From: Martelella mediterranea
GTDB lineage: Bacteria; Pseudomonadota; Alphaproteobacteria; Rhizobiales; Rhizobiaceae
Direction of reading: 5' to 3'
NCBI RefSeq assembly: GCF_021021415.1
Contig: NZ_JAINWJ010000030.1
Coordinates: forward strand, 38,169 to 102,168
DNA length: 64,000 nt
The position numbers and the translations under genes were made by a program. Below are positions 1-64,000 of the stretch, piece by piece (positions within the stretch are counted from its first letter, which is position 1; every line of letters starts with the position of its first letter). The notes beneath the pieces were generated by a model, which was not told the origin of the DNA, searched no databases, and saw nothing but the letters and a program-made list of their open reading frames with translations.

Positions 1-2
1 GC

Positions 3-35
3 TTCCGCGGCCAGTACACCTGCGCGGGCTCCTAG
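3..35 (+). CDS. Possible 3' end of an upstream gene (partial)
   Basis: The third frame is open from the window edge and ends in TAG, encoding a short tail FRGQYTCAGS. The stop lies 9 bases before the ATG of the next gene, as expected for an operon with the glutaredoxin-MauE gene. Ten residues are too few to assign a family, so only position and spacing support it. Confidence 0.25.
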   Translation, partial: FRGQYTCAGS

Positions 36-44
36 GAGGCGGTG

Positions 45-806
45 ATGGCGAAGGACGGAACCCGGACCGCGCGACTCTATCGCATGGTGATGCGCGATCA
101 CCTCTGCCCCTATGGCCTGAAGTCGAAGGATCTTCTCAAGCGTCGGGGCTTTGAGGTTGATGACCATCACTTGACCACGCGCGAAGAGACCGACGCCTTC
201 ATGGAGGACCAAGGTGTGGAGACGACGCCGCAGACCTTCATCGGTGGCGAACGGGTCGGTGGTTACGACGGTCTGCGGGTCTATTTCGAGATCGATCCGC
301 CGCCGGAGGAGCAAAGCGACACCTCCTACAGGCCGGTTATCGCCATTTTCGCGGTCGCCGCCCTGCTGGCGCTGGGGCTGTCCTGGCACCAGTACGGCAC
401 GGTTCTGACGCTGCGGGCGCTTGAGTGGTTCATCTCGCTGTCGATGACCATCCTGGCGATCCAGAAACTCCAGGATGTCGAGAGCTTCTCGACCATGTTC
501 CTCAACTACGACCTGCTGGCGCGCCAGTGGGTGCCCTATGGCACGATCTATCCGTTTGGCGAGGCGCTGGCCGGTATCCTGATGACGGCCGGCATCCTCG
601 TGTGGATATCGGCGCCGGTGGCGCTGTTCATCGGCTCGGTCGGGGCTGTCAGCATCTTCAAGGCGGTCTACATCGACAAGCGCGAGCTTAAATGCGCCTG
701 TGTCGGGGGCAGCTCTTCGGTGCCGCTCGGCTTCGTCTCCCTGACCGAAAGCCTCATGATGATGGCCATGGGCATCTGGATGCCGCTCAAGGCCTTCCTG
801 ATCTGA
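45..806 (+). CDS. Glutaredoxin-MauE fusion membrane protein
   Basis: The 253-residue protein joins a glutaredoxin-like domain (about residues 8-85) to a four-helix MauE/DoxX-type membrane domain (about 97-253). The redox site is C21-P-Y-G, with a single cysteine where dithiol glutaredoxins have CPYC. The cis-proline loop TTPQTF and the GGYDGL glutathione-site motif are present. The membrane half ends with the MauE-like cysteine pair CAC followed by VGGSSSVPLGF. A GTG at 42 is also open, but the AGGAGG at 34-39 is well spaced only for the ATG at 45. The family is thought to pass electrons across the membrane to periplasmic thiols. Placement beside copper genes suggests a role in thiol repair or copper handling, which is inference. 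Confidence 0.8.
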   Translation: MAKDGTRTARLYRMVMRDHLCPYGLKSKDLLKRRGFEVDDHHLTTREETDAFMEDQGVETTPQTFIGGERVGGYDGLRVYFEIDPPPEEQSDTSYRPVIAIFAVAALLALGLSWHQYGTVLTLRALEWFISLSMTILAIQKLQDVESFSTMFLNYDLLARQWVPYGTIYPFGEALAGILMTAGILVWISAPVALFIGSVGAVSIFKAVYIDKRELKCACVGGSSSVPLGFVSLTESLMMMAMGIWMPLKAFLI

Positions 807-821
807 TCCGTCCGCCGACCC

Positions 822-852
822 TTGACCCTCCAGTTGCTGGAACCTTTAAATA
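822..852 (+). promoter_or_regulatory. CueR/HmrR-type promoter upstream of the APC permease
   Basis: TTGACC at 822-827 and TAAATA at 847-852 are separated by exactly 19 bases, the stretched spacer typical of MerR-activated promoters. The spacer carries the dyad tccag-ttg-ctgga at 829-841. It resembles the operator before the copper ATPase at 2247 and the known CueR box of copA genes. It implies copper induction of the permease gene. Confidence 0.75.
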
Positions 853-910
853 GATCAGCGACTCGGCGTCACTCGCCGACACTGGGAAAAGCGATTTCGA
901 GCGGACGATC

Positions 911-2218
911 ATGACGGACTACAAAAAAGACAGCATCACTTTGCCTGGCGCCATCGCCATGGGCACCGGGGTCATGATCGGGGCGGGGATCCTCGCTCTG
1001 ACCGGGCAGATGGCGGAACTGGCCGGACCTCTGTTTCCGCTCTCCTTTATTGCCGGCGCCATCGTCACGGCCTTCAGTGCCTACACCTATGTCAAAATGT
1101 CGAACGCCTATCCCTCGGCCGGTGGCATCGGCATGATCCTGGTCAAGGCCTACGGGCCGACGACCGTCGCGGCAGGCGCGGCGCTTTTGATGGCGCTGTC
1201 GATGGTCATCAACGAGAGCCTCGTCGCGCGAACCTTCGCCGCCTATGCGCTGCGGGGATTGGGGATTGAGCCCACAGGCTGGCTGGTGCCGACCATCGGC
1301 GTCGCCGTCATCGTCTTCGCCTGGCTTGTGAACGTGTCGGGAAACCGGTCGGTCGGGTTGCTGTCTATTGTGATGGCGTTCCTGAAGGTTTTCGGGATCG
1401 CATTGTTCGGCGTTGCGGCGCTTTGGGCCGGTGGTTTTTCCTTCGAGGCGACGGGCGGCGAGACCGGGGCGGGAGGGTTTCTGGCTTCAGCTGCGCTCGC
1501 TATCCTCGCCTTCAAGGGGTTTACGACGATCACCAACAGCGGCGCCGAGATCACCGAGCCGCACCGCAATGTCGGCCGCGCCATCGTGGTCTCGATCGCG
1601 ATCTGCGTCGTCGTCTATCTCCTTGTGGCTTTCGCGGTCGGCTCTAGCCTGCCGCTCGATCGTATCATCGCCGCCAAGGATTATGCGCTGGCCGAGGCGG
1701 CGGCACCGGCCTTCGGGCAGGTTGGTTTCTATCTGACGGTGGCTCTGGCCCTGATTGCTACGGCGTCCGGCCTGATCGCCAGCGTTTTCGCGGTCTCGCG
1801 CATGCTGGCCATGCTGACCGACATGAAGCTCGTGCCGCACAGCCATTTCGGTATGCCAGGGGCGATCCGTGATCATACGCTCGTCTACACTGTGGTGATC
1901 GCCAGCCTTCTGACCATCTTCTTCGATCTCGGCCGGATCGCCTCGCTCGGCGCGTTCTTCTATCTGGTGATGGACATGGTCATCCACTGGGGTGTGTACC
2001 GGAACCTCAGGCATGTCATCGGCGCCCGGTCATGGATCCTGCTGACGGCGATCACGCTCGACGCGGTGGTGCTCGCAGCCTTTGGACTGATGAAGTGGCA
2101 GGCGGACCCGGCGATCGTCGTCATTGCCGTCGGCGGGATTGCCGTCGTCTTTGCCTTCGAGGCGGTATTCCTGCGGCTTCGTCCGCCGTCGACCGGTCAC
2201 ATGCATCATTCGGGCTGA
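911..2218 (+). CDS. APC-superfamily amino acid permease
   Basis: The 435-residue integral membrane protein has about twelve hydrophobic segments. An APC-type start (LPGAIAMGTGVMIGAGILALTG) carries the unwound-helix glycine motif used for substrate amine and carboxylate binding. It probably moves an amino acid or amine through the inner membrane. The substrate cannot be read from the sequence. The gene stands alone behind a CueR-type promoter (822-852) and is followed 28 bases later by a second such promoter for the copper ATPase. This suggests copper control, unusual for a permease. A role in Cu-chelating amino acid export or uptake is speculation. Confidence 0.85.
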   Translation: MTDYKKDSITLPGAIAMGTGVMIGAGILALTGQMAELAGPLFPLSFIAGAIVTAFSAYTYVKMSNAYPSAGGIGMILVKAYGPTTVAAGAALLMALSMVINESLVARTFAAYALRGLGIEPTGWLVPTIGVAVIVFAWLVNVSGNRSVGLLSIVMAFLKVFGIALFGVAALWAGGFSFEATGGETGAGGFLASAALAILAFKGFTTITNSGAEITEPHRNVGRAIVVSIAICVVVYLLVAFAVGSSLPLDRIIAAKDYALAEAAAPAFGQVGFYLTVALALIATASGLIASVFAVSRMLAMLTDMKLVPHSHFGMPGAIRDHTLVYTVVIASLLTIFFDLGRIASLGAFFYLVMDMVIHWGVYRNLRHVIGARSWILLTAITLDAVVLAAFGLMKWQADPAIVVIAVGGIAVVFAFEAVFLRLRPPSTGHMHHSG

Positions 2219-2246
2219 GCTGGAAGATAAAAGGACAATCAGGCTC

Positions 2247-2277
2247 TTGACCTTCCAGTTACTGGAAGCACTACCTT
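2247..2277 (+). promoter_or_regulatory. CueR-type promoter upstream of copA
   Basis: TTGACC (2247-2252) and TACCTT (2272-2277) have a 19-base spacer holding the 7-bp dyad cttccag-tta-ctggaag (2252-2268). This matches the CueR/HmrR operator layout of copper ATPase genes. Both MerR-type regulators in the window carry the extra cysteine of divalent-metal sensors, so the copper regulator is probably elsewhere. Confidence 0.85.
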
Positions 2278-2307
2278 GTGTGCCAAGTCAGTCAGGAAGC
2301 ATTCGAA

Positions 2308-4689
2308 ATGGCGCAGCATTCTCACCAGCATCACGACCAAACGTCGCACAATCACGATGGCCACGATCATGCCGGCCATGATCACCCGGATCCGAAAGCC
2401 GGCGAAACGGCAACCGATCCCGTTTGCGGGATGACGGTGACGATCAAGCCGGAGGCGCGCATGCGCGACTTCGGGGGTGACACCTTCTACTTTTGCTCCG
2501 ATGGCTGCCGGACGAAGTTCGATGCCGATCCGTATTTTTACGCCTCGGGCAACGCGGCGAAGGTCGGCAAGCGTGCGCCGCAGGGCACGCAGTGGACCTG
2601 TCCCATGCATCCGGAGATCGTCCGTGACGAACCCGGCGCCTGCCCGAAATGCGGCATGGCGCTCGAGCCGATGGTGCCGTCCGACGAGCCAAGCGAGGAA
2701 CTGACCGATTTCACGCGGCGGATGTGGATCAGCGCCGCCGCTGCGGTGCCCCTGGTGATCCTGACGATGGGTGAACTGGTCGGTCTTCCCGTCCGCGACT
2801 GGATCGGCCATCAGATCGCGATCTACCTAGAGTTTCTCCTCGCCACGCCGATCGTGCTGTGGGCGGCGCTGCCGTTTTTCCAGCGCGGCTGGGACTCCGT
2901 AAAGAACCGATCGCCCAACATGTGGACGCTCATATCGCTCGGTGTCGGCGCGGCCTATCTCTACTCCCTCGTCGCGACCTTCCTGCCCGGCGTCTTTCCC
3001 GAGCAGTACCGGATGGGGGGCATGGTCGGCACCTACTACGAGGCCGCGGTCGTCATCATCGCGCTGATCTTCGTCGGTCAGGTGCTGGAGTTGCGCGCCC
3101 GCGAGCGCACCGGCGACGCCATCCGGGCGCTGATGGACCTTGCGCCCAAGACCGCGCGACGCATCCTGTCCGACGGCTCCGAATATGACGCGCCGCTGGA
3201 GAACATTGTCGAAGGCGACCTGCTACGCGTACGCCCCGGCGACAGCGTGCCGGTCGACGGTGAAGTGGCCGAGGGCCGGTCTTCGATCGACGAGAGTATG
3301 ATCACCGGCGAGGCCGTCCCCATCGAGAAAACCGAGGGCGACCGGGTGACCGGCGGAACGATCAACAAGAACGGCACGCTGGCGATTCGCGCGACGGCGG
3401 TCGGCTCAGACACGGTGCTTGCGCAGATCGTCGACATGGTGGCCGGGGCGCGCCGTTCGCGCGCGCCCATTCAAGGCCTGGCCGATCGGGTCTCGGAAGT
3501 CTTCGTGCCGACGGTCGTCGGCATCGCCATCCTCGCCTTTGTCGTCTGGCTTTTTGCCGGACCGAGTCCCGCCTTCGTCTTCGCAATCGCGGCGGCAGTG
3601 TCGGTCCTGATCATCGCCTGTCCCTGCGCGCTCGGGCTTGCAACGCCGATCTCGATCACCACGGCGGCGGGACGCGGCGCGCAGGCAGGCGTTCTCATCA
3701 AGGACGCCGAGGCGCTGGAGCGCATGGCGCGCGTCGACACGCTGATCGTCGACAAGACCGGAACGCTGACCGAGGGACGGCCGAAGCTGACCGATGTGGT
3801 CGCCCTTGGGGATATTCCGGAGGACGACGTTCTCGCATTGGCGGCAGCCTTGGAGCGCGGTTCCGAACATCCATTGGCCGAAGCCATTCTCGAGGGCGCG
3901 CGGGAGCGGGGCGTGCCACTCGACAAGGCCACGGACTTTGAAGCCGTCACCGGCAAGGGCGTGACGGGAACAGTGGGCGGCCGCTCCATCGCGCTCGGCA
4001 ACACCGCGCTAATGCAGGCAATCGGCGGTGACGCCGCTAGCGGTGAGGAAAAGGCCGACGCTCTCAGGACCGAGGGCAAGACCGCGATGTTCGTCGCCGT
4101 AGACGGCACCCTTGCCGGTATCGTCGCCGTGGCGGACCCCATCAAGGAAACGACCGCGGCCGCGATCCGTGACCTGCATGCGCAGGGATTGCGCGTCATC
4201 ATGGCGACCGGCGACAATCAGCGCACCGCCGAGGCGGTGGCGGCAAAGCTCGGCATCGACGACGTGCGCGCCGGCGTTCTGCCGGAAGGCAAGAAAGCCT
4301 TTGTCGACGAGTTGCGCGCGGCGGGCCGTTCGGTGGCCATGGCGGGCGACGGCGTCAACGACGCGCCGGCGCTCGCCGCTGCCGATGTCGGCATTGCCAT
4401 GGGCACGGGCGCCGATGTTGCCGTGGAAAGTGCAGGGCTAACATTGCTGGGCGGCGATCTCACAGGGATCGTACGGGCGCGAAAGCTCGCCAAGGCGACC
4501 CTGCGCAACATCAAGCAGAACCTGTTCTTTGCCTTCGTCTACAACACGGCCGGCGTGCCGATCGCAGCCGGTGTGCTCTACCCCGTCTTCGGCCTGTTGC
4601 TCTCGCCGATGATCGCGGCCGCCGCCATGTCGCTGTCATCGGTCTCGGTGATCGCCAACGCGCTCAGACTGCGGCGGCTGGACCTCTGA
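2308..4689 (+). CDS. copA: Cu(I)-exporting P1B-type ATPase
   Basis: The 793-residue pump exports Cu(I) from the cytoplasm. A His-rich N-terminus (residues 3-27) is followed by a YHS domain (DPVCGMTV) and a heavy-metal-binding domain with WTCPMHPE and CPKCGM motifs, instead of GMTCxxC domains. The catalytic core has the TGE loop, C438-P-C440 in the membrane, D482-KTGT for phosphorylation and GDGVNDAPAL. The YN motif and the MSLSS motif in the last two helices fit the copper-specific P1B-1 class. A GTG ten codons upstream is open, but AGGAAGC at 2295-2301 is well placed for the ATG at 2308. The gene is preceded by a CueR-type promoter and followed 37 bases later by a multicopper oxidase. Confidence 0.95.
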   Translation: MAQHSHQHHDQTSHNHDGHDHAGHDHPDPKAGETATDPVCGMTVTIKPEARMRDFGGDTFYFCSDGCRTKFDADPYFYASGNAAKVGKRAPQGTQWTCPMHPEIVRDEPGACPKCGMALEPMVPSDEPSEELTDFTRRMWISAAAAVPLVILTMGELVGLPVRDWIGHQIAIYLEFLLATPIVLWAALPFFQRGWDSVKNRSPNMWTLISLGVGAAYLYSLVATFLPGVFPEQYRMGGMVGTYYEAAVVIIALIFVGQVLELRARERTGDAIRALMDLAPKTARRILSDGSEYDAPLENIVEGDLLRVRPGDSVPVDGEVAEGRSSIDESMITGEAVPIEKTEGDRVTGGTINKNGTLAIRATAVGSDTVLAQIVDMVAGARRSRAPIQGLADRVSEVFVPTVVGIAILAFVVWLFAGPSPAFVFAIAAAVSVLIIACPCALGLATPISITTAAGRGAQAGVLIKDAEALERMARVDTLIVDKTGTLTEGRPKLTDVVALGDIPEDDVLALAAALERGSEHPLAEAILEGARERGVPLDKATDFEAVTGKGVTGTVGGRSIALGNTALMQAIGGDAASGEEKADALRTEGKTAMFVAVDGTLAGIVAVADPIKETTAAAIRDLHAQGLRVIMATGDNQRTAEAVAAKLGIDDVRAGVLPEGKKAFVDELRAAGRSVAMAGDGVNDAPALAAADVGIAMGTGADVAVESAGLTLLGGDLTGIVRARKLAKATLRNIKQNLFFAFVYNTAGVPIAAGVLYPVFGLLLSPMIAAAAMSLSSVSVIANALRLRRLDL

Positions 4690-4726
4690 ATTCGGAATTG
4701 AACGCGTTTTTGCTCAAGGTGTCAAA

Positions 4727-6250
4727 ATGGCTCCACTCTCACGTCGCAGTTTCCTGGCATCCGGCGCTGCCGCCGGCATCATGGCGTCGCTTCCCGGCAC
4801 CGTGTACGCGCAAGCTTCCACCAAGGCCAATGCGCTCACATTGCGCGCCGTGCGTCGCACGATCGAAGTCGACGGCCGTGCCGCCTCGGTCCTGGGTCTT
4901 GTCGACGGCTCCGGAAGGCCCGGACTGATTCTCGATCCCGGTCAGCGCTTTCGTGTCGACCTCACGAACGATCTCGATGTCGAGACCATCGTGCACTGGC
5001 ATGGTCAGATCCCGCCGAACGCCCAGGACGGCGTGTCGAACACGAGCCCGATGATTCCGGTGGGCGGCAGCCGATCCTTTGATTTTGCGCCCCGTACCGG
5101 AACGTTCTGGATGCACAGCCATGTCCCGGCCCAGGAGGTCGATCAGCTCGCAGCGCCCCTGATCGTTCGAAGTGCCGAAGATCTGGCTGCTGACAGGCAG
5201 GAGGTCGTTCTCTTCCTGCATGACTTTTCCTTCCGCTCCGGCGAAGAGGTCCTTGAGGAGATCACGTCCGGCCGCGCGATGCCGCATGGCGAGGTGCAGG
5301 AAGGTAGCCACTCCATGGGAGAATTCCCGCGGCGGATCGTCGGGCATCACGAATCCGATCCGATGTCCATGCCAATGCCGAACGCGATGTCGGGCGGCAT
5401 GGCGGGGATGGGCCACGACTCCGGAATGGAGATGGATCTCAACGACTTCGAATTCGATGCCTATCTCGCCAATGACCGGACCCTGGACGATCCCGAGGTG
5501 ATAGCGGTCGAGCGGGGTGGACGCGTTCTCCTGCGTGCCATCAACGCGGCGTCGATGACGGCATTCTGGATCGATCTCGGATCGGTGGTCGGTCGCCTGG
5601 TTGCCGTCGACGGAGATGCCGTAGAGCCCATGGAAGGAACGCGCTTCGGCTTCGCTCAAGGGCAACGGCTCGACATCGAGATTGATATGCCAGCAGACGG
5701 ATCGGTCTTGCCTGTCCTGGCCTTGCGCGAAGGCGCAACGCAAAGGACCGGTATCGTGCTTGCCCCGCGCGGCGCCGAGGTGCGACGCATCTCTTCCACG
5801 GCGGACGCCGAGCATCCGGCCTATTCCGGCGACATGACGACGGAGTTGGCGCTCCGTGCCCTCAATCCTCTCCCGGATCGGCCGGTGGACCGGACGCATA
5901 TGGTCATGCTGGGCGGCCAGATGAGCCCTTATGTGTGGTCGCTCAACGGGCAACTCTGGGGCAGCCATACGCCGGTCGCGGTCATGTCGGGCGAGCGTGT
6001 CGAGATGATGTTCCACAACATGTCGATGATGGCGCACCCGATGCATCTCCACGGACACGCTTTCCAGGTCGTGGACGTCAATGGTCAGCGGATCGCCGGC
6101 GCCGTCCGTGATACGGTGCATGTTCCGCCGATGGGGATGGTGACGATTGCCTTCGATGCCGGTGAGGTCGCGCCTTGGATGCTCCATTGTCATCACATGG
6201 CGCACATGGCCGCCGGCATGATGAGCGAACTCGATGTCCGGTCGGCCTGA
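4727..6250 (+). CDS. Tat-exported multicopper oxidase (CopA/CueO-like)
   Basis: The 507-residue protein starts with a twin-arginine signal (SRRSFLASG, residues 5-13) and a likely cleavage site near residue 29. Copper ligands are visible in HWHG (90-93) and HSH (130-132), then near the C-terminus in HPMHLHGH and HCHHMAHM. A methionine-rich stretch in the middle (DPMSMPMPNAM and onward) fits a periplasmic cuprous oxidase that binds extra copper. It would oxidise Cu(I) delivered or leaked into the periplasm, complementing the ATPase upstream, with which it is probably cotranscribed. AAGGTG at 4716-4721 precedes the ATG. Confidence 0.93.
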   Translation: MAPLSRRSFLASGAAAGIMASLPGTVYAQASTKANALTLRAVRRTIEVDGRAASVLGLVDGSGRPGLILDPGQRFRVDLTNDLDVETIVHWHGQIPPNAQDGVSNTSPMIPVGGSRSFDFAPRTGTFWMHSHVPAQEVDQLAAPLIVRSAEDLAADRQEVVLFLHDFSFRSGEEVLEEITSGRAMPHGEVQEGSHSMGEFPRRIVGHHESDPMSMPMPNAMSGGMAGMGHDSGMEMDLNDFEFDAYLANDRTLDDPEVIAVERGGRVLLRAINAASMTAFWIDLGSVVGRLVAVDGDAVEPMEGTRFGFAQGQRLDIEIDMPADGSVLPVLALREGATQRTGIVLAPRGAEVRRISSTADAEHPAYSGDMTTELALRALNPLPDRPVDRTHMVMLGGQMSPYVWSLNGQLWGSHTPVAVMSGERVEMMFHNMSMMAHPMHLHGHAFQVVDVNGQRIAGAVRDTVHVPPMGMVTIAFDAGEVAPWMLHCHHMAHMAAGMMSELDVRSA

Positions 6251-6286
6251 TGCGCGCGCGGCCTTCGATCGGATCAGGCGCTGACG

Positions 6287-7297
6287 ATGAGTAAACGGAG
6301 TGTCTTGATCGTCGGAGGCTACGGCCAGGTCGGACGCGCCATGGCGGCTCGGTTGCGGCAGATGGGCTGCACTGCCGTGACCATCGGCGGGCGGAGACGT
6401 GCGCCCGCCCAAGGCGTCGCGGAGAAGCTGGGCTATCGCTGGACGACGATCGACCTGAACGACGGGCGAACCTGGTCAGGAGCGCTTGAAGGAATAGACG
6501 TTGTCGTCGTTTGCATGGACCAGGATGGGCCGGCCTTCGCCGAAGCGGTTCTGGAGCGGGGTCTTGGCTATATCGATATCACGGCTTCTGACGACCTTTT
6601 CCGGCGGATTGAGGCGCTCGAGGCCTTTGCGATTGCGAGCGGTGGATGGGCCGTGCTTTCCGTGGGCCTCGCGCCTGGCCTGACAAATCTCATGGCGCAG
6701 GCCTGTGCAGACGGCATGGATCAGGTCGAGAAAATAGAGATCGGTATCCTCCTCGGTCTCGGGGATGCTCATGGAACGGCCGCGTTGAATTGGACATTGG
6801 AGAACTTGCGTCCGTATCCCTCATCCGCAATCCGCAGGATCGCGTTCGGAAGCCGATCTGTTCAACGAGCATCTGTCCCGTTCGATTTCGCGGACCAGCA
6901 CGTCCTGATGCGGCGCCACGGCTATGAGCGCGTGACGACGCGCCTTGCGTTCGATACGCCGCTTGTGACGGCAGGGGGATTGCGTCTTCTCGGTCACCTT
7001 GGTCGGATCCAGGGGATGCGCGGCGTTATGAGATGGCTGTTTTCAAAGTTTCGGGTCGGATCGGACCGGGTGGGATTGTCGGTCACCGCCGTTGGTCGAA
7101 CGCAAGGAAAGCCGTTTCGACGTTTCATGTCATTCGAGGCCAGGAAGGAAGCGGAGATCACTGCGCTGATGGCATCTCAAACAATCGTGCTCATGCTTGA
7201 TGAGCCGCCGCAGACCGGCATCCATCATCTGGAAGAAATCCGCGGGATTGATGACTTTGCTGATGGTCTGCGAGGCGAGGGTAGCGTCCTTGCCTAA
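6287..7297 (+). CDS. Saccharopine dehydrogenase-like NAD(P)-binding oxidoreductase
   Basis: The 336-residue protein opens with a Rossmann fold (VLIVGGYGQVGRAMA, glycine motif at about residues 10-15). It continues with the VVVVCMDQDG and GYIDIT strands typical of the saccharopine-dehydrogenase NADP-binding family. The C-terminal half is a less conserved substrate domain. It follows the multicopper oxidase by 36 bases on the same strand, so it may be the last gene of the copper operon. Members of this family act on many carbonyl or imine substrates, and the substrate here is unknown. Confidence 0.8.
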   Translation: MSKRSVLIVGGYGQVGRAMAARLRQMGCTAVTIGGRRRAPAQGVAEKLGYRWTTIDLNDGRTWSGALEGIDVVVVCMDQDGPAFAEAVLERGLGYIDITASDDLFRRIEALEAFAIASGGWAVLSVGLAPGLTNLMAQACADGMDQVEKIEIGILLGLGDAHGTAALNWTLENLRPYPSSAIRRIAFGSRSVQRASVPFDFADQHVLMRRHGYERVTTRLAFDTPLVTAGGLRLLGHLGRIQGMRGVMRWLFSKFRVGSDRVGLSVTAVGRTQGKPFRRFMSFEARKEAEITALMASQTIVLMLDEPPQTGIHHLEEIRGIDDFADGLRGEGSVLA

Positions 7298-7416
7298 AGG
7301 TAGCCCCTAACATGGATACCCGACGGTCGGCAGAAATCCTGTGATGGCCTCATTGGCATGATAGGAAATTGCCAAGGCGTTCCCGTCCGGCCATTTCACA
7401 CGAGTTCGTTTTGGCC

Positions 7417-7845
7417 TCACCTGGCCTCTCTCTCCACGTCTTCCGGTATCTCCTGCCGAAGCTTCGGTCCCTTGGCGATACGGCGGCCGAGCGCGGTGAT
7501 GAAAGACTCGTAGCGCTCTGCGGCCCTGGCGCGAGCTGCCTGGGCGGCCGGTTCCGGAAGTGCCGGCGTTGTGGTGAGCCAGAATCTAACGAAGACGGCC
7601 AGCGTTTCGATAGAGATACCGAGATCTCGTTCCAGACGGGAGATGCGCCTGTCGATCTGATCCAGCCGGTTGGCAATGACGGCCTCGCGCCTTTCAGCAT
7701 CGTCGGGTGAAAGAAAGGAGGCGATCGCCGCCTCCGCGATCATCGACTGCGATTGCTCGCGCCGCGCTGCATAGTCCGACAGCATCGCCATGATGTCCGG
7801 GTCAAGATAGACTGAGATCTGCGTCTTTTTCTTTCGAGCAGACAT
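7417..7845 (-). CDS. CopG-type ribbon-helix-helix protein of the conjugation module
   Basis: The 142-residue protein begins with a ribbon-helix-helix DNA-binding stretch (TQISVYLDPDIMAMLSDYAARREQS) followed by a helical region with one hydrophobic segment (about 82-92). It starts three bases after the traG stop and is the usual partner of traG in alphaproteobacterial trb-type transfer regions, where it precedes trbB. Here the next genes are unrelated copper genes on the opposite strand. It may regulate the transfer operon or assist coupling. The exact role is not established. Confidence 0.75.
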   Translation of the reverse strand: MSARKKKTQISVYLDPDIMAMLSDYAARREQSQSMIAEAAIASFLSPDDAERREAVIANRLDQIDRRISRLERDLGISIETLAVFVRFWLTTTPALPEPAAQAARARAAERYESFITALGRRIAKGPKLRQEIPEDVEREAR

Positions 7846-7848
7846 GGG

Positions 7849-9834
7849 CTAGAGATCCATCCCATCGTTGGGGTCGAGCGAAACCTGTCGCGCCACGCGC
7901 TGCATCGTGCGGTTCATTCGACTATTGCGCGCGACTTCTTCCTGATCATCATCGAAGGGGTCGATCTCGAATTCGTTTTCGATTGGCTCCTTTTTCTCGA
8001 CGGGCTGGGCGCGGCCGAGCTCCGGCTGGCGGCGCCGTTCGGAATCGGTGGTATCCTCGTCGTTGCCAGCGTTGCCAGATCGGTCGGTGTGAAGCGTCGG
8101 CTTGGGCGGTAGTGGCAACGCGCTCCATTCGTCTTTTTCGGCTTCGGCAGGGTCCGCTATGGATGGCGGTGGCAGAATGCGCTCCTCGAAACGGCGGTCC
8201 TCAAAGTAGCGAACCTTCTTCGCGCGGATCGGCGATATGCCAGCGACCATGACGATTTCGTCCGCTGGCGGGAGTTGCATGACCTCACCTGGCGTTAGCA
8301 GCGGCCTTGCGGTTTCCTGCCGCGACACCATCAGATGGCCGAGCCAGGGTGAAAGCCTGTGCCCCGCATAGTTCTTCATCGCCCGCATCTCAGTCGCTGT
8401 ACCGAGCGCATCACTCACCCGTTTCGCGGTTCGCTCGTCATTGGTGGCGAAGCTCACCCGGACGTGGCAATTGTCGAGGATCGAGTTGTTCGGCCCGTAG
8501 GCCTTCTCGATCTGGTTCAGCGACTGCGCTATCAGGAAACTCTTGAGCCCGTAGCCTGCCATGAAGGCGAGCGCGCTCTCGAAGAAGTCGAGGCGGCCGA
8601 GTGCTGGAAACTCGTCCAGCATCAGCAGCAATTTGTGCCGCGCGGTTCTGGCCTGCAGGTCTTCGGTCAGCCGCCGGCCGATCTGATTAAGGATGAGGCG
8701 GATGAGCGGTTTGGTCCGATTGATGTCGGAGGGCGGTACGACAAGGTAGAGTGTCGCCGGGCGCTTGCCGCCTACCAAATCAGTGATGCGCCAGTCGCAG
8801 CGGCGCGTCACCTTCGCGACGACAGGATCGCGGTAGAGCCCGAGGAACGACATGGCGGTAGAAAGGACGCCGCTGCGTTCATTGTCGGACTTGTTAAGGA
8901 GTTCGCGGGCCGCGCTGGCGATAACCGGATGCGGCCCGGCTTCGCCAAGATGCGCCGTCTTCATCATGGCGGCGAGCGTGGATTCAATGGGGCGTTTCGG
9001 ATCGGACAGGAGAGCGGCGACGCCGGCGAGTGTCTTGTCCTTTTCCGCATAAAGGACATGGAGGATGGCGCCGACCAAAAGTGCGTGGCTGGTCTTCTCC
9101 CAGTGATTGCGCTTTTCCAGCGAACCCTCGGGATCGACGAGGATGTCGGCTATGTTCTGAACGTCGCGCACCTCCCATTCGCCGCGTCGAACTTCGAGCA
9201 AAGGATTGTAGGCGGAGGACTCGGGGTTGGTTGGATCGAACAGGAGCACGCGGCCGTGCCGGACGCGAAAGCCTGCCGTGAGCTGCCAGTTCTCCCCCTT
9301 GATGTCGTGGACGATGGCCGAGCCCGGCCAGGTCAGAAGCGACGGAATGACCAGACCGACGCCCTTGCCCGAGCGGGTCGGCGCGAAGCACAACACATGC
9401 TCCGGTCCCTCATGCCGAAGATAGTCGTCCTTGAGCTTACCCAGGACGACGCCATCGGGGCCAAGCAGACCGGCAGACTTGATCTCATCAGCTTTCGCCC
9501 ATCTTGCCGATCCATAGGTGAAAACGTTCGGCGCCTCGCGAGCACGCCAGACCGACATAAGAATGGCTACAGCAATTGCCAGGAAGCCGCCCGAGGCAGC
9601 AATGATGGCTCCCTCAATGAAGATCGGAGGGGCATAGGCATCGTAGAAATACCACCACCAGAAGAACGCGGGTGGATAGTAAATCGGCCACCCTCCGACT
9701 TCGAACCAGGGCGCGCCGAGTTGCGCCTGAAAGCCTAGGCGCCAGGCGGTCCACTCTGTCGCCGCCCAGGTAGTGGTGAGGACGATGGTGAAAACGACGA
9801 GGATTTGCCCCCAGAGAATTTTCGTACCTGACAT
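7849..9834 (-). CDS. traG: Type IV secretion coupling protein TraG/VirD4
   Basis: This 661-residue membrane ATPase links the relaxosome to the mating channel. Two N-terminal membrane segments (about 8-28 and 72-95) precede the nucleotide-binding domain with Walker A APTRSGKG (151-158) and the Walker B-region LLLMLDEFPALG. The sequence then matches TraG/VirD4 through SNQIEKAYGPNN and the C-terminal acidic tail. TTG at 9852 is possible, but ATG at 9834 fits the family start better. It is followed by the CopG gene and separated from the relaxase by a CDF/MerR cassette, which looks inserted. Confidence 0.93.
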   Translation of the reverse strand: MSGTKILWGQILVVFTIVLTTTWAATEWTAWRLGFQAQLGAPWFEVGGWPIYYPPAFFWWWYFYDAYAPPIFIEGAIIAASGGFLAIAVAILMSVWRAREAPNVFTYGSARWAKADEIKSAGLLGPDGVVLGKLKDDYLRHEGPEHVLCFAPTRSGKGVGLVIPSLLTWPGSAIVHDIKGENWQLTAGFRVRHGRVLLFDPTNPESSAYNPLLEVRRGEWEVRDVQNIADILVDPEGSLEKRNHWEKTSHALLVGAILHVLYAEKDKTLAGVAALLSDPKRPIESTLAAMMKTAHLGEAGPHPVIASAARELLNKSDNERSGVLSTAMSFLGLYRDPVVAKVTRRCDWRITDLVGGKRPATLYLVVPPSDINRTKPLIRLILNQIGRRLTEDLQARTARHKLLLMLDEFPALGRLDFFESALAFMAGYGLKSFLIAQSLNQIEKAYGPNNSILDNCHVRVSFATNDERTAKRVSDALGTATEMRAMKNYAGHRLSPWLGHLMVSRQETARPLLTPGEVMQLPPADEIVMVAGISPIRAKKVRYFEDRRFEERILPPPSIADPAEAEKDEWSALPLPPKPTLHTDRSGNAGNDEDTTDSERRRQPELGRAQPVEKKEPIENEFEIDPFDDDQEEVARNSRMNRTMQRVARQVSLDPNDGMDL

Positions 9835-10077
9835 GGTTCCAGTCTCGCGCAAATATCGGAACGCTGAGCGGCAAGATCAGGGACAACAAGTCCATTTTCT
9901 CACGGATCGTAAGAACGGCGACCAACGGATAAACAACGGCGGGAGGGACGGAAACTTAAGAAAACAATTCGTCAGTTGAAATGGGGCACCGATTATTGGC
10001 TGCGAAATTGGTCAGGTGATCGCAGCGTGGGACCTGCAGCGCGTACTAGGGTCTCCACGGATCAACGAGACGGCTTT

Positions 10078-10725
10078 TTACCGCAACATGTGGACGCCAT
10101 GAACGCGCCCGGCCTCCCGCCACTCGCGCGAGGCGTCTCGGAGGATGGTGGCGGCGCCGTGGATCGCGAGCACTGCCATGAGGCTGGCTACGACGAAATC
10201 CGGCCAGCCTGTTCCGGTGCCGAACACGCCCAGAGCTGCGAGCAGAACGGCCACATTAGCGACCACGTCGTTTCGGGAACAGATCCACACAGAGCGCATG
10301 TTGGCATCCCCTTCTCGAAAGGCCGTCAACAGGAACAGACATGCGACATTCATCACCAATGCAAGCGTGCCGATTATCCCCATCGTAGCCGCATGAGGCA
10401 CCGAGCCGTTGGCCAAGTGCCAGACAACGGTCGCTAGTACCCAGAGCCCGAAGATCCACATCGACGCTCCCTTCACCCATGCCGCTCCAGCGCGCCAACG
10501 CAGGCTTGACCCGAAAACAGCCAGGCTGATGGCGTAGTTCGCGGCGTCTGCAAAGAAATCCAGCGCATCGGCCTGAAGCGCCGCGGAGCCGGCGACAAGG
10601 CCAGCCACGATCTCGGCGATAAACATCCCGGCATTGATGGCGAGGACGATCCAGAGCACACGGCGAAAGCGCGGTGAGCCGTTGTTGGACGACGAGGCAC
10701 AGGTTTCGGATGAGCAGCAGGCCAT
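10078..10725 (-). CDS. Compact cation diffusion facilitator (TM domain only)
   Basis: The 215-residue protein has a cysteine-bearing start (MACCSSETCASS) and six hydrophobic segments with the CDF signature ALQADALDFFADA and a later SRNDVVAN motif, whose Asp residues form the metal site. It lacks the C-terminal cytoplasmic domain of classic CDF exporters such as CzcD. It would export Zn, Cd, Co or Pb. It is divergent from a MerR gene, with a MerR-type operator between them. AGGA lies 7 bases before the ATG. Confidence 0.82.
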   Translation of the reverse strand: MACCSSETCASSSNNGSPRFRRVLWIVLAINAGMFIAEIVAGLVAGSAALQADALDFFADAANYAISLAVFGSSLRWRAGAAWVKGASMWIFGLWVLATVVWHLANGSVPHAATMGIIGTLALVMNVACLFLLTAFREGDANMRSVWICSRNDVVANVAVLLAALGVFGTGTGWPDFVVASLMAVLAIHGAATILRDASREWREAGRVHGVHMLR

Positions 10726-10757
10726 AGGCGAGTCCTATATTTTCGATTTTGCGCTAT

Positions 10758-10788
10758 TCTCTAGCGTCTATAGTAACTATAGGGTCAA
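10758..10788 (-). promoter_or_regulatory. PbrR/CadR-type promoter of the CDF gene
   Basis: On the minus strand TTGACC (10788-10783) and TAGAGA (10763-10758) are 19 bases apart and flank the dyad ctatag-taa-ctatag (10768-10782). The -35 end is only three bases from the merR start codon, so regulator binding would probably also shut merR. Related sites occur at 27249-27279 and 27971-28001. Confidence 0.8.
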
Positions 10789-10791
10789 GCG

Positions 10792-11199
10792 ATGCGTGAC
10801 GACGGCTATCAAATTGGCGATCTTGCGCGGCACACGGGCACGAAGGTCGTGACGATCCGCTACTACGAGAAAATCGGCCTCTTGCCCGAAGCCGGGCGCA
10901 GCGCTGGAAACTACCGCGTCTATGGTCAAGCTGAATTGGACCGGCTTCGCTTCATTCGTCGATGCCGGGCGCTGGGCTTCTCTCTGGATCAGGTGAAGGA
11001 ACTTGTCGCTCTGTCCTCGGACGAGGAACGCCCTTGCGCGGAAGTTGACGCCTTGACCCGAGAGCATCTCGACGAGATCGAGCGCAAGATCGCCGATCTC
11101 AAATCTCTTGCCGACCAGCTTCGTCGCATCAGCGCAAGCTGCGACGGTGCGACCCACATTTCGAATTGTCGCATCATCGAGGCGCTCAGCGAAACGTGA
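10792..11199 (+). CDS. MerR-family divalent-metal sensor (CadR/PbrR/ZntR-like)
   Basis: The 135-residue regulator has the winged-helix start (YQIGDLARHTGTKVVTIRYYEKIGLLP), a dimerisation helix and cysteines C82, C117 and C126 (C-x8-C). The first cysteine marks divalent-metal sensors, as CueR has serine at that place. It is divergent from a compact CDF, which it presumably activates through the 19-bp-spacer promoter between them. The ATG sits next to the operator, with AGGG at 10781-10784 the only Shine-Dalgarno-like sequence, so translation may be weak or start on a near-leaderless mRNA. Confidence 0.87.
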   Translation: MRDDGYQIGDLARHTGTKVVTIRYYEKIGLLPEAGRSAGNYRVYGQAELDRLRFIRRCRALGFSLDQVKELVALSSDEERPCAEVDALTREHLDEIERKIADLKSLADQLRRISASCDGATHISNCRIIEALSET

Positions 11200-11240
11200 G
11201 ACTGATGGCGACCTGACAAGCGTCGGCGCGTCTGCGAGTA

Positions 11241-12980
11241 CTACCGCCCCAGCCCCCGCTTGCGGCCGAAGCTCCAATCTACACCACCGTCGCCGCGCGC
11301 GACGCCGGAGATATGGCGGCCGAGATGTTTCTCCATCGATGGCGTCCAGGGCACGAGCTGGAAGCCGAGCCCGTCGTCGATCATCGCGAAGCGACCAGAG
11401 GCGAGCGTCAGGCGCTGGCGATAGGCGCCGGCGACATGCTCGCCGGCACCTGCACGCTGGAACGGTTGTCCGGTCTTCGCCGCTAGTTTCTCGCCGATTT
11501 CGTCCAACTCGCGCCGGCGGAGCGTGTCGATGAGATTGCGGCTGAAGACGATGCGCCGCCCCTGCCGCTGGGCCAAGCCTTCCCCGATGAGGTGGTCGGC
11601 CCGCCTGTCGAGAGCGTCGCGTACTTCCCCGCCAAACCCGTTTTCTGACAGCGCGGCCGGCTCGCGCGCGATGTTCTGCCGGTCGAGCCAGGTCGCACCC
11701 GATGCCGTCACCTGCCGTTCGATGTCGAGATCGGAGCGCACCGCGAGCGCGATCCGCCGCTGGCCGCGGGAATCGTCATAGGCGCGCAGCTCGACGATCG
11801 AGCCCGGCGCGCTATCGCCGGCGGCGCTGAGATCGGCGAGCTTGAAGTGATGGGATCGACCGTCGATGCCGTCGACCACGGCATAGGCCGTGCCCTTGAT
11901 CTCATCATCGAGGCCGCGCTCGACCAGACGCCCGACGATGGGCGCGTCGAGGCTTTCGGCTGCCAACACGTAGTCCGCCGATCCACGCTCAATGCCGCGC
12001 TCGGTCAACGCGCGGTGCATGCGCCTGATGATGTCGCCGCGCTCCCCGAGTTCACGCAGCATCGCCTCGGCCTTGTCGCCGATCATCCATTGACCGGGGC
12101 CGACCTGCTCGGCCAAGCCGAGTGTTTCCAGCTTGCGCAGGCGCCCGACCTTCAGCGCATGGAATTCATCCGGTTGTTCGCCCGGCGGCGGAGCGAGGTC
12201 GATCACTCCGGTGCGCCGGCCATCGCGCACAAGCTGACGGTCGAGCTGGGTCCAGCGCTCGGTCTCGATCTGGTTTTCGAGGGTCCGTCGGATATCGAGA
12301 TCGGTGCGCGGGCCGAGTTCCTGGGTGATGAGATCGCGTGCGCGGTCACGCATGCCTTCCTTGATATAGTCCCGCGATATCACGAGGTCCTCGCCGTCGT
12401 CGCGTTTGCCGCGCACGATCAGATGGATATGCGGGTATTCGGTGTTCCAGTGATCGACGGCGACCCAGTCGAGTTCGGTGCCGAGATCCTTCTCCATCTG
12501 TCCTACGAGATCGCTGGTTAAGGATCGCAGGTCCGACATCTCCAGAGCATCGTCGGGCGAGACGATGAAGCGGAAATGGTGCCTGTCGTCCTCGCAGCGC
12601 TCGGCGAAGGCCCTGCCGTCTGCTTCTTCCTCTCCCGGCCCGAACAGGCGCGCCTTCTCCCCGTCTCGGGTGACGCCGTCGCGGCGCAGATAGTCGAGAT
12701 GGGTGCCGAGCGACGCCGTCCGGCCGGAATGGCGAACCACGCGCGCCTTGATGACCGCGCCGCGCGAGCGCGCGGTGATGAGACGATTGGCCTGGATACT
12801 GGCGCGCTGGCCGTGGCCGAAGCGCGAGCGGTTGCCGGACGTGATGCGCCCGGATCGCGAGACGCCGCCGCCTGCCTTCTTCGCGGCCGCCAGCGCCTGG
12901 GCGATGAAGGGACGCGCCGCCTGCGCACGGGTCGAACGGATACGGCCAGGCCGAATGCGGAACTCGCGATCATCGGCCAT
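11241..12980 (-). CDS. rlxS: VirD2-like relaxase (DUF3363)
   Basis: The 579-residue relaxase nicks oriT and pilots the transferred strand. The N-terminal region (about 75-190) holds the candidate catalytic tyrosine Y97 (HLDYLRRDG) and the metal-binding motif HWNT...HIHLIV (177-189). The rest is the DUF3363 extension typical of ICE relaxases from alphaproteobacteria. The start at 12980 (MADDREFRIRPGRIR) matches family members. Four palindromic repeats and a long inverted repeat lie immediately upstream (12990-13149), a typical place for oriT. Confidence 0.9.
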   Translation of the reverse strand: MADDREFRIRPGRIRSTRAQAARPFIAQALAAAKKAGGGVSRSGRITSGNRSRFGHGQRASIQANRLITARSRGAVIKARVVRHSGRTASLGTHLDYLRRDGVTRDGEKARLFGPGEEEADGRAFAERCEDDRHHFRFIVSPDDALEMSDLRSLTSDLVGQMEKDLGTELDWVAVDHWNTEYPHIHLIVRGKRDDGEDLVISRDYIKEGMRDRARDLITQELGPRTDLDIRRTLENQIETERWTQLDRQLVRDGRRTGVIDLAPPPGEQPDEFHALKVGRLRKLETLGLAEQVGPGQWMIGDKAEAMLRELGERGDIIRRMHRALTERGIERGSADYVLAAESLDAPIVGRLVERGLDDEIKGTAYAVVDGIDGRSHHFKLADLSAAGDSAPGSIVELRAYDDSRGQRRIALAVRSDLDIERQVTASGATWLDRQNIAREPAALSENGFGGEVRDALDRRADHLIGEGLAQRQGRRIVFSRNLIDTLRRRELDEIGEKLAAKTGQPFQRAGAGEHVAGAYRQRLTLASGRFAMIDDGLGFQLVPWTPSMEKHLGRHISGVARGDGGVDWSFGRKRGLGR

Positions 12981-12989
12981 GGCATCGCT

Positions 12990-13149
12990 CCGCAATGTGC
13001 GGAAAACCCAGTAAATCTAGGATGTTGAACGCTCGGCGCACATTGCGGCAGAGCCGGACAATGTGCGGAGCGTCCAAGAAAATCCCACAAAAACAACCGA
13101 CCGACCGGCGCGCAATGTGCGCCCTTTTATCCTGCCATCGGTCGGTTGT
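12990..13149. other. oriT-like or operator region: palindromic repeats and a 12-bp inverted repeat
   Basis: Four copies related to ccgca-atg-tgcgg lie at 12990-13002, 13036-13048 (inverted), about 13056-13068 (half site) and 13110-13122 (gcgca-atg-tgcgc). The last sits in the loop of a perfect inverted repeat, acaaccgaccga (13093-13104) and tcggtcggttgt (13138-13149). The first site is 9 bases upstream of the relaxase start. The region could be oriT, a relaxosome-protein binding array or an autoregulatory operator. The nick site cannot be assigned by eye. Confidence 0.55.
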
Positions 13150-13223
13150 GATTCCTGCCGCTACCGCTCGCGTAGTCCATGACACGCCAGAGCCCGAGAT
13201 CCTGCGATGAGGACTGCAACGCG

Positions 13224-13991
13224 TCATGGGTCAGCCCCCGTATCATCCTGCGCAATGACGATGGTCTTCGGGTGGGAATGATCCTCGATATCGCGCTGCA
13301 CCGGCACGGAAGCAGAGGTGCCATCCGTCTGCTTGACTATGGCGCGGTCCGCGACTGTCCGGCGGTCAACTGAGCGCGGGACGAACAGCGGCGCCTCGCG
13401 CCAGTCGGGCGGCGGTGATGGCGCAGCCGGAGCGCCGGGCGACGGCACCGTTGCGCCCAGCGCCGGTGCAAGCAGATCGACATAGGCGCGCGTTTCGGCT
13501 GGCAATGGGCGGCCGGTCGCGAGGTATTCGTCATAGCGATCCGGCCCCGCATTGTAGGCCGCCAGCATCGCCGGGATCGTGCCGTAACGGTCGTACATCT
13601 CGCGCAAATAGGCGGCGCCCGCCAGGATGTTGTCGCGCGGGTCGAAGGGATCGGAGCCGAGACGATGTCGAATCCGCAGATCATCCCATGTCGCCGGCAT
13701 GACCTGCATCAACCCTTGAGCGCCGGCATGGGAGACCGCGCGCGCATCGCCTGCGCTCTCTGCGCCCATGACGGCGACAATCCAGCGTTCGGGAATGCCG
13801 AACCGCTGCGCCGCCTTGGCGATATGGGCGGCAATGGGATCGCGGAATTCGGGTCGCCCGGCGGGCGCCGGCTGTGCGGATGCGTTGCCGGTGTCGAGCG
13901 TGGTGACGACCAAGCCGGAAAGGAGAAAGAGCACGATGCGGCCGCAGGGACCGCACCGCCGCAATGTTGCTGACGGACCGATGAGCGGCAT
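13224..13991 (-). CDS. VirB1-like lytic transglycosylase
   Basis: The 255-residue protein has an N-terminal hydrophobic signal segment (18-35) and a soluble-lytic-transglycosylase domain with catalytic E78 in AESAGDARAVS, followed by GAQGLMQVMP and AAYNAGPDRYDEY. It would cut peptidoglycan locally for assembly of the conjugation channel. A Pro-rich C-terminal tail follows. The gene starts 3 bases after the DUF736 stop, in the long minus-strand operon ending with the relaxase. Confidence 0.9.
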   Translation of the reverse strand: MPLIGPSATLRRCGPCGRIVLFLLSGLVVTTLDTGNASAQPAPAGRPEFRDPIAAHIAKAAQRFGIPERWIVAVMGAESAGDARAVSHAGAQGLMQVMPATWDDLRIRHRLGSDPFDPRDNILAGAAYLREMYDRYGTIPAMLAAYNAGPDRYDEYLATGRPLPAETRAYVDLLAPALGATVPSPGAPAAPSPPPDWREAPLFVPRSVDRRTVADRAIVKQTDGTSASVPVQRDIEDHSHPKTIVIAQDDTGADP

Positions 13992-13994
13992 CGA

Positions 13995-14330
13995 TCAGTC
14001 CTGCTCGTCACGCTTCTTCGGACGGGTCCAGTGCAGACCCCAGTCATGTCCATCCTCGTCCGACTGGAACAGCCGGGCACGCACTGGAAACGCGAATGCC
14101 GGGTCATCGAGGACGACGGAGATGAACGTGCCGGCGCGGTCGCCGGTATGTTTCCAGCCGGCGCCGACCTCGGGTCCGGTCTCGTCGCCGAGATGAACGC
14201 GGTAGGCCGGCGCGTTCTCGCTGTCGGCATTCTCGGCCGTGACGAAGGTGAGTGCGCAGTCGAAGGACAGCGAGCGCATGCGACCGCTATAGCCGCTTTC
14301 CGTGCGCGTGAATTGTCCGATTTGGGGCAT
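13995..14330 (-). CDS. DUF736 conjugation-associated protein
   Basis: The 111-residue protein shows the DUF736 pattern: IGQF-x-GYSGRMRSL, an AENADSENAPAYRVHLG strand, EVGAGWK, and the tail W-TRP. The family is almost confined to alphaproteobacterial ICEs and plasmids, between traF and the lytic transglycosylase. Its function is unknown. A second, divergent DUF736 gene lies at 30883-31203. The internal ATG at 14330 is chosen because family members start with MPQIG-like sequence. Confidence 0.88.
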   Translation of the reverse strand: MPQIGQFTRTESGYSGRMRSLSFDCALTFVTAENADSENAPAYRVHLGDETGPEVGAGWKHTGDRAGTFISVVLDDPAFAFPVRARLFQSDEDGHDWGLHWTRPKKRDEQD

Positions 14331-14378
14331 GGTGAACACCTGTTTGAATGCGGTGGGATTGCGGGAAGGCGTGCGTCG

Positions 14379-14924
14379 TCACCGCGTCGGCGCGCGCCAC
14401 ACGAAGCGGCCATCGCCGTCTTCGTCGGTGTAAAGAGGGACGGCCCGGCCAATGACGGTCGTCGCCGGAAGCGGTCCGAAATACCGCCCATCAAGGCTGT
14501 CGGAGACTTGCCAGTTCATGAGAAAAAGTTCGTCGGCGGCGACGGTGCGGCAGCCGCTCCAGACCGGCAGTGGGCGGTCCAGGCGATCGCGGTCGCGGGC
14601 CTCGCCCATCGCGATTCCGTCGACCGTGATGGTGCGGCCGATCCGGCATATGCGCTGTCCCGGCAGCCCGAGGACGCGCTTCAGGATCGGCAAGTCGCGG
14701 CCGATATAACCGCGCTCGACCATGAAGTCCTCGAGCGGCTCGGGCGGCATCACGGCGACCAGATCGGGGACGTCGAGATGCGCGGCGGGTTCGATGCGGT
14801 AGAGCCCGATCGGTGCGCTGGCCGACACATTCCAGACGAGCTTGAGCGAGGTCGGAACGATGGCGGCCGCGGTTACGCCCATGGCGGTGAAGTAGGTCAG
14901 CATGACGTAGCCGAAGCGGGTCAT
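14379..14924 (-). CDS. traF: TraF conjugative signal peptidase (S26 family)
   Basis: The 181-residue inner-membrane protease has one N-terminal membrane segment (5-25) followed by SASAPIGLYR, which holds the nucleophilic serine region, and LPILKRVLGLPGQ with the catalytic lysine. Plasmid TraF matures and cyclises pilin, so this is probably its role. A longer frame reaches 15236, but ATG at 14924 overlaps the DUF2840 stop as ATGA and gives the normal family length. Confidence 0.9.
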   Translation of the reverse strand: MTRFGYVMLTYFTAMGVTAAAIVPTSLKLVWNVSASAPIGLYRIEPAAHLDVPDLVAVMPPEPLEDFMVERGYIGRDLPILKRVLGLPGQRICRIGRTITVDGIAMGEARDRDRLDRPLPVWSGCRTVAADELFLMNWQVSDSLDGRYFGPLPATTVIGRAVPLYTDEDGDGRFVWRAPTR

Positions 14925-15442
14925 CGTTCGATCTCCCGCCGCTTGAGCCAGGCCTGGTGGCGCTCCTGCGTGTAGGGACGCGGCTCGTGGCCGGCGCTCA
15001 TCCGGTGCGCCACATGGCGCCAGTGATCGGGGGCGGCGTCGCAGGGATCGACGTCCGAGGCTTCCACCGCGTCGATGTGCTGGAGCACCTTCTCGACCTT
15101 CGGCCAGCCTTCGATCTTGAGCAGGATTTCGGCGCCGGGGCGCACGAAGGGAAGCGTCTGATAGGCGGAGCCCGGAGCGACCGCGCGCAGGATGTCGATG
15201 CGCGAGATGACGGTGCCGTAGTCGTTCGCCGCCCAACGCACGAAGGCGAAGACGGCGCCCGGCCGGAAGGAGACGACCCGTCGGCGGCGGTCGATGATTC
15301 GCTCACCGGCCTCGCGGCCAAAGCGAATCCAATATTCGATCCCGCCCTCGATCCAGGTCAGTTCGACATGCGTGAGTGCGTCGGAAGTGTGGGCGGACGG
15401 CATCGGGCCGGCGCCGACACCTGCGGCTGTGGCGCCGGTCAT
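14921..15442 (-). CDS. DUF2840 protein
   Basis: The 173-residue protein contains the DUF2840 core (THVELTWIEGGIEYWIRFGREAGERIIDRRRRVVSF and FVRWAANDYGTVISRIDILRA). The family sits between parA and traF in alphaproteobacterial transfer operons and has no known activity. It overlaps both neighbours by four bases (ATGA), which suggests translational coupling. It is soluble, with no signal or membrane segment. Confidence 0.85.
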   Translation of the reverse strand: MTGATAAGVGAGPMPSAHTSDALTHVELTWIEGGIEYWIRFGREAGERIIDRRRRVVSFRPGAVFAFVRWAANDYGTVISRIDILRAVAPGSAYQTLPFVRPGAEILLKIEGWPKVEKVLQHIDAVEASDVDPCDAAPDHWRHVAHRMSAGHEPRPYTQERHQAWLKRREIER

Positions 15443-15690
15443 GAGGGGTCTCCTTCGCGCTTGGGGAATTCGCGTTCGAGCAACTCGCGCAGCATGTCGG
15501 CGACGGTGACGCCGCGCTGGAACGCGGCGATCTTGATGCGCCCGCGCAGCTCGGGCGTGATGTCGATGGTCAGGCGGGCGGTGAACCCGGACCGCTTGCC
15601 GTCACGGGGAGCGGCATCGTCGGACCTGATCCACTGCTCGGGATCGCCTGGTCTCGTGGCGAAGGCGCGGCGGTTTGGACGGTCGCTCAT
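15439..15690 (-). CDS. Small ribbon-helix-helix partition partner of ParA
   Basis: The 83-residue basic protein has a C-terminal ribbon-helix-helix motif (FTARLTIDITPELRGRIKIAAFQRGVTVADMLRELLEREF). It starts at 15690, overlapping parA by four bases, and overlaps DUF2840 in the same way. Its position after parA suggests a centromere-binding or autoregulatory role like ParG/Omega. That function is inferred from context. A longer reading frame upstream overlaps parA and is not needed. Confidence 0.8.
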   Translation of the reverse strand: MSDRPNRRAFATRPGDPEQWIRSDDAAPRDGKRSGFTARLTIDITPELRGRIKIAAFQRGVTVADMLRELLEREFPKREGDPS

Positions 15691-16325
15691 GGTGCGAGCC
15701 TTCCGATCTCGGCCGCGAGCGCCGACACTTCCCGCGCGGCGATGCTGTCTGCATCGCACTCGCAAACGAGGCGGCCGGACCGCGCGGCCGACGCAAAGAT
15801 GACGCGCTGGCCGATCGTCGCGCGCAGCGCGGGAGGGTCCTGGTCGGCGAGCGCATCACCGGTCTCGCGCGCGATGATGGTTCGTGCCGGACAACGGTTG
15901 AGGACGAAGCGCACGGCGAGCTGCGGACGGAATATCCGCGCCTCCTCGATCAGGCGCAGGATCTCCGCCGAGGCCCAGCCATCGAGAGGTGACGGCTGCA
16001 CCGGAATGAGGATGACGTCGGCGGCAAGCAGCGCCGAGCGCATCAGCCCCGCGACGCGCGGCGGACCGTCGATGACGACATTGTCGGCAGTGCGGGCGAG
16101 TTCAGGCGCTTCGTGGTGGAGCGTATCCCGCGCCAGGCCAATGACGCCGAAACGTCGCGGCAGACTCTCGTGGCTGCGCCTTTCCGACCAGTCGAGTGCC
16201 GATCCCTGCGGGTCAGCATCGATCAGGGTGACAGTGCGTCCGCCTCGTGCCCATTCGCCGGCGAGGTGCAAGGCGAGCGTCGTCTTGCCGACACCGCCCT
16301 TCTGATTGAGGAACGCCGCAATCAT
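15687..16325 (-). CDS. parA: ParA-type partition ATPase
   Basis: The 212-residue protein begins with the deviant Walker A motif FLNQKGGVGKTTLA, followed by LIDADPQGSALDW and VVIDGPPRVAG (Walker B). The short length, lacking an N-terminal HTH, matches type Ib ParA/VirC1-like proteins. It could partition the element while it is extrachromosomal or help relaxosome placement. It overlaps repA and the RHH gene by four bases each. Confidence 0.92.
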   Translation of the reverse strand: MIAAFLNQKGGVGKTTLALHLAGEWARGGRTVTLIDADPQGSALDWSERRSHESLPRRFGVIGLARDTLHHEAPELARTADNVVIDGPPRVAGLMRSALLAADVILIPVQPSPLDGWASAEILRLIEEARIFRPQLAVRFVLNRCPARTIIARETGDALADQDPPALRATIGQRVIFASAARSGRLVCECDADSIAAREVSALAAEIGRLAP

Positions 16326-17497
16326 GAAGCGTCTCCCGCACCAGTACGGGCCGGACCGCTCTTGGAGACAGCATCGTCATCGCGTTCGGAGACCGCCGTC
16401 TGCTGCCTGCGTTCATCCTCTTTTCGGTGTGTCGGAGAGTGGTTCTCCCCAGAATGCCCGCCCCTACAAAAGTTAGATTCTTTGTTAGATTCTAAGTTAA
16501 GGGGTCGATTTCCGCTTTCTGCGGAAGAGGTTAGATGCGGTTTGGGTTCCCGATAGCACGATGGGTCGGTTCCCGATGGCACGATAGTGCGGGTTCCCGA
16601 TAGCACGACGGCTTCCACAGCCTGTCCACAGGGCGCCGGCTCGAAGGCGAGCAGCGTACGGCCGCCCGCCTCGATTTCGAGAAACAGGGAGTAGCCTGGC
16701 AGCGGCTGGCGCTGGATGATCGCGCGGAGTTCGAAGGCGAAGCGCTTGAACGGCGAGAGGCTTCCGGATTTGACGTAGAGGTGCTGGAAGTCGAACCGCC
16801 ATCCGCGCTTCTGCCTGCCGCCATGCTTGCGCACGATCCGGTAGAGCCAGCGTTCGATACCGCCCGTGAGGCCGAAATAGGCGCGGTCGATGGTGAGGAC
16901 GAGCGCCTCGTCCAGCACCGCTTTATAGAACCAATCCGGCACGATGAGCTCGATCCCGTCGGGATTGCCGAATGCATCGGCGCGCTCGGTCCATTCGTTG
17001 ATCCAGGAGAAGCGATGCGTGCGCCGACCGGTCGCTGGTGCAACAGAGTTGGGCTCATTGCGGCTTCGAGGATTCGCCGGAGGTTGCCGCAAGGTGGTCG
17101 CGACCGTGGTCGATTGAAGGCGGTCGAGCGCGGCCCTCAGCCGGCGATAGTCGCGCGCGCCGGTGCCACGTCCGATGAAGGTCAGGATTTGGTATGGGGT
17201 GGTTGCGATCAGGCGCGACGTGCGAAAGCCGTTGTCGCGCGCCTCGACGATCTGGCTAGCCGCCCAGATCAGGATGTCCGCATCCCAGATCGTGGCCATG
17301 CCGTGCTCGGGCACGGCTTCCACGCGGATGGCGATCTCGCCGGTGCGGAAGTCGATCGGCTCGACGCGGTGGGATTTGGATAGAGAGAAAAATGGATAGG
17401 CCATGAGGTCCTGCGCATCGCGCGGCGCGAGATCGCTTGGCAGAGCGCGGAACAGCTCAAGCTGCTCCCGTTCCGATCTGCGAGGGCGCGCCGTCAT
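16322..17497 (-). CDS. repA: Replication initiator protein (RepA family)
   Basis: The 391-residue protein has the RepA core (FFSLSKSHRVEPIDFRTGEIAIRVEAVPEHGMATIWDADILIW through RFSWINEWTERAD and GIERWLYRIVRKHGG). The conserved part ends near residue 290. The remaining 100 residues are low-complexity, and their DNA carries three 17-base direct repeats (16545-16608) and an AT-richer stretch. It would open a plasmid-like origin. It heads a chain of ATGA-overlapping genes with parA. Confidence 0.88.
   Translation of the reverse strand: MTARPRRSEREQLELFRALPSDLAPRDAQDLMAYPFFSLSKSHRVEPIDFRTGEIAIRVEAVPEHGMATIWDADILIWAASQIVEARDNGFRTSRLIATTPYQILTFIGRGTGARDYRRLRAALDRLQSTTVATTLRQPPANPRSRNEPNSVAPATGRRTHRFSWINEWTERADAFGNPDGIELIVPDWFYKAVLDEALVLTIDRAYFGLTGGIERWLYRIVRKHGGRQKRGWRFDFQHLYVKSGSLSPFKRFAFELRAIIQRQPLPGYSLFLEIEAGGRTLLAFEPAPCGQAVEAVVLSGTRTIVPSGTDPSCYREPKPHLTSSAESGNRPLNLESNKESNFCRGGHSGENHSPTHRKEDERRQQTAVSERDDDAVSKSGPARTGAGDAS
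16472..16608. repeat. Iteron-like direct repeats and AT-rich segment inside repA
   Basis: The sequence ggttcccgatagcacga occurs at 16545-16561 and 16592-16608, with a one-base variant at 16568-16584. Repeat starts are 23 and 24 bases apart, about two helical turns. Next to them gttagattct is repeated at 16472-16481 and 16484-16493 in an AT-rich patch. This layout of iterons beside an AT-rich element is that of a RepA-driven origin, here embedded in the variable 3' part of repA. Origin function is inferred. Confidence 0.65.
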
Positions 17498-17505
17498 GGG
17501 AGTAA

Positions 17506-17778
17506 TCAGCGGTTCTCGGCAGACGACGGATCGTCATGACGTTTGGCCGGAAGGACCGTGCCGACGCCGGGGTCGGAGGTGGATCGCTTGGCGCCACGTT
17601 CCGCCCAGGCCTGCAGGTCGTCGACGGAATAGACGACACGACCACCGAGTTTGCGGTAGGCAGGACCGGTCCCGTAGGTGCGGTGCTTTTCGAGGGTTCG
17701 GGCGGAAAGGCTGAGAAAACGGGCCGCCTCGGGCGTTCTCAGATAGCGCGGCGGGATGCCGGCGGTGGCTGCGGACAT
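17506..17778 (-). CDS. rdfS: RdfS-like excisionase / MerR-type HTH protein
   Basis: The 90-residue protein has a helix-turn-helix of the HTH_17/AlpA type (PRYLRTPEAARFLSLSARTLEKHRTYGTGPAYRKLGGRVVYSVDDLQAWAERGA). It lies 8 bases upstream of repA and downstream of a FseA-like activator gene. In ICEMlSym(R7A) the equivalent gene rdfS encodes the recombination directionality factor activated by FseA. Assignment as RdfS rests on this synteny plus fold. No integrase is in the window. Confidence 0.75.
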   Translation of the reverse strand: MSAATAGIPPRYLRTPEAARFLSLSARTLEKHRTYGTGPAYRKLGGRVVYSVDDLQAWAERGAKRSTSDPGVGTVLPAKRHDDPSSAENR

Positions 17779-17905
17779 GATCGTGCCTCCGTGATCCTTG
17801 TTGGCGCCGCCGGATATCGGCGGGGCGTCAGGGTCACGGTGGCGGAGAAGAAAGGGCGTGGGGGAGTGCGAAGATTCTAAAGAAAATTCGCACCCTCGTC
17901 GGTCG

Positions 17906-18665
17906 CTAGCCCTGATCGGGTCGGTGGCCGAGAAGAAGGCGGCGATAGCCGCCCGCCACGAGATCGAGACCAGAGGCGGTGCGACGCATCACGGTGTCGC
18001 GCAAAGGAGTGGACTTCCAGGTGATGGCGTTGACTGGAGCGGCGCCGAAGACGGCCTCGGCGATCTCCTGATAGGTGGCGCCTGCTTGGCGTGCGTCGAT
18101 TGCGCGGAGGCTTTCGATGAGTCGTTGCCTGCGTTGCGGCGTCAATCGCGTGTCAGGCGAACTCCGGTGATGGAGGACAGCATCGCGGAACCGAACAATT
18201 GCATCGACTCGATCCTGCATGAACTGGTCGACGAGCGTAACTGCCGCGACCGGTCCGTCGGGCGCTCTGCCATCGAGGCAGATTGCCACGAAGTGCTCGG
18301 TGTCGATCACGAAGTGAATATAGAGACCTTCATCCGATGTTCGGGCATCGGCTGGAACGACCTTGAAATTCACGGTGGTCATGTTTGGCCCCTGCTGAGG
18401 GGCGAAGATCAGGACGCTCGGGTCGACGGCAGGGCTCCAGAAGATGTCGGCATTGGGCGCGGACAAGTTCGGCGCTATCGGGAAAGCGCAACCCCCAGTG
18501 CGCCGCCAGCGCTGTCGCGGCGCGATCGTCCGCCGGATCGGAAGCCGAGACTTCCTTTTCGTATTCGGGGTTGCGCCTGAGGAACTCCCAGGCGAGTTCG
18601 GAAGGATTAAGACCGTTCAGATATCGATAGTCCGTCGGGTCGCGCCAGTTCGTTTCCGCCACCAT
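17906..18665 (-). CDS. fseA: FseA-like activator made by +1 frameshift (DUF6499 + DUF2285)
   Basis: Two overlapping frames encode one protein. The zero frame from ATG 18665 gives a DUF6499-type start (WRDPTDYRYLNGLNPSELAWEFLRRNPEY). Homology passes into the +1 frame at TTT-CCC (18485-18480), where reading CCG from 18481 gives APNADIFWSPAVDPS and the DUF2285 domain to 17906, about 252 residues in total. In Mesorhizobium ICEMlSym the same domain pair (msi172/msi171) is joined by programmed +1 frameshifting to make FseA, activator of excision and transfer. I therefore read it as programmed, not broken. GGGGAGG precedes the ATG. A homopolymer sequencing error cannot be excluded. Confidence 0.75.
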
Positions 18666-18782
18666 GCCGATTTCCTCCCCGACTCTACGCGGTGGTTCGC
18701 AGGTCGTTGGAAGATCGCGTTAAAATTGAAACTTGGATAGCCGGGCAACCGGCATATAGAGATGCGTTTTGCGCATCACCTG

Positions 18783-19046
18783 TCAGTGATAGGCGGATCG
18801 AAGAAGATCGCGGTAGCCGTTCTCCGTCATCCAATGCGCGCGGTCGAGATGTGTCTGGTGAACGTGTTGAGCTCGCTCGGGCTGCACGTCAGGATCGAGA
18901 CCAAAGATGATGCGCACAGCTTCAGCCCAATGCGCGGCGTCGGCCTCCGCATCAAGCAAACGAAGATAGGTCGCGAAATGCGCACGATCGTATTCGGTCA
19001 GGTTTTCGCTATGCGGCGGCTCGTCCAGAAAGTCAGCTTGCCCCAT
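18783..19046 (-). CDS. qseM: QseM-like DUF2285 antiactivator
   Basis: The 87-residue protein (LTEYDRAHFATYLRLLDAEADAAHWAEAVRIIFGLDP and HWMTENGYRDLLRSAYH) has the DUF2285-like alternation also seen in the C-terminal half of the FseA-like protein, ending in the same GYRDLL/GYRRLL motif. In ICEMlSym(R7A) QseM is a small DUF2285 protein that blocks FseA and TraR. Position just upstream of fseA supports the assignment. Direct function is inferred from similarity and synteny. Confidence 0.7.
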   Translation of the reverse strand: MGQADFLDEPPHSENLTEYDRAHFATYLRLLDAEADAAHWAEAVRIIFGLDPDVQPERAQHVHQTHLDRAHWMTENGYRDLLRSAYH

Positions 19047-19171
19047 CTGTCCCCCAGTCTCTTGGCGCGAGGCCTCGGTTCATATGGTTAACGTAAATTG
19101 ACAAAATTTGTAGAGGCGCGCCGAAAAATCGCTGCGAAAGGTGTGGCGCATTGCGCCTGACACCTCCGTCG

Positions 19172-19432
19172 TCAGGCCAGCGCTCCTGACTTACTAGGTC
19201 TCGCGGCATCGACAATCATCACTCCTTCGCCTCGGTCAGAGGACAGGAAGACGATGCCCGCGGCTTCCAGCGCCCGGCGAATCTGGTCGCATGTGCTCTC
19301 ATGCACCTTGAGTCCGTTGACGGACTCGAGGCGCTTGAGCGCGGTCAGCGAAACCAGGGCCTTCTCTGCGAGCATCTCTTGTGTCCAACCGAGCAATGCG
19401 CGCGCGGCCCGTGCCTGTCGGGCGGTGATCAT
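19172..19432 (-). CDS. XRE-family transcriptional regulator
   Basis: The 86-residue protein has a helix-turn-helix (ARALLGWTQEMLAEKALVSLTALKRLESVNGLKVHESTCDQIRRALEAAGIVFL) of the short Xre class common in alphaproteobacteria. It is divergent from another XRE gene at 19588. It may tune the fseA/qseM circuit, but no target can be read beyond the nearby inverted repeat at 19533-19571. Confidence 0.8.
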   Translation of the reverse strand: MITARQARAARALLGWTQEMLAEKALVSLTALKRLESVNGLKVHESTCDQIRRALEAAGIVFLSSDRGEGVMIVDAARPSKSGALA

Positions 19433-19532
19433 GCATGATCACCTCCTACAGACCTCGGCATTCACGCCACTAAAACGACTTCTCTATTCGGGCCAATCGG
19501 ATAGCGAGGCTTCCCGCGCGCTCCGCTGGCTC

Positions 19533-19571
19533 ATTTACATACTATAGTTGATAAACTCAAAGTATGTAAAT
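19533..19571. promoter_or_regulatory. Inverted-repeat operator before the divergent XRE gene
   Basis: An 11-bp perfect inverted repeat, atttacatact (19533-19543) and agtatgtaaat (19561-19571), flanks 17 AT-rich bases containing a smaller agtt...aact dyad. It ends 16 bases before the XRE gene at 19588, in a divergent intergenic region. Binding by the QseC-like protein with autoregulation is the likely use. Confidence 0.65.
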
Positions 19572-19587
19572 CACGATCCTCCTGCGC

Positions 19588-19806
19588 ATGGATATGCGCA
19601 AATTGGTCGGCCGGAACTTCGCCCGCCTGCGTCGGGAGAAAGGCCTGACCCAGGAAGAGGTCGAAGCGCGCTCCGGTTTCAGTCAACAGTATCTCAGCAG
19701 CCTTGAACGCGGCCGGAGGAACCCGACCGTGATCACGCTTTATGAATTGGCTCAGGCCCTCGGCGTCAGCCACATGGAATTGGTCCGGCCCGACGATCAG
19801 CTTTGA
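19588..19806 (+). CDS. XRE-family regulator, QseC-like
   Basis: The 72-residue protein is almost only an XRE helix-turn-helix (LVGRNFARLRREKGLTQEEVEARSGFSQQYLSSLERGRRNPTVITLYELAQALGVS). In ICEMlSym(R7A) a similar small regulator, QseC, is divergent from the antiactivator gene and controls both promoters. Here it faces an XRE gene and qseM-like gene across an inverted-repeat operator. The QseC name is by synteny, so no symbol is given. Confidence 0.8.
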   Translation: MDMRKLVGRNFARLRREKGLTQEEVEARSGFSQQYLSSLERGRRNPTVITLYELAQALGVSHMELVRPDDQL

Positions 19807-20005
19807 GCCGTATTCCCGCGAGGATCATGCTTCTCTTCGTGGTCGGCACGAGGCCGCCACAGGATGGGATCAGAAGAGCCGGCGGAGCAATCTATAATGC
19901 GGCTTCGCGTTGGACATGCCGACGCTGCCAAGTCGTATTTGCGAACTCACCGTCCCTCGTCCCCTCGCAGGGAGACGCCTCAGTCAGACTTGCGCCTGAC
20001 CGAAC

Positions 20006-21052
20006 CTATGTCAGAGGAGCGGCGGCCTCTGGCCGCTTACCCCAGTCGAACTCAGTTCCATCCACCCACATGCGATGCAGTATGACACCGATGCGGCGAG
20101 CGAGGGCGACGATCGCCTTCTTGTGGCCTCGACGTCGCGAGACCTGAGCAGCCCAAGCCTTTAGGGTGGACCAGCGTTTTACGCGAGTCAGTAGCACCTG
20201 TGCTGCCTCGTAGAGCGCGCTGCGCGTCATGGCGTCACCCCATCTCGAAATGCGGCCGGTGCGATCCACTTCGCCGGATTGGTGCTTGCGCGGCGTCAGA
20301 CCAAAATGGGCACCAACGGTTCGCGACCGAGTGAAGCGAGATGGGACATCGACCGTTGCCCGGAAGATGAGCGCTACGAGCGGGCCGACCCCCGGCACCG
20401 TCATAAACCGGCGCGAAACAGTGTCGTCCCGCGCGAGACGGACAAGCAAATCGTCCAACCGACCGAACTGCTCCCGCAGCGATCGCCGCGCCAACAGGAG
20501 CGTATCAGCGACTATGTGTAGGTCGCTTCCTGCGATCAGTTCCCGTACTCGCGGCTCGAAATCGCGCGCCGTGACTTTGCCGAGGTGATATCCGAAGTTT
20601 CGGATGAGACCACGGATTTCATTTTCAACATCCTGGAGCTTGTTTCGCAGGAGTTGGCGGGCCGTCAGGACGGTCCGAAGGCGCTGGCTTGTCGGCGTCT
20701 TGACGTGGACGGGTTTGAAGAGGCCGACGCGCATCATCTGCGCGATTCCGCGCGCATCATGCCGGTCGGTCTTGTTGAGTTGCGCGGAGAGAGCCGCCTT
20801 CATGTGCCGGGTCTCTACACACACGATGGGAATGCCGGCTTCGGCTAAATGCCCATAAATGTGCTGAGACAGCATCCCTGCTTCGAGACCGACGCGGACG
20901 ACTGGAAGCGGGAGCGACAGGATATGCTGCGCAATCTCTTCCGGATTGGATGAAAGCTTTCGTTCATGCGCTACCTGCCCATCGGCGTTGACAACGCAGA
21001 GATTGATTGTTCGGGCGGAAACATCCAGCCCAATATAATAGCTTTGAGACAT
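20006..21052 (-). mobile_element. IS110-family transposase
   Basis: The 348-residue transposase has the RuvC-like DEDD domain (YYIGLDVSART, VRVGLEAG, NKTDRHDARGIAQMM) and the C-terminal transposase_20 domain with FMTVPGVGPLVALIF and HFGLTPRKHQSGEVDRTGRISRWGD. IS110 elements lack terminal inverted repeats, so the element ends are not assigned. AGG-rich sequence precedes the ATG at 21052. It separates the transfer-regulation genes from the lead-type operon and may have brought the two together. Confidence 0.92.
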
Positions 21053-21126
21053 GCCGAACTCCTCCGAATCAAGAGTCGACACGTCTCATAACCAATCTAC
21101 AGACCATTTTGTAAACTACGACTATT

Positions 21127-21783
21127 TCAGTCGTTCTCGGGACTAGACTGGCCCTTGGGCCGCGACGAGCCATCACCTATTGCATCGTGCGCCTCCTTCA
21201 GGATATTCCAGCCACCCTTGAGCACGATGCCGCCAACCAGCAACCCGATGATTAGGTCAGGCAGCGGGGACGCGAAGAACATGACCGCGGCACCCGACGC
21301 GACAATGCCGGCGTTCGCCAGCATATCGTTCGTCGTAAAGATCCAGGACGCTTTGAGATGCACACCTCGATCCCGATGCGACCGCAGCAGTTTTAAGCAA
21401 ACTACATTAAGCGCGGCATTGGCGAGAGCCGTGACGATCATGGCGAGGCCGATTGGCTCGGCACCCACGAAGAAACGGCGAAGCACCTCCACGAACAATG
21501 CAAGTCCAAAGGCGATCAGAAGCAAACCCGAAAGACGCGCCACTCGCACCTTTGCCACGATCGTCCGGCCGACGGCATAAAGGCTGACGGCATAAACGCC
21601 GGCATCTCCCAAATTATCCAGGGCGGCACCCAAGAGACCTGTCGAGTCTGCGATAACGCCGACGACACCGGCCACGATCACCTGCAAGAAGTTTATGGCA
21701 AGAACCCAGATAAGAGTCCTGCGTTCGGCGGCATTGCTCGCGTCAAGCTCGATTTCACCTTCTTCTTGTTGTTTTTCACTCAT
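21127..21783 (-). CDS. Compact cation diffusion facilitator in the lead-type operon
   Basis: The 218-residue protein has a short acidic start, then six membrane segments with GLLGAALDNLGDAGVYAVSLYAVG and a TTNDMLAN motif, giving the CDF metal site. Like the CDF at 10078 it lacks the cytoplasmic regulatory domain. It is the last gene of the ATPase-LspA-CcdA-UppP series, 23 bases behind uppP. It likely exports divalent metal from the cytoplasm alongside the P-type ATPase. ATG 21783 is chosen over upstream in-frame codons that run into uppP. Confidence 0.82.
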   Translation of the reverse strand: MSEKQQEEGEIELDASNAAERRTLIWVLAINFLQVIVAGVVGVIADSTGLLGAALDNLGDAGVYAVSLYAVGRTIVAKVRVARLSGLLLIAFGLALFVEVLRRFFVGAEPIGLAMIVTALANAALNVVCLKLLRSHRDRGVHLKASWIFTTNDMLANAGIVASGAAVMFFASPLPDLIIGLLVGGIVLKGGWNILKEAHDAIGDGSSRPKGQSSPEND

Positions 21784-21806
21784 ACACGTTTCCGATATTT
21801 TGCATC

Positions 21807-22679
21807 TCAAGTGAAATAGCCCAAAGCAACCGCCCAGATGAGTACGATACCGAGAACACCTCGGTAAATAACAAACGGCCAGGCGGAAAAACGCTCGAGA
21901 ACGCGCATCAGCCCCCAAATCGCACAGAACGCGGAAATAGAAGCCACGACGAGCCCGACAAGAAGTAGTGACCAGCCGTCGGCGGAAAGCTGCACTTTGT
22001 GGAGTTCCCAGAGCTCCTTGAAGCCAGCCAGGGCGATTGCCGGCAGGCCAAGAAGGAATGAGAACCGCGCCGCCTCATCTCGCTTCAGGCCGAGGGCGAG
22101 CGCCGCAGTCAAAGTCGAGCCTGAACGCGAAACGCCAGGAATCAGCGCTCCGATTTGAGCAATTCCCACGATCATTGCATCGATGGCCGATGTGTTCTCA
22201 AGCGTTCGTCGGTGCCGGGCAAAAATCTCCGCGAGCGCCAGGAGGACAGCCATGACGATGCACGCCCAGCCGATGACTTCGAGAGTACGAAGCGGCGAGC
22301 CGCACGCGTTCAACGCTCCAGACAAGGAAAGGCCGGCAATACCGATCGGGATCGTGGCAAGGAGAATTCCGACCGAGAAGCGGAAGTGTCGATCTCGGAA
22401 ATCCCGATTTGCGACGGCACGCAGCGAATTGGTGGCTAGTTGGCTCACGTCGCTCCAGAAATAACTGACGACTGCAGTAAGCGCTGCAAGCTGCATGGCG
22501 GCTGAAAAGGCTGAGCCAGGATCCTGCCAACCGAGCAGCGCAGGCACGATCCGCATATGGGCGGTCGAAGAGATCGGTAGCAACTCGGTGATGCCTTGGA
22601 CAAGTCCGAGCAGGGCGACCTTGCCATAGCCTAGCGCCACGAATCCGGTGTCGACGCCTTGAGTACACGCTCCCGTCAT
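21807..22679 (-). CDS. uppP: Undecaprenyl-diphosphate phosphatase, PbrB-like
   Basis: The 290-residue membrane enzyme has the BacA/UppP motifs LVQGITELLPISSTAHM (about residues 20-36) and PGVSRSGSTLTAALALG. It releases phosphate from undecaprenyl pyrophosphate at the periplasmic face. In the Cupriavidus metallidurans pbr operon the homologue PbrB is proposed to supply phosphate that precipitates Pb(II) in the periplasm. Here it lies with a P1B ATPase and LspA, as in pbrABC. The start is uncertain, since the frame is open upstream to 22775. Confidence 0.88.
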   Translation of the reverse strand: MTGACTQGVDTGFVALGYGKVALLGLVQGITELLPISSTAHMRIVPALLGWQDPGSAFSAAMQLAALTAVVSYFWSDVSQLATNSLRAVANRDFRDRHFRFSVGILLATIPIGIAGLSLSGALNACGSPLRTLEVIGWACIVMAVLLALAEIFARHRRTLENTSAIDAMIVGIAQIGALIPGVSRSGSTLTAALALGLKRDEAARFSFLLGLPAIALAGFKELWELHKVQLSADGWSLLLVGLVVASISAFCAIWGLMRVLERFSAWPFVIYRGVLGIVLIWAVALGYFT

Positions 22680-22797
22680 TCTGGCTCCCGGTTGTTGCGC
22701 GGCGCGGGCGCGCCCCGATGAATCACGCGCCAAAGTTCGGCGGGGGTTCTGAAGCCGACTGACGAGTCGCAGCAATTCGCGGCAGCCAGCGAGTCCC

Positions 22798-23532
22798 TCA
22801 ACCGATCGCTCCCAGCATCGGAAACGTCATCAGCATCCAAATGGCGATCTCCTGCAACCTCCCGGTCATCATCAAAACGCCGACGCCGATCATGACCGCA
22901 CCACCGCCGATGTTCAGCGCGGCACCGACGCGGCGCATGCGCTTCAATGCGGCTGCCGCGTTTCCCATGAAGAGGGCCGTGAGGAGAAACGGCACACCGA
23001 GGCCGAGGCCGTAAGTTCCGAGAAGAATCGCGCCGTTGCCTGATGACGTCGCGGTTACCGTGAGGATGGAGCCCAATACCGGGCCAATGCAGGGCGTCCA
23101 GCCGAAGGCAAAGGCGACACCCAGCAGGAAGGCGCCGACCGGTCCATTGACCTGGCGCGGTCCGTTCCATCGGCGGTCGGTCATGAGTATCGGGAGGCGA
23201 AGGAGCCCCGTCATCGCCAAACCGAAGACAATGACCAGAGCTCCGCCGATCAGGTTGGTTTCCATCTGGAAGCGTTGGAGAAGGCCGCCGAGGGCCATCG
23301 CGCTGACTCCAAGCAGCACGAATATGGTCGTGAACCCGAGCACGAACAGCAGCGCAGGGCGGAAGATGTGAAGCCGGGATACCGCATCACTGCTGCCGGT
23401 CGTGCCGGCGCCACCAGCGACATAGGACAGGTAGCCCGGCACGAGCGGCAGGACGCAGGGTGAAAGGAAGGAGATAGCGCCGGCAGCGGCCGCTGTCGCC
23501 AGCCCGAGCAACGATATTTCCAGCGCCGCCAT
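22798..23532 (-). CDS. ccdA: CcdA-type thiol:disulfide electron transporter
   Basis: The 244-residue protein has six to seven membrane segments and the paired cysteines of the DsbD/CcdA core (SPCVLPLVPGYLSY and FGWTPCIGPVLGS). It moves reducing equivalents from cytoplasmic thioredoxin to periplasmic thiols. It sits between LspA and UppP, a pair that is adjacent or fused in pbr operons, and starts 2 bases after lspA. It might keep metal-binding thiols reduced, which is inference. Confidence 0.87.
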   Translation of the reverse strand: MAALEISLLGLATAAAAGAISFLSPCVLPLVPGYLSYVAGGAGTTGSSDAVSRLHIFRPALLFVLGFTTIFVLLGVSAMALGGLLQRFQMETNLIGGALVIVFGLAMTGLLRLPILMTDRRWNGPRQVNGPVGAFLLGVAFAFGWTPCIGPVLGSILTVTATSSGNGAILLGTYGLGLGVPFLLTALFMGNAAAALKRMRRVGAALNIGGGAVMIGVGVLMMTGRLQEIAIWMLMTFPMLGAIG

Positions 23533-23534
23533 GC

Positions 23535-24095
23535 TCAGCGCTTCCCGTTGCTAAGCGGCTCCTGCGTGCGAAGCACCGGTTGGGTCGAAAAAAGCGATCC
23601 AGCCAGGAGCAGCGCGACGCCAATGCTGATTGCAACATCCGCCATGTTGAAGGTCGGCCAATGCCAGTTGCCTATGTGAAAATCGAGAAAGTCTGTCACC
23701 GCGCCTTGATGCACGCGGTCAACGATGTTGCCGGCGGCGCCGCCGGCGATCAAACCGAGAGCCGTTGCTTCAATGGTCCTGCGGGTCCGCATTGCCCAAA
23801 CGAGAAGACCGACCGTGATCGCCACTTTGATCCCGGCCAACACCAACGGATGCTCGAGGAAGACATCTTGGAACATCCCGAAGCTGACTCCGGTGTTGAA
23901 GCCGAGCGTCAGGTTGAAAAAGGGCACAACCTCGATCACGCGTGGCGGGACCATGACGGCATTTATGATCAACCACTTCGTAGCAACGTCGAAAAGAAGC
24001 GCGGCCACAAATGCGCCGCCAACCCATATCGCGATATTTCTAGCGGGACGTTCGGCCACGATGATTCCTTGTGTTCTTCGGGTTCTGATCGGCAT
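23535..24095 (-). CDS. lspA: Lipoprotein signal peptidase (LspA), PbrC-like
   Basis: The 186-residue aspartyl protease of four membrane segments has FNLTLGFNTGVSFGMF, the GGAAGNIVDRVHQGAVTDF motif with the first catalytic Asp, and the second Asp in NMADVAIS. It removes lipoprotein signal peptides. An accessory copy next to a metal ATPase matches PbrC of lead-resistance operons. It follows the ATPase by 45 bases. ATG 24095 is preferred to codons further upstream. Confidence 0.9.
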   Translation of the reverse strand: MPIRTRRTQGIIVAERPARNIAIWVGGAFVAALLFDVATKWLIINAVMVPPRVIEVVPFFNLTLGFNTGVSFGMFQDVFLEHPLVLAGIKVAITVGLLVWAMRTRRTIEATALGLIAGGAAGNIVDRVHQGAVTDFLDFHIGNWHWPTFNMADVAISIGVALLLAGSLFSTQPVLRTQEPLSNGKR

Positions 24096-24140
24096 TTCTG
24101 TCGTCAGCGGCCGCCCCAATACAGGGCGGCCGCTATTGGC

Positions 24141-27100
24141 TCAATGCGCAGTTGCAGGGCGAGCCACAGTGGAATGCTGGCGCTCCTGTGCTCGAACCTT
24201 TGCGCCGCCGACTGGGCCACCATCTCTCTGGCGCTGTTCCCGATTGAGGAGCCGCAAACCGTTGAGAACGACCAGCAGGGAGGCCCCAACATCGGCGGCG
24301 ATCGCGCCCCAAAGGGATGCGAGACCGATCACCGTCAGCACTGTGAACAACAGCTTCACGGCGATCGAGAAGGCGATATTCTGCCGAATGACGGCGAGCG
24401 TGGCTCGTGAATGGCGCACGAGCCAGGGAAGTCTGGAGAGGTCGTCCGACATCAGGGCGACGTCTGCCGTTTCGATGGCTGCGTCGCTCCCCATTGCGCC
24501 CATGGCAATGCCGAGATTGGCGCGGCCCATGGCAGGGGCGTCATTGACCCCGTCACCCACCATGGCGACGACGCCATAGCGCCGAACCAGGTCCTCGACG
24601 GCCGTGACCTTGTCGCCGGGCAGAAGTTCCGCGCGAACTTCATCAATGCCGGTCTGCTTGGCAATCGCCTCGGCGGTGGCCCGATTGTCGCCTGTCAGCA
24701 TCACCACTTTTTCCACGCCCGCCCGATGCAGCGCGGTGACGATATCCTTGGCTTCAGCCCTCACAGCATCGGCAACAGCGATCAGTCCCCAGACTTCCTG
24801 GCCGTCGCCAACGGCGACAATGGTCCGGCCAGCGCCGGAAAGTGTGTCGGCGCGTTCCAGGATGGCCGGTGAGCCGACCGCGCGTTCATCGAGGTAGCGG
24901 CGTGACCCAAGCCAGACTTCGCGACCGGAGACGCGGCCGGTCATGCCGCGACCCGTGATGGCCTGGACGGCCTCGGCCGGTTGTGCGGCAATGCCGTTTT
25001 CTGTTGCCCTCGCCAAAATAGCGCGGGCGATGGGGTGCTCGCTGCGCGCCTCGAGGGCTGCTGCTAACCGAAGAAGGTCATCCTCGTTTCGGCTGCCGAG
25101 CGCCAAGATCTCCACGACCTGAGGACGTCCTTCGGTGAGCGTCCCCGTCTTGTCCATGGCGATTGCTTTCAAGCGCGCCGGCGTCTCGAGATGGACGCCG
25201 CCTTTCACCAACACGCCCTGCTTCGCAGCTCCCGCAAGGGCAGCCACAATGGTCACGGGCGTCGAGATGACAAGGGCGCAGGGGCAGGCGATCACGAGCA
25301 ATACGAGGGCGCGATAGAACCAAACCTCCCAGCCACCACCGAGCAACAGCGGCGGCACCAAAAAAACGGCTATCGCGAGCGCCATAACGACGGGCGTATA
25401 GACGCGTGCAAATTTCTCGACCCACTGCTCGCTGGGAGCCCGCCGGCCCTGCGCGGAGCCGACCATGCGGATGATCTGCGCGAGCGTGGTATCGCTTGAC
25501 GCCTTGGTGGTCACGACGTCCAGCGCGCCTTCGCCGTTGATGGTGCCTGCAAAAACGTCGTCTCCTTCCGATTTGAAGACCGGGACGCTTTCGCCGGTGA
25601 TCGGTGCCTGGTTGACCTCACTCTCTCCGGCGGCCACACGGCCGTCGAGCGGTACTTTATCGCCAGGTCGAATAATGATGTGCGAACCGACACGGACTTC
25701 GGCTGCCGGCACGTCTCTCTCCGTGCCGTCTTCAAGCATGATGCGCGCGGTCGGCGGCGCGAGCTCCATCAGGGCCGCCACGGCCCGCCGCGCTCGGCCG
25801 AGGCTCCAGGCCTCGAGAGCAAGGGCGAGCGCGAAGAAGAACGAAACCGTTGCGGCTTCGAACCAAGCGCCAATTCCGATCGCACCCACGACGGCGATCA
25901 CCATCAGGAGGTTCATGTCGGGACGCAGGCGCCTGGCCGCGAGCCAAGCCTTCGGGGCCACGTAACGCACAGCACAAAGCGCGGCGAGCGTATAGAGAAT
26001 GACGCTTAGCAGCGGCGTTGCACCTGCACCATGTTCGCCTGCCTCGAAGGCCGCGATGATTCCACCTCCGACCCAGGCGTGAACCGCAAATCCGATCGCG
26101 ACGAACAGGCCGCTCGCAGCAGTCAGCCATGATTGAATGCGTCTGCGCCGCTCTTCTGCCCGTGCCCCTTCGCTGGTGGCGCCCTCGGTCCAGGGCTCCG
26201 CCTGCAGGCCGGCGCGTACAACGGCCTTCTCGATCTTGGCCTCCAAGGCGGCGTCAGGCGCCATGTCGATCGACATGCGGCCGTTAAGAAGGTCGAAAGC
26301 GAGCTTGTCCTCACCAACGAGCGGGCCGACTTCGCGCTTCAGGGCGGCGATCTCGTCGGCACAATCCATGCCATGGATTCGATAGACAACGCCGCCAGGC
26401 AGATTGATCGGCGGCGGGCTGAGGGCTTCCTTCACGTTGGTCGCGCAACCGCACGCGGATCCTGCGGCATCGCAGGTTGCCTGCTCAGCAACGGCCGGCG
26501 CTGTCCACAGCTCAGCCCGCATCCCGGTTCGCGCGACCGCCTGTTCGATCTCTTGGAGGGTTGTCCCGCTCTGAGGTGCAATGGTCATCGCACCCTGCGA
26601 AGTGTCGAAGGCGAGCTTATCCTCGCCAACGAGCGGTCCCAGTTCCCTGGTCAGAGCAGCCACCTCATTCTTGCAGTCGAGGCCGCGCACACGCAGGAGC
26701 ATGGTTTCGGCCGAACCATCCTGGATGAGAGAGCCTGACATCCCGGTTCTTGAGATGCCGCTCACGAGTTCGTCGATCGAGGCACGGTGCTGAGGCGCGA
26801 CCGTCATCAACCCCTTTGCTGTGTCGAAGGCGAGCCAGTCCTCACCGCCAACCAGAGGGCCGATTTCGCGCTTGAGCATCGCGACCTCGTTTTTGCAATC
26901 GAGGCCCTCGACCTTGAACAGCCACGCCGACGCGGAGGACTTATCCAGCTCAGCCAGCAATTGTGCCCTCATTCCAGTGGTAGCGACCGCCTGCTCAATG
27001 GTATCGAGTGCCGGAGCGGTCAGGCCCGCGACCTCCATGACACCGCCCTTGGTGTCGAACGACAACTTGTCCTCGCCACCGACGACGGGACCGACCGCGG

Positions 27101-27194
27101 CACGAAGCATCCGAACTTCGTTCTGACAATCCAAGCCCTCAACCTTGAAGCGTAACGTGCCTAAGGTGCTTCTAGCCTCGGCTTCAATAGTCAT
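24141..27194 (-). CDS. pbrA: Zn/Cd/Pb-exporting P1B-type ATPase with four degenerate metal-binding domains
   Basis: The 1017-residue pump has four N-terminal HMA-like repeats whose loops read GLDC23QNE, GLDC100KNE, GLDC174KNE and GMDC278ADE, with a Cys-x-x-Glu pattern in place of CxxC. A small cysteine cluster (C241, C248, C250) lies before the fourth. The core carries the GES loop, CPCAL, DKTGTLTEGR and GDGVNDAPAM. The last helices contain K and DVG as in P1B-2 Zn/Cd/Pb pumps. GGAG precedes the ATG. A PbrR-type promoter (27249-27279) and downstream lspA and uppP make lead the best guess. Cadmium and zinc remain possible. Confidence 0.9.
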   Translation of the reverse strand: MTIEAEARSTLGTLRFKVEGLDCQNEVRMLRAAVGPVVGGEDKLSFDTKGGVMEVAGLTAPALDTIEQAVATTGMRAQLLAELDKSSASAWLFKVEGLDCKNEVAMLKREIGPLVGGEDWLAFDTAKGLMTVAPQHRASIDELVSGISRTGMSGSLIQDGSAETMLLRVRGLDCKNEVAALTRELGPLVGEDKLAFDTSQGAMTIAPQSGTTLQEIEQAVARTGMRAELWTAPAVAEQATCDAAGSACGCATNVKEALSPPPINLPGGVVYRIHGMDCADEIAALKREVGPLVGEDKLAFDLLNGRMSIDMAPDAALEAKIEKAVVRAGLQAEPWTEGATSEGARAEERRRRIQSWLTAASGLFVAIGFAVHAWVGGGIIAAFEAGEHGAGATPLLSVILYTLAALCAVRYVAPKAWLAARRLRPDMNLLMVIAVVGAIGIGAWFEAATVSFFFALALALEAWSLGRARRAVAALMELAPPTARIMLEDGTERDVPAAEVRVGSHIIIRPGDKVPLDGRVAAGESEVNQAPITGESVPVFKSEGDDVFAGTINGEGALDVVTTKASSDTTLAQIIRMVGSAQGRRAPSEQWVEKFARVYTPVVMALAIAVFLVPPLLLGGGWEVWFYRALVLLVIACPCALVISTPVTIVAALAGAAKQGVLVKGGVHLETPARLKAIAMDKTGTLTEGRPQVVEILALGSRNEDDLLRLAAALEARSEHPIARAILARATENGIAAQPAEAVQAITGRGMTGRVSGREVWLGSRRYLDERAVGSPAILERADTLSGAGRTIVAVGDGQEVWGLIAVADAVRAEAKDIVTALHRAGVEKVVMLTGDNRATAEAIAKQTGIDEVRAELLPGDKVTAVEDLVRRYGVVAMVGDGVNDAPAMGRANLGIAMGAMGSDAAIETADVALMSDDLSRLPWLVRHSRATLAVIRQNIAFSIAVKLLFTVLTVIGLASLWGAIAADVGASLLVVLNGLRLLNREQRQRDGGPVGGAKVRAQERQHSTVARPATAH

Positions 27195-27248
27195 TGCGGT
27201 CTCCTAAATTTGCTTATTCTCTCGAGCCCGGCTCGAATCCTTTCACGC

Positions 27249-27279
27249 ACCATACATTCTGTAGTGGCTACAGGAGCAA
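27249..27279 (-). promoter_or_regulatory. PbrR/CadR-type promoter of the lead-type operon
   Basis: On the minus strand TTGCTC (27279-27274) and TATGGT (27254-27249) are 19 bases apart and enclose the perfect dyad ctgtag-tgg-ctacag (27259-27273). This is the layout of MerR-family divalent-metal promoters and the dyad arms equal those of the MAPEG promoter. Confidence 0.85.
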
Positions 27280-27323
27280 GAGGCCTTTCAATCGTTTTTT
27301 GCCGTCCAAGCGAGCGACAGACG

Positions 27324-27872
27324 TCAGCGTCCGGCGGCTATCAGCCCGACCACAATTCCATAGCTCGCGATTATTGAGGCGCCGGTGAGCGCCATGCCAA
27401 AAGCCCGGCCTGAGACTCGTTTGGCGTAGCCGAATGCAAAGGTGATGCGGCCAACCAGAAACAGAGCAACCAGCAGCGGTATGAGCACCAGTTCGGTTTC
27501 TCGCAGAAGCGCTGCTAGGGTCAGATGTGCGCCAAAAGCCAGTACTGTCTGCTCCAATGAATTCTGCAGCACCGCGGCACGCACGGCGATTGCCGGGCTG
27601 GGTTTGCCGAACGCCGAGCCCCGTATATCCGCCGGCGAATAGAACCTGCCTCTGCTCACCGCGCCGACGCAGCCGGCCAGCCAGAGAAACATGAGAATAC
27701 TCGCCTTCAACGTGAACGCGATCCGCTCACCGAAGTCCATCTCTGGGCTGAGGCCGAACAATTCAGGAGGCAGCCAGGCATAGCCAACCACAAGGACGAC
27801 CGCCGCGAAGGCGAGCGCGACGGCTGAGGCTCGGACAATGCCCACCTGGTCAGAACTGAGCCTCTTGAACAC
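27324..27872 (-). CDS. MAPEG-family membrane protein
   Basis: The 182-residue protein has four membrane segments, ending AFGYAKRVSGRAFGMALTGASIIASYGIVVGLIAAGR, with the LEQTVLAFGAHLTLA and LFLVGRITFAFGYA stretches typical of MAPEG (membrane-associated eicosanoid/glutathione metabolism) proteins. GTG 27872 is chosen because AAGGAG lies 8 bases upstream; an in-frame GTG at 27935 has no ribosome site. A PbrR-type promoter (27971-28001) stands about 100 bases upstream on the same strand. Glutathione-linked detoxification during metal stress is plausible but not shown. Confidence 0.75.
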   Translation of the reverse strand: MFKRLSSDQVGIVRASAVALAFAAVVLVVGYAWLPPELFGLSPEMDFGERIAFTLKASILMFLWLAGCVGAVSRGRFYSPADIRGSAFGKPSPAIAVRAAVLQNSLEQTVLAFGAHLTLAALLRETELVLIPLLVALFLVGRITFAFGYAKRVSGRAFGMALTGASIIASYGIVVGLIAAGR

Positions 27873-27970
27873 TGTCCTTGCTCCTTGTCGTCCTCCGCCG
27901 CCTGCCTGTGGTGATGAAAGACCGGGGGCGACCACTCATCGCGCGTGGGTTCACACGCCCCGATCATAGG

Positions 27971-28001
27971 TATATAAATCCTGTAGTAACTACAGAATCA
28001 A
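27971..28001 (-). promoter_or_regulatory. PbrR/CadR-type promoter of the MAPEG gene
   Basis: Minus-strand TTGATT (28001-27996) and TATATA (27976-27971) have a 19-base spacer carrying the perfect dyad ctgtag-taa-ctacag (27981-27995). It points toward the MAPEG gene. No matching -35/-10 pair faces the NAD synthetase gene on the other side. Confidence 0.83.
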
Positions 28002-28108
28002 CCCTTGCGAGGGGTCGAGGCCGTGACTGAACCCGGTCGCCGTAACAGCGGTCACGGCCACTTGGTGCCGAGATCGGGCACCGCAAGAACACGAGATGAG
28101 ACCGGCGG

Positions 28109-30154
28109 ATGAGCTTCTATTCGATTTATCAGCAGGGTTTCGTTCGCGTGGCTGCCTGTACACCGAAATGCGAAGTCGCCGATCCCAGCTACAATGTCGC
28201 TGAGACGCTCGCGCTCGCCCGCGACGGTGCGCGCCAGGGTGTTGCGCTGATGGTGTTCCCGGAATTGGGCCTCTGCGGTTACGCGATTGACGATCTTCTC
28301 GGCCAAGCCGCGTTGCTGCAGCGGGTGGAACAAGCGATCGAGGAAGTCGCGGCCGCGAGCCGCGAGCTTTCGCCGGTTCTGCTCATCGGCGCGCCGCTGG
28401 TGCGGGAAGGACGACTCTACAATTGCGCTGTCGCCGTCCATCGTGGGCGCATTTTGGGTGTTGTTCCCAAAGGACATCTGCCGAATTATCGGGAATTCTA
28501 CGAAAAGCGTTGGTTCGCTTCGGGCCGAAACTTGAAAGGCGCTACCATCGAGATCGCTGGTCAGTCCGTCCCCTTCGGAATGGATATGATTTTAGCGGCC
28601 GAGGATTTGCCAGGCTTCGTCTTCCACGTCGAGCTGTGCGAGGACGTATGGGGACCGGCTCCGCCCAGCGACTTTGCCGCGCTCGCTGGCGCTCTCATCC
28701 TTACCAACCTCTCGGCCAGCAACATCACTGTCGGCAAGGCCGAAACCCGCCGGCTGCTCTGCGCAACCCAATCGGCGCGGTGCTGGGCTGCATACATCTA
28801 TTCCGCGGCCGGTCCGGGCGAGTCGACGACGGACCTCGCTTGGGACGGTCAAGCCTGCATTTATGAACTCGGGCAGCTGCTGGCAGAGACCGAACGGTTC
28901 CCGCAGGACTCGCAAATGGCCATCGCCGATGTCGACGTTGATAGGCTCAGACTGGAGCGCCTGCGCACCGGCACCTTCAACGAGGCGGCCATCGCACAAG
29001 CTATGCCTGAAGACAGGTTCCGGCGTATCGGCTTCCGGTTCGAGCCGTCGATGACGGACCTCGGGCTGCGCAGGGCCGTCGCGCGCTTCCCCTATGCTCC
29101 AGCCGATCCGGCACGCCTCGACCAGGACTGTTATGAGGCCTACAGCATCCAGGTCCAGGGGTTGATGAAGCGCCTTCAGGCGACGGGCATCCGCCGCGTC
29201 TGCATCGGGGTCTCCGGTGGTCTGGACTCCACTCACGCGCTGATCGTGGCGGCGAAAGCGTTCGACCGGCTAGGCTGGCCCCGGTCCGACATTCTCGGCT
29301 TCACGATGCCGGGCTTCGCGACGGGGGAGGCCACCAAGGCAAATGCCTGGACGCTGATGCGTAGTCTCGGCGTCACCGCCGAGGAGATCGACATCAAGCC
29401 GTTGGCGCAGCAGATGCTGGCGTCACTTCAGCATCCGTTCGCGCAAGGCGAGCCGGTTTACGACGTGACGTTCGAGAACGTGCAGGCGGGCCTGCGCACG
29501 GACATCTTGTTCCGTGCAGCCAACCAGCGAGGCGCCATGGTGCTTGGCACTGGCGATCTGTCCGAAATCGCGCTCGGCTGGTCGACCTACGGTGTCGGCG
29601 ACCATATGAGCCACTACAACGTCAACGCGTCGGTGCCGAAAACACTCATCCAGCATTTGATCCGCTGGGTGGCACAGTCAGCCGCCTTCGATGAGGCAAC
29701 GAACGGCACGTTGCTCTCCATTCTTGACACTGTGATTTCGCCAGAACTCGTGCCGGCCGGCGAAGGCGGCGCCTTACAAAGTACGGAGGAGAAGATTGGG
29801 CCTTATGAACTGCAGGATTTTACCCTGTTTTATTTGACGCGCTATGGCCTGAAGCCGTCGAAGATCGCTTTCCTGGCCTTCCATGCCTGGCGTGACGCCA
29901 CCGCCGGAGCTTGGCCTCCACAGTATCCGGAAGAGCGCCGTCGCGCATATGATCTGCCCACAATCAGATCGTGGATGGAGGTGTTCCTCTATCGCTTCTT
30001 CACGATCAGCCAGTTCAAGCGCTCGGCGTCGCCGAACGGCCCCAAAGTCACTGCTGGCGGCTCGCTGTCGCCGCGCGGCGATTGGCGCGCTCCGTCGGAT
30101 GGCAACGCCCGCCTCTGGTTGGAGGAGTTGCGCGCTCACACGCCGTCGGAATGA
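28109..30154 (+). CDS. nadE: Glutamine-dependent NAD+ synthetase
   Basis: The 681-residue enzyme amidates nicotinate adenine dinucleotide to NAD+. The N-terminal nitrilase-fold glutaminase has the E52-K121-C177 triad ([31 protein letters not shown]). The C-terminal synthetase has the ATP pyrophosphatase loop SGGLDS (369-374) and [13 protein letters not shown]. This is full length for the class. It is intact, so probably an accessory copy carried with the metal cargo, between a MAPEG gene and a MerR gene. The link to metal stress is inference. Confidence 0.93.
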
Positions 30155-30268
30155 ACGTGCCCTGAGGGTTGGCGCTCAGCGGCCAACGGCAATCGGCGCA
30201 CGGATGCCGATGACGCTTCCGCCCAGTTGTTATCCCTACTCGAACCACCGTTACGGAATGAATTCGCC

Positions 30269-30682
30269 ATGATCACCATCGGAGCCTTGTCACAACGGAC
30301 AGGCGTCAATATCGAGACAATCCGCTACTACGAGCGGATCAATCTCATCCCGCCGCCGCCCCGCACAGAGAGCAGGCGGCGCCTCTATGAAGCAGAGGAT
30401 GTTCGGCGACTGACGTTCATACGCCATTCCAGGGATCTCGGCTTCGACATCCCGGCTATTAAGACGATGCTCGCTCTGCAGGAAAGGCCAGAGTCCTCTT
30501 GTGAGCAGGTGAGCCGAATTGCCACCGATCAGCTCGAAGCCGTCGAGGTGCGGATCCGACGCCTTCTCGGACTTAAGAGCGAGCTCACTCGGATGATCAA
30601 ATCGTGCGACAATGGGAAAGTCGCATCGTGCCGGATCATAGAAGTTTTAGCTGACTCACCCAACTCGCATGATGCCCCCTGA
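30269..30682 (+). CDS. MerR-family divalent-metal sensor (PbrR/ZntR-like)
   Basis: The 137-residue regulator begins ITIGALSQRTGVNIETIRYYERINLIPPPPRT, a winged-helix of the MerR class. Cysteines C78, C113 and C121 form the sensor set. C78 marks divalent-metal sensors, whereas CueR has Ser there. ATG 30269 matches family starts; the frame is open upstream to 30227. It follows nadE and could be the activator of the two ctgtag-type promoters of the ATPase and MAPEG genes. Confidence 0.87.
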   Translation: MITIGALSQRTGVNIETIRYYERINLIPPPPRTESRRRLYEAEDVRRLTFIRHSRDLGFDIPAIKTMLALQERPESSCEQVSRIATDQLEAVEVRIRRLLGLKSELTRMIKSCDNGKVASCRIIEVLADSPNSHDAP

Positions 30683-30845
30683 ATCGCTGAGGAATTCAGG
30701 AACATCCACGACTTTGTTGGCTAGGGAGTGCCCGAATACCCCATCTATAATAGTCGCCTCTTCCAATTTTGAAAGCAGAAAAACTGTTTTGAGACGGGCA
30801 ATCGGTGGTTGGCGGCGCAACTGATTCGGTTGGCGATAGAAGAGG

Positions 30846-30868
30846 CCCCGCCCGGACCTGCCGGGCGG
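30846..30868 (-). terminator. Hairpin downstream of the DUF736 gene
   Basis: A perfect 9-bp stem, cccgcccgg (30846-30854) and ccgggcggg (30860-30868), with a 5-base loop lies 14 bases past the minus-strand DUF736 stop. No clear T tract follows, so it may act as a terminator or mRNA stabiliser. Confidence 0.5.
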
Positions 30869-30882
30869 GAATCTGTCCGGCT

Positions 30883-31203
30883 TCACTCGCCGTTGCGGCG
30901 GGTGGGGCGGGACCAGATGAGGCTGTATCCGCCGTCCTCGTCGTCGAAGAGGTTGGCGTAGATCGGAGCGGTGAAGCTCGGATCGTCGAGCTTGAGGCCG
31001 AGATAGTCGCGACCCTCGTTCGACTGCTTGGACCAGGCGGCTCCGATCTCGGCGCGGCCGACCAGGACGCGGTGGCTGGGAGCGTTCTCGCTGGTCTGGT
31101 TGGTTTCGGGGACGATGCGGACGTTCTTGGCCTGCACGTTGAGGGTGACGATTTCGCCGGTGTATTCGTTGCCGGACTTCTTGAAGGTGCCGATGGTTGC
31201 CAT
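30883..31203 (-). CDS. Second DUF736 protein
   Basis: The 106-residue protein shows the family layout: IGTFKKSGNEYTGEIVTL, NQTSENAPSHRVLVG, EIGAAWSKQSNEGRDYLGLKLDDPSF and W-RPTR. It is clearly diverged from the copy at 13995, so the window carries parts of two transfer/plasmid backbones or an old duplication. A distinctive leader with a hairpin lies about 100 bases upstream (31303-31366). Function unknown. Confidence 0.9.
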   Translation of the reverse strand: MATIGTFKKSGNEYTGEIVTLNVQAKNVRIVPETNQTSENAPSHRVLVGRAEIGAAWSKQSNEGRDYLGLKLDDPSFTAPIYANLFDDEDGGYSLIWSRPTRRNGE

Positions 31204-31302
31204 GGTAGTTCTCCTTGATCACTGGTTTCGAGCCCGCACCACGCGGCCTCGATGGCGATCGGAGAGGCCGGAGGCGATCGACGGCGCATCGCTTGCGACC
31301 GC

Positions 31303-31366
31303 AGCGTCAGCGGAGGATGGCGATCCGGCGGGTTTCTTGATGCGCGAGGAATGGCCGCGTAGCGGC
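31303..31366. other. Leader element copy A: conserved 17-mer plus hairpin
   Basis: The 17-mer agcgtcagcggaggatg (31303-31319) is followed after 34 bases by a hairpin gccgc-gta-gcggc (31354-31366). The same 17-mer occurs at 55812-55828, followed after 33 bases by a hairpin of different sequence but similar shape. Bases between them also match in part (ccggcg, ttt, ttg, cgcga). Both copies lie about 100 bases upstream of a minus-strand backbone gene. It could be a promoter, an untranslated-leader RNA or a recombination site. Confidence 0.55.
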
Positions 31367-31784
31367 AAGGGGAAGAAACTTGACGGGCGCCATTGCGCCA
31401 TAGGCGATCGAGGCGCAGCCGGTCTTCGGCCAGATCAGCCCATTGAAGAGGCCGTTTGGAGCGGTCGGCTCACAGGGATCGTTCAAGGAGAGAATGGCAA
31501 CGCCGAACACCTTGGTTCTTGTCCGGCCAAGAGCAACGGAAATCGTCTTTGGCCCTGCAGGCCAGTCCGCTTCATACCCGGCGATGCCACCTGATGCGGA
31601 AGCAAGCCGCTCTGCGTCCGGCACCGGTCGTACGTTTCGGGGCAAATCACGCCATGTCATCGGGGGGCGAACTCTCGACCGAAATCGTCGGTCCGCCCTG
31701 TACCACGCGTCCACATTTCTCAGCCGTCGATACGGACGCGGCAACAGACCTCAACCCCTGTCCCGGCTTCGCCTGCAAGTGCGT
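31367..31784. other. Stretch with no supported gene
   Basis: Between the leader element and the small membrane-protein gene I find no convincing coding region. A 145-codon minus-strand frame (31307-31744) is open and overlaps the leader, but it has no recognisable domain or ribosome site. A purine-poor region near 31670-31750 shows nothing structured. Confidence 0.4.
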
Positions 31785-32222
31785 TCAGATGCTGGCGGGG
31801 GTCTGCTCGGCAGGTCCGGGCGGGGCCACGGAGGTCACGCGCACGAAGGCCGTGATCCCGACCGCCACCGCGCCGATCACGGAGAAGACGGTCTGCCAGG
31901 TCTCCGACGGCATGAGATGTTTGACGATGCCGTGGGTGGCGTAAAAGCCGGCAATGGCAGCCGGCGCCACGAAGGCGAGTGCGACGGCGAGTTTCACCCA
32001 CATGGGCCGGGCGAACAGGATGAGGAACTGCGCAAGGCCGAACACAAGGCCCGCGCCGACAAGACCGACAAGGACGCTACCCGGCAGGCCGGCGCCGGTC
32101 TCATAGGCCCACATGCCTGCCGCCACGCCTCCGAGCGCGGGCAATGCGTAGATGGCGAGCGTGAACAGCAACCAGCAGAGGACTGCAATTGCGGTTATGG
32201 ATCCGAGAATAGCAACAATCAT
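31785..32222 (-). CDS. Small integral membrane protein, function unknown
   Basis: The 145-residue protein has four hydrophobic segments (MIVAILGSITAIAVLCWLLFTLAIYALPALGGVAAGMWA, then glycine-rich GLPGSVLVGLVGAGLVFGLAQFLILFA, and two more). It resembles uncharacterised membrane proteins carried beside DUF736 on alphaproteobacterial plasmids. ATG 32222 starts directly at the first segment; an upstream in-frame extension is glycine-rich and unlikely. No function can be given. Confidence 0.7.
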   Translation of the reverse strand: MIVAILGSITAIAVLCWLLFTLAIYALPALGGVAAGMWAYETGAGLPGSVLVGLVGAGLVFGLAQFLILFARPMWVKLAVALAFVAPAAIAGFYATHGIVKHLMPSETWQTVFSVIGAVAVGITAFVRVTSVAPPGPAEQTPASI

Positions 32223-32349
32223 GGCGGCGTCTCCGTAAGATGAGGTTCGAACGGTCGCGCCTCCACCACCACCCCGGCGCAAGTTAGTGTATCATACTCA
32301 GGATTGAGCTGCGACGTGGAAGGACTATTCCGTTCGCAACTCTCACTAG

Positions 32350-33221
32350 GCCGTGTGGACGAATTGACTCAGGTATAGATTTTTGGGTTACGGGGAGGAA
32401 TCCAGTCTGATTCATAGGTTGCCGACTGATTTGGAGATCGGCGATGTCCACGAAGATGACGGATATGGATTGGGCGAACGCGCTGGAGGTGTTCCAGGCC
32501 TGCCTGCCACGGCGGGGCCGCAAGGCGGCGGACGACCGGTTGTTTCTGGAAGCGATGCACTTCTTCACGGTGGAGAATGTGCGCTGGCGCGCGCTGCCGG
32601 AACGCTTCGGCCGCTGGAACTCGGTGTGGAAGCGCTTTGACCGGCTGAGCAAGGCCGGCGTGTTCGAAGCCTTTTTCGACACGTTGGCCGAGATGAGCGC
32701 ATCGGCCCATTTGATCCAGATGTTCGATTCCACCATCGTGCGCGCGCATGTCTCGGCGGCCGGCGCAAAGGGGGGCAGCAAGGCCAGGCGCTCGGCCGCT
32801 CGCGCGGCGGGTTCACGACCAAAATCCATGCCAAGGCGGACAATTCGGGCGACATCATCGCGTTCGATCTGACCGGCGGCCAGGTTGCGGACACAACCCG
32901 CTTCGAGACCCTGCGCGACATAGGGCCCGACATCAACCCACGCGCCGCGCTGGGCGACAAGGGCTATTCCAGCAAGGCCAATCGCGCCGCCGCGCGAACG
33001 CGCGGCATCGCCCCGGTCATCCCCCACAAGGCCAACGAGGAGAACACGCCGGCCTTCTTCGCAAGGACACTCTACAAGGCGCGCGCCCGTATCGAGCAAG
33101 GCTTCGGGCGGCTCAAGCGCTTCAAACGCGTCGCCCTGCGCTGCGAAAAGACCGCACGCAATTTCCGATCCATCGTCAGCTTCGCTGCCGGCCTATGCTT
33201 GATCAAATTCGTCCACACAAC
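32350..33221 (+). mobile_element. IS5-family (IS427-type) insertion sequence
   Basis: An 872-bp element is bounded by inverted ends gccgtgtggacgaatt (from 32350) and gttgtgtggacgaatt (complement, to 33221), which differ at two of 16 bases. CTAG flanks both sides (32346-32349 and 33222-33225), consistent with the IS427 target. It holds one two-frame transposase gene. Confidence 0.85.
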
Positions 33222-33225
33222 CTAG
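32444..33225 (+). CDS. IS427-type transposase, two frames joined by -1 frameshift
   Basis: The first frame (ATG 32444, MTDMDWANALEVFQACLPRRGRKAADDR) encodes the DUF4096-like N-terminal half. At A3G6 (32767-32775) translation must slip -1 to enter the catalytic half (RGGFTTKIHAKADNSGDIIAF, ALGDKGYSSKANR, RIEQGFGRLKRFKRVALRCEKT), carrying the DDE residues. GGAG at 32433 precedes the start. The stop TAG is supplied by the flanking CTAG target copy, outside the element. Frames appear intact, so the element may be active. Confidence 0.88.
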
Positions 33226-33364
33226 TGCGCTCGTGATGCTTCGAAATTTCAGTCCACTCTGTTCGAAAATGGCGGAGAGGGTGGGCCTGATATCCAACCT
33301 TCTCCGAAAGACCTGCCTTTTGACAGGTCGCCGTTCTCCTGGGCGATCCAGCTTCCCTGCAGGC

Positions 33365-34299
33365 CTACCAGTAGAGCCCAAGGCGATGGAACCGAGGCGG
33401 TGTCCCTCCCAGCGGTATCCTTGCGGCCGGGTAGCAGACAAGGGCGGGGATCGGGCTCGTGCGCCCCGTGACCAGGTCCCGGAGGCGGCGGATTCGGCTT
33501 TCGGTCGGGGGATGCGTCCTGAGCAACGAGGGCTCCGGAATGCGGCGGCCGGGTAGAAGGATCTCCTCCCAGAACCGACCGACCCGGCGTTCGAGCTTAA
33601 CGAGCGCGCGCACGAGCCCCTCCGGATCGCCGGTCAAATCTGCTGCGGCGCGGTCGGCGTCTTACTCGCGCGTGCGCGAATGGCCGAGTTGGACCAGCGC
33701 CATGAGGGTGGGCGCGAAGGCAAGGAGAATCGCGACATGCCAAGGCACATGGACCATGCCTGCCAAGACCAGAGGCAGGTTGAGGAGCAGAAGCAGCTGT
33801 CCGAGCCAGCTTGTCAGCGAGACGAGGCGCGACATCATGTCTGCGAGGCTCATAATCCACAGGTCGCGGTTGGCGATATGCCCGATCTCATGCGCCAGAA
33901 CCCCGGCGAGTTCTCGCCGTCGAGCTGGTCGAGCAGCCCGTCGGTGACGCAGATGGCGCTGTCCTCGGGCCTGCCCAGGCCGAAGGCGTTCGGCAGTCGG
34001 CTCGGCACGCGATAAAGCGCCGGTGCGCGCTGCAGCCCGGACCTGCGGGCGAGTTCGGCCAGGGCCGCGACGAGACCGGGGGCATCACGACCGGTGAGCC
34101 GCTGCGCCTGATAGGTCGAGAGGAGCAGCCGGCGTGGCATCGCGGGCGCAAATAGGAGACCCCCGCCCATCGCGAGCGCCATGAGGAGACCATTTTCGGG
34201 TCCGGCGATCGCTGTCACCGCGATCCAGGCGATGAGCCCGAGCAGCAGCGCCGATTGCACGAAATTAAGCAGGCGGTGGTTGGCGGAGGGCGTGGTCAT
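33365..34299 (-). pseudogene. M48 zinc metalloprotease (HtpX-like), broken
   Basis: The reading from ATG 34299 gives the membrane start and LNAFGLGRPEDSAICVTDGLLDQLDG. A one-base loss near 33905-33915 then shifts frame; the next frame continues RELAGVLAHEIGHIANRDLWIMS with the intact HEIGH zinc motif. That frame stops at 33664-33662, where TAA replaces the expected TAC tyrosine codon after HSRTRE. The same frame continues DADRAAADLTGDPEGLVRALVKLERR to 33365. So there are two lesions. M48 proteases of the stress-tolerance island handle membrane-protein quality control. The start overlaps psiE by ATGA. Confidence 0.85.
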
Positions 34300-34775
34300 C
34301 GCGTCTCGTGGCCCCCGAGTTCGCGTCGGTCCTGATCGCGCACCAGCCAGTGGACAGCGCCGAGCGCAAGCGCCGCGCCCGCGAGTGCTGCAATCTTGGA
34401 TGATTCCGTCTCGCTCAGGTCCAGAATGATGAATTTGCGCGCGATGGCGAGGAGCGCGATCAGCACGATCGTGCGGACCTGGAGGATCCCGAAGCTGCGT
34501 TCGGTCGCAACAAGAAGGGAGCGCTTGAACTCGAGCGCGATCACCACGGTGAAGATCATGCCGAACACCACCTGGAAGGTGGCGTAATCGAGAGTGTCGA
34601 ATGCCCCCAGAACCAGGCGGTTCACGACTTCGCGCATCAGCGCCCAGACCGACGCCACGACGATCGCCGCAATGATGACGCTGAGGACGAAGATGACACC
34701 TTGCTCGAACTTCTCGTAGAGCGTCATCGCCGACCATTGTTCACGGGTCAGCCCGGATCGTTGCAAGTCTTTCAT
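34296..34775 (-). CDS. psiE: PsiE-family phosphate-starvation-inducible membrane protein
   Basis: The 159-residue protein has four membrane segments and the PsiE pattern (YEKFEQGVIFVLSVIIAAIVVASVWAL, GMIFTVVIALEFKRSL, RTIVLIALLAIARKFIILD). Such genes are regular members of the transmissible locus of stress tolerance, where their role is unclear. It starts at 34775 and overlaps the broken protease gene downstream. Confidence 0.87.
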   Translation of the reverse strand: MKDLQRSGLTREQWSAMTLYEKFEQGVIFVLSVIIAAIVVASVWALMREVVNRLVLGAFDTLDYATFQVVFGMIFTVVIALEFKRSLLVATERSFGILQVRTIVLIALLAIARKFIILDLSETESSKIAALAGAALALGAVHWLVRDQDRRELGGHETR

Positions 34776-34890
34776 GATTGCCTCTCGAAGGCCGCCCCGG
34801 AGAGACAAGCTCCCCGGGGCTTCTCCAGACGGTGCGATATCGCAAGGAGCGGAGGGGACGCCGCAAACCGGCGACACCCAATGTGGCAAA

Positions 34891-35382
34891 TCAGCCGTTC
34901 TTGACCTCGATGCGCTTGACCTTCGCCTGCGCCTCGGGAGTCTGGGGCAGCTTGATCGTCAGAACCCCGTTCTTGAAGGATGCCTGCGCCTTTTCGCCAT
35001 CCACACCGGGAGGGAGCGGAATTGTCCGGTAGATCGCGCCGTAGCTGCGCTCGGACAGGTAATACCCCTTTTTCTCCTCCTGGCGCTCGATCTTCTTCTC
35101 CCCCTTCACAGTCAACATGTCATCGTTGACCGTCACCTCGATGTCCTTCATCTCCATGCCCGGCAGCTCGATCGATACTTCGATCGCCTTGTCGGTCTCG
35201 ACCACGTCGGATTTCGCTTCGCCGCTGCCAAAGGGCCATTCGAAATGACCGACACGGTTCCAGAAGTTCTCGAACACATGGTTCATTTCGCGCTGGAGTG
35301 TCGCGATCGGGTTGTCTTCGCTGCTCTTGGCATCTGGCGCGCCGTCCTTGCGCGCCCAGGGGATGAGGTCTTTGATCTGCAT
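34891..35382 (-). CDS. Small heat shock protein Hsp20
   Basis: The 163-residue chaperone has an alpha-crystallin domain (about 60-155: DVVETDKAIEVSIELPGMEMKDIEVTVNDDMLTVKGEK, then GVLTIKLPQ, the GVL motif). It holds unfolding proteins for refolding by the disaggregase encoded nearby. It is the third of three tandem hsp20 genes on the minus strand. Likely cotranscribed with the other two and with psiE. Confidence 0.93.
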   Translation of the reverse strand: MQIKDLIPWARKDGAPDAKSSEDNPIATLQREMNHVFENFWNRVGHFEWPFGSGEAKSDVVETDKAIEVSIELPGMEMKDIEVTVNDDMLTVKGEKKIERQEEKKGYYLSERSYGAIYRTIPLPPGVDGEKAQASFKNGVLTIKLPQTPEAQAKVKRIEVKNG

Positions 35383-35402
35383 GATATGGTCTCCTTCGGT
35401 TT

Positions 35403-35801
35403 TCAGGCGCCCTTGACGGCGATCTTTTTCGGCTGCGCTTCAGGGGCTCGGGGGAGCGTCAGGGTGAGGACACCTCCACGCATCTCGGCTTCGATCCTGT
35501 TGGGGTCGAAGTCCTCGGAAAGCGTGAAGGCACGCTCGAAATCGCCCTCGCCATATTCGGCATAGGCAAGTTCGAGGTTTTCCGGCCGCACCGGGTCAAC
35601 TTTGCCGCGGATCGTCAACACACGATTTTCGAGCGTGATCTCGACCGCATCGGCGGCGACCCCAGGCATTTCAAGCATCATGGAGACACCCTGATCGGTC
35701 TCGACGATATCGGTCAACGGGCGGTAGATGCGTCCGCCGCCGGTGGTCTCGGGCGAGTCGGTCGGCGTCTTTTCGGCGGCTTGCGTGATGTCGGTGCTCA
35801 T
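35403..35801 (-). CDS. Small heat shock protein Hsp20
   Basis: The 132-residue protein has the alpha-crystallin core (PLTDIVETDQGVSMMLEMPGVAADAVEITLENRVLTIRGK) and the GGVLTLTLPRAPEA C-terminal strand. It resembles the HSP20 members that pair with another Hsp20 in such islands. It lies 20 bases upstream of the 163-residue paralogue and 14 bases downstream of the 141-residue one. Confidence 0.93.
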   Translation of the reverse strand: MSTDITQAAEKTPTDSPETTGGGRIYRPLTDIVETDQGVSMMLEMPGVAADAVEITLENRVLTIRGKVDPVRPENLELAYAEYGEGDFERAFTLSEDFDPNRIEAEMRGGVLTLTLPRAPEAQPKKIAVKGA

Positions 35802-35815
35802 CGTTCCAGCTCCTC

Positions 35816-36241
35816 TCAGGCTGCCTTGATCTCGATTTTCTTCGGCTTTTCTTCCTCGGGCCGGGAGATGACGATCCGCAATACGCCGTTCGTCATCCTC
35901 GCCTCGACCTTGTCATCCGAGGCCGCGAACGGCAGGCGGATAGTGCGGGAAAACCTGCCGAAACCGCGTTCGTTGCGGTGCCAGCGCGCACCGTCGGGAA
36001 CCTCGGGCGCCTTGCGTTCGCCCGAAAGCGTCAGGACGTTGTCCTTGACCGAAATCTCAATGTCGCCCGGTTCGATGCCGGGAAGTTCAGCGGCGATGGC
36101 AACGGCCTCAGGGCCTTGCCAGACATTCACCGCCGGGAACGCCGCGCGAGCCGGCGGCCAGAAACCGCGGTCGAGATCGCGCATCGTGGAGCGCATCAGC
36201 GCAAAGGGATCGCTGCGGCGCAGATATGTCGGGTAGAGCAT
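35816..36241 (-). CDS. Small heat shock protein Hsp20
   Basis: The 141-residue protein starts with a short aromatic N-terminus (RSTMRDLDRGFWPP), then the alpha-crystallin domain (PAVNVWQGPEAVAIAAELPGIEPGDIEISVKDNVLTLSGERK) and NGVLRIVISRPEEE. It is first in the minus-strand hsp20 operon, whose promoter region is shared with the divergent marR-ftsH unit. Confidence 0.93.
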   Translation of the reverse strand: MLYPTYLRRSDPFALMRSTMRDLDRGFWPPARAAFPAVNVWQGPEAVAIAAELPGIEPGDIEISVKDNVLTLSGERKAPEVPDGARWHRNERGFGRFSRTIRLPFAASDDKVEARMTNGVLRIVISRPEEEKPKKIEIKAA

Positions 36242-36358
36242 TACTGGCCTCCTGTTGCTGATCGATGCCCCCGAACCGTCGGCATGGAGGGACCGGGCAA
36301 CGGTGCCGGCCGGATGTGGGTTCGGAGACCGCCCATCAAGATAGGCGGTTCCATTTAT

Positions 36359-36383
36359 TATGCAAGCATATGTGATGCGTGCA
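36359..36383. promoter_or_regulatory. Putative MarR operator in the hsp20/marR divergent region
   Basis: Two short palindromes, tatgc-aa-gcata (36359-36370) and atgc-gt-gcat (36374-36383), are centred 14 bases apart, about 60 bases before marR. Similar tandem palindromes bind MarR dimers. The site could control marR-ftsH and the divergent hsp20 genes together. Confidence 0.5.
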
Positions 36384-36443
36384 TTGCACTTTGGATGGAG
36401 TGCGGTCTATCCTGTGTCTCATGCAACCGGAGGAAGGATACCT

Positions 36444-36875
36444 ATGATCTCTTCGGACATCGCGCTGATCGGGACGACGATCCACCGGGTCGCGCAGCTC
36501 ATCCAGCAGCGGATCGACCAAGACATCCGTGACAGCGGCCTGACCCGCCTGTCCTGGATGGCGGCGGCGCATGTCGAGGATGCGCCCGGGCTGACCATCG
36601 GCGATCTGGCCGACCGACTTGAGGTCGGCCCGGCCACTGCGGGCCAGCTCGTCGATCGCATGGTCCGGGGCGGCTGGGTCGAGCGGTCGCCCTCGCTCGA
36701 CGACAGGCGGTCGCAGATCGTCACCGCAACGTCGAAGGCCGGGGCGATGCTGGAGGAACTCGCGCCGCGGCAATCGGCGCTCGAACATGAAATCCTGCAG
36801 GATCTGTCGGCAGACGAAAGGCGCATCCTGCTGGCGCTACTCGAGCGGATCAGGGCGCGGCTCGGGCGCCAGTGA
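36444..36875 (+). CDS. MarR-family transcriptional regulator
   Basis: The 143-residue protein has the MarR winged helix (LTRLSWMAAAHVEDAPGLTIGDLADRLEVGPATAGQLVDRMVRGGWVERSPSLDDRRSQIVTATSKAGAMLEEL). GGAGGAAGG lies 6 bases before ATG 36444; the frame is open upstream to 36360 but without a ribosome site. It precedes ftsH by 14 bases. It may repress the island's hsp20 and ftsH units and respond to an oxidant or ligand. No conserved sensor cysteine is obvious. Confidence 0.88.
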   Translation: MISSDIALIGTTIHRVAQLIQQRIDQDIRDSGLTRLSWMAAAHVEDAPGLTIGDLADRLEVGPATAGQLVDRMVRGGWVERSPSLDDRRSQIVTATSKAGAMLEELAPRQSALEHEILQDLSADERRILLALLERIRARLGRQ

Positions 36876-36889
36876 AAGGGACAAGCGGC

Positions 36890-38722
36890 ATGGAAAGGAA
36901 GACCGAATATAACATCTGGTACTGGGTGGTGGCTTTCATAGCCGTGCTTTTCATCCAGAACCTGATCGCCGGCTGGCAATTCGTCGCACCGATCAGCTAC
37001 AGCCAGTTCGAGAGCTATCTCGAGGATGGCAGGGTCGCGTCCGTCGCGGTCGGCGCGGACACCATCACCGGCACCTTCACCGACCCCGTCGACGGCAAGA
37101 GCCAGTTCGTCACCACGGTCGTGGATCCCGCGATCCTGCAGCGGATCGACCGCTCCGGCGTCGAGATCACGGGCGTTCCTCAGAACACCTTTCTCGGCAC
37201 GCTGATTTCCTGGGTGGCGCCAGCGCTTGTCTTCTTCGGAATCTGGATGCTGTTGTTCCGCAAGTTCGCCGACAAGCAGGGCTTCGGAGGCTTCATGCAG
37301 GTCGGCCGCAGCAAGGCCAAGGTTTACATGGAAAAGGAAACCGGCGTCAGTTTCGCTGACGTGGCCGGCGTGGACGAGGCCAAGGCCGAGCTCGAGGAGG
37401 TCGTGGAGTTCCTCAGGAACCCCGCCGAATACGGAAAGCTGGGCGCACATATCCCCAAAGGCATATTGCTCGTTGGGCCGCCGGGCACCGGCAAGACGCT
37501 TCTGGCGCGCGCAGTGGCAGGCGAGGCGGGCGTGACCTTCTTTTCGATCTCGGGCTCCGAGTTCGTCGAGATGTTCGTGGGCGTCGGCGCCGCACGGGTG
37601 CGCGACCTGTTCGAGCAGGCCCGGAAATCCGCCCCGGCGATCATCTTCATCGACGAGCTGGACGCTCTCGGGCGGGCGCGCTCCTCCGGCCAGACCGCTG
37701 GCGGCCACGATGAGCGTGAGCAGACGCTGAACCAGCTTCTGACCGAGCTCGACGGCTTCGACCCTTCGGTGGGCATCGTGCTCCTGGCCGCCACCAACCG
37801 ACCAGAGATCCTCGACCCCGCGCTGCTGCGTGCGGGACGCTTCGACCGGCAGGTGCTGGTGGATCGGCCGGATAAGAAGGGACGTGTGCAGATTCTCGGC
37901 GTTCACATGAAAAAGGTGAAGCTCGCCCCGGACGTCGATGCCGAGAAGGTCGCAGCGCTTACTCCCGGCTTTTCCGGGGCGGACCTCGCCAATCTCGTCA
38001 ACGAGGCTGCGCTGCTTGCCACGCGCCGCAAGGCCGATGCGGTGACGATGGACGACTTCAACAATGCCGTCGAGCGCATCATCGCAGGGTTGGAAAAGAA
38101 GAACCGCGTTCTGAACCCGCGCGAACGCGAGATCGTGGCGCACCACGAGATGGGGCACGCGCTGGTGGCGATGGCTCTGCCGGGGGTGGACCCGGTGCAC
38201 AAGGTCTCGATCATACCGCGCGGAATTGGCGCGCTCGGCTACACGATCCAGCGCCCGACCGAGGACCGCTTCCTGATGACGCGGGAGGAACTCGAGAACA
38301 AGATCGCCGTGCTGCTGGGCGGGCGCGCGGCCGAGAAGATTGTCTACGACCACCTCTCGACCGGGGCGGCGGACGATCTGGTCAAGGCCACCGATATCGC
38401 CCGCGCCATGGTCGCGCGGTACGGGATGGACGAAGACCTCGGGCATGTCAGCTACGACACCGATCGGCCCGGCTTTCTCGGCACCGGCGACCAGTCGTCG
38501 TGGCTGAACCGCCGCTACAGCGAGGCCACTGCCGAGCGGATGGACGCGAAGGTGCGCGACATCGTGGATGGCGTGTTCAAGCGCACCGTCTCGCTTCTCG
38601 AAGCCAACCGGGCGCTGCTCGAGCAATCGGCGCAGGATCTCCTGCAACGGGAGACACTGGACGAGCCCGATCTGGTGGTAATTGGGTCCAAGGTGAAAAG
38701 AACGGAAGCAGTCGCTGCGTGA
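36890..38722 (+). CDS. ftsH: ATP-dependent zinc metalloprotease FtsH
   Basis: The 610-residue membrane AAA protease has N-terminal membrane segments (9-29 and 102-123) around a periplasmic domain, Walker A GPPGTGKT (196-203), the pore and SRH motifs ([12 protein letters not shown]) and the zinc site H419-E-M-G-H423. It degrades damaged membrane and cytosolic proteins. A plasmid-borne second FtsH is a hallmark of the stress-tolerance island. It follows marR and precedes the disaggregase gene by 63 bases. Confidence 0.95.
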
Positions 38723-38785
38723 CACCGTCACTGACGCAGATGATCGGCGGACAACCCTGACTGGATAAAGAAACGGAGAGGAAAA

Positions 38786-41680
38786 ATGGCAAACGGAACT
38801 TGCGATATTTGCGGTCGCCCGGCGACGGCGCGCGTGCGCGCCTCGGTGAACGGCAAAGTTCAGAACATGGAGCTGTGCGATCAGCACTACCGCGAAATGG
38901 TGCGCCGGTCGGGCCGCAGCGCATCGCCGCTGGAGTCCCTGTTCGGACGACATTCCCTTTTTGACGAATTCTTCGGCGATAGCGGGTTCGGCAGCCTGTT
39001 CAGCGACAGCCCGCTGCGGGGTGGTGCACTGGGCGCCACGGGCGCGGGTGAGGACGACGTCGTGGATGCCACCTTCGGGGAGGAAACGCCGCGCCGCGGA
39101 TCGCGGCGCGGCGGCGGACGCACCATCGCCGATCGGCTGAGCGAACAGGGCAACAAGCTGCTGCAGGATGCAGCACAGAAGGCCGGGGAATTCGGGCGCA
39201 GCGAGGTCGATACCGAACATCTGCTTCTGGCATTGACCTCGTCTGACGTCGTCAAGACGATCCTGGAACAGTTCAAGGTCGATGTGGACGATCTGCGCCG
39301 CCAGATCGAGAAGGAAGCGAAGCGTGGAGACGCCAAGACGGAAGGCGAAATCGGCGTAAGCCCTCGCCTGAAGGACGCGCTGAACCGGGCCTTCATCGCC
39401 TCGAACGAACTCGGCCATTCCTATGTCGGTCCCGAGCACCTTCTGATCGGACTTGCCGAGGAAGGTGAAGGCCTGGCCGCGGCGATGCTGCGCAAGCTGG
39501 GGTTGACGCCGCAGGCGCTGCGTCAGCAGGTGACGAAGGTGGTCGGCAAGGGAGCCGAGGAAGGCCGCGTCGAGACTCCGTCGAACACCCCCGATCTCGA
39601 CCAGTTCAGCCGTGACCTGACGAAGCTCGCCCGCGAGGGCAAGCTCGATCCCGTCATCGGCCGCGCCCGCGAGATCGAGACGACGATCGAAGTGCTGGCC
39701 CGCAGGAAAAAGAACAACCCGGTGCTGATCGGCGAGCCCGGCGTGGGCAAGACCGCCATCGTCGAGGGACTTGCACAACGGATCGTCGCGGGCGAAGTGC
39801 CCGAGGCGCTGCGCGACAAGCGGCTGGTCGAGCTCAACATCAACTCGATGGTGGCCGGGTCGAAGTATCGCGGCGAGTTCGAGGAGCGAGTCCAGAAGAT
39901 CCTCAAGGAGATCACCGAGGAGAAGGACAGCCTGATCCTGTTCATCGACGAGATGCACACCATCGTCGGCGCCGGCCAGGGCGGTGGCGAAGGTGGTCTC
40001 GACATCGCCAACACCTTCAAGCCGGCGCTGGCGCGGGGCGAGCTGAACCTGATCGGCGCGACGACGCTCAACGAGTACCAGAAATACATCGAGAAGGACG
40101 CGGCGCTCGAGCGACGGTTCCAGCCGGTTTATGTGGACGAGCCCACGGTCGCACAGACCATCATGATTCTGCGCGGGCTGCGCGACACGCTCGAAAGCCA
40201 CCACAAGGTGACGATCACCGACGAGGCGATCATCGCCGCCGCGGAGCTTTCGGATCGCTATATCACCGGTCGCTTCATGCCCGACAAGGCGATCGACCTG
40301 ATCGACCAGGCCGCGGCGCGGGTGAAGATCTCGGCCACTGCGCGGCCCGTGGACGTGCAGGAACTCGAAGCCGAGGTCGCGCAGATCAAGCGCGAACAGG
40401 ACTATGCCGCAGCCCGCAAGCAATTCGACCGAGCAGCAGAACTGAAGAAGGAGCTGGAGCAGAAGCAGAAGGAGCTGGACGAGCTTCTGGAGATCTGGAA
40501 GCGCGATCAGGCTTCGGCGACCGCCGAGGTGCGCGCCGATCACGTCGCGCAGATCGTCTCCAAGATCACCGGCGTTCCGGTCACGGACCTGACCACCGAG
40601 GAGAAGGACAAGCTCCTCAAGCTCGAGGAGAAGCTGCACGAGCGCGTCATCGGCCAGGAAGAAGCGATCCGCGCCGTGGCCGATGCGGTGCGCCTGGCGC
40701 GAGCGGGTCTGCGCGAAGGTTCCGGTCCGACCGCGACCTTCCTGTTCCTCGGGCCGACCGGGGTTGGCAAGACGGAACTGGCCAAGACGCTCGCGGAGGT
40801 GATCTTCGGCGACCAGGATGCGCTGATCCGTATCGACATGTCGGAGTATGGCGAGCGCCACTCGGTTGCCCGGTTGGTTGGCGCACCTCCGGGCTACGTC
40901 GGATACGACGAAGGCGGGCAGCTGACGGAGAAGGTGCGCCGTCGGCCCTACTCGGTCGTGCTCCTCGACGAGATCGAAAAGGCGCATCCCGATGTCTACA
41001 ACATCCTGCTTCAGGTGTTCGACGATGGCCGCCTGACAGATGGCAAGGGCCGCGTGGTGGACTTCACTAACACCATCATCATCGCCACCTCGAACCTCGG
41101 TTCGGACATCATCCAGCGCAACCTCACGAAACGCGGCAGCAGTGAGTTCGACGAGGCCAAGCAGAAATCCGAACTGATGGAGGTGTTGCGCGGTCATTTC
41201 CGGCCAGAGTTCATCAACCGGATCGACGAGATCATCGTCTTTCATTCGCTGAATCAGTCGGAGATCCGCCAGATCGTCGAGTTGCAGCTCAACCGGGTGA
41301 AGCGGACCGCCCTTACCCAGGGCGTCGAACTCGAATTCGACGTGAGCGTCGTGGATCACTTCGGCGCGGTCGGCTTCCGTCCCGAATTCGGTGCCCGCGA
41401 GCTGCGCCGGCTGATCCGGTCGGAGTTGGAGACCGAGTTGGCTCGCGAACTGCTCTCGGGGCGGATCGAGGATGGCGACAAGGTCCGCGTCGCCTGGTCG
41501 GAAGACGAACAGAGGGTCGTGTTCGAAAAGATCGTAAAGGACACCGGTGACGACAGCCCGGACGATCAGGCCAAGGCCGGGATCGAGGAGCCCAGCGAAG
41601 TTGCCGAAAACAAGACGGACGTTCCGAAGCCCAGCGTTGGGGATGAGGTGCAGTCCAAGGACGACAAGTCCGACGAGTGA
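38786..41680 (+). CDS. clpK: ClpK/ClpG-type stand-alone disaggregase
   Basis: The 964-residue AAA+ protein has an N-terminal zinc-finger-like motif (C6-x2-C9, C31, H34) and a Phe/Gly-rich linker ([14 protein letters not shown]). A Clp N domain (about 113-255), NBD1 Walker A GEPGVGKT (316-323), a short coiled coil and NBD2 Walker A GPTGVGKT (656-663) follow. The tail is long, acidic and lysine-rich. This architecture is that of ClpK/ClpG, which dissolve aggregates without DnaK and give strong heat tolerance. Next to hsp20 and ftsH it forms the core of the stress-tolerance island. Confidence 0.93.
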
Positions 41681-41693
41681 CAGCGCAAAAGAC

Positions 41694-41725
41694 TGGCCCG
41701 GCGCGATATCGGTCGCGCCGGGCCA
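41694..41725 (+). terminator. Strong hairpin after clpK
   Basis: A perfect 13-bp stem, tggcccggcgcga (41694-41706) and tcgcgccgggcca (41713-41725), with a 6-base loop begins 13 bases after the clpK stop. It is followed by tctctt rather than a long T run. It may end or attenuate transcription between clpK and the HPF-sigma gene. Confidence 0.65.
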
Positions 41726-41757
41726 TCTCTTCGGAGAGTTATAGGAAGGTCCACGGC

Positions 41758-42900
41758 ATGAACGTCATTAGATCATTCCGCAATCTCGACCGGCACGGCC
41801 AACAGCGCGCGCCTGAGGTCATCGAGGAAGAGGTGCGGCAACTTGAACCGCACCTTGCGCGCTTTCGCGAGGATCTGGTCCGGCTCGAAGACGTTGCCTC
41901 GCAGACGAGGGGCAAGAAGCGCATCAAAGTCAGCCTGCGCCTGCAGCTGCCGTCGGGCGTGATCGCGGCGCGGGAAGAGGGATTCGAGATCGAGCCTGTC
42001 CTGCGCAAGGCCTTTGCCGACCTGCGCCACCAGGTCGATCGGCATGTGGCGCGCCTCAAGCACGAGCCTGAATACAAGCGTCCCGCCCGCCGGCGCCGGA
42101 TCGGCGCCCCGCTGCCGCCCGCGCGGAATGCGGCGGAAGCGGACCGGCGCCAACTCTTCTTCGACCTGATCGAGGATCATCTCGATACGGTCTACGATAC
42201 CGTCAGGCGCGAGTTGACCTATCTCGAGTGCAGCGGGTCTGTGCCGGCTGGCTACCTGAGCGTTGGCGATATCGTCGATGCGACGATCCTCAAGGGGCTG
42301 GCCCGCTTCGAGGATCGGCCTTCGGAGTTTTCCGTCGGCGACTGGCTGAAACGGCTGGCTTTTGAGACCATCGAGGAAGAATCCCGCGCCGCCCGCCGCG
42401 CCGTGCCTGAGGATGCCGCCTCCATCGAGGCGGAACCCGAGGCCCCGGCGGAGGATCCGACCGAGGCCGATCAGGCGATGATCGAGTTCTACCAGCCCGA
42501 CGAAGTGCTGATGCTGGAGGACCTCATCGCCGACGACGGCGGCACAGACCCCGAGACCGAAGTGGATCGTCATAAGATCGCCATGGCACTGCACCGGGCT
42601 ATCGCAGATCTTGCTCCGGTCGAGCGCCGCGTCCTGTATCGGATGTACCTGGAAGACGCCACGATCGCGGAGACGGCAGACCTTTTCGGCCTGACCGAGA
42701 CAGAGGTCGCCGAGATCGCAGAAAATGCGGGCGCGACACTACGCGCGAGGCTTGCCGAAACCGGGTTGGTCAGAGATCCATCAGGCCGCGCGCCCATCGA
42801 ACGGGAAATCGCTCACACGCAGCGTCTACCTCAGCCGATCCAGGATCGCCGCCGCGTGGCCGCCGCCCTAACCGGCGAGGAGGCCGGCTCCGACACCTGA
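41758..42900 (+). CDS. HPF/RaiA-like ribosome-associated domain fused to a sigma-70-like domain
   Basis: The 380-residue protein has an N-terminal HPF/RaiA-like part (residues 1-105: ARFREDLVRLEDVASQTRGKKRIKVSLRLQLPSGVIAAREEG, then helices LRHQVDRHVARLKHEPEY) and a basic linker. A region like sigma-70 region 2 (about 130-213: LSVGDIVDATILKGLARFEDRPSEFSVGDWLKRLAFETIEEESR) follows. An acidic stretch comes next, then a region-4-like helix-turn-helix (275-335: LAPVERRVLYRMYLEDATIAETADLFGLTETEVAEIAENA). It could couple ribosome hibernation to transcription. Whether it binds ribosomes, polymerase or both is unknown. AGGAAGG precedes ATG 41758. Confidence 0.75.
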   Translation: MNVIRSFRNLDRHGQQRAPEVIEEEVRQLEPHLARFREDLVRLEDVASQTRGKKRIKVSLRLQLPSGVIAAREEGFEIEPVLRKAFADLRHQVDRHVARLKHEPEYKRPARRRRIGAPLPPARNAAEADRRQLFFDLIEDHLDTVYDTVRRELTYLECSGSVPAGYLSVGDIVDATILKGLARFEDRPSEFSVGDWLKRLAFETIEEESRAARRAVPEDAASIEAEPEAPAEDPTEADQAMIEFYQPDEVLMLEDLIADDGGTDPETEVDRHKIAMALHRAIADLAPVERRVLYRMYLEDATIAETADLFGLTETEVAEIAENAGATLRARLAETGLVRDPSGRAPIEREIAHTQRLPQPIQDRRRVAAALTGEEAGSDT

Positions 42901-42926
42901 CATGGAACTGAATAGGAGATCGACCA

Positions 42927-43574
42927 ATGACCACATCCTCTGAAAACCCGACCGACAAGATGCAGGACATGCTGTGCAGCCTGTCCCGGAATTGGTGGGC
43001 ATTCGTGTTACGCGGCGTGCTCGCATTGATCATCGCAGTGCTAGCCTTCGTCATGCCTGCGGAAGCGCTTCTGGCGCTCACGCTGGTCTTCGGCGCGTTC
43101 GCCTTTGCCGACGGCGTGTTCGGCCTCGTCGCCGCGATACGTAACATCCGCAAGGGCGAACGCTGGGGCTGGCTGATGTTCAGCGGCATTCTGGGCATCG
43201 CCACGGGCGTCGTCGTGGTTGTCTCGCCTTTTGTCGCGACGCTTGTGCTTGCGACATTCCTCTGGGCCAGCATCGCATTCTGGTCCGTGTTCTCGGGTGC
43301 CCTCGAGATCGCGGCAGCGATCCGCCTGCGAAAGGAAATCAACGGCGAAATCTGGCTGATCCTGAGCGGCCTTCTCTCGGTCGTTCTCGGTGTCGTCGTG
43401 ACCTGGATGCTGCTGACGCGCCCGGTCGAAAGCTTCCTCGCGCTCGGCTGGCTGATCGGCTTCTACGCCGCGGTCTTCGGGGTGATGATGATCCTCCTCG
43501 GGCTACGGCTTCGCAAGGCGGATCGTTCGGACGGTGCGGCCTTCGATAACGCTCCCCCATCGGCAAAGGCGTGA
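42927..43574 (+). CDS. hdeD: HdeD-family membrane protein
   Basis: The 215-residue protein has six membrane segments in three similar hairpins (WWAFVLRGVLALIIAVLAFVMP, WGWLMFSGILGIATGVVVV, IWLILSGLLSVVLGVVVTWML), the HdeD/DUF308 pattern. HdeD helps E. coli resist acid at high density and is a standard member of stress-tolerance islands. GGAG precedes the ATG, 26 bases after the HPF-sigma gene. Confidence 0.9.
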   Translation: MTTSSENPTDKMQDMLCSLSRNWWAFVLRGVLALIIAVLAFVMPAEALLALTLVFGAFAFADGVFGLVAAIRNIRKGERWGWLMFSGILGIATGVVVVVSPFVATLVLATFLWASIAFWSVFSGALEIAAAIRLRKEINGEIWLILSGLLSVVLGVVVTWMLLTRPVESFLALGWLIGFYAAVFGVMMILLGLRLRKADRSDGAAFDNAPPSAKA

Positions 43575-43786
43575 GGTGCCCTGTGGTGGATGACGGGCGA
43601 CTTGCCGGCGAGGAGCACGATTTCACCCGATGGGACGAAACGATCTTCGACCGTTGCCTGAGCACCGGTTTCAATCCGTTCGGCAGCGGTCCGACGCCAA
43701 TCTTCCTGCGGCACCGGGACGCAGAGGCGCCGGACGCCGATGCAAAGCCGTGCATGCCACCTGACACCGAAAATGCGAGGTGCTGA
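43571..43786 (+). CDS. Possible small coupled protein (71 residues)
   Basis: A GTG start overlaps the hdeD stop (GTGA), and its TGA overlaps the ATG of the next gene, so the frame fills the gap exactly. The product (EEHDFTRWDETIFDRCLSTGFNPFGSGPTPIFLRHRD) has no recognised domain, signal or membrane segment. The tight coupling supports translation, while the lack of homology I can recall argues for caution. It might be a remnant. Confidence 0.4.
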   Translation: MRCPVVDDGRLAGEEHDFTRWDETIFDRCLSTGFNPFGSGPTPIFLRHRDAEAPDADAKPCMPPDTENARC

Positions 43787-44406
43787 TGTCGAACCGCCTG
43801 CCTGACTTGGCATTTGCTGCTGCGGCCGCTGCCTTGGGCATCGGCATCGTTTTCGTTTTTCGTTCGATGTATCTTGCCGAAGACATACTGCCTTTCGCGC
43901 AGGAGATGACGCTCATCTTCCTCGGCGCTGTCGTGACGATCATTCTGACCGCGGCGCTTCTCAATCGCCAGACCGATCTCGAGCTTCGCAAGGAAGGAAG
44001 GGTCATCATCCTCCAGCAGCAATGCGACATTTACATGGCCTGTATCGAGAAGGTCGCAGAGATCGTGGAAACCGCAAGGCACGATGCCAAGCTGATCGAT
44101 GAACTGCGTGTTCTCAGCCACAAGCTGGCTGTAGTCGCGAGTGCAGGGGTCGTTTCCAGCTTCGAGCAGGTACTGGAGAGATTGCAGTCCGGTTTTGCTG
44201 ACGGCACGCTCTCGGACGGGGACGGAGAGGGCGTGATGAATGCCGTCGCCGATCTCACGATAGCGATGCGGTCGGACGTCCTGCACGCTGCTGCCTTTCC
44301 TTCGCAGAACACCGAACGCGCCGTTCGCCTGAATTCGAGGCGAATGGAAAAACTCGACGATCTCGAACGTCACCTTCTCGTATCCACCAACACCCGGGAG
44401 AACTGA
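43786..44406 (+). CDS. Membrane-anchored helical protein, function unknown
   Basis: The 206-residue protein has two N-terminal membrane segments (about 8-28 and 38-62) and a cytosolic helical domain with the run LQQQCDIYMACIEKVAEIVETARHD. I do not recognise the family. The layout resembles small sensors or scaffolds. Position between hdeD and the NDUFS4-like gene suggests a stress-island passenger. ATG 43786 overlaps the stop of the preceding small frame; an upstream GTG at 43780 is also in frame. Confidence 0.7.
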   Translation: MSNRLPDLAFAAAAAALGIGIVFVFRSMYLAEDILPFAQEMTLIFLGAVVTIILTAALLNRQTDLELRKEGRVIILQQQCDIYMACIEKVAEIVETARHDAKLIDELRVLSHKLAVVASAGVVSSFEQVLERLQSGFADGTLSDGDGEGVMNAVADLTIAMRSDVLHAAAFPSQNTERAVRLNSRRMEKLDDLERHLLVSTNTREN

Positions 44407-44407
44407 T

Positions 44408-44968
44408 ATGCGCGGCCATAATCGCCCACCATTCCCGCCGAAAATTCCCGGAACCGATCTGCCATCCTGGGACGTGCCGACGGCAATCATCTACCGTCCT
44501 GCCCGTTCCGCGATGACATCGGCGCCTCGGCGCAACTACTGGGTCCTCGAGTTCGAGCCGTCGCGGCCGCCGCAGATCGAGCCGCTGATGGGATACACGT
44601 CGAGCGGCGATCCCCATCGTCCGATTCGGCTGAAGTTTCCGGATCGCGACAGCGCCGTGGACTTCGCAGAGCGGCAGGACTGGCATTATGTCGTGCGCGA
44701 GGACGCTGGGGGAGCCCGGATGGCGAACCCTTGGGCGGGTGAGACGCGCCACCGGCTGCACAGGGGCGTCGATGCCCCGGGAGCCTTCCGGGTCCCGTTC
44801 CGCCCCGATCGCCGCCTCTCAAGAGGCGTCCAGCATGAGAGCACGGCCGACCCGTCTACCAGCGACAGGGAGAGTTTCGATCCGGTCCTCGAAGCCTCGC
44901 TCGAATCCTTCCCCGCCTCTGATCCTCCGGCGTGGACGGGTGTGACAATTGCAAGAAAGACGACGTGA
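44408..44968 (+). CDS. NDUFS4-like (ETC complex I subunit) protein
   Basis: The 186-residue protein contains the NDUFS4/ETC_C1 pattern: AIIYRPARSAMTSAPRRNYWVLEFEP, MGYTSSGDPHRPIRLKFPDRDSAVDFAERQDWHYVV. Standard alphaproteobacterial complex I subunits of this family are about 100 residues. Here a 75-residue tail follows (TSDRESFDPVLEASLESFPASDPPAW). It might protect or replace a complex I accessory subunit under stress. It starts one base after the preceding stop. Confidence 0.78.
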   Translation: MRGHNRPPFPPKIPGTDLPSWDVPTAIIYRPARSAMTSAPRRNYWVLEFEPSRPPQIEPLMGYTSSGDPHRPIRLKFPDRDSAVDFAERQDWHYVVREDAGGARMANPWAGETRHRLHRGVDAPGAFRVPFRPDRRLSRGVQHESTADPSTSDRESFDPVLEASLESFPASDPPAWTGVTIARKTT

Positions 44969-45001
44969 TGACGGCCAGCTGCATGCGCTCGGGGAAATGA
45001 G

Positions 45002-45753
45002 ATGTTTCCATGGGCCGATACCGTTGCGCGCAGATACCCCCCGTGGCCGTCTGGTCAGTCGTCGGGATCAGCCTTCTCGCTTTCCTCTACCAGAGCGGCC
45101 TGCCGCCGCGTGCGCTCAACCGGTTCCTGTTCGACTTCGCGCTGGTGCCGTCGCGCGTCTTCGGTCAGTTCCGCCTCGTCGCCCCGTCCGACTGGACCCC
45201 GTTCCTGACCAACATCTTCCTGCACGGGGGCTGGCTGCATCTCATCTTGAACATGTGGACGCTCTGGATCTTCGGCCCTGCCGTCGAAGATCGGCTCGGA
45301 CCGGGTAGATTCACACTGTCCTATCTGTTCTGTGGTGTGGCGGCCGGACTGGCTCACGCGCTGGCGAACCCCCACTCAGTCGTTCCCGCGCTTGGCGCAT
45401 CGGGGGCCATCGCGGGCGTGATCGGTTGCTAAGCACGCATGTTTCCGGCGGCTCGGCTGGTGGTGATCGTGCCGATTCTGTTCATTCCCGTCTTCTTCGA
45501 AGTGCGCGCGGTCATTTTCGCGATGATCTGGTTCTTCATGCAGGTCATTCCCGGCTTTCTGTCGCTCGGCAGCGATCAGGCCACGGGCGGGATTGCCTGG
45601 TGGGCGCATATCGGCGGGTTTGTCGCCGGTTGGCTCGTAACGCCACCCCTGCGAAGGCGCGCCGACGCCTATCGCCACTATTATCGCGACGAGGGCATCT
45701 ATGGCTTTCTGCCGGATGGCCGACGGGAAGGAGGACAAGGTCCATGGACATAA
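45002..45753 (+). pseudogene. Rhomboid intramembrane serine protease, broken
   Basis: From ATG 45002 the frame encodes MFPWADTVARRYPP. A six-C tract at 45036-45042 then needs one more C to continue as VAVWSVVGISLLAFLYQ. The protease core is present (HGGWLHLILNMWTLWIFGPAVEDRLG, catalytic serine in GASGAIAGVIG). The frame stops at TAA 45430-45432, where TAC is expected, and resumes in phase as ARMFPAARLVVIVP with the second catalytic histidine in WWAHIGGFVAGW. Two lesions make it nonfunctional unless read through. It overlaps the next gene by 10 bases. Confidence 0.85.
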
Positions 45754-46586
45754 TGCAGCTGTTCTGGCTGTTCTTCATCATTTCGGCGCTGCAGCCGGTT
45801 CTGCAGCGCAGATATCTTGAGGCGATGCGCACACGCAAGATCGCCAACATCGAGAAGAAGCGCGGCAGTCGCGTAATTCTGCTGATTCATCGGCAGGAGA
45901 CCATGAACCTGCTGGGTTTCCCCCTGATGCGCTACATCGATGTCAATGACTCGGAGGACGTCCTGCGCGCGATCCAGATGACCGACGACGAAGTGCCGCT
46001 CGACATCGTGCTGCACACACCGGGCGGCCTTGTGCTGGCAGCAACCCAGATCGCTCGGGCCATTCAGGGCCACAAGGGCAAGGTCACCGTGTTCGTGCCG
46101 CATTACGCGATGTCGGGCGGCACGTTGATCGCGCTTGCCGCCGACGAGATCGTGATGTGCGAGCATTCCGTGCTGGGACCCGTCGATCCGCAACTTGGCC
46201 AGTTGCCGGCCGCCTCGCTCCTCAAAGTCGTCGAGGAGAAACCCATCGCCGAGATCGACGACCAGACCCTGATCATGGCCGATGTCGGTCGCAAGGCCAT
46301 TGCGCAGATCGAGGCATTCGCGAAGCGTCTTTTGTCCGACAAGATGGACGAGAACCGCGCGGCGGCGCTGGCGGCGAAGCTGGCGACGGGCACCTGGACC
46401 CACGATTATCCCATCTTTGCCGAAGAGGCCCGCGACATGGGCCTGCCCGTCGGAACGGACATGCCCAAGGAAATACTGGAGCTAATGACGCTCTATCCGC
46501 AGCCGGTTCGGCGCCAGGGCGGTGGCGTGGAATACCTACCCGCGCCGCGGCAGCGAGAGGCCCGCCGCGCCATATCCACGCGCTGA
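45744..46586 (+). CDS. SDH-type (ClpP-fold) membrane-associated serine protease
   Basis: The 280-residue protein has one N-terminal hydrophobic segment (IMQLFWLFFIISALQPVLQ) followed by a ClpP/crotonase-fold domain: VILLIHRQE, LDIVLHTPGGLVLAATQIARAI, and HYAMSGGTLIALAADEIVM with the likely nucleophilic serine. It matches serine dehydrogenase proteinase (SDH/SppA-like) proteins found in stress-tolerance islands. AAGGAGGACAAGG precedes ATG 45744; longer frames upstream overlap the rhomboid remnant and are rejected. Confidence 0.87.
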   Translation: MDIMQLFWLFFIISALQPVLQRRYLEAMRTRKIANIEKKRGSRVILLIHRQETMNLLGFPLMRYIDVNDSEDVLRAIQMTDDEVPLDIVLHTPGGLVLAATQIARAIQGHKGKVTVFVPHYAMSGGTLIALAADEIVMCEHSVLGPVDPQLGQLPAASLLKVVEEKPIAEIDDQTLIMADVGRKAIAQIEAFAKRLLSDKMDENRAAALAAKLATGTWTHDYPIFAEEARDMGLPVGTDMPKEILELMTLYPQPVRRQGGGVEYLPAPRQREARRAISTR

Positions 46587-46638
46587 ACGCTTGCATCATT
46601 CGGCCGCCGAGCCCGGATCGTCAACGAAAGGATACAGG

Positions 46639-47061
46639 ATGCCCACGGTCGCTTGCCTGCAGTGCAATTCCACCAACAGGGTGCCGCAAGAGCGCCTGAG
46701 CGACAACCCCAATTGCGGACACTGCGGCGCGCCTCTCTTTCAAGGCATGCCCGTCACGCTCACCGCGGCTAATTTTGACCGCCATGCGAATGCCGAACTG
46801 CCAGTGCTGGTCGATTTCTGGGCCGAGTGGTGCGGGCCATGCAAGATGATGGCGCCCCAGTTCGAGGCGGCGGCGCGCTCGCTCGAACCCCATGTCCGCC
46901 TGGGCAAGCTCGACACCGAGGCCGAACAGCAGATTGCCGGCCGCTACGGGATCCGCGGCATTCCCACCATGATCCTGTTCAGTAGCGGGAAGGAAATCGC
47001 GAGAACGAGCGGAGCAATGCCTGCCGCGCAGATAGCGCAGTGGGCGTGGTCGCACGTCTAG
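46639..47061 (+). CDS. trxC: Thioredoxin 2
   Basis: The 140-residue protein has an N-terminal zinc-binding module (CLQC and CGHC pairs within the first 32 residues) and a thioredoxin fold with the WCGPC active site in VDFWAEWCGPCKMMAPQF and the cis-proline in GIRGIPTMILF. TrxC-type thioredoxins reduce oxidised and chlorinated proteins and are standard in stress-tolerance islands. AAGGATACAGG precedes ATG 46639. Confidence 0.93.
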   Translation: MPTVACLQCNSTNRVPQERLSDNPNCGHCGAPLFQGMPVTLTAANFDRHANAELPVLVDFWAEWCGPCKMMAPQFEAAARSLEPHVRLGKLDTEAEQQIAGRYGIRGIPTMILFSSGKEIARTSGAMPAAQIAQWAWSHV

Positions 47062-47124
47062 GTCTAGAGTTTACAGGTATTGGCCTTACCTGCGCCATGC
47101 CATCAGGAGAAGAAGGAGAAGAAC

Positions 47125-48270
47125 ATGCATGGCGTGACCGGATTTGTTGAAAGTGCGGCCTTGTTGGTCTTTGCCGCGTTCGTGCTCGTGACGATATGTT
47201 CACGGATCGGCGTGCCCAGTATCGTCGGTTACATTCTTGCCGGCATAGTCATCGGACCTGCCGGCCTCGGCCTAATTGCCGAAAACGCTGCCCTGAGCAG
47301 CATCGGCGAGATCAGAGTGGTGCTGCTGCTGTTCGCGCTCGGCCTGGAATTCTCGTTCGAGAAGCTCGTAAGACTCAGGAAGCATGTCTTCGGTCTTGGA
47401 GCCGTGCAGGTTGCAGTCACGACGATAACGGTGTCGTTGATAGCGAGTCTGATCTTCGATCTCGCGCCCGTCCCCGCAATCCTCATCGGCGGGGCCGTTG
47501 CCATGTCATCCACGGCCATGTGCCTCAAGGTGCTCGCAAGCGCGAACGCTCTGGGATCGGCCCAAGGACGCCTGGCCATTGCGGTGCTTCTGTTTCAAGA
47601 CTTGGCAGCTGTCGCATTCCTGCTTCTGCACGATTCGATGAGTGGAGCCGCAGAAGGGTATGGCGTGATAACGGTCGTCGCCAGTGCAACGGCATTGGTT
47701 GCAGCTCTGTTCATTGCCCGTGGCCCGTTGCAGTTGCTGGCCCGTTGGGTAGCGTCGCGTGGCGATCCGGAACTTGCCCAGCTTCTCGCGCTCACCATTG
47801 CACTAGGGTCTGCGATTGTCGCGGCCACCGCCGGCCTTTCTCCGGCACTCGCCGCATTCGCGGCCGGCATGATCATCGGCGAGGGTGACGCGCGCCATGC
47901 CGTCGAGAACGAGATCCGGCCCTTCCGCGATTTGTTTGTCGGGATTTTCTTCGTAAGCATCGGAACGCAATTGCCACTTTGGATCATCCCGTATGCGTGG
48001 CCAGTCGTGCTGAGCTGGCTCGCGATCATATTTGCGGGCAAGACGCTGATCGTTTTGGTCGTCGCCCGACTATTCGGCGAGTCGCTTCAGACCGCATGGA
48101 GGACTGGGATCATCCTGGCCCACGGAGGAGAATTCAGCCTGATGCTGCTGTCGGCTTCCTCGACATCGGGCAGTGTTGCGGAGGAATTCGCTGGTCCTTT
48201 ACTCCTCGCGATTGGCATGAGCATGCTGGCCGGGAGTGTCATGGTCAGATGGGCGGGGCTAAAGGTTTAG
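47125..48270 (+). CDS. kefB: KefB-type cation:proton antiporter, membrane domain only
   Basis: The 381-residue protein has about 12 membrane segments with the CPA2 features GYILAGIVIGPAGLGLI, LFALGLEFSFEKLVRLR, LLFQDLAAVAFLLLHDSM and GIILAHGGEFSLMLL. KefB/KefC proteins normally continue with a RCK nucleotide-binding domain that gates the channel. Here the frame ends right after the membrane part (VMVRWAGLKV). Phage genes of the opposite strand begin 35 bases later, so truncation at the island edge is likely. Alternatively it is a short antiporter. AAGGAGAAGAAC precedes the ATG. Confidence 0.87.
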   Translation: MHGVTGFVESAALLVFAAFVLVTICSRIGVPSIVGYILAGIVIGPAGLGLIAENAALSSIGEIRVVLLLFALGLEFSFEKLVRLRKHVFGLGAVQVAVTTITVSLIASLIFDLAPVPAILIGGAVAMSSTAMCLKVLASANALGSAQGRLAIAVLLFQDLAAVAFLLLHDSMSGAAEGYGVITVVASATALVAALFIARGPLQLLARWVASRGDPELAQLLALTIALGSAIVAATAGLSPALAAFAAGMIIGEGDARHAVENEIRPFRDLFVGIFFVSIGTQLPLWIIPYAWPVVLSWLAIIFAGKTLIVLVVARLFGESLQTAWRTGIILAHGGEFSLMLLSASSTSGSVAEEFAGPLLLAIGMSMLAGSVMVRWAGLKV

Positions 48271-48304
48271 TGGGGTCAACATCAATATAACTATATTACT
48301 CAGA

Positions 48305-48556
48305 TTACTGACAGCACGCCCACGCCTGATCCCGCATGACGCTTTCGGAAAGCAATTCGGCGATTGCCGACCCATCCGGCAGCAGATCGAGCTCGTCGGC
48401 TGCGTGCGCCTGGACCTCTCGGCTATGGTCAACAAAGGGCGGACAGACGGTAGCCATGCGGGGATCGAAATTGGCCGTCGCGCAGGCAATCAGCGAGATT
48501 GCTGCGATCACGAGGACGGCGAGCTGCCGCGTCGAGCATCTGGCGTTGGATGTCAT
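48305..48556 (-). CDS. Rz1-like outer-membrane spanin lipoprotein
   Basis: The 83-residue frame starts inside the Rz-like gene in another phase. It has a signal segment and lipobox (AVLVIAAISLIAC) and a short periplasmic part (VCPPFVDHSREVQAHAADELDLLPDGSAIAELLSESVMRDQAWACC). Nested Rz/Rz1 genes are the hallmark of phage spanins that fuse the inner and outer membranes at lysis. Similar proteins sit at the lysis end of Rhodobacter-type phages. Confidence 0.7.
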   Translation of the reverse strand: MTSNARCSTRQLAVLVIAAISLIACATANFDPRMATVCPPFVDHSREVQAHAADELDLLPDGSAIAELLSESVMRDQAWACCQ

Positions 48557-48730
48557 TGACCTTCTCGGAGGTTTCGAGGCGTTCGGCGAGCCGGCCAGCG
48601 CGCTCGCCGGAGCGCCGGAGCGCCGGAGCGTGAGCAGGAACAGAAGCACAGCGAGGACGATGGCGCCGAAGCGCAGCGCCGCCCGCGTCCACGGGCTGGC
48701 GGCGAACCCGGTCAGAAGCGCGGCGATCAC
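48429..48730 (-). pseudogene. Rz-like inner-membrane spanin, frameshifted by an 8-bp repeat
   Basis: A GTG at 48730 overlaps the endolysin stop and starts VIAALLTGFAASPWTRAALRFGAIVLAVLLFLLTLRRSG, an inner-membrane anchor. The sequence cgccggag is present three times in tandem (48605-48628). Removing one copy restores GERAGRLAERLETSEKVNDIQRQMLDAA, a coiled-coil periplasmic arm. With three copies the frame runs instead into the Rz1 phase. So the gene is probably inactivated by slippage, although a frame mixture in the population is possible. Confidence 0.65.
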
Positions 48731-49401
48731 CGCCGCCCCCGGCGCCAGTCGTCGAGGCGGGCATAGATGGTGACCGCGATGCCACCGAGTGCCACCGCAA
48801 TGAACACCCAGCGCAGGGTGTCGAGGTACGGCACCAGCGGCAGGATGGCGGATTGGGTCTCGGCGAGGACACTCTGCGCCACCTCGACCCCGGCTGCGCC
48901 CAGCGTCGCCGCTCCGGCAGCCCCGCCGCCCCTCATGGTGCGGCTGTGGGCCAGAACTTCGCGCGCTGGTGGCGTTTCTTCGGTGAAGGCAGTCGCCCGG
49001 ACCGGGAACCGCTCGCCCCACTGCCGTGCGGGCCCGAGGTCGACATGGATGAACCCCGATCTCGGGTAGAAGCCCAAGCCGAGGAACCCGACCTCCCGCG
49101 CCGCGGCCTCGAACACCACCGGGTCGTGGTTCGCCATGGCGATATCAAAGGCGGCGCCGTCGAGGTGCTTGGAGCGGGTCGCGCCGCCCACGGCGCGATT
49201 GTGCTCAGGGCTGCGATAGGCGGAGCGGACGATCAGCGGCTTGCCGAGCCGGTCGCGCAGCGCCTGCAGCTTGTCGAGCGCGGGTTCGTTGATGAGCAGC
49301 TTGCCGGTGCCCCGGCAGGCGATCTCGGCCGGGCTGAAATTCGGCCAGTGCCAGGTGCCCTCGGGCACGTCGCGCCAGTGGCTGTGGAAGGTATTCGTCA
49401 T
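48727..49401 (-). CDS. Phage endolysin, M15 D-Ala-D-Ala peptidase
   Basis: The 224-residue protein has a peptidase M15A domain (residues 1-125) with zinc ligands in SKHLDGAAFDI and FIHVDLG, and the SAYRSPEHN motif. A C-terminal hydrophobic segment (VFIAVALGGIAVTIYARL) may anchor it. It cuts peptide cross-links in peptidoglycan. GGAGG precedes ATG 49401. It begins a lysis cassette with overlapping spanin genes. Confidence 0.88.
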   Translation of the reverse strand: MTNTFHSHWRDVPEGTWHWPNFSPAEIACRGTGKLLINEPALDKLQALRDRLGKPLIVRSAYRSPEHNRAVGGATRSKHLDGAAFDIAMANHDPVVFEAAAREVGFLGLGFYPRSGFIHVDLGPARQWGERFPVRATAFTEETPPAREVLAHSRTMRGGGAAGAATLGAAGVEVAQSVLAETQSAILPLVPYLDTLRWVFIAVALGGIAVTIYARLDDWRRGRR

Positions 49402-49458
49402 GGGGTCCTCCGAAACGAGTTTCCGGCCCCTCGCAGGGGCTCGGCGCGTTCGCCGTTC

Positions 49459-49500
49459 GGGAAGGTCCACCGGACCTTCCCGTCTGCCTGTCAGGCAGAC
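49459..49500. terminator. Two tandem hairpins between DUF6127 and endolysin genes
   Basis: A 10-bp stem gggaaggtcc / ggaccttccc (49459-49468 and 49472-49481) is followed at once by gtctgcc / ggcagac (49482-49500). They lie 60 bases past the DUF6127 stop on the minus strand. There is no T tract, so they may be attenuating or processing structures. Confidence 0.5.
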
Positions 49501-49561
49501 CACGGCTCACCCCGCCACGAGGGCGGGTCATTGCGGGCTGATGAATGGGGATGGGGAGCGG

Positions 49562-49849
49562 CTACGGGCCGCCGCCGAAGATCTTGAGCTTGATGGCGAT
49601 GCCCGCGAGCAGCGCCAGCATCACGCCGGTGGTGATCATGCGGACGGCGGTCTGCATGGCGGTGCGGCGCACCAGCCGGATGCAGTCCACCAAGGAGCGC
49701 AGATCGCGGATGTCGAGCGCGGCCTCGTCGCCGTCGAGCCCGACGTCGGCCAGTGCGCGCTTCGCGCCTTCCTCTGCGGCCCGCGTCAGGATCGCCTCGA
49801 ACTCGGCGTCGGGCATGCGCACGAAGCCCTCGGATCGGGGTGGTGTCAT
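49562..49849 (-). CDS. DUF6127 phage-associated membrane protein
   Basis: The 95-residue protein has an acidic soluble part (MPDAEFEAILTRAAEEGAKRALADVGLDGDEAALDIRDLRSLVDCIRLVRRTA) and one membrane segment (MITTGVMLALLAGIAIKLKIFG). This is the usual form of DUF6127 proteins found between tail-fibre and endolysin genes of alphaproteobacterial prophages. A holin-like role would fit the position but is not shown. Confidence 0.8.
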   Translation of the reverse strand: MTPPRSEGFVRMPDAEFEAILTRAAEEGAKRALADVGLDGDEAALDIRDLRSLVDCIRLVRRTAMQTAVRMITTGVMLALLAGIAIKLKIFGGGP

Positions 49850-49868
49850 CGGATCCTCCTTGCGCCGC

Positions 49869-50945
49869 TCAGCCGATCTTGCAGCCCCAGAAGGACGTGT
49901 GATCGGCGGCGAAGTAGCCGTCCGCGACCCGGAAATACCCCTGCAGCTCGACGGTATCGCCGGCTGTCAGCGGCACCATCGTCTGCAGCCAGATCGCGGT
50001 GGCGAGCGAGACATGAGTGGCGGAGATCTCGCCGAGCGAGCCGCGGATTTCGGTCGTGTCGTTCAGGACGAGCCGCCCCCGCATGCGCGCGGTGGTACTG
50101 GCGTTGACCTTGTACATGAGCGTCGCGCCGAAGAGGTACGTGCCGTCCACGGGCGCCACGAACCGGTTGTTCGCGGCGTCGAACGCGCCACGATCGTTGG
50201 TGTCGGTGTTGTTGAGGCCGATCTTCGTCCAGGTCCCGACGCCGACATAATTGTCGTAGTTGGTGTACGCCTTGAAGCGCGGCAGACGGGGCTGGTCCAC
50301 GATGCCGGTGGCGTTGTCGACGCTGAGCCCATCGAAGAAGGTGCTGCCGTCGGCCGAGACTGCGAGCCGGAACCGGTCCGAGCCGAAGAGCCCCACCAGC
50401 GCCTTGGTCACGAAGTTGGTCTGCAGCGTCAGGCCGAGATCGTCGCCGGCGGCCTCCTTGTTCATGGTGTAGAACAGATCGCCGGTGCCGCCTTCGGCCA
50501 CCGTCTTGGCGGTCCAGAGCGCGGCGTTCAGCTTGGCCGAGAACGGGTTCGACGCATCCGCTGTGGTGCCGACCCCGAGCAGCGCCATGTTCTGCAGCGC
50601 CGCCGGTGTGGTGCCGACCCAGCCCGCGCCGTCGTAGACCAGCAGCAGCCCCTCGTCCTCGACCCATGCGCGCCACCCCGTCCGCGGCGGCATGCGCAGC
50701 CATGCCCCGTCCGTCCAGAGTGCCACGTTAAGGTCCCAGCCCGCCCAGTCGCCCGTCGCGCCCGAAGCGACGATGTAGCGATCGCCGTCGGCGGGGCTCG
50801 CCGGGGGTGCTTCCAGATCGCGGTCGAGAACCGAGAGCTGGACGAGCCCGTCGAGGATCCGCAGCGCCTCATTGTGGGTGACATGCTTCTGGGCCTGCGC
50901 CGCGAGGATGTAGGGCAGCAGCAGATGGGTCGTGGCGTCGGACAT
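49869..50945 (-). CDS. DUF2793 phage tail/receptor-binding protein
   Basis: The 358-residue protein starts with the DUF2793 domain (LLPYILAAQAQKHVTHNEALRILDGLVQLSVLDR through DGDRYIVASGATGDWAGWDLNVALW) and ends with a jelly-roll-like part (RGAFDAANNRFVAPVDGTYLFGATLMYK), of the C1q-like type seen at tail-fibre tips. It probably binds a host-surface sugar. It lies between the tail-tip gene and the lysis genes, as in Rhodobacterales phages and gene transfer agents. Confidence 0.87.
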   Translation of the reverse strand: MSDATTHLLLPYILAAQAQKHVTHNEALRILDGLVQLSVLDRDLEAPPASPADGDRYIVASGATGDWAGWDLNVALWTDGAWLRMPPRTGWRAWVEDEGLLLVYDGAGWVGTTPAALQNMALLGVGTTADASNPFSAKLNAALWTAKTVAEGGTGDLFYTMNKEAAGDDLGLTLQTNFVTKALVGLFGSDRFRLAVSADGSTFFDGLSVDNATGIVDQPRLPRFKAYTNYDNYVGVGTWTKIGLNNTDTNDRGAFDAANNRFVAPVDGTYLFGATLMYKVNASTTARMRGRLVLNDTTEIRGSLGEISATHVSLATAIWLQTMVPLTAGDTVELQGYFRVADGYFAADHTSFWGCKIG

Positions 50946-50967
50946 GGGCGGTCTCCAGAACGAAGAA

Positions 50968-50990
50968 CGCCGCCTGCATGGCAGGCGGCG
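50968..50990 (-). other. 10-bp hairpin upstream of the DUF2793 gene
   Basis: The stem cgccgcctgc (50968-50977) and gcaggcggcg (50981-50990) with loop atg lies 23 bases before the DUF2793 start on its strand. It may be an mRNA structure that separates it from the preceding gene. Confidence 0.45.
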
Positions 50991-51020
50991 GACAATGGCG
51001 CGGTGATCGGCGATGGCGAG

Positions 51021-51401
51021 CTACCCGCGCTCGGGCGTCTCCGCCGGAATGGCCGAGAGAACCGGATCGGGCTTGGGCGCGTCCCACTTCGCGGTCATTG
51101 CGGCCCAGCGATCGATCTCGGCCCGGAAGGCCGGATCGTCGATCCGCAGATGAAAGGTGTAGAGGCGATCCACGATCTCGCGCATCAACGCGCGCATCTC
51201 GTCGTCATTGATCCGCGAGACCTCGGACCAGGGTATGCGTCGGCCCACGGCGTCCTCCACGATGACGTCGCTGCCATCACCCGTGTGCGAAACGGGCGTA
51301 AGGCCGGCATGCAGGGTCTCGAGCTGCGTGTTTCGCACGCAGGCAACGGCCATCACTCTGGCAAGCTTGGCGGCAATCCGGTCTTCGTGCTCGGGGCGCA
51401 T
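51021..51401 (-). CDS. Phage-region protein, function unknown
   Basis: The 126-residue soluble protein (EDRIAAKLARVMAVACVRNTQLETLHAGLTPVSHTGDGSDVIVEDAVGRRIPWSEVSRINDDEMRALMREIVDRLYTFH) has no domain I can name. Related proteins occur between tail-tip and DUF2793 genes of alphaproteobacterial prophages. No signal or membrane segment. The product runs from ATG 51401 to the hairpin before DUF2793. Confidence 0.65.
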   Translation of the reverse strand: MRPEHEDRIAAKLARVMAVACVRNTQLETLHAGLTPVSHTGDGSDVIVEDAVGRRIPWSEVSRINDDEMRALMREIVDRLYTFHLRIDDPAFRAEIDRWAAMTAKWDAPKPDPVLSAIPAETPERG

Positions 51402-51454
51402 GGCCCGAGCCTACGACGCCGATCGCGCATAGTGCCAGAACTCATTGCGCTACC

Positions 51455-53452
51455 TCAGAAGCTCAGCGTTACAGCCTTGGGCGCACCCCGCCCGACAAGG
51501 GCGGAGAGCTGGTAGATGCGGATGTCGAGCGTGTCGCCGGGGGCGAGTAGCTCGCCCCAGTCTGCGGTCTGCTGGGCGGCGGTGTAGACCGCGCTGGTGG
51601 TGGCCGTGCTCAGCACCCGCTTCACAGTGGCGCCGTCGAGGATCTCCACCTCGTAGGCTTCCAGTTCCTCGGCCAGCGGCACCTCGAGCCCACCCCAGCT
51701 GTCGGCGGAAAGTGCGCGCGACCGGCGCGTCCAGCGGATCGTCAGGTCGCCGGGCGTGCGTGGGCGACGCCACGGCTGCTCGACATGAGCGACGGAGAAC
51801 GTCCGCAGCCCGACGCCTGCAGGCGTGAAGGCGTGCCCGACGTAGGTCTCGTCGCTGACCGGACGGCTCGCGGGGCCGATGCGCCAGTTCCACGGGATGC
51901 CAAGATCGGCCTCGGCGAGTGGGAGGGATGCGAGGCTTTCGTCGAGCACCACCACTCGCGCGCCCGCAGGCGCCGGATTGCCCATGGCACCCTCGGTGCC
52001 GCGCTGGCCGCGCAGGAGCCGGGTCAGGCGATACCGGCCGGGCGCAAGCAGTTCGGCCGCGCCCGCCTGCACGATCTCCCAGACGCCGGACGTGCTCTCG
52101 ATAGCGAGCGCGTTCGCCCCGCCGAACAGCGTCAGGTCGGTGACGCTTTCCAGCGTGCCGGTCAGCAAGTCGACCACAAGCGCATTGCCGAAGTCGAAGC
52201 GCGAGCTGGGGCCCGCGTGGAAGTCCGAGACCAGCGCCCCGATCCGGGCGCGGGACTGAGCCGTGGTCAACAACTCGAAGCCATCGGTCGACGGGCTGCG
52301 GAACACCCATCTCGCCTGGCCAGGGCACGGCGTGTGCCGCCACGAATGGCCGATGCGCGGGCTGGTCCTCGGTGAGCTGCGGCAGGTCCATCAGCACCGC
52401 GTCCGGCGCGCCGAACACGACAGCCCGCGTCAGCGACGCCGCGCGGGGATCGCCGGGCGGCAGGTTGTAGGTCGCGCGGTCCTGGCGGACCGCCTCGATG
52501 CCGCGCGCCTCGGCATCGGCGATGGAGACGAGCCGCAGGGCGACCAGCCGCCCGTCATGCTCCAGCCGGATCGCGTCGGCAGGATCGAGCGCGAGCCGCG
52601 AGGGCGGCAGACGGAACGCCGCCGTCTCGCGGCCCACCCATGCCTCCATCAGCGCGCGGCGGCAGCGCCGCTCGGCTTCCTCGGGCGGCACCGCCATGGG
52701 GAAGGACTCGGAAGCGATGCGCGTCGTGTCCACGGTGATGCGCCGCGCCTCGACGAGGGCCGCGTCGTAATCCTCGTCGGCACGCGCGACCTGCCATTTC
52801 AGCGCCTGCGGCAGTTCGGTCTCCTGGCCGCGCGTCAGTTCCAGCACGTCGCCCTCGCGGGCGGCCACCAGATCGTCGGATGCGAGGGTGGCAACCGACG
52901 CTCGGCCGCGCATGACGAAGCGGATCACCCCCTCGGTCTCGACGGCGTCGAAGCCGAAATGCCGCGCCAGCGTCGTGATCGAGGCGCGCGGGCTTTCGAG
53001 CGCGGTGATGGCGTAGCCCTCGACCGCGCCCCAGAGGCCGGAGACGTCGATCCTCGACTCGGGCATCTCGGCGCGCAGGCAGAGGTGCCGCACGAGGGCC
53101 GCCAGCGACACCGCGCCGAGCCGCCCGGTCAGCCAGTGGCCGAGCCGCCAGTTCGCCCCGTCCGCCCAGACGTCGGTCAGCGCCGGAAAGAACGGATAGG
53201 GCCGCGCGTCCCAGGTCCAGGCGGCGCATTCGGGCACATGAACCATCCGGCCGCCGTAGACCGATGACACCGGGTTGTTCGCGGCCTCACCCCACCAGAG
53301 ATAGATCGCCTCGAGATAGGCGCGCTGGATCGCGTCGTCGCGCCATCCCCGCGAGAAATGCGGCGTGAAGCTCTCCGACGACTTCGGGTCGAAGAAGACG
53401 TTGGGTTGGTTCGTGCCGCGGTCGATGGCAGGGCAGCCCAGCTCGGAATGCC
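51455..53452 (-). pseudogene. Tail-tip/host-specificity protein (GTA-type), truncated and frameshifted
   Basis: The sequence matches the C-terminal two thirds of GTA-type tail-tip proteins: WHSELGCPAIDRGTNQPNVFFDPKSSES at the cut 5' end, then the TIM-barrel and fibronectin-like parts. At 52300-52310 an extra G (ATGGGTG for ATGGTG) shifts the frame after HAVPWPGEM; the next frame continues FRSPSTDGFELLTTAQSRARIGALVSDFHAGPSSRFDFG to LSALVGRGAPKAVTLSF. The 5' end is lost at a microhomology junction with a DUF2493 fragment. Confidence 0.85.
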
Positions 53453-53556
53453 AAGTTACTTGCCACGTTGGCGAGGTTCTCCTGAACCCCGTGCGAGTAA
53501 GACCATCACGCCGGTCGGCAGGATGTCCAGCACCCAGCCATCGCGGTTGAGCTGCA
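53444..53556 (-). pseudogene. Fragment of a DUF2493 gene joined to the tail-tip remnant
   Basis: On the minus strand this stretch encodes NRDGWVLDILPTGVMVLLARGSGEP, clearly related to NDQMLDVLPIGVMVFPGTGIQEN in the intact gene at 54785-55705. The DNA is recognisably similar but not identical to 54803-54915. The nine bases cggaatgcc are shared at the join (53444-53452 and 54803-54811), suggesting illegitimate recombination between a DUF2493 gene and the phage gene. Confidence 0.75.
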
Positions 53557-53566
53557 TTTGTCACAA

Positions 53567-54130
53567 TCAGTTCTCAATTCCTTTGAGCAACTCCGTGAGC
53601 GTATTGTCGTAGTCGTTCTTCGCGCCGGAGACGGCGGAGTTTGACCTATCGCCCATCGCGGCTGCGATCGCCGCGCCGTGGGTGAAATCGACGAGAATAT
53701 TTAGCCAATGATGGGATCGTTCCGACGGCAATCCCGCTTCAACTAGGAGTTGGTCAATGTCATCGGTTATCCGCTGTGCCTGCCGGGGAAAAACTGCGGG
53801 CTGCCTGAAGATGAGCAATGTAAGGCCAGGGTGGCTTATCACCCGGTCATGATAGGCATTCAAAAGCGATCGTAACCGGTCTTGAAACGTACCCGAGGCT
53901 GGCGCGGTCACTTCAGCGTAGACGTGTTCAGACAAGGCGTCGATTAACCCGTCGCGATCCCCGAAATGATGGTAGATGGTCATCGGATTGACCTGAAGGC
54001 GATCCGCAAGCGCCCGCATTGTGAAGGCCTCGATACCGCCGGTATCCAATAGTTCGAGCGCGGCCGTCAGAATCTGATCGCGCGAGGCAGGTGCCTTGTC
54101 CCGATGCGGACGTCCTCGCGGACGAGTCAT
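53567..54130 (-). CDS. TetR-family transcriptional regulator
   Basis: The 187-residue protein has a TetR helix-turn-helix (SRDQILTAALELLDTGGIEAFTMRALADRLQVNPMTIYHHFGDRDGLIDALSEHVYAEV) and a helical ligand domain ending HGAAIAAAMGDRS. ATG 54130 overlaps the upstream reductase stop as ATGA; longer upstream frames run through that gene. It probably represses the pair by binding the dyad at 54675-54695. Confidence 0.9.
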   Translation of the reverse strand: MTRPRGRPHRDKAPASRDQILTAALELLDTGGIEAFTMRALADRLQVNPMTIYHHFGDRDGLIDALSEHVYAEVTAPASGTFQDRLRSLLNAYHDRVISHPGLTLLIFRQPAVFPRQAQRITDDIDQLLVEAGLPSERSHHWLNILVDFTHGAAIAAAMGDRSNSAVSGAKNDYDNTLTELLKGIEN

Positions 54131-54663
54131 GTGGCGATCCGGTAGCGTGACTGGACGAGACCGGAGGCAAAGCTTTTCGTGTCCTGGTGCGTGAGCGGTA
54201 TGTCCGACGATGTCGCGCCGAAAAGACTGCGCCCCTCGCCAAGCAGTACCGGGACCTGCGTGATGGTCATGTCGGCGATTAGCCCCGCGCGCAGGAACGA
54301 CTGGATCACCTTTCCGCCGTCCACATAGACGCGCCGATGCCCCTCGGCTTCGAGCATCTCCATCGCTTGTCCAGGCGATTTGTCTGAAATTCGGACCTTG
54401 CCAGCAAGGTCTGCCGGTATGTCCTGGTCTTTCAGCGACTCTGAGAGGACAAGTACCGGGCGTGTGTAGAACCATGGGCGTTCATCGCGCATTTTTTCGA
54501 ACGTGCCGCGGCCCATCAGGATGATGTCGATCTTCTCGATGAAGGCGTCATATCCGTGATCCTCTGCCGGATCGTCGCGCTCCAGCAACCAGACAATGTC
54601 GCCGTCCTTGCGGGCGATGAAACCATCCAGACTGGTCGCGATGAAAACGTGTCCGGTGATCAT
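54127..54663 (-). CDS. Dihydrofolate reductase-family (RibD C-like) protein
   Basis: The 178-residue protein has the RibD/DHFR fold: GHVFIATSLDGFIARKDGDIVWL, DIILMGRGTFEKM, VYVDGGKVIQSFLRAGLIADMTITQVPVLLGEGRSLF. Proteins of this type reduce varied substrates and are often next to TetR regulators. No sign that it is a trimethoprim-resistance DHFR. AAGGAG precedes ATG 54663 and it is coupled to tetR. Confidence 0.9.
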   Translation of the reverse strand: MITGHVFIATSLDGFIARKDGDIVWLLERDDPAEDHGYDAFIEKIDIILMGRGTFEKMRDERPWFYTRPVLVLSESLKDQDIPADLAGKVRISDKSPGQAMEMLEAEGHRRVYVDGGKVIQSFLRAGLIADMTITQVPVLLGEGRSLFGATSSDIPLTHQDTKSFASGLVQSRYRIAT

Positions 54664-54674
54664 CTCGATCTCCT

Positions 54675-54695
54675 TATTTATACGTTGTATAAATA
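54675..54695 (-). promoter_or_regulatory. Dyad operator of the reductase-tetR operon
   Basis: An 8-bp inverted repeat tatttata (54675-54682) and tataaata (54688-54695), 5 bases apart, lies 11 bases upstream of the reductase start and overlaps its ribosome-site region. Its size fits a TetR dimer site, and TATAAT-like bases fit a -10. Confidence 0.65.
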
Positions 54696-54784
54696 CATAT
54701 CGCTCGGACCTTTGCAGGTCAACGTGCCGCGTCGGTGAAACCGACTGATGCGGACGCGAACATTGTCGTTTGGGGCGTGGCGGT

Positions 54785-55705
54785 TCATTCGAACCGCCAG
54801 ACCGGAATGCCGAGCTTCCTGGCCTTGTCGGTGAGGTTCTCCTGAATGCCGGTGCCAGGGAACACCATGACCCCGATCGGCAGGACATCGAGCATCTGGT
54901 CGTTGCGCTTGAATGGCGCGGCGCGGCCATGCTTCGTCCAGTCCGGCGCGAAGCCGATCTGGGTGACGTTGCGGTGATCGGCCCAGCGGGCGGCGATCTT
55001 CTCGGCGCCTTTAGGCGACTTGCCATGCATCAGCACCATGTCGGGGTGCTTTGCATGCACCTGGTCGAGCTTGTCCCAGATCAGCTTGTGATCGTTGTAG
55101 TCGGCGCCTCCGGAGACGGCGACCTTCGGGCCTACTGGAAGGAGCACTTCGCGGTTGGCGCGTTTGCGCTCGGCGATGAAGTCCCGGCTGTCGATCATCG
55201 CCGATGTCAGGGCACGATGGTTGACCTGCGAGCCGGTGCGCGGTGACCACGGCGATCCTGTGGTGCGCAGATAGTGCTCGGCGGCGCTGTCGCGGAAGAC
55301 CTCCAGGCTGTCGCGTCGTTCGATGAGGCCCTGTCCGGTCTCGATGAGGCGTTCGAGCTCGACGGCCTTGATTTCGGAACCATCCTGTTCGCGCTGCCCG
55401 CGCTTCTGGGCCTGCTCGTTGTCGTCGAGCTTGCGTTCGAGCCGGTCGGCGGCGCGGTGGAACATGTTGACCGTCGACCAGAGCAGATCCTCGAGTTCGC
55501 CATCGAGCGCGGTATCCGCCATGGTGGCGATCAGGGCGTCGAAGATGTCGGAGACGGCGCCGGCGATGACGTTGTCCTCCGGGACGAGGCGTGGATCCGG
55601 ACCGTGCCCGTCGTGACGGTAGCCGTGGAGTTCCAGTTCGTTCAGCGCGTGCTCGGTCGGCGAGGATTCGTGATGGGGTTCGAAGGTGTCGTCGTCGAGT
55701 GTCAT
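54785..55705 (-). CDS. DUF2493 (YspA/SLOG-like) plasmid protein
   Basis: The 306-residue protein has a helical N-terminal half and a C-terminal DUF2493 domain (KVAVSGGADYNDHKLIWDKLDQVHAKHPDMVLMHGKSPKGAEKIAARWADHRNVTQIGFAPDW and DVLPIGVMVFPGTGIQENLTDKARKLGIPVWRFE), a Rossmann-like SLOG fold with nucleotide-sugar or ADP-ribose ligands in relatives. It is a regular neighbour of toprim and strawberry-notch genes on alphaproteobacterial plasmids. The leader about 107 bases upstream shares a 17-mer and hairpin with the DUF736 leader at 31303. Confidence 0.88.
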   Translation of the reverse strand: MTLDDDTFEPHHESSPTEHALNELELHGYRHDGHGPDPRLVPEDNVIAGAVSDIFDALIATMADTALDGELEDLLWSTVNMFHRAADRLERKLDDNEQAQKRGQREQDGSEIKAVELERLIETGQGLIERRDSLEVFRDSAAEHYLRTTGSPWSPRTGSQVNHRALTSAMIDSRDFIAERKRANREVLLPVGPKVAVSGGADYNDHKLIWDKLDQVHAKHPDMVLMHGKSPKGAEKIAARWADHRNVTQIGFAPDWTKHGRAAPFKRNDQMLDVLPIGVMVFPGTGIQENLTDKARKLGIPVWRFE

Positions 55706-56029
55706 CGGGTGGCTCCCTTTGTCGGTTGGCCGCGCCCGCCGCGGCCTTCATGGGCAGACAAGACGGCGGGCGGATCGGACCTGCATCCTGGAGCGTCAGC
55801 GCAAGGACCGGAGCGTCAGCGGAGGATGACGGAGGCCGGCGATTTTGTTTCGCGATGGAAAGGCCCGCAGGGCCGCCGGAAAATCGTTGGCCGCAGCCAT
55901 TGCCGGACCGGGGCGCCTGCTGTCCGGTCGCCCTCTGAAGAAGGCCGGGGCGCGGCCCTCGCCGACATCCATGGGGAGCCGTTGACGAAGGCTCCGACGT
56001 CACCGCCATAGCCCGCACCGCTGCCCCGT
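55706..56029. other. 324-base intergenic stretch with leader element copy B
   Basis: No gene is supported here. It holds a repeated 10-mer (gagcgtcagc at 55792-55801 and again at 55811-55820) and the conserved 17-mer with its hairpin (55812-55874). The remaining bases up to the toprim stop at 56030 show nothing I can name. Confidence 0.5.
55812..55874. other. Leader element copy B: conserved 17-mer plus hairpin
   Basis: agcgtcagcggaggatg (55812-55828) is identical to 31303-31319. After 33 bases comes a hairpin ggccc-gca-gggcc (55862-55874). The stem sequence differs from copy A while the 5-bp stem and 3-base loop are kept. Both copies precede a minus-strand gene by about 100 bases. Confidence 0.55.
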
Positions 56030-57097
56030 TCAGGCGGACAGGACGGTCTCCATGAACCTGGCGACATCCTGCGGGGCGAGCTGGACCCGGATCGAGGCCC
56101 GGAAGGCGTCGAGACCACGAAGGCGCAGATCCTCGTTGAGATCGCCCAGCATCGGCGAGAGCGGCAGCGCTTCGATGCCGAGCGCATCGGCCCGTTCGAC
56201 CAGCGTATCCCTTGCGCCATCTCCCGCCGGATCGTTATCGCGCACGATATAGAGCCGACGCAGCGTGTCGGGGAACAGGATGGCGGCAAGATGAGCTGCG
56301 GAGAGCGCGGCTGCCATGGGCATCTCGGGCAAGACACATCGCAGCGACAGCATGGTTTCGATGCCTTCGCCTGCCGCCATGACCTCGCCCGCCGCGCCGA
56401 ACCGGACGGCATGGCCGAGCAGGTCGCCCAATGCCCGTCGCGGCGTCTCGATCGGAGCCTTGCCGAGTGTCGCCTCGCTGAATCCGCTCGGATCGAGCCA
56501 TGTGCGATGGGCACCGGTCTGGTGTCCGTTGTGATCGGTAACCGACGCAATCAGCGCGGGCCAGGTCTCGGTCGAGCTGTGCTCGTCGGGCCGGTAGTAG
56601 CAGCGCGGATGAAACCGCAGCGATCCGGTTCCGCGCAATGCCGTAATGCCGCGTCTACGGAAATACGATTCCGCCAGTGTGCCTGCAATCGGCTGCGCCA
56701 TCGAGAAGAGGCGCTTGGCCGCGAGTGGCGAACCGGTCGGCGCCGGCGAATTGCGTCCGGATGAAGATGCCGGCTCCGGGTCGGGATGCGGCAGGCTGAG
56801 AAACCGCCGCGCCTCGTCGGCGACGTCCCGGAACTCGGTCAAACCGCAGCTTTCCCGGATGACGTCGAGCAAGTCGCCATGCTCACCGGTCGCTGCGTCG
56901 GTCCATTTGCCCGCCGCGCCCTTGCCGGATTCAGGGCCGGTCAGGCGCACGAACATCGAGCGACCCTTGGTGTTGCGGGCATCGCCGACCATCCAGTAGC
57001 GGCCCTCGCGCCGCCCGTTCGAGAGATATTCGCGGCACACGGCCTCGGCCTGCCGGCCGAGACGATGTGCAAGGTCTGAAGCATCGCGGGTCATCAT
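56030..57097 (-). CDS. Toprim-domain primase-like protein
   Basis: The 355-residue protein has an N-terminal part with WMVGDARNTKGRSMFVRLTG and KGAAGKWTDAATGEHGDLLDVI, typical of plasmid DUF7146/Toprim proteins. The Toprim domain follows (GEVMAAGEGIETMLSL, IVRDNDPAGDGARD, giving the E and D-x-D metal ligands). It may act as a primase or in plasmid replication. The ATG at 57097 overlaps the helicase stop as ATGA. Confidence 0.87.
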   Translation of the reverse strand: MMTRDASDLAHRLGRQAEAVCREYLSNGRREGRYWMVGDARNTKGRSMFVRLTGPESGKGAAGKWTDAATGEHGDLLDVIRESCGLTEFRDVADEARRFLSLPHPDPEPASSSGRNSPAPTGSPLAAKRLFSMAQPIAGTLAESYFRRRGITALRGTGSLRFHPRCYYRPDEHSSTETWPALIASVTDHNGHQTGAHRTWLDPSGFSEATLGKAPIETPRRALGDLLGHAVRFGAAGEVMAAGEGIETMLSLRCVLPEMPMAAALSAAHLAAILFPDTLRRLYIVRDNDPAGDGARDTLVERADALGIEALPLSPMLGDLNEDLRLRGLDAFRASIRVQLAPQDVARFMETVLSA

Positions 57098-60000
57098 GCA
57101 GCCTCCCGCTCGGCGATGCGCTCGACCGGAAACCGCTCCAGCAGTCTGGCGAGGACGGCAGCGCCGGATGCATCGGTCGGGACGAACAGCCGGAACTTCC
57201 ACGAGATGATCTCGCCGAACAGGCCATAGGCCTTGAGGCGGTCTCGCATTGTGTCGGTGAAGCCGGTGAGCTCGATGCGGTTCGCGCCCATGACGCGGGC
57301 GCGGCGAAGCTGAAGCCCTTCGGCGAGGTCGAGGATCGTGCGGCCCTCGGTGAGCGCGGTGAAGGCGTCGTCCGCCGAAAGGCTGGCGGTGCCTGTGGTC
57401 GACGCGTTCGCGGCCCAGGCCGGTGAAACCTTGCGGCCGATGATCCGCTCTCCGTCGTCTGTCTGAAGCCGGTAGACCCGCGTCGATTCATTGGGCAGGC
57501 GTTTCCAGATCGGCAAAAGCAAGCCGGAAACGATGTGGACGGTGCTGTCTGTGTATTCCGGAACCGCTGCCACTTCGGTGTCCCAGATGCGCGCAAAGGT
57601 ATCGCGGTCGGTTTCGACCCAGTGCGTGTCGCCCATCATGGCAACGGGCACCTTGGTGGATTCCATCGGCCGGATCAGGCGCACACGGCGTTCGACGACA
57701 CCGTCGTCGTCGATCACGCTGGTGGTCGGGACACGCACCGCGGCCCGGCCTGACCGCTCGTTGACCAGCAGGGCGGCACGCGGATCGGCGAGATGGTCGA
57801 GCGCCTCGTCCAGCGCGACGGGATGGTTGCGTTCGCGCTGCGCGACGGTGAGGAGCGTGGTCTCCGCCCCGGTCGCGGGATGGGTGTGGATCACCTGCCG
57901 GTCGGTGACCGTGAACTGCTCGCCCCTCAGCGTTTCCAGCCCGACATCATATGTGCCGCTGGCGATGGCACCCTCGATCCGGGCGGTCAGGATCTGCTCG
58001 AAATGCGTGAACAGGATGTTCTGCAGATCAATGGTGAGTGCCAGGAGCCGGTTGAGGAAGGTGGTGATCGGCGGCAACTCGTCCTTGATGCCGGTATCGT
58101 CCACGAGCTTCAGCCCCGTCGACGTTTCGAAGGCCTGAAGCGGGCAACCTTCGACCTTGCCGCCGACGATCATCAGATAGAGCCGGCGCAATGCATCGCG
58201 CGCATAGGCGCTTTCGAGATTGTCCTCGGCGCGGAACAGGCCCTGGCCGCCGGTCTGGCGCTGGCCGCGGGTGATCGCGCCGAGCGTGTCGAGGCGGCGG
58301 GCGATGGTGGAAAGGAAGCGCTTTTCCGCCTTCACGTCGGTTGCGACCGGCCGGAACAGCGGCGGTTGCGCCTGATTGGTGCGGTTGGTGCGCCCGAGGC
58401 CCTGGATCGCGGCGTCCGCCTTCCAGCCCGGTTCCAGCAGATAGTGGACGCGCAGCCGCCGGTTCTTCGCCGCAAGGTCGGCATGGTAGGAGCGTCCTGT
58501 GCCACCCGCGTCCGAGAAGACGAGAATGCGCTTGAGGTCATCCATGAACGCCTGGGTTTCGGCGAGGTTTGCCGAGATAGCACGGCCTTCGACGGCGAGG
58601 CGATCAGCGGTGGCGCCGGCACCCGGCTTGCGAACGATGCGGCGCGAACGGCCCGTGACCTCGGCCACCATGTCGGTGCCGAAGCGCTGGATGATCTGGT
58701 CGAGCGCGCCGGGAACCGCCGGCAGAGAGGCGAGCTTTTCGATTAGCCTGTCTCGCCTTGCGATGGCTTCGCGGCTTTCGACGGGCTGACCATCGCGAGT
58801 TACCGGGCGGGAACACAGATTGCCCTCGGAGTCGGTGAAGGGCTCGTGGAGCTGCACAGGGAAGGAGTGAGCCAGGTAGTCGAGCACATATTCGCGCGGC
58901 GTGATGTCGACCTGGACGTCGTTCCATTCTTCGGTGGGGATGTCTGCGAGCCGCCGCTCCATCAGGGCTTCGCCCGTGGAGACGATCTGGATGACGGCGG
59001 CGTGGCCGGCTTCGAGATCGGCATCGATGGCGCGGATCAGCGACGGCGTCTTCATCGCCGTGATGAGGTGGTTGAAGAAGCGCTGCTTGGCGCTCTCGAA
59101 GGCGGACCGTGCGGCCGATTTGGCCTGCCGGTTCAGAGTGCCCTCGCTGCCGGTGACGTTGGTCGCCTGCATGGCGGCGTCGAGATTGTTGTGAATGATC
59201 GCGAAGGCGCCGGCATAGGCGTCGTAGATGCGCCGCTGCTCGTCGGTGAGTTGGTGCTCGACCAGCTCGTATTCGACACCTTCATAGGAAAGCGAACGGG
59301 CCTGATAGAGGCCGAGCGCTTTCAGGTCACGCGCCAGCACCTCCATGGCGGCGACCCCGCCATCCTCGATCGCCTCGACGAACTCGGCGCGGGTGGCGAA
59401 GGGGAAATCCTCGCCACCCCAGAGACCAAGCCGCTGGGCATAGGCGAGATTGTGGACCGTCGTGGCGCCGGTCGCCGAGACGTAGACGACGCGCGCGTCG
59501 GGGAGCGCGTGCTGCAGGCGCAGTCCCGCGCGGCCCTGCTGCGAGGCGGCCTGGTCGCCACGTTCGCCCTTCGATCCGGCGGCGTTCTGCATGGCGTGGC
59601 TTTCGTCGAAAATGATCACTCCATCGAAATCCTCCCCCAACCAATCGACGATCTGTTGGACACGCGAAACCTTCGATCCGCGCTCGTCGGAGCGCAGCGT
59701 GGCATAGGTGGTGAATAGGATGCCCTGCGGCAGACGGATGGGCGTGCCCTGGCGAAAACGCGACAGCGGCGTGACCAGCAGCCGTTCCTGACCGAGCGCT
59801 GACCAGTCGCGCTGTGCGTCCTCGAGCAGCTTGTCGGATTTGGAGACCCAGACGGCGCGACGGCGGCCTTTCAGCCAGTTGTCGAGGAGGATGCCGGCGA
59901 CCTGGCGGCCTTTGCCCGCGCCGGTGCCGTCGCCGAGAAACCAGCCACGCCGGAAACGGACAACGTCGTCGGCGTCTTCCGCTGCGGCGGTGACGACATT

Positions 60001-61389
60001 GCAGGTCTCATCGACGGTCCAGGCGCCGGCGAGATGCTGGGCATGGGCTTCGCCGGCATAGATCACGCTTTCGAGTTGGGCGTCGGAGAGAGTGCCATCG
60101 GCTACGAGCGCCGTTGGCAGATGCGGGCGATAGTCCGGCTTCGGCGGCGCGACAGAGGCCATGGCGGCGGACTGGACGAGCCTGGTGGGATGCGCCCGAG
60201 AGCCGGGAATACGGATCGACTGAAGCGCGTATTCCTCATAGATCGCATCGGTGAGATGCCCGCCCGGCGGCGGGGTCCAGTCGACCGTCTCGTAGCTGAG
60301 CTCTTCGCCGGTCGGGTCGGAAATGGACGATGCGATGCTGACACCACCGCGATTGCGTGGCGCGGCTGAGGTCGAACGCGACGGGGTGACCCGCTGTGCG
60401 GAGACCGCCGGCAGGGAGACCGGCTGGCGGGGCGGCAGGTCCGCCTCGATCCAGCCAAGCAAAGTCGCGACATCAGGGGCGATATCTCGCGATGCTGGAA
60501 ATGCGTTGGGATCATCGGCTGCGATCTTGTCGATCACCGTCACCCGGGTGTCGATGGTGGTGCCATGGCGCGTATAGACCGCGCCGTCGATCGCAGCGGT
60601 GAAGACGACGCGCCCATGTTCTTGCAGGCGTGCGAAGGAATCCCGCCACTTTGGGGTGTCTGGTGCGAAATTGGCGCCGGTGATGGTGACGAAGCGTCCA
60701 CCGGGCGCCAGGCGAGCCAGCGCGGAGTTGACATGACGATAGGCGGCGTCGGCCATGCGCCCGGAGACATTGACCATCACCGAGAATGGCGGGTTCATCA
60801 GCACGACGCTGGGAACGGCACTGGTGTCCAGATAGTCGTCGATCTGGGCAGCATCGAAGCGTGTGACCGAAAGAGCCGGAAAGAGGGAAGAGAGAAACGC
60901 GCCGCGCGCCTCGGCCAGTTCGTTGAGATGGAGCCGGCCTCCGGCAATCTCCGCGAATATTGCGAGCAGGCCGGTGCCGGCCGACGGTTCCAGCACGATG
61001 TCATCCGTGGTGATCGCGGCGGCGGTCGCCGCGGCGAAGCCCAGGGGGATCGGTGTCGAGAATTGCTGGAAGGCTTCGCTCTCTTCTGAGCGGCGGGTCT
61101 GCGAGGGCTGAAGGCCTGCGATCCTGGTGAGCAATGGCAACGCGCCCGCCGGAGATCCGGCTTTGCGCAGAAGCGCTTTTCCGTATTTGCGCAGAAACAG
61201 GACGACGGCGCCTTCGCAGACGTCATAGGCGGTCTTCCAGTCCCAGGCGCCATCGGTATCGGAGCCGCCGAAGGCGGCGTCCATCACGATCCGGAGCGCG
61301 GGCGCGTCGATGCGGTGGCCTTGTTCGAGAAGCGGAAGGAGTTGATGGGCGGCGCGGGTGAGCGCCGCCCCGGGAACGATCTCTGTCAT
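57094..61389 (-). CDS. Methyltransferase-strawberry notch helicase fusion
   Basis: The 1431-residue protein begins with an adenine-specific methyltransferase-like domain (EPSAGTG 134-140, NPPF 199-202). A strawberry-notch SF2 helicase follows, with Walker A GDGTGAGKGRQ (about residue 490), DESHAMQNAAGSKG as DEAH-type box and a C-terminal helicase lobe (VFSDAGGTGRSYHADLAAKNRR, QGLGRTNRTNQAQPP). Such proteins are common on alphaproteobacterial plasmids and ICEs. A role in anti-restriction or strand handling has been suggested, with no proven activity. It is full length. Confidence 0.9.
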   Translation of the reverse strand: MTEIVPGAALTRAAHQLLPLLEQGHRIDAPALRIVMDAAFGGSDTDGAWDWKTAYDVCEGAVVLFLRKYGKALLRKAGSPAGALPLLTRIAGLQPSQTRRSEESEAFQQFSTPIPLGFAAATAAAITTDDIVLEPSAGTGLLAIFAEIAGGRLHLNELAEARGAFLSSLFPALSVTRFDAAQIDDYLDTSAVPSVVLMNPPFSVMVNVSGRMADAAYRHVNSALARLAPGGRFVTITGANFAPDTPKWRDSFARLQEHGRVVFTAAIDGAVYTRHGTTIDTRVTVIDKIAADDPNAFPASRDIAPDVATLLGWIEADLPPRQPVSLPAVSAQRVTPSRSTSAAPRNRGGVSIASSISDPTGEELSYETVDWTPPPGGHLTDAIYEEYALQSIRIPGSRAHPTRLVQSAAMASVAPPKPDYRPHLPTALVADGTLSDAQLESVIYAGEAHAQHLAGAWTVDETCNVVTAAAEDADDVVRFRRGWFLGDGTGAGKGRQVAGILLDNWLKGRRRAVWVSKSDKLLEDAQRDWSALGQERLLVTPLSRFRQGTPIRLPQGILFTTYATLRSDERGSKVSRVQQIVDWLGEDFDGVIIFDESHAMQNAAGSKGERGDQAASQQGRAGLRLQHALPDARVVYVSATGATTVHNLAYAQRLGLWGGEDFPFATRAEFVEAIEDGGVAAMEVLARDLKALGLYQARSLSYEGVEYELVEHQLTDEQRRIYDAYAGAFAIIHNNLDAAMQATNVTGSEGTLNRQAKSAARSAFESAKQRFFNHLITAMKTPSLIRAIDADLEAGHAAVIQIVSTGEALMERRLADIPTEEWNDVQVDITPREYVLDYLAHSFPVQLHEPFTDSEGNLCSRPVTRDGQPVESREAIARRDRLIEKLASLPAVPGALDQIIQRFGTDMVAEVTGRSRRIVRKPGAGATADRLAVEGRAISANLAETQAFMDDLKRILVFSDAGGTGRSYHADLAAKNRRLRVHYLLEPGWKADAAIQGLGRTNRTNQAQPPLFRPVATDVKAEKRFLSTIARRLDTLGAITRGQRQTGGQGLFRAEDNLESAYARDALRRLYLMIVGGKVEGCPLQAFETSTGLKLVDDTGIKDELPPITTFLNRLLALTIDLQNILFTHFEQILTARIEGAIASGTYDVGLETLRGEQFTVTDRQVIHTHPATGAETTLLTVAQRERNHPVALDEALDHLADPRAALLVNERSGRAAVRVPTTSVIDDDGVVERRVRLIRPMESTKVPVAMMGDTHWVETDRDTFARIWDTEVAAVPEYTDSTVHIVSGLLLPIWKRLPNESTRVYRLQTDDGERIIGRKVSPAWAANASTTGTASLSADDAFTALTEGRTILDLAEGLQLRRARVMGANRIELTGFTDTMRDRLKAYGLFGEIISWKFRLFVPTDASGAAVLARLLERFPVERIAEREAA

Positions 61390-61484
61390 GGGGGAGAACC
61401 TCGGGAGAGCAGGAACGGGGCAAGCCGGGCAGCGCTCTCTCTGGACCGCACCGGCTCATACCCGTCCCGGCAACCCTCTCCCTC

Positions 61485-61703
61485 TCATGGCTCGGGCGGC
61501 CGATAGGCCTCGTAGGGATTGCCGTCGGCAAGATGACCGAAAGGCGTGAAGAGGAACTCGCCGCCATCCCGGCCGACCGCGCAGATCACATAGCGCGCCG
61601 CGCCGGTCTCGGTGTCGGCGCATTCGAGCAGGGCGAGATTGCCGTCGGCGGCGGCGCGCAACAGCGTCTGGAAATTGGCGCGGGCATGCTCGGGAATGCT
61701 CAT
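61485..61703 (-). CDS. DUF6117 small protein
   Basis: The 72-residue protein (IPEHARANFQTLLRAAADGNLALLECADTETGAARYVICAV) matches the small DUF6117 proteins encoded upstream of the methylase/helicase in many plasmids. It ends FTPFGHLADGNPYEAYRPPEP. ATG 61703 overlaps the preceding stop as ATGA. Function is unknown. Confidence 0.85.
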   Translation of the reverse strand: MSIPEHARANFQTLLRAAADGNLALLECADTETGAARYVICAVGRDGGEFLFTPFGHLADGNPYEAYRPPEP

Positions 61704-62110
61704 GACTGGCCTCCCGCCAGCGTGTCGGCGAGCCATTCGCCGGTATAGGTCCACGCCACGGTCTCGCCGGTGGTAAGGTCGAGGACATGGGCGCCGCCAC
61801 CGAACGCATCGACACGTGGCCGCGAACAGGTATTGGCGTACTGAAAGCCCCACCGGCCGGTCAGTGCGAACGCTGCGGCGCATCGTTTGACGAACTGGAT
61901 AGCGTGTTCCGGATCACCGGTGCCATCATCGCGCATCCAAAGACAGGTGCCGCCGTGCTCGGGCACGATCGAAAGATCGAAGCCTTCCGATGGCGGGTCT
62001 TCCGATCCGTTTTCTTCGGACAGGCGGTTGTAGAGATCGAGCGCGCGCGCCGCGTTCTCGGGTGTTCCGACGTCGAGGACGCAAGAGAAGCGCGTGAAAT
62101 AGTCAGCCAT
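61700..62110 (-). CDS. Conserved plasmid protein, function unknown
   Basis: The 136-residue soluble protein (MADYFTRFSCVLDVGTPENAARALDLYNRLSEENG, EGFDLSIVPEHGGTCLWMRDDGTGDPEHAIQFVKRCAAAFALTGRWGFQYANTCSRPRVDAFGGGAHVLDL) is recognisable as a common passenger next to parB and DUF6117 in alphaproteobacterial plasmids. I do not know a function. The start at 62110 has AGGAGCC upstream. Confidence 0.8.
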   Translation of the reverse strand: MADYFTRFSCVLDVGTPENAARALDLYNRLSEENGSEDPPSEGFDLSIVPEHGGTCLWMRDDGTGDPEHAIQFVKRCAAAFALTGRWGFQYANTCSRPRVDAFGGGAHVLDLTTGETVAWTYTGEWLADTLAGGQS

Positions 62111-62130
62111 GTCGGGCTCCTGAAATGAAA

Positions 62131-62154
62131 CGGCCCGGTGCGGTGACCGGGCCG
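62131..62154 (-). terminator. Hairpin upstream of the unknown plasmid gene
   Basis: A 9-bp stem, cggcccggt (62131-62139) and accgggccg (62146-62154) with a 6-base loop, is followed on the minus strand by tttcatttcagg. It may terminate parB transcripts or attenuate the downstream gene, which starts 21 bases later. Confidence 0.55.
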
Positions 62155-62177
62155 AGATGAGACTGATGGTGGGAGAT

Positions 62178-62201
62178 GCGGGGCGGCCTGGGCCGCCCCG
62201 C
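62178..62201 (-). terminator. Strong hairpin right after parB
   Basis: An 11-bp GC-rich stem with complementary gcggggcggcc and ggccgccccgc (62178-62188 and 62191-62201) begins 7 bases past the parB stop. There is no clear T tract, so rho-independent termination is uncertain. Confidence 0.55.
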
Positions 62202-62207
62202 AGAGTG

Positions 62208-63956
62208 CTATTCGGCGGGTACGGTTTGCGGCGCGTCGACAGGGTCTTCCTCACCTTCGTCTTCGTCTTCGTCGGAGAGGAAGGCTGGCAGGGCTTCGGC
62301 GTCGTCGCCCTGTGCATCCGAGGTGGTGCCGTCGTCGATGACGGGCAGGCGCAGCGGTTCGGGCAACCAGCCGCTGTCGGCGAGCAGCCGTTCGGCCTCC
62401 TTCGCCATGTCCGGCTTCTTCAGATGGTCGATGAGCTGCGCGGTTTCCTCGCCCTTGGCTTCGCGCACCGCTTCGAGGATGCGGGGCTTGGTCACCCGGC
62501 CGAAATAATTGTCGACCGTCGGCCGCCATCCGGTTTCCACCATGTCGAGCCCGACGGCACGGGCGAGCCGGTCCGCCTCGTGGATGCGCTGCCGAACGCC
62601 ACCCGCGGTCGGCCCCGCGCCATAGGGATTGGCCTTTTCGTAGAGCGCGTTGACGCCGAAGGAGACGCAATGGGCGAGGAGCGCCATGCGGCTCGCATCG
62701 TCGAGACCGTCGATCTTGGCCCAGAGCGCCTCGTCGTCTTCGAGGGGCAAATCTGCCTTCCAGGCCTCATGCCGGTCATCGACGGTCTTGGCGGCAGCGC
62801 TGTCTTTCAGGTCATCGCCCTGCACCGGGAAATAGACCTGCCGAACCGATGCCTCCAGGCATCCCGGTGACGAGACATGCTGGAAGGCGTCACGTACCAG
62901 CTTGTGGATCAGCGCGGTCATGGCGACGGAGGGGTTGTCGGCCAGCGCATCACGCAGCGCCAGGGAGCGATGCGCCGTCAGTTCGATCACCAGCCGCTCG
63001 GGCAGCGGCTTGATCGCATCGTCCTCGTCGTCCTGCGGCTCGGGTTCACCACCCACGGAAATGACGGTGCGTTGCACGGCGCCGGAACCGGTTGCCGCAT
63101 CGCTTTCGCTTCCCGCGTCATCGTCGCCCTCGGGCACTTCATCCTCGGGACGGACATAGCCGCGCTCGACGGAAAGCTGGCCATCGTGCCGGATGCTGAC
63201 GAACGAACCGGCGCGGCCGATCTCGGCAGGATCGTATTGCTTCGGGCGATCCTCGAAGGCGTCGAGCACCACCTCGATCTCGCCGAGCCGTTCATCCACT
63301 TCGTCGGGTAATTCGTCGGCCTCGGCATATTCGGCTTCCAGACGGTCGAATTCCTCGCGCAGGGATTCGCGCGCGGCCCGTTCCTCGTCGGTCAGATCGA
63401 CTGGCGTGCCGGTAAGCGCCCGCAAACCGTTGGTATGGCCATAGGGGAAATCGGCTGCGACCGAGATCCATTTCCAGCCCTCCTCGGCGATGGTCTCCGC
63501 CTCGGAAGTGAGCTTCGCGCTGACCAGCCGTTCGAGCAGAGCGACGTCCTCGATCCAGCCCCCGTCATCGTCCTGGAAGAGGTCGCGCAGGACGGTGCCG
63601 CCGGCCTCTTCATAGGCTTCGATGGTGACGAAGCGCACGCGCCGATCCGAGGCCCGAACGGTATTCTCGGTTAGCATGCGACGGATCTGATAGGGTTCCT
63701 TCGACCAGCTATGCTCGATGGCCTCCCAGACCTGTTCCTGTCGGGCATGGTCGGTGGAAACCGTGAAGGCCATCAACTGATCGAGCGTCATGGCGTCCTC
63801 GGCATAGAGGTCGAGGAGCTTTTCCGACACCGAAGCGAGCTTGAGGCGCTGCTTGACGGTGTTGACCGAGACGAAGAAGCGCGCGGCGATGTCTTCCTCG
63901 CTCATGCCCTGGTCCCGGAAGGTCTGGAAGGCGCGGAACTGATCGAGAGGATGCAT
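62208..63956 (-). CDS. ParB-like protein lacking its N-terminal nuclease domain
   Basis: The 582-residue protein starts at the ParB helix-turn-helix (LDQFRAFQTFRDQGMSEEDIAARFFVSVNTVKQRLKLASVSEKLLDLY) and continues with the long C-terminal region of plasmid ParB-like proteins, including an acidic linker (PEDEVPEGDDDAGSESD). Family members have about 130 residues more at the N-terminus with the ParB/Srx domain. Here a TAA stands two codons before the ATG, so the front of the gene has been lost at about 63955. The remaining part could be expressed but is probably altered in function. Confidence 0.75.
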   Translation of the reverse strand: MHPLDQFRAFQTFRDQGMSEEDIAARFFVSVNTVKQRLKLASVSEKLLDLYAEDAMTLDQLMAFTVSTDHARQEQVWEAIEHSWSKEPYQIRRMLTENTVRASDRRVRFVTIEAYEEAGGTVLRDLFQDDDGGWIEDVALLERLVSAKLTSEAETIAEEGWKWISVAADFPYGHTNGLRALTGTPVDLTDEERAARESLREEFDRLEAEYAEADELPDEVDERLGEIEVVLDAFEDRPKQYDPAEIGRAGSFVSIRHDGQLSVERGYVRPEDEVPEGDDDAGSESDAATGSGAVQRTVISVGGEPEPQDDEDDAIKPLPERLVIELTAHRSLALRDALADNPSVAMTALIHKLVRDAFQHVSSPGCLEASVRQVYFPVQGDDLKDSAAAKTVDDRHEAWKADLPLEDDEALWAKIDGLDDASRMALLAHCVSFGVNALYEKANPYGAGPTAGGVRQRIHEADRLARAVGLDMVETGWRPTVDNYFGRVTKPRILEAVREAKGEETAQLIDHLKKPDMAKEAERLLADSGWLPEPLRLPVIDDGTTSDAQGDDAEALPAFLSDEDEDEGEEDPVDAPQTVPAE

Positions 63957-64000
63957 ATTTTAGGTTATGCGTCAAGTGTCCTTTTGGCTGGATAACGCTG
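63957..64000. other. Foreign sequence replacing the front of parB
   Basis: The last 44 bases (ttttaggttatgcgtcaagt and on) do not encode the expected ParB N-terminus in any frame. They may be the end of a mobile element or a deletion junction. Too little is in the window to identify it. Confidence 0.5.

What the first reader, a model, noticed from the sequence alone, without database searches (positions are those of the whole stretch)
41758..42900. HPF/RaiA-like domain fused to a sigma-70-like domain in a stress-tolerance island
Seen: one intact 380-residue frame with an HPF/RaiA-like N-terminus (1-105), region-2-like helices (130-213) and a region-4-like helix-turn-helix (275-335). Known: HPF proteins inactivate ribosomes in stress, and sigma factors recruit polymerase. 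Inference: one protein might link ribosome hibernation to transcription of the heat-tolerance genes. I know of no experimental description of such a fusion.
Basis: partly seen in the sequence, partly recalled or inferred. Interest (0 to 1): 0.7.

Follow-up and report, generated by a model that had tools for sequence, protein, structure and literature searches.

The report
Ribosome-hibernation domain fused to sigma mimic
A mobile heat-tolerance gene island carries one protein that joins a predicted ribosome-hibernation-type fold to a predicted sigma-factor-type fold whose DNA-reading helix has lost its positive charge, so it likely docks a protein partner instead of reading promoters, and a distant relative is the unexplained gene orf11 of the same kind of island in E. 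coli and Klebsiella.

Summary
Frame 41758-42900 encodes 380 residues with an HPF/RaiA fold (1-105), an ECF-type sigma2 fold (125-215), an acidic linker with an invariant QPD motif, and a sigma4 fold (263-335). Two AlphaFold models and profile searches agree. It is a conserved family: clpK lies upstream in 71 of 77 alphaproteobacterial loci, beta relatives sit beside hsp20 and groEL/dnaK, and a distant relative is orf11 of the E. coli/Klebsiella stress-tolerance island, so far of unknown function.
The recognition helix is mostly acidic (mean charge -2.04 in 80 family rows, +3.08 in 12 reference sigmas), like that of the host's own PhyR sigma mimic (-4). The core-binding Gln is Asp in 77 of 80. 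Sigma4 was exchanged (36% identity between types) while the island control region was not (88%).
Best reading: a hibernation-type protein with a sigma-mimic docking half. Ribosome binding and the partner are untested; deleting orf11 in E. coli had no reported heat or chlorine effect.

The parts
41758..42900 (+). HPF-sigma fusion gene, 380 residues
41758..42072 (+). HPF/RaiA-like domain, residues 1-105 (b-a-b-b-b-a)
   Evidence: model and fold search; S30AE 19.5 bits (below cut-off); relatives over cut-off
42073..42102 (+). arginine-rich extension, residues 106-115 (K107, R108, R111, R112 basic in 96-99% of 80 rows)
42130..42402 (+). sigma2-like domain, residues 125-215; Asp174 stands where sigma70 has Gln406
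42403..42543 (+). acidic linker, residues 216-262, net charge -16
42484..42522 (+). EFYQPDEVLMLED motif (residues 243-255); Q246, P247, D248, E254 invariant in 80 of 80 rows
42544..42762 (+). sigma4-like domain, residues 263-335
42694..42732 (+). recognition helix TETEVAEIAENAG, residues 313-325, net charge -4
34891..36241 (-). three Hsp20 genes of the island
   Evidence: Pfam HSP20
36361..36383 (.). inverted repeat TGCAAGCAT-N5-ATGCGTGCA in the control region 36242-36443, recognisable in rows of several sigma4 types
   Evidence: read, aligned; operator role inferred
36444..36875 (+). MarR-family regulator
   Evidence: Pfam MarR_2
36890..38722 (+). FtsH protease
38786..41680 (+). ClpK-type (Clp AAA) disaggregase; Clp family by Pfam, the name ClpK by island comparison
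42927..43574 (+). HdeD-type membrane protein (DUF308)
43780..44406 (+). orf43780, no Pfam match, hit in 51 of 77 loci
45744..46586 (+). SDH-type serine protease
46639..47061 (+). thioredoxin with zinc ribbon
47125..48270 (+). Na+/H+ exchanger-type antiporter, 381 aa

Best explanation
The protein joins a predicted HPF/RaiA-type fold to a predicted sigma2-sigma4-type fold and likely works as a stress protein that binds ribosomes with its first half and holds a sigma-binding protein partner with its second half, rather than directing polymerase to promoters. Shown here: both folds (predicted models plus profile matches), one conserved protein family, co-location with chaperone genes in alpha-, beta- and gammaproteobacteria, and a recognition helix without net positive charge. 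Inferred: (1) the basic N-terminal half docks on idle 30S or 70S ribosomes during heat or chlorine stress; (2) the acidic sigma-like half is a mimic that, as in PhyR, occupies a protein which normally holds a sigma factor (an anti-sigma factor, or the sigma sites of core polymerase); (3) ribosome idling would thereby change which sigma factors are free. The sigma4 part can be exchanged between islands, as expected if it fits different host partners. Untested: ribosome binding, the partner, and any effect on transcription.
Against: TIGR02937 passes its cut-off in P0001 (51.3) and L080 (50.3), so sequence alone still says 'sigma factor'; the window protein's 51.3 is not far under the lowest of the 9 host sigmas, 56.8. 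Against the family's sigma4 profile the host PhyR and the best ordinary ECF sigma (L124) tie: whole-protein 28.5 and 26.6 bits, best single stretch 24.9 and 25.3, so PhyR is not the closest relative by sequence. The sigma2 tryptophan is kept in 79 of 80 rows. WhiG, a genuine sigma, has a helix charge of only +1. The profile-profile match of the N-terminal domain to ordinary HPFs is weak (probability 62%), and of 11 basic HPF positions mapped through it 4 are lost (0-1% basic), 3 intermediate (56-66%) and 4 kept (78-99%), so ribosome binding is not assured. None of the 14 window island stretches scanned matched an anti-sigma family. Deleting orf11 in E. coli MG1655 lacZ::LHR is not among the deletions reported to lower heat or chlorine resistance, and it did not change lipid oxidation (PMC8407380); orf11 is disrupted in LHR2 (PMC5383660). 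The pTM of both models is only 0.54-0.56, so how the halves are placed is not known.
Confidence: 0.48

Rival explanations
1. A genuine ECF-like sigma factor whose HPF domain is a sensor: tethered to ribosomes in growth and released (or the reverse) in stress to transcribe heat-tolerance genes.
For: TIGR02937 51.3 bits over cut-off; sigma4 over Pfam cut-offs; the best PDB matches by sequence are sigma factors, 6pfj (WhiG, name recalled) and 7qh5 (SigG1); sigma fold.
Against: Recognition helix without positive charge, Asp at the Gln406 position in 77 of 80, no change of the hsp20-marR control region with sigma4 type in 43 sequences, no profile hit to Sigma70_r2 for the window protein, no NCBIfam hit at E 0.01 for the E. 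coli relative.
Confidence: 0.17
2. A plain accessory hibernation factor: the HPF domain docks on the ribosome and the sigma-like half only covers a second site of the ribosome, as the CBS module does in archaeal HibA, with no sigma partner at all.
For: Known HPF fusions of this logic exist (HibA, PMC13324472, passages and section 12 read); HPF fold; the host has a separate long HPF, so a specialised second factor is plausible.
Against: The sigma-like half is strongly acidic (residues 125-335 sum to -30), a poor match for rRNA; the sigma-like half with its motif also exists in stand-alone proteins without HPF, which suggests a function of its own.
Confidence: 0.22
3. [quoted passage not shown]
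For: Neighbours are ftsH and clpK in the window and groEL/dnaK in Burkholderiaceae. That FtsH, DnaK and GroEL act on RpoH is recalled knowledge.
Against: The closest folds are ECF sigmas, and PhyR further down; no RpoH-specific feature was tested.
Confidence: 0.07

Closest known systems
HPF/RaiA (YfiA) ribosome hibernation factors
   Different: no long-HPF dimerisation tail; fused to a sigma-like half; 4 of 11 mapped basic positions lost
ECF / sigma-70 family factors
   Same: sigma2 and sigma4 folds; TIGR02937 over cut-off
   Different: recognition helix without positive charge, Asp at the Gln406 position, HPF domain in front, exchangeable sigma4
PhyR anti-anti-sigma factor (sigma mimic)
   Different: no receiver domain found; HPF domain instead; occurs in beta- and gammaproteobacteria too; by sequence no closer to PhyR than to the best ECF sigma
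[quoted passage not shown] coli and Klebsiella
   Same: same position in the literature order hdeD-orf11-trx; full-length homology, hhalign probability 100, E 3.3e-41
   Different: only about 26% identical to the window protein; both halves more diverged, no S30AE hit
HibA (archaeal CBS module fused to HPF/RaiA; PMC13324472)
   Same: an HPF domain fused to another module
   Different: CBS module, and HPF at the C-terminus; archaea; ribosome binding shown there

Membership tests
HPF/RaiA (S30AE) | S30AE profile match over the Pfam cut-off | tested here: inconclusive
   window protein 19.5 bits, below 23.7; 3 of the 6 family proteins scanned are over it (L080 30.2, L113 28.4, P0126 24.7), P0127 18.4, P0125 none
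HPF/RaiA (S30AE) | b-a-b-b-b-a fold | tested here: met
   predicted models
HPF/RaiA (S30AE) | basic ribosome-facing positions | tested here: inconclusive
   of 11 mapped positions 4 kept, 3 intermediate, 4 lost; 2 of the 13 conserved HPF positions were not mapped, and the mapping rests on a 62%-probability profile alignment
HPF/RaiA (S30AE) | binds ribosomes and halts translation | not testable with these tools
   needs co-sedimentation or cryo-EM
sigma-70 / ECF sigma factor | sigma2-sigma4 fold and family profile | tested here: met
sigma-70 / ECF sigma factor | positively charged -35 recognition helix | tested here: not met
   -4 in P0001, mean -2.04 in 80 rows (79 at 0 or below), against +3.08 in 12 reference sigmas (9 of the 12 checked as sigmas)
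sigma-70 / ECF sigma factor | Gln406-type core-binding residue in region 2.2 (role recalled) | tested here: not met
   Asp in 77 of 80 rows, Ala 2, Asn 1; AlgU and SigG1 show Gln there (alignments)
sigma-70 / ECF sigma factor | promoters of its genes follow its sigma4 type | tested here: inconclusive
   hsp20-marR control region does not follow it, but only this one region was tested
sigma-70 / ECF sigma factor | binds core polymerase and initiates transcription | not testable with these tools
   needs in vitro transcription
PhyR-type sigma mimic | sigma-like domain without DNA-binding charge | tested here: met
   family mean -2.04; host PhyR -4
PhyR-type sigma mimic | receiver domain at the C-terminus | tested here: not met
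   no receiver match among the Pfam hits (E up to 1)
PhyR-type sigma mimic | binds an anti-sigma factor | not testable with these tools
   needs pull-down
tLST / LHR island | clpK, hsp20, hdeD, trx and antiporter genes together | tested here: met
   E. coli island for comparison

The most novel reading that the evidence does not exclude
A single-protein switch between the two great machines of gene expression: a ribosome-bound sigma mimic that lets the state of ribosomes decide which sigma factors, or how much polymerase, are free. It is carried by mobile heat- and chlorine-tolerance islands from alphaproteobacteria to E. coli and Klebsiella, where it has stood unrecognised as orf11.
Probability: 0.3. 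Interest if true: 0.85.

Novelty: new variant of a known kind. Interest (0 to 1): 0.6.

Why it matters
It gives a structural identity to orf11, a gene of unknown function in a well-studied island (orf11 DNA matches 152 of 5,426 complete E. coli genomes, 144 of them over at least 80% of the gene), and it makes a long-standing question testable: can ribosome hibernation and sigma-factor availability be linked by one protein rather than only by shared regulators, as for Rsd and RMF in E. coli (PMC6134199, abstract and outline seen)?

Tried and rejected
Rejected: anti-phage defence protein (no PADLOC match). Chance or misassembled fusion (72 of 77 loci in one frame; purifying selection). Frequent phage gene (of 61 pattern hits in IMG/VR 1 encodes a relative, L114). 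Widespread core gene (full-length in 3 of 289 class genomes and 2 of 299 phylum genomes, own genome counted in both). No Rfam match at gathering scores in 34000-49000. The second protein search added almost nothing to the first; the third brought in the beta members. One search was aimed at a 20-residue stretch by mistake and tells nothing. I first read PhyR as the host protein closest to the family's sigma4; by best single stretch it only ties with an ECF sigma, so that argument was dropped and the confidence lowered from 0.50 to 0.48, that of the plain-sigma rival raised from 0.15 to 0.17.

Weak points: (1) The 12 reference sigma helices were picked by hand: 9 loci of the 24 sigma4 hits, chosen from 11 loci extracted, of which L127 and L133 were left out as LuxR-type HTH (by eye); the 9 all pass TIGR02937; L128, L130 (PhyR), L132, the window gene itself (L134) and L135-L143 were not used; 3 more come from PDB alignments. 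(2) A3 has 80 rows, the window protein included: 79 picked at under 90% identity from 134 proteins, plus L080; P0109, P0113, P0123 and P0089 were left out because their C-termini looked out of frame or partial, shorter ones by a 355-residue limit, and the E. coli, Paraburkholderia BR3459a and Burkholderia anthina proteins because the structure tool does not accept their source. (3) The sigma4 exchange has its junction near residue 260, and all 13 type-1 loci also show no hit for hdeD and orf43780 while all 38 type-0 loci have hdeD, so it may be hitch-hiking recombination rather than selection on sigma4. (5) The HPF reference set is 24 rows, from 28 of the 30 loci that one search gave.

Full report
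What is there. Frame 41758-42900 (+) encodes one 380-residue protein. [quoted passage not shown]

It is a family. A search of 5.8 billion proteins gave 135 proteins (only the 7,994 candidates sharing most words were scored), and a profile search that included beta and gamma members gave 177 (same limit). A scan of species genomes gave 143 relatives, of which the best 80 became 77 loci; their record titles are alphaproteobacterial by my reading of the names. clpK lies upstream in 71 of 77 (within 258 bases in 70, 833 in one); 3 of the 6 misses start at a contig edge, and Rhodoplanes (L015, L016) and Parvularcula (L080) have no clpK hit. In L016 two YfdX-like proteins and a transposase-like gene stand there (my reading of the sequences). 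The next of the tested island genes is hdeD in 54 of 76 loci and orf44408 in 20. In Burkholderiaceae the gene sits beside three hsp20 genes and groES-groEL-dnaK, in Cupriavidus beside hsp20, dnaK and groEL reading frames (my reading).

The E. coli relative. tblastn against plasmids found 299 records of 72,556, chiefly Klebsiella (125), Enterobacter (74), Acinetobacter (30) and Escherichia (28), at about 25-27% identity over residues 1-340 in the rows of these genera that were listed. In E. coli plasmid NZ_CP061755.1 the gene is a 'hypothetical protein' between hdeD-GI and trx-GI. [quoted passage not shown] Profile-profile comparison of four such proteins (E. coli, P. fragi, A. baumannii and an unnamed alphaproteobacterium) with the 80-row family: probability 100, E 3.3e-41, columns 1-352 against 1-343. 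So orf11 belongs to this family. By itself it shows only a weak sigma4 hit (18 bits) and weak PDB matches to HPF (E 0.038) and sigma E (0.25). Its DNA matches 152 of 5,426 complete E. coli genomes, 144 with at least 80% coverage. In PMC8407380 (section 9 and passages) deletion of orf11 is not among the 7 of 13 deletions that lowered heat or chlorine resistance, and did not change lipid oxidation. PMC5383660 (passages) reports orf11 disrupted in LHR2. PMC7010813 (abstract, section 15 and passages) detected 11 island proteins including 'a hypothetical protein', which by elimination is likely Orf11 (my inference). Two further island papers were searched in passages: PMC5347186 has no hit for sigma, RaiA or ribosom, PMC5093140 none for orf11.

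Why not an ordinary sigma factor. The recognition helix (residues 313-325) has mean net charge -2.04 in 80 family rows, 79 of them at 0 or below (70 negative, 9 neutral, one +1), against +3.08 (+1 to +4) in 12 reference sigma helices (how they were chosen is in Tried and rejected); the 9 host sigmas among them score 56.8 to 101.1 bits with TIGR02937, the window protein 51.3. The host's own PhyR (NF006623 391.7 bits, cut-off 240), a sigma mimic, has ESDSVSNLIDEAS there, -4. Against the family's sigma4 profile this PhyR and the best host ECF sigma tie (whole protein 28.5 and 26.6 bits, best stretch 24.9 and 25.3; 13 loci offered), so the likeness to PhyR is one of charge and fold, not of closest sequence. 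The position of Gln406 of sigma70 (core binding, recalled) is Asp in 77 of 80 rows. The sigma half is acidic: -7, -16 and -7 for residues 125-215, 216-262 and 263-335. The sigma4 domain therefore does not appear to read that region. It holds a conserved inverted repeat before marR. Limits: one control region only, and the exchange coincides with absence of the downstream hdeD and orf43780 genes.

The HPF half. Ten positions in residues 1-124 are basic in at least 80% of rows, among them K107, R108, R111 and R112 just after the domain. Of 13 basic positions conserved in 24 HPF rows from related genomes, 11 were mapped through a weak profile alignment (probability 62%): 4 kept, 3 intermediate, 4 lost. 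The host also has an ordinary long HPF. Ribosome binding is thus plausible, not shown.

Origin. Sigma-like proteins with the same kind of motif but no HPF domain exist: L119:1351-2067 next to a UPF0114 membrane protein, and L148:1375-2109 (QPE in place of QPD) directly before a rhomboid gene and an SDH-type protease-like frame, the kinds of gene found with the fusion in the window island. The sigma-like module may have been in this neighbourhood before the HPF domain joined it (inference).

Mechanism. Best reading: a hibernation-type protein with a sigma-mimic docking half. The predicted fold of each half, the family, the neighbourhoods and the charge loss are computed results; ribosome binding, the partner and any effect on transcription are inferred. 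Literature: nine searches of the open-access library listed no paper that, by title and start of abstract, describes an HPF-sigma fusion. Several listings show only the top of many hits (20 of 130, 15 of 1,002, 10 of 15, 12 of 79, 8 of 9, 8 of 188). The HPF-domain survey in PMC13324472 (section 12 read whole) does not mention one, and its two hits for 'sigma' are reagent suppliers. Subscription papers and preprints are not covered, and no supplementary files were read.

Noticed in passing
window 45010-45753: The rhomboid protease gene is in two frames (Pfam Rhomboid positions 3-81 and 85-141), so it looks interrupted.
   Followed up: no
window 47125-48270: The antiporter has 381 residues with only the exchanger domain; the antiporter gene of the E. 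coli island spans 1,707 bases, so the window copy looks shortened.
   Followed up: no
window 43780-44406: orf43780 has no Pfam match, has a hit in 51 of 77 loci and also lies next to the Parvularcula HPF-sigma gene, where there is no clpK hit.
   Followed up: partly
L119:1351-2067 and L148:1375-2109: Stand-alone sigma-like proteins with a similar acidic QPD/QPE motif and no HPF domain, one beside UPF0114, one before a rhomboid gene and an SDH-type protease-like frame.
   Followed up: partly
L115:1459-2529: An unnamed alphaproteobacterium carries an E. coli-type orf11 relative, 43% identical to it.
   Followed up: partly
L016:5000-10000: Rhodoplanes: two YfdX-like proteins and a transposase-like frame upstream of the HPF-sigma gene, no clpK hit (my reading).
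   Followed up: no
window 48727-53564: Minus-strand frames after the island look like phage or gene-transfer-agent tail and endolysin genes (my reading).
   Followed up: no
P0027: A copy is listed in a eukaryote set (eukprot, Tetstr1, read by me as the green alga Tetraselmis), probably bacterial contamination.
   Followed up: no
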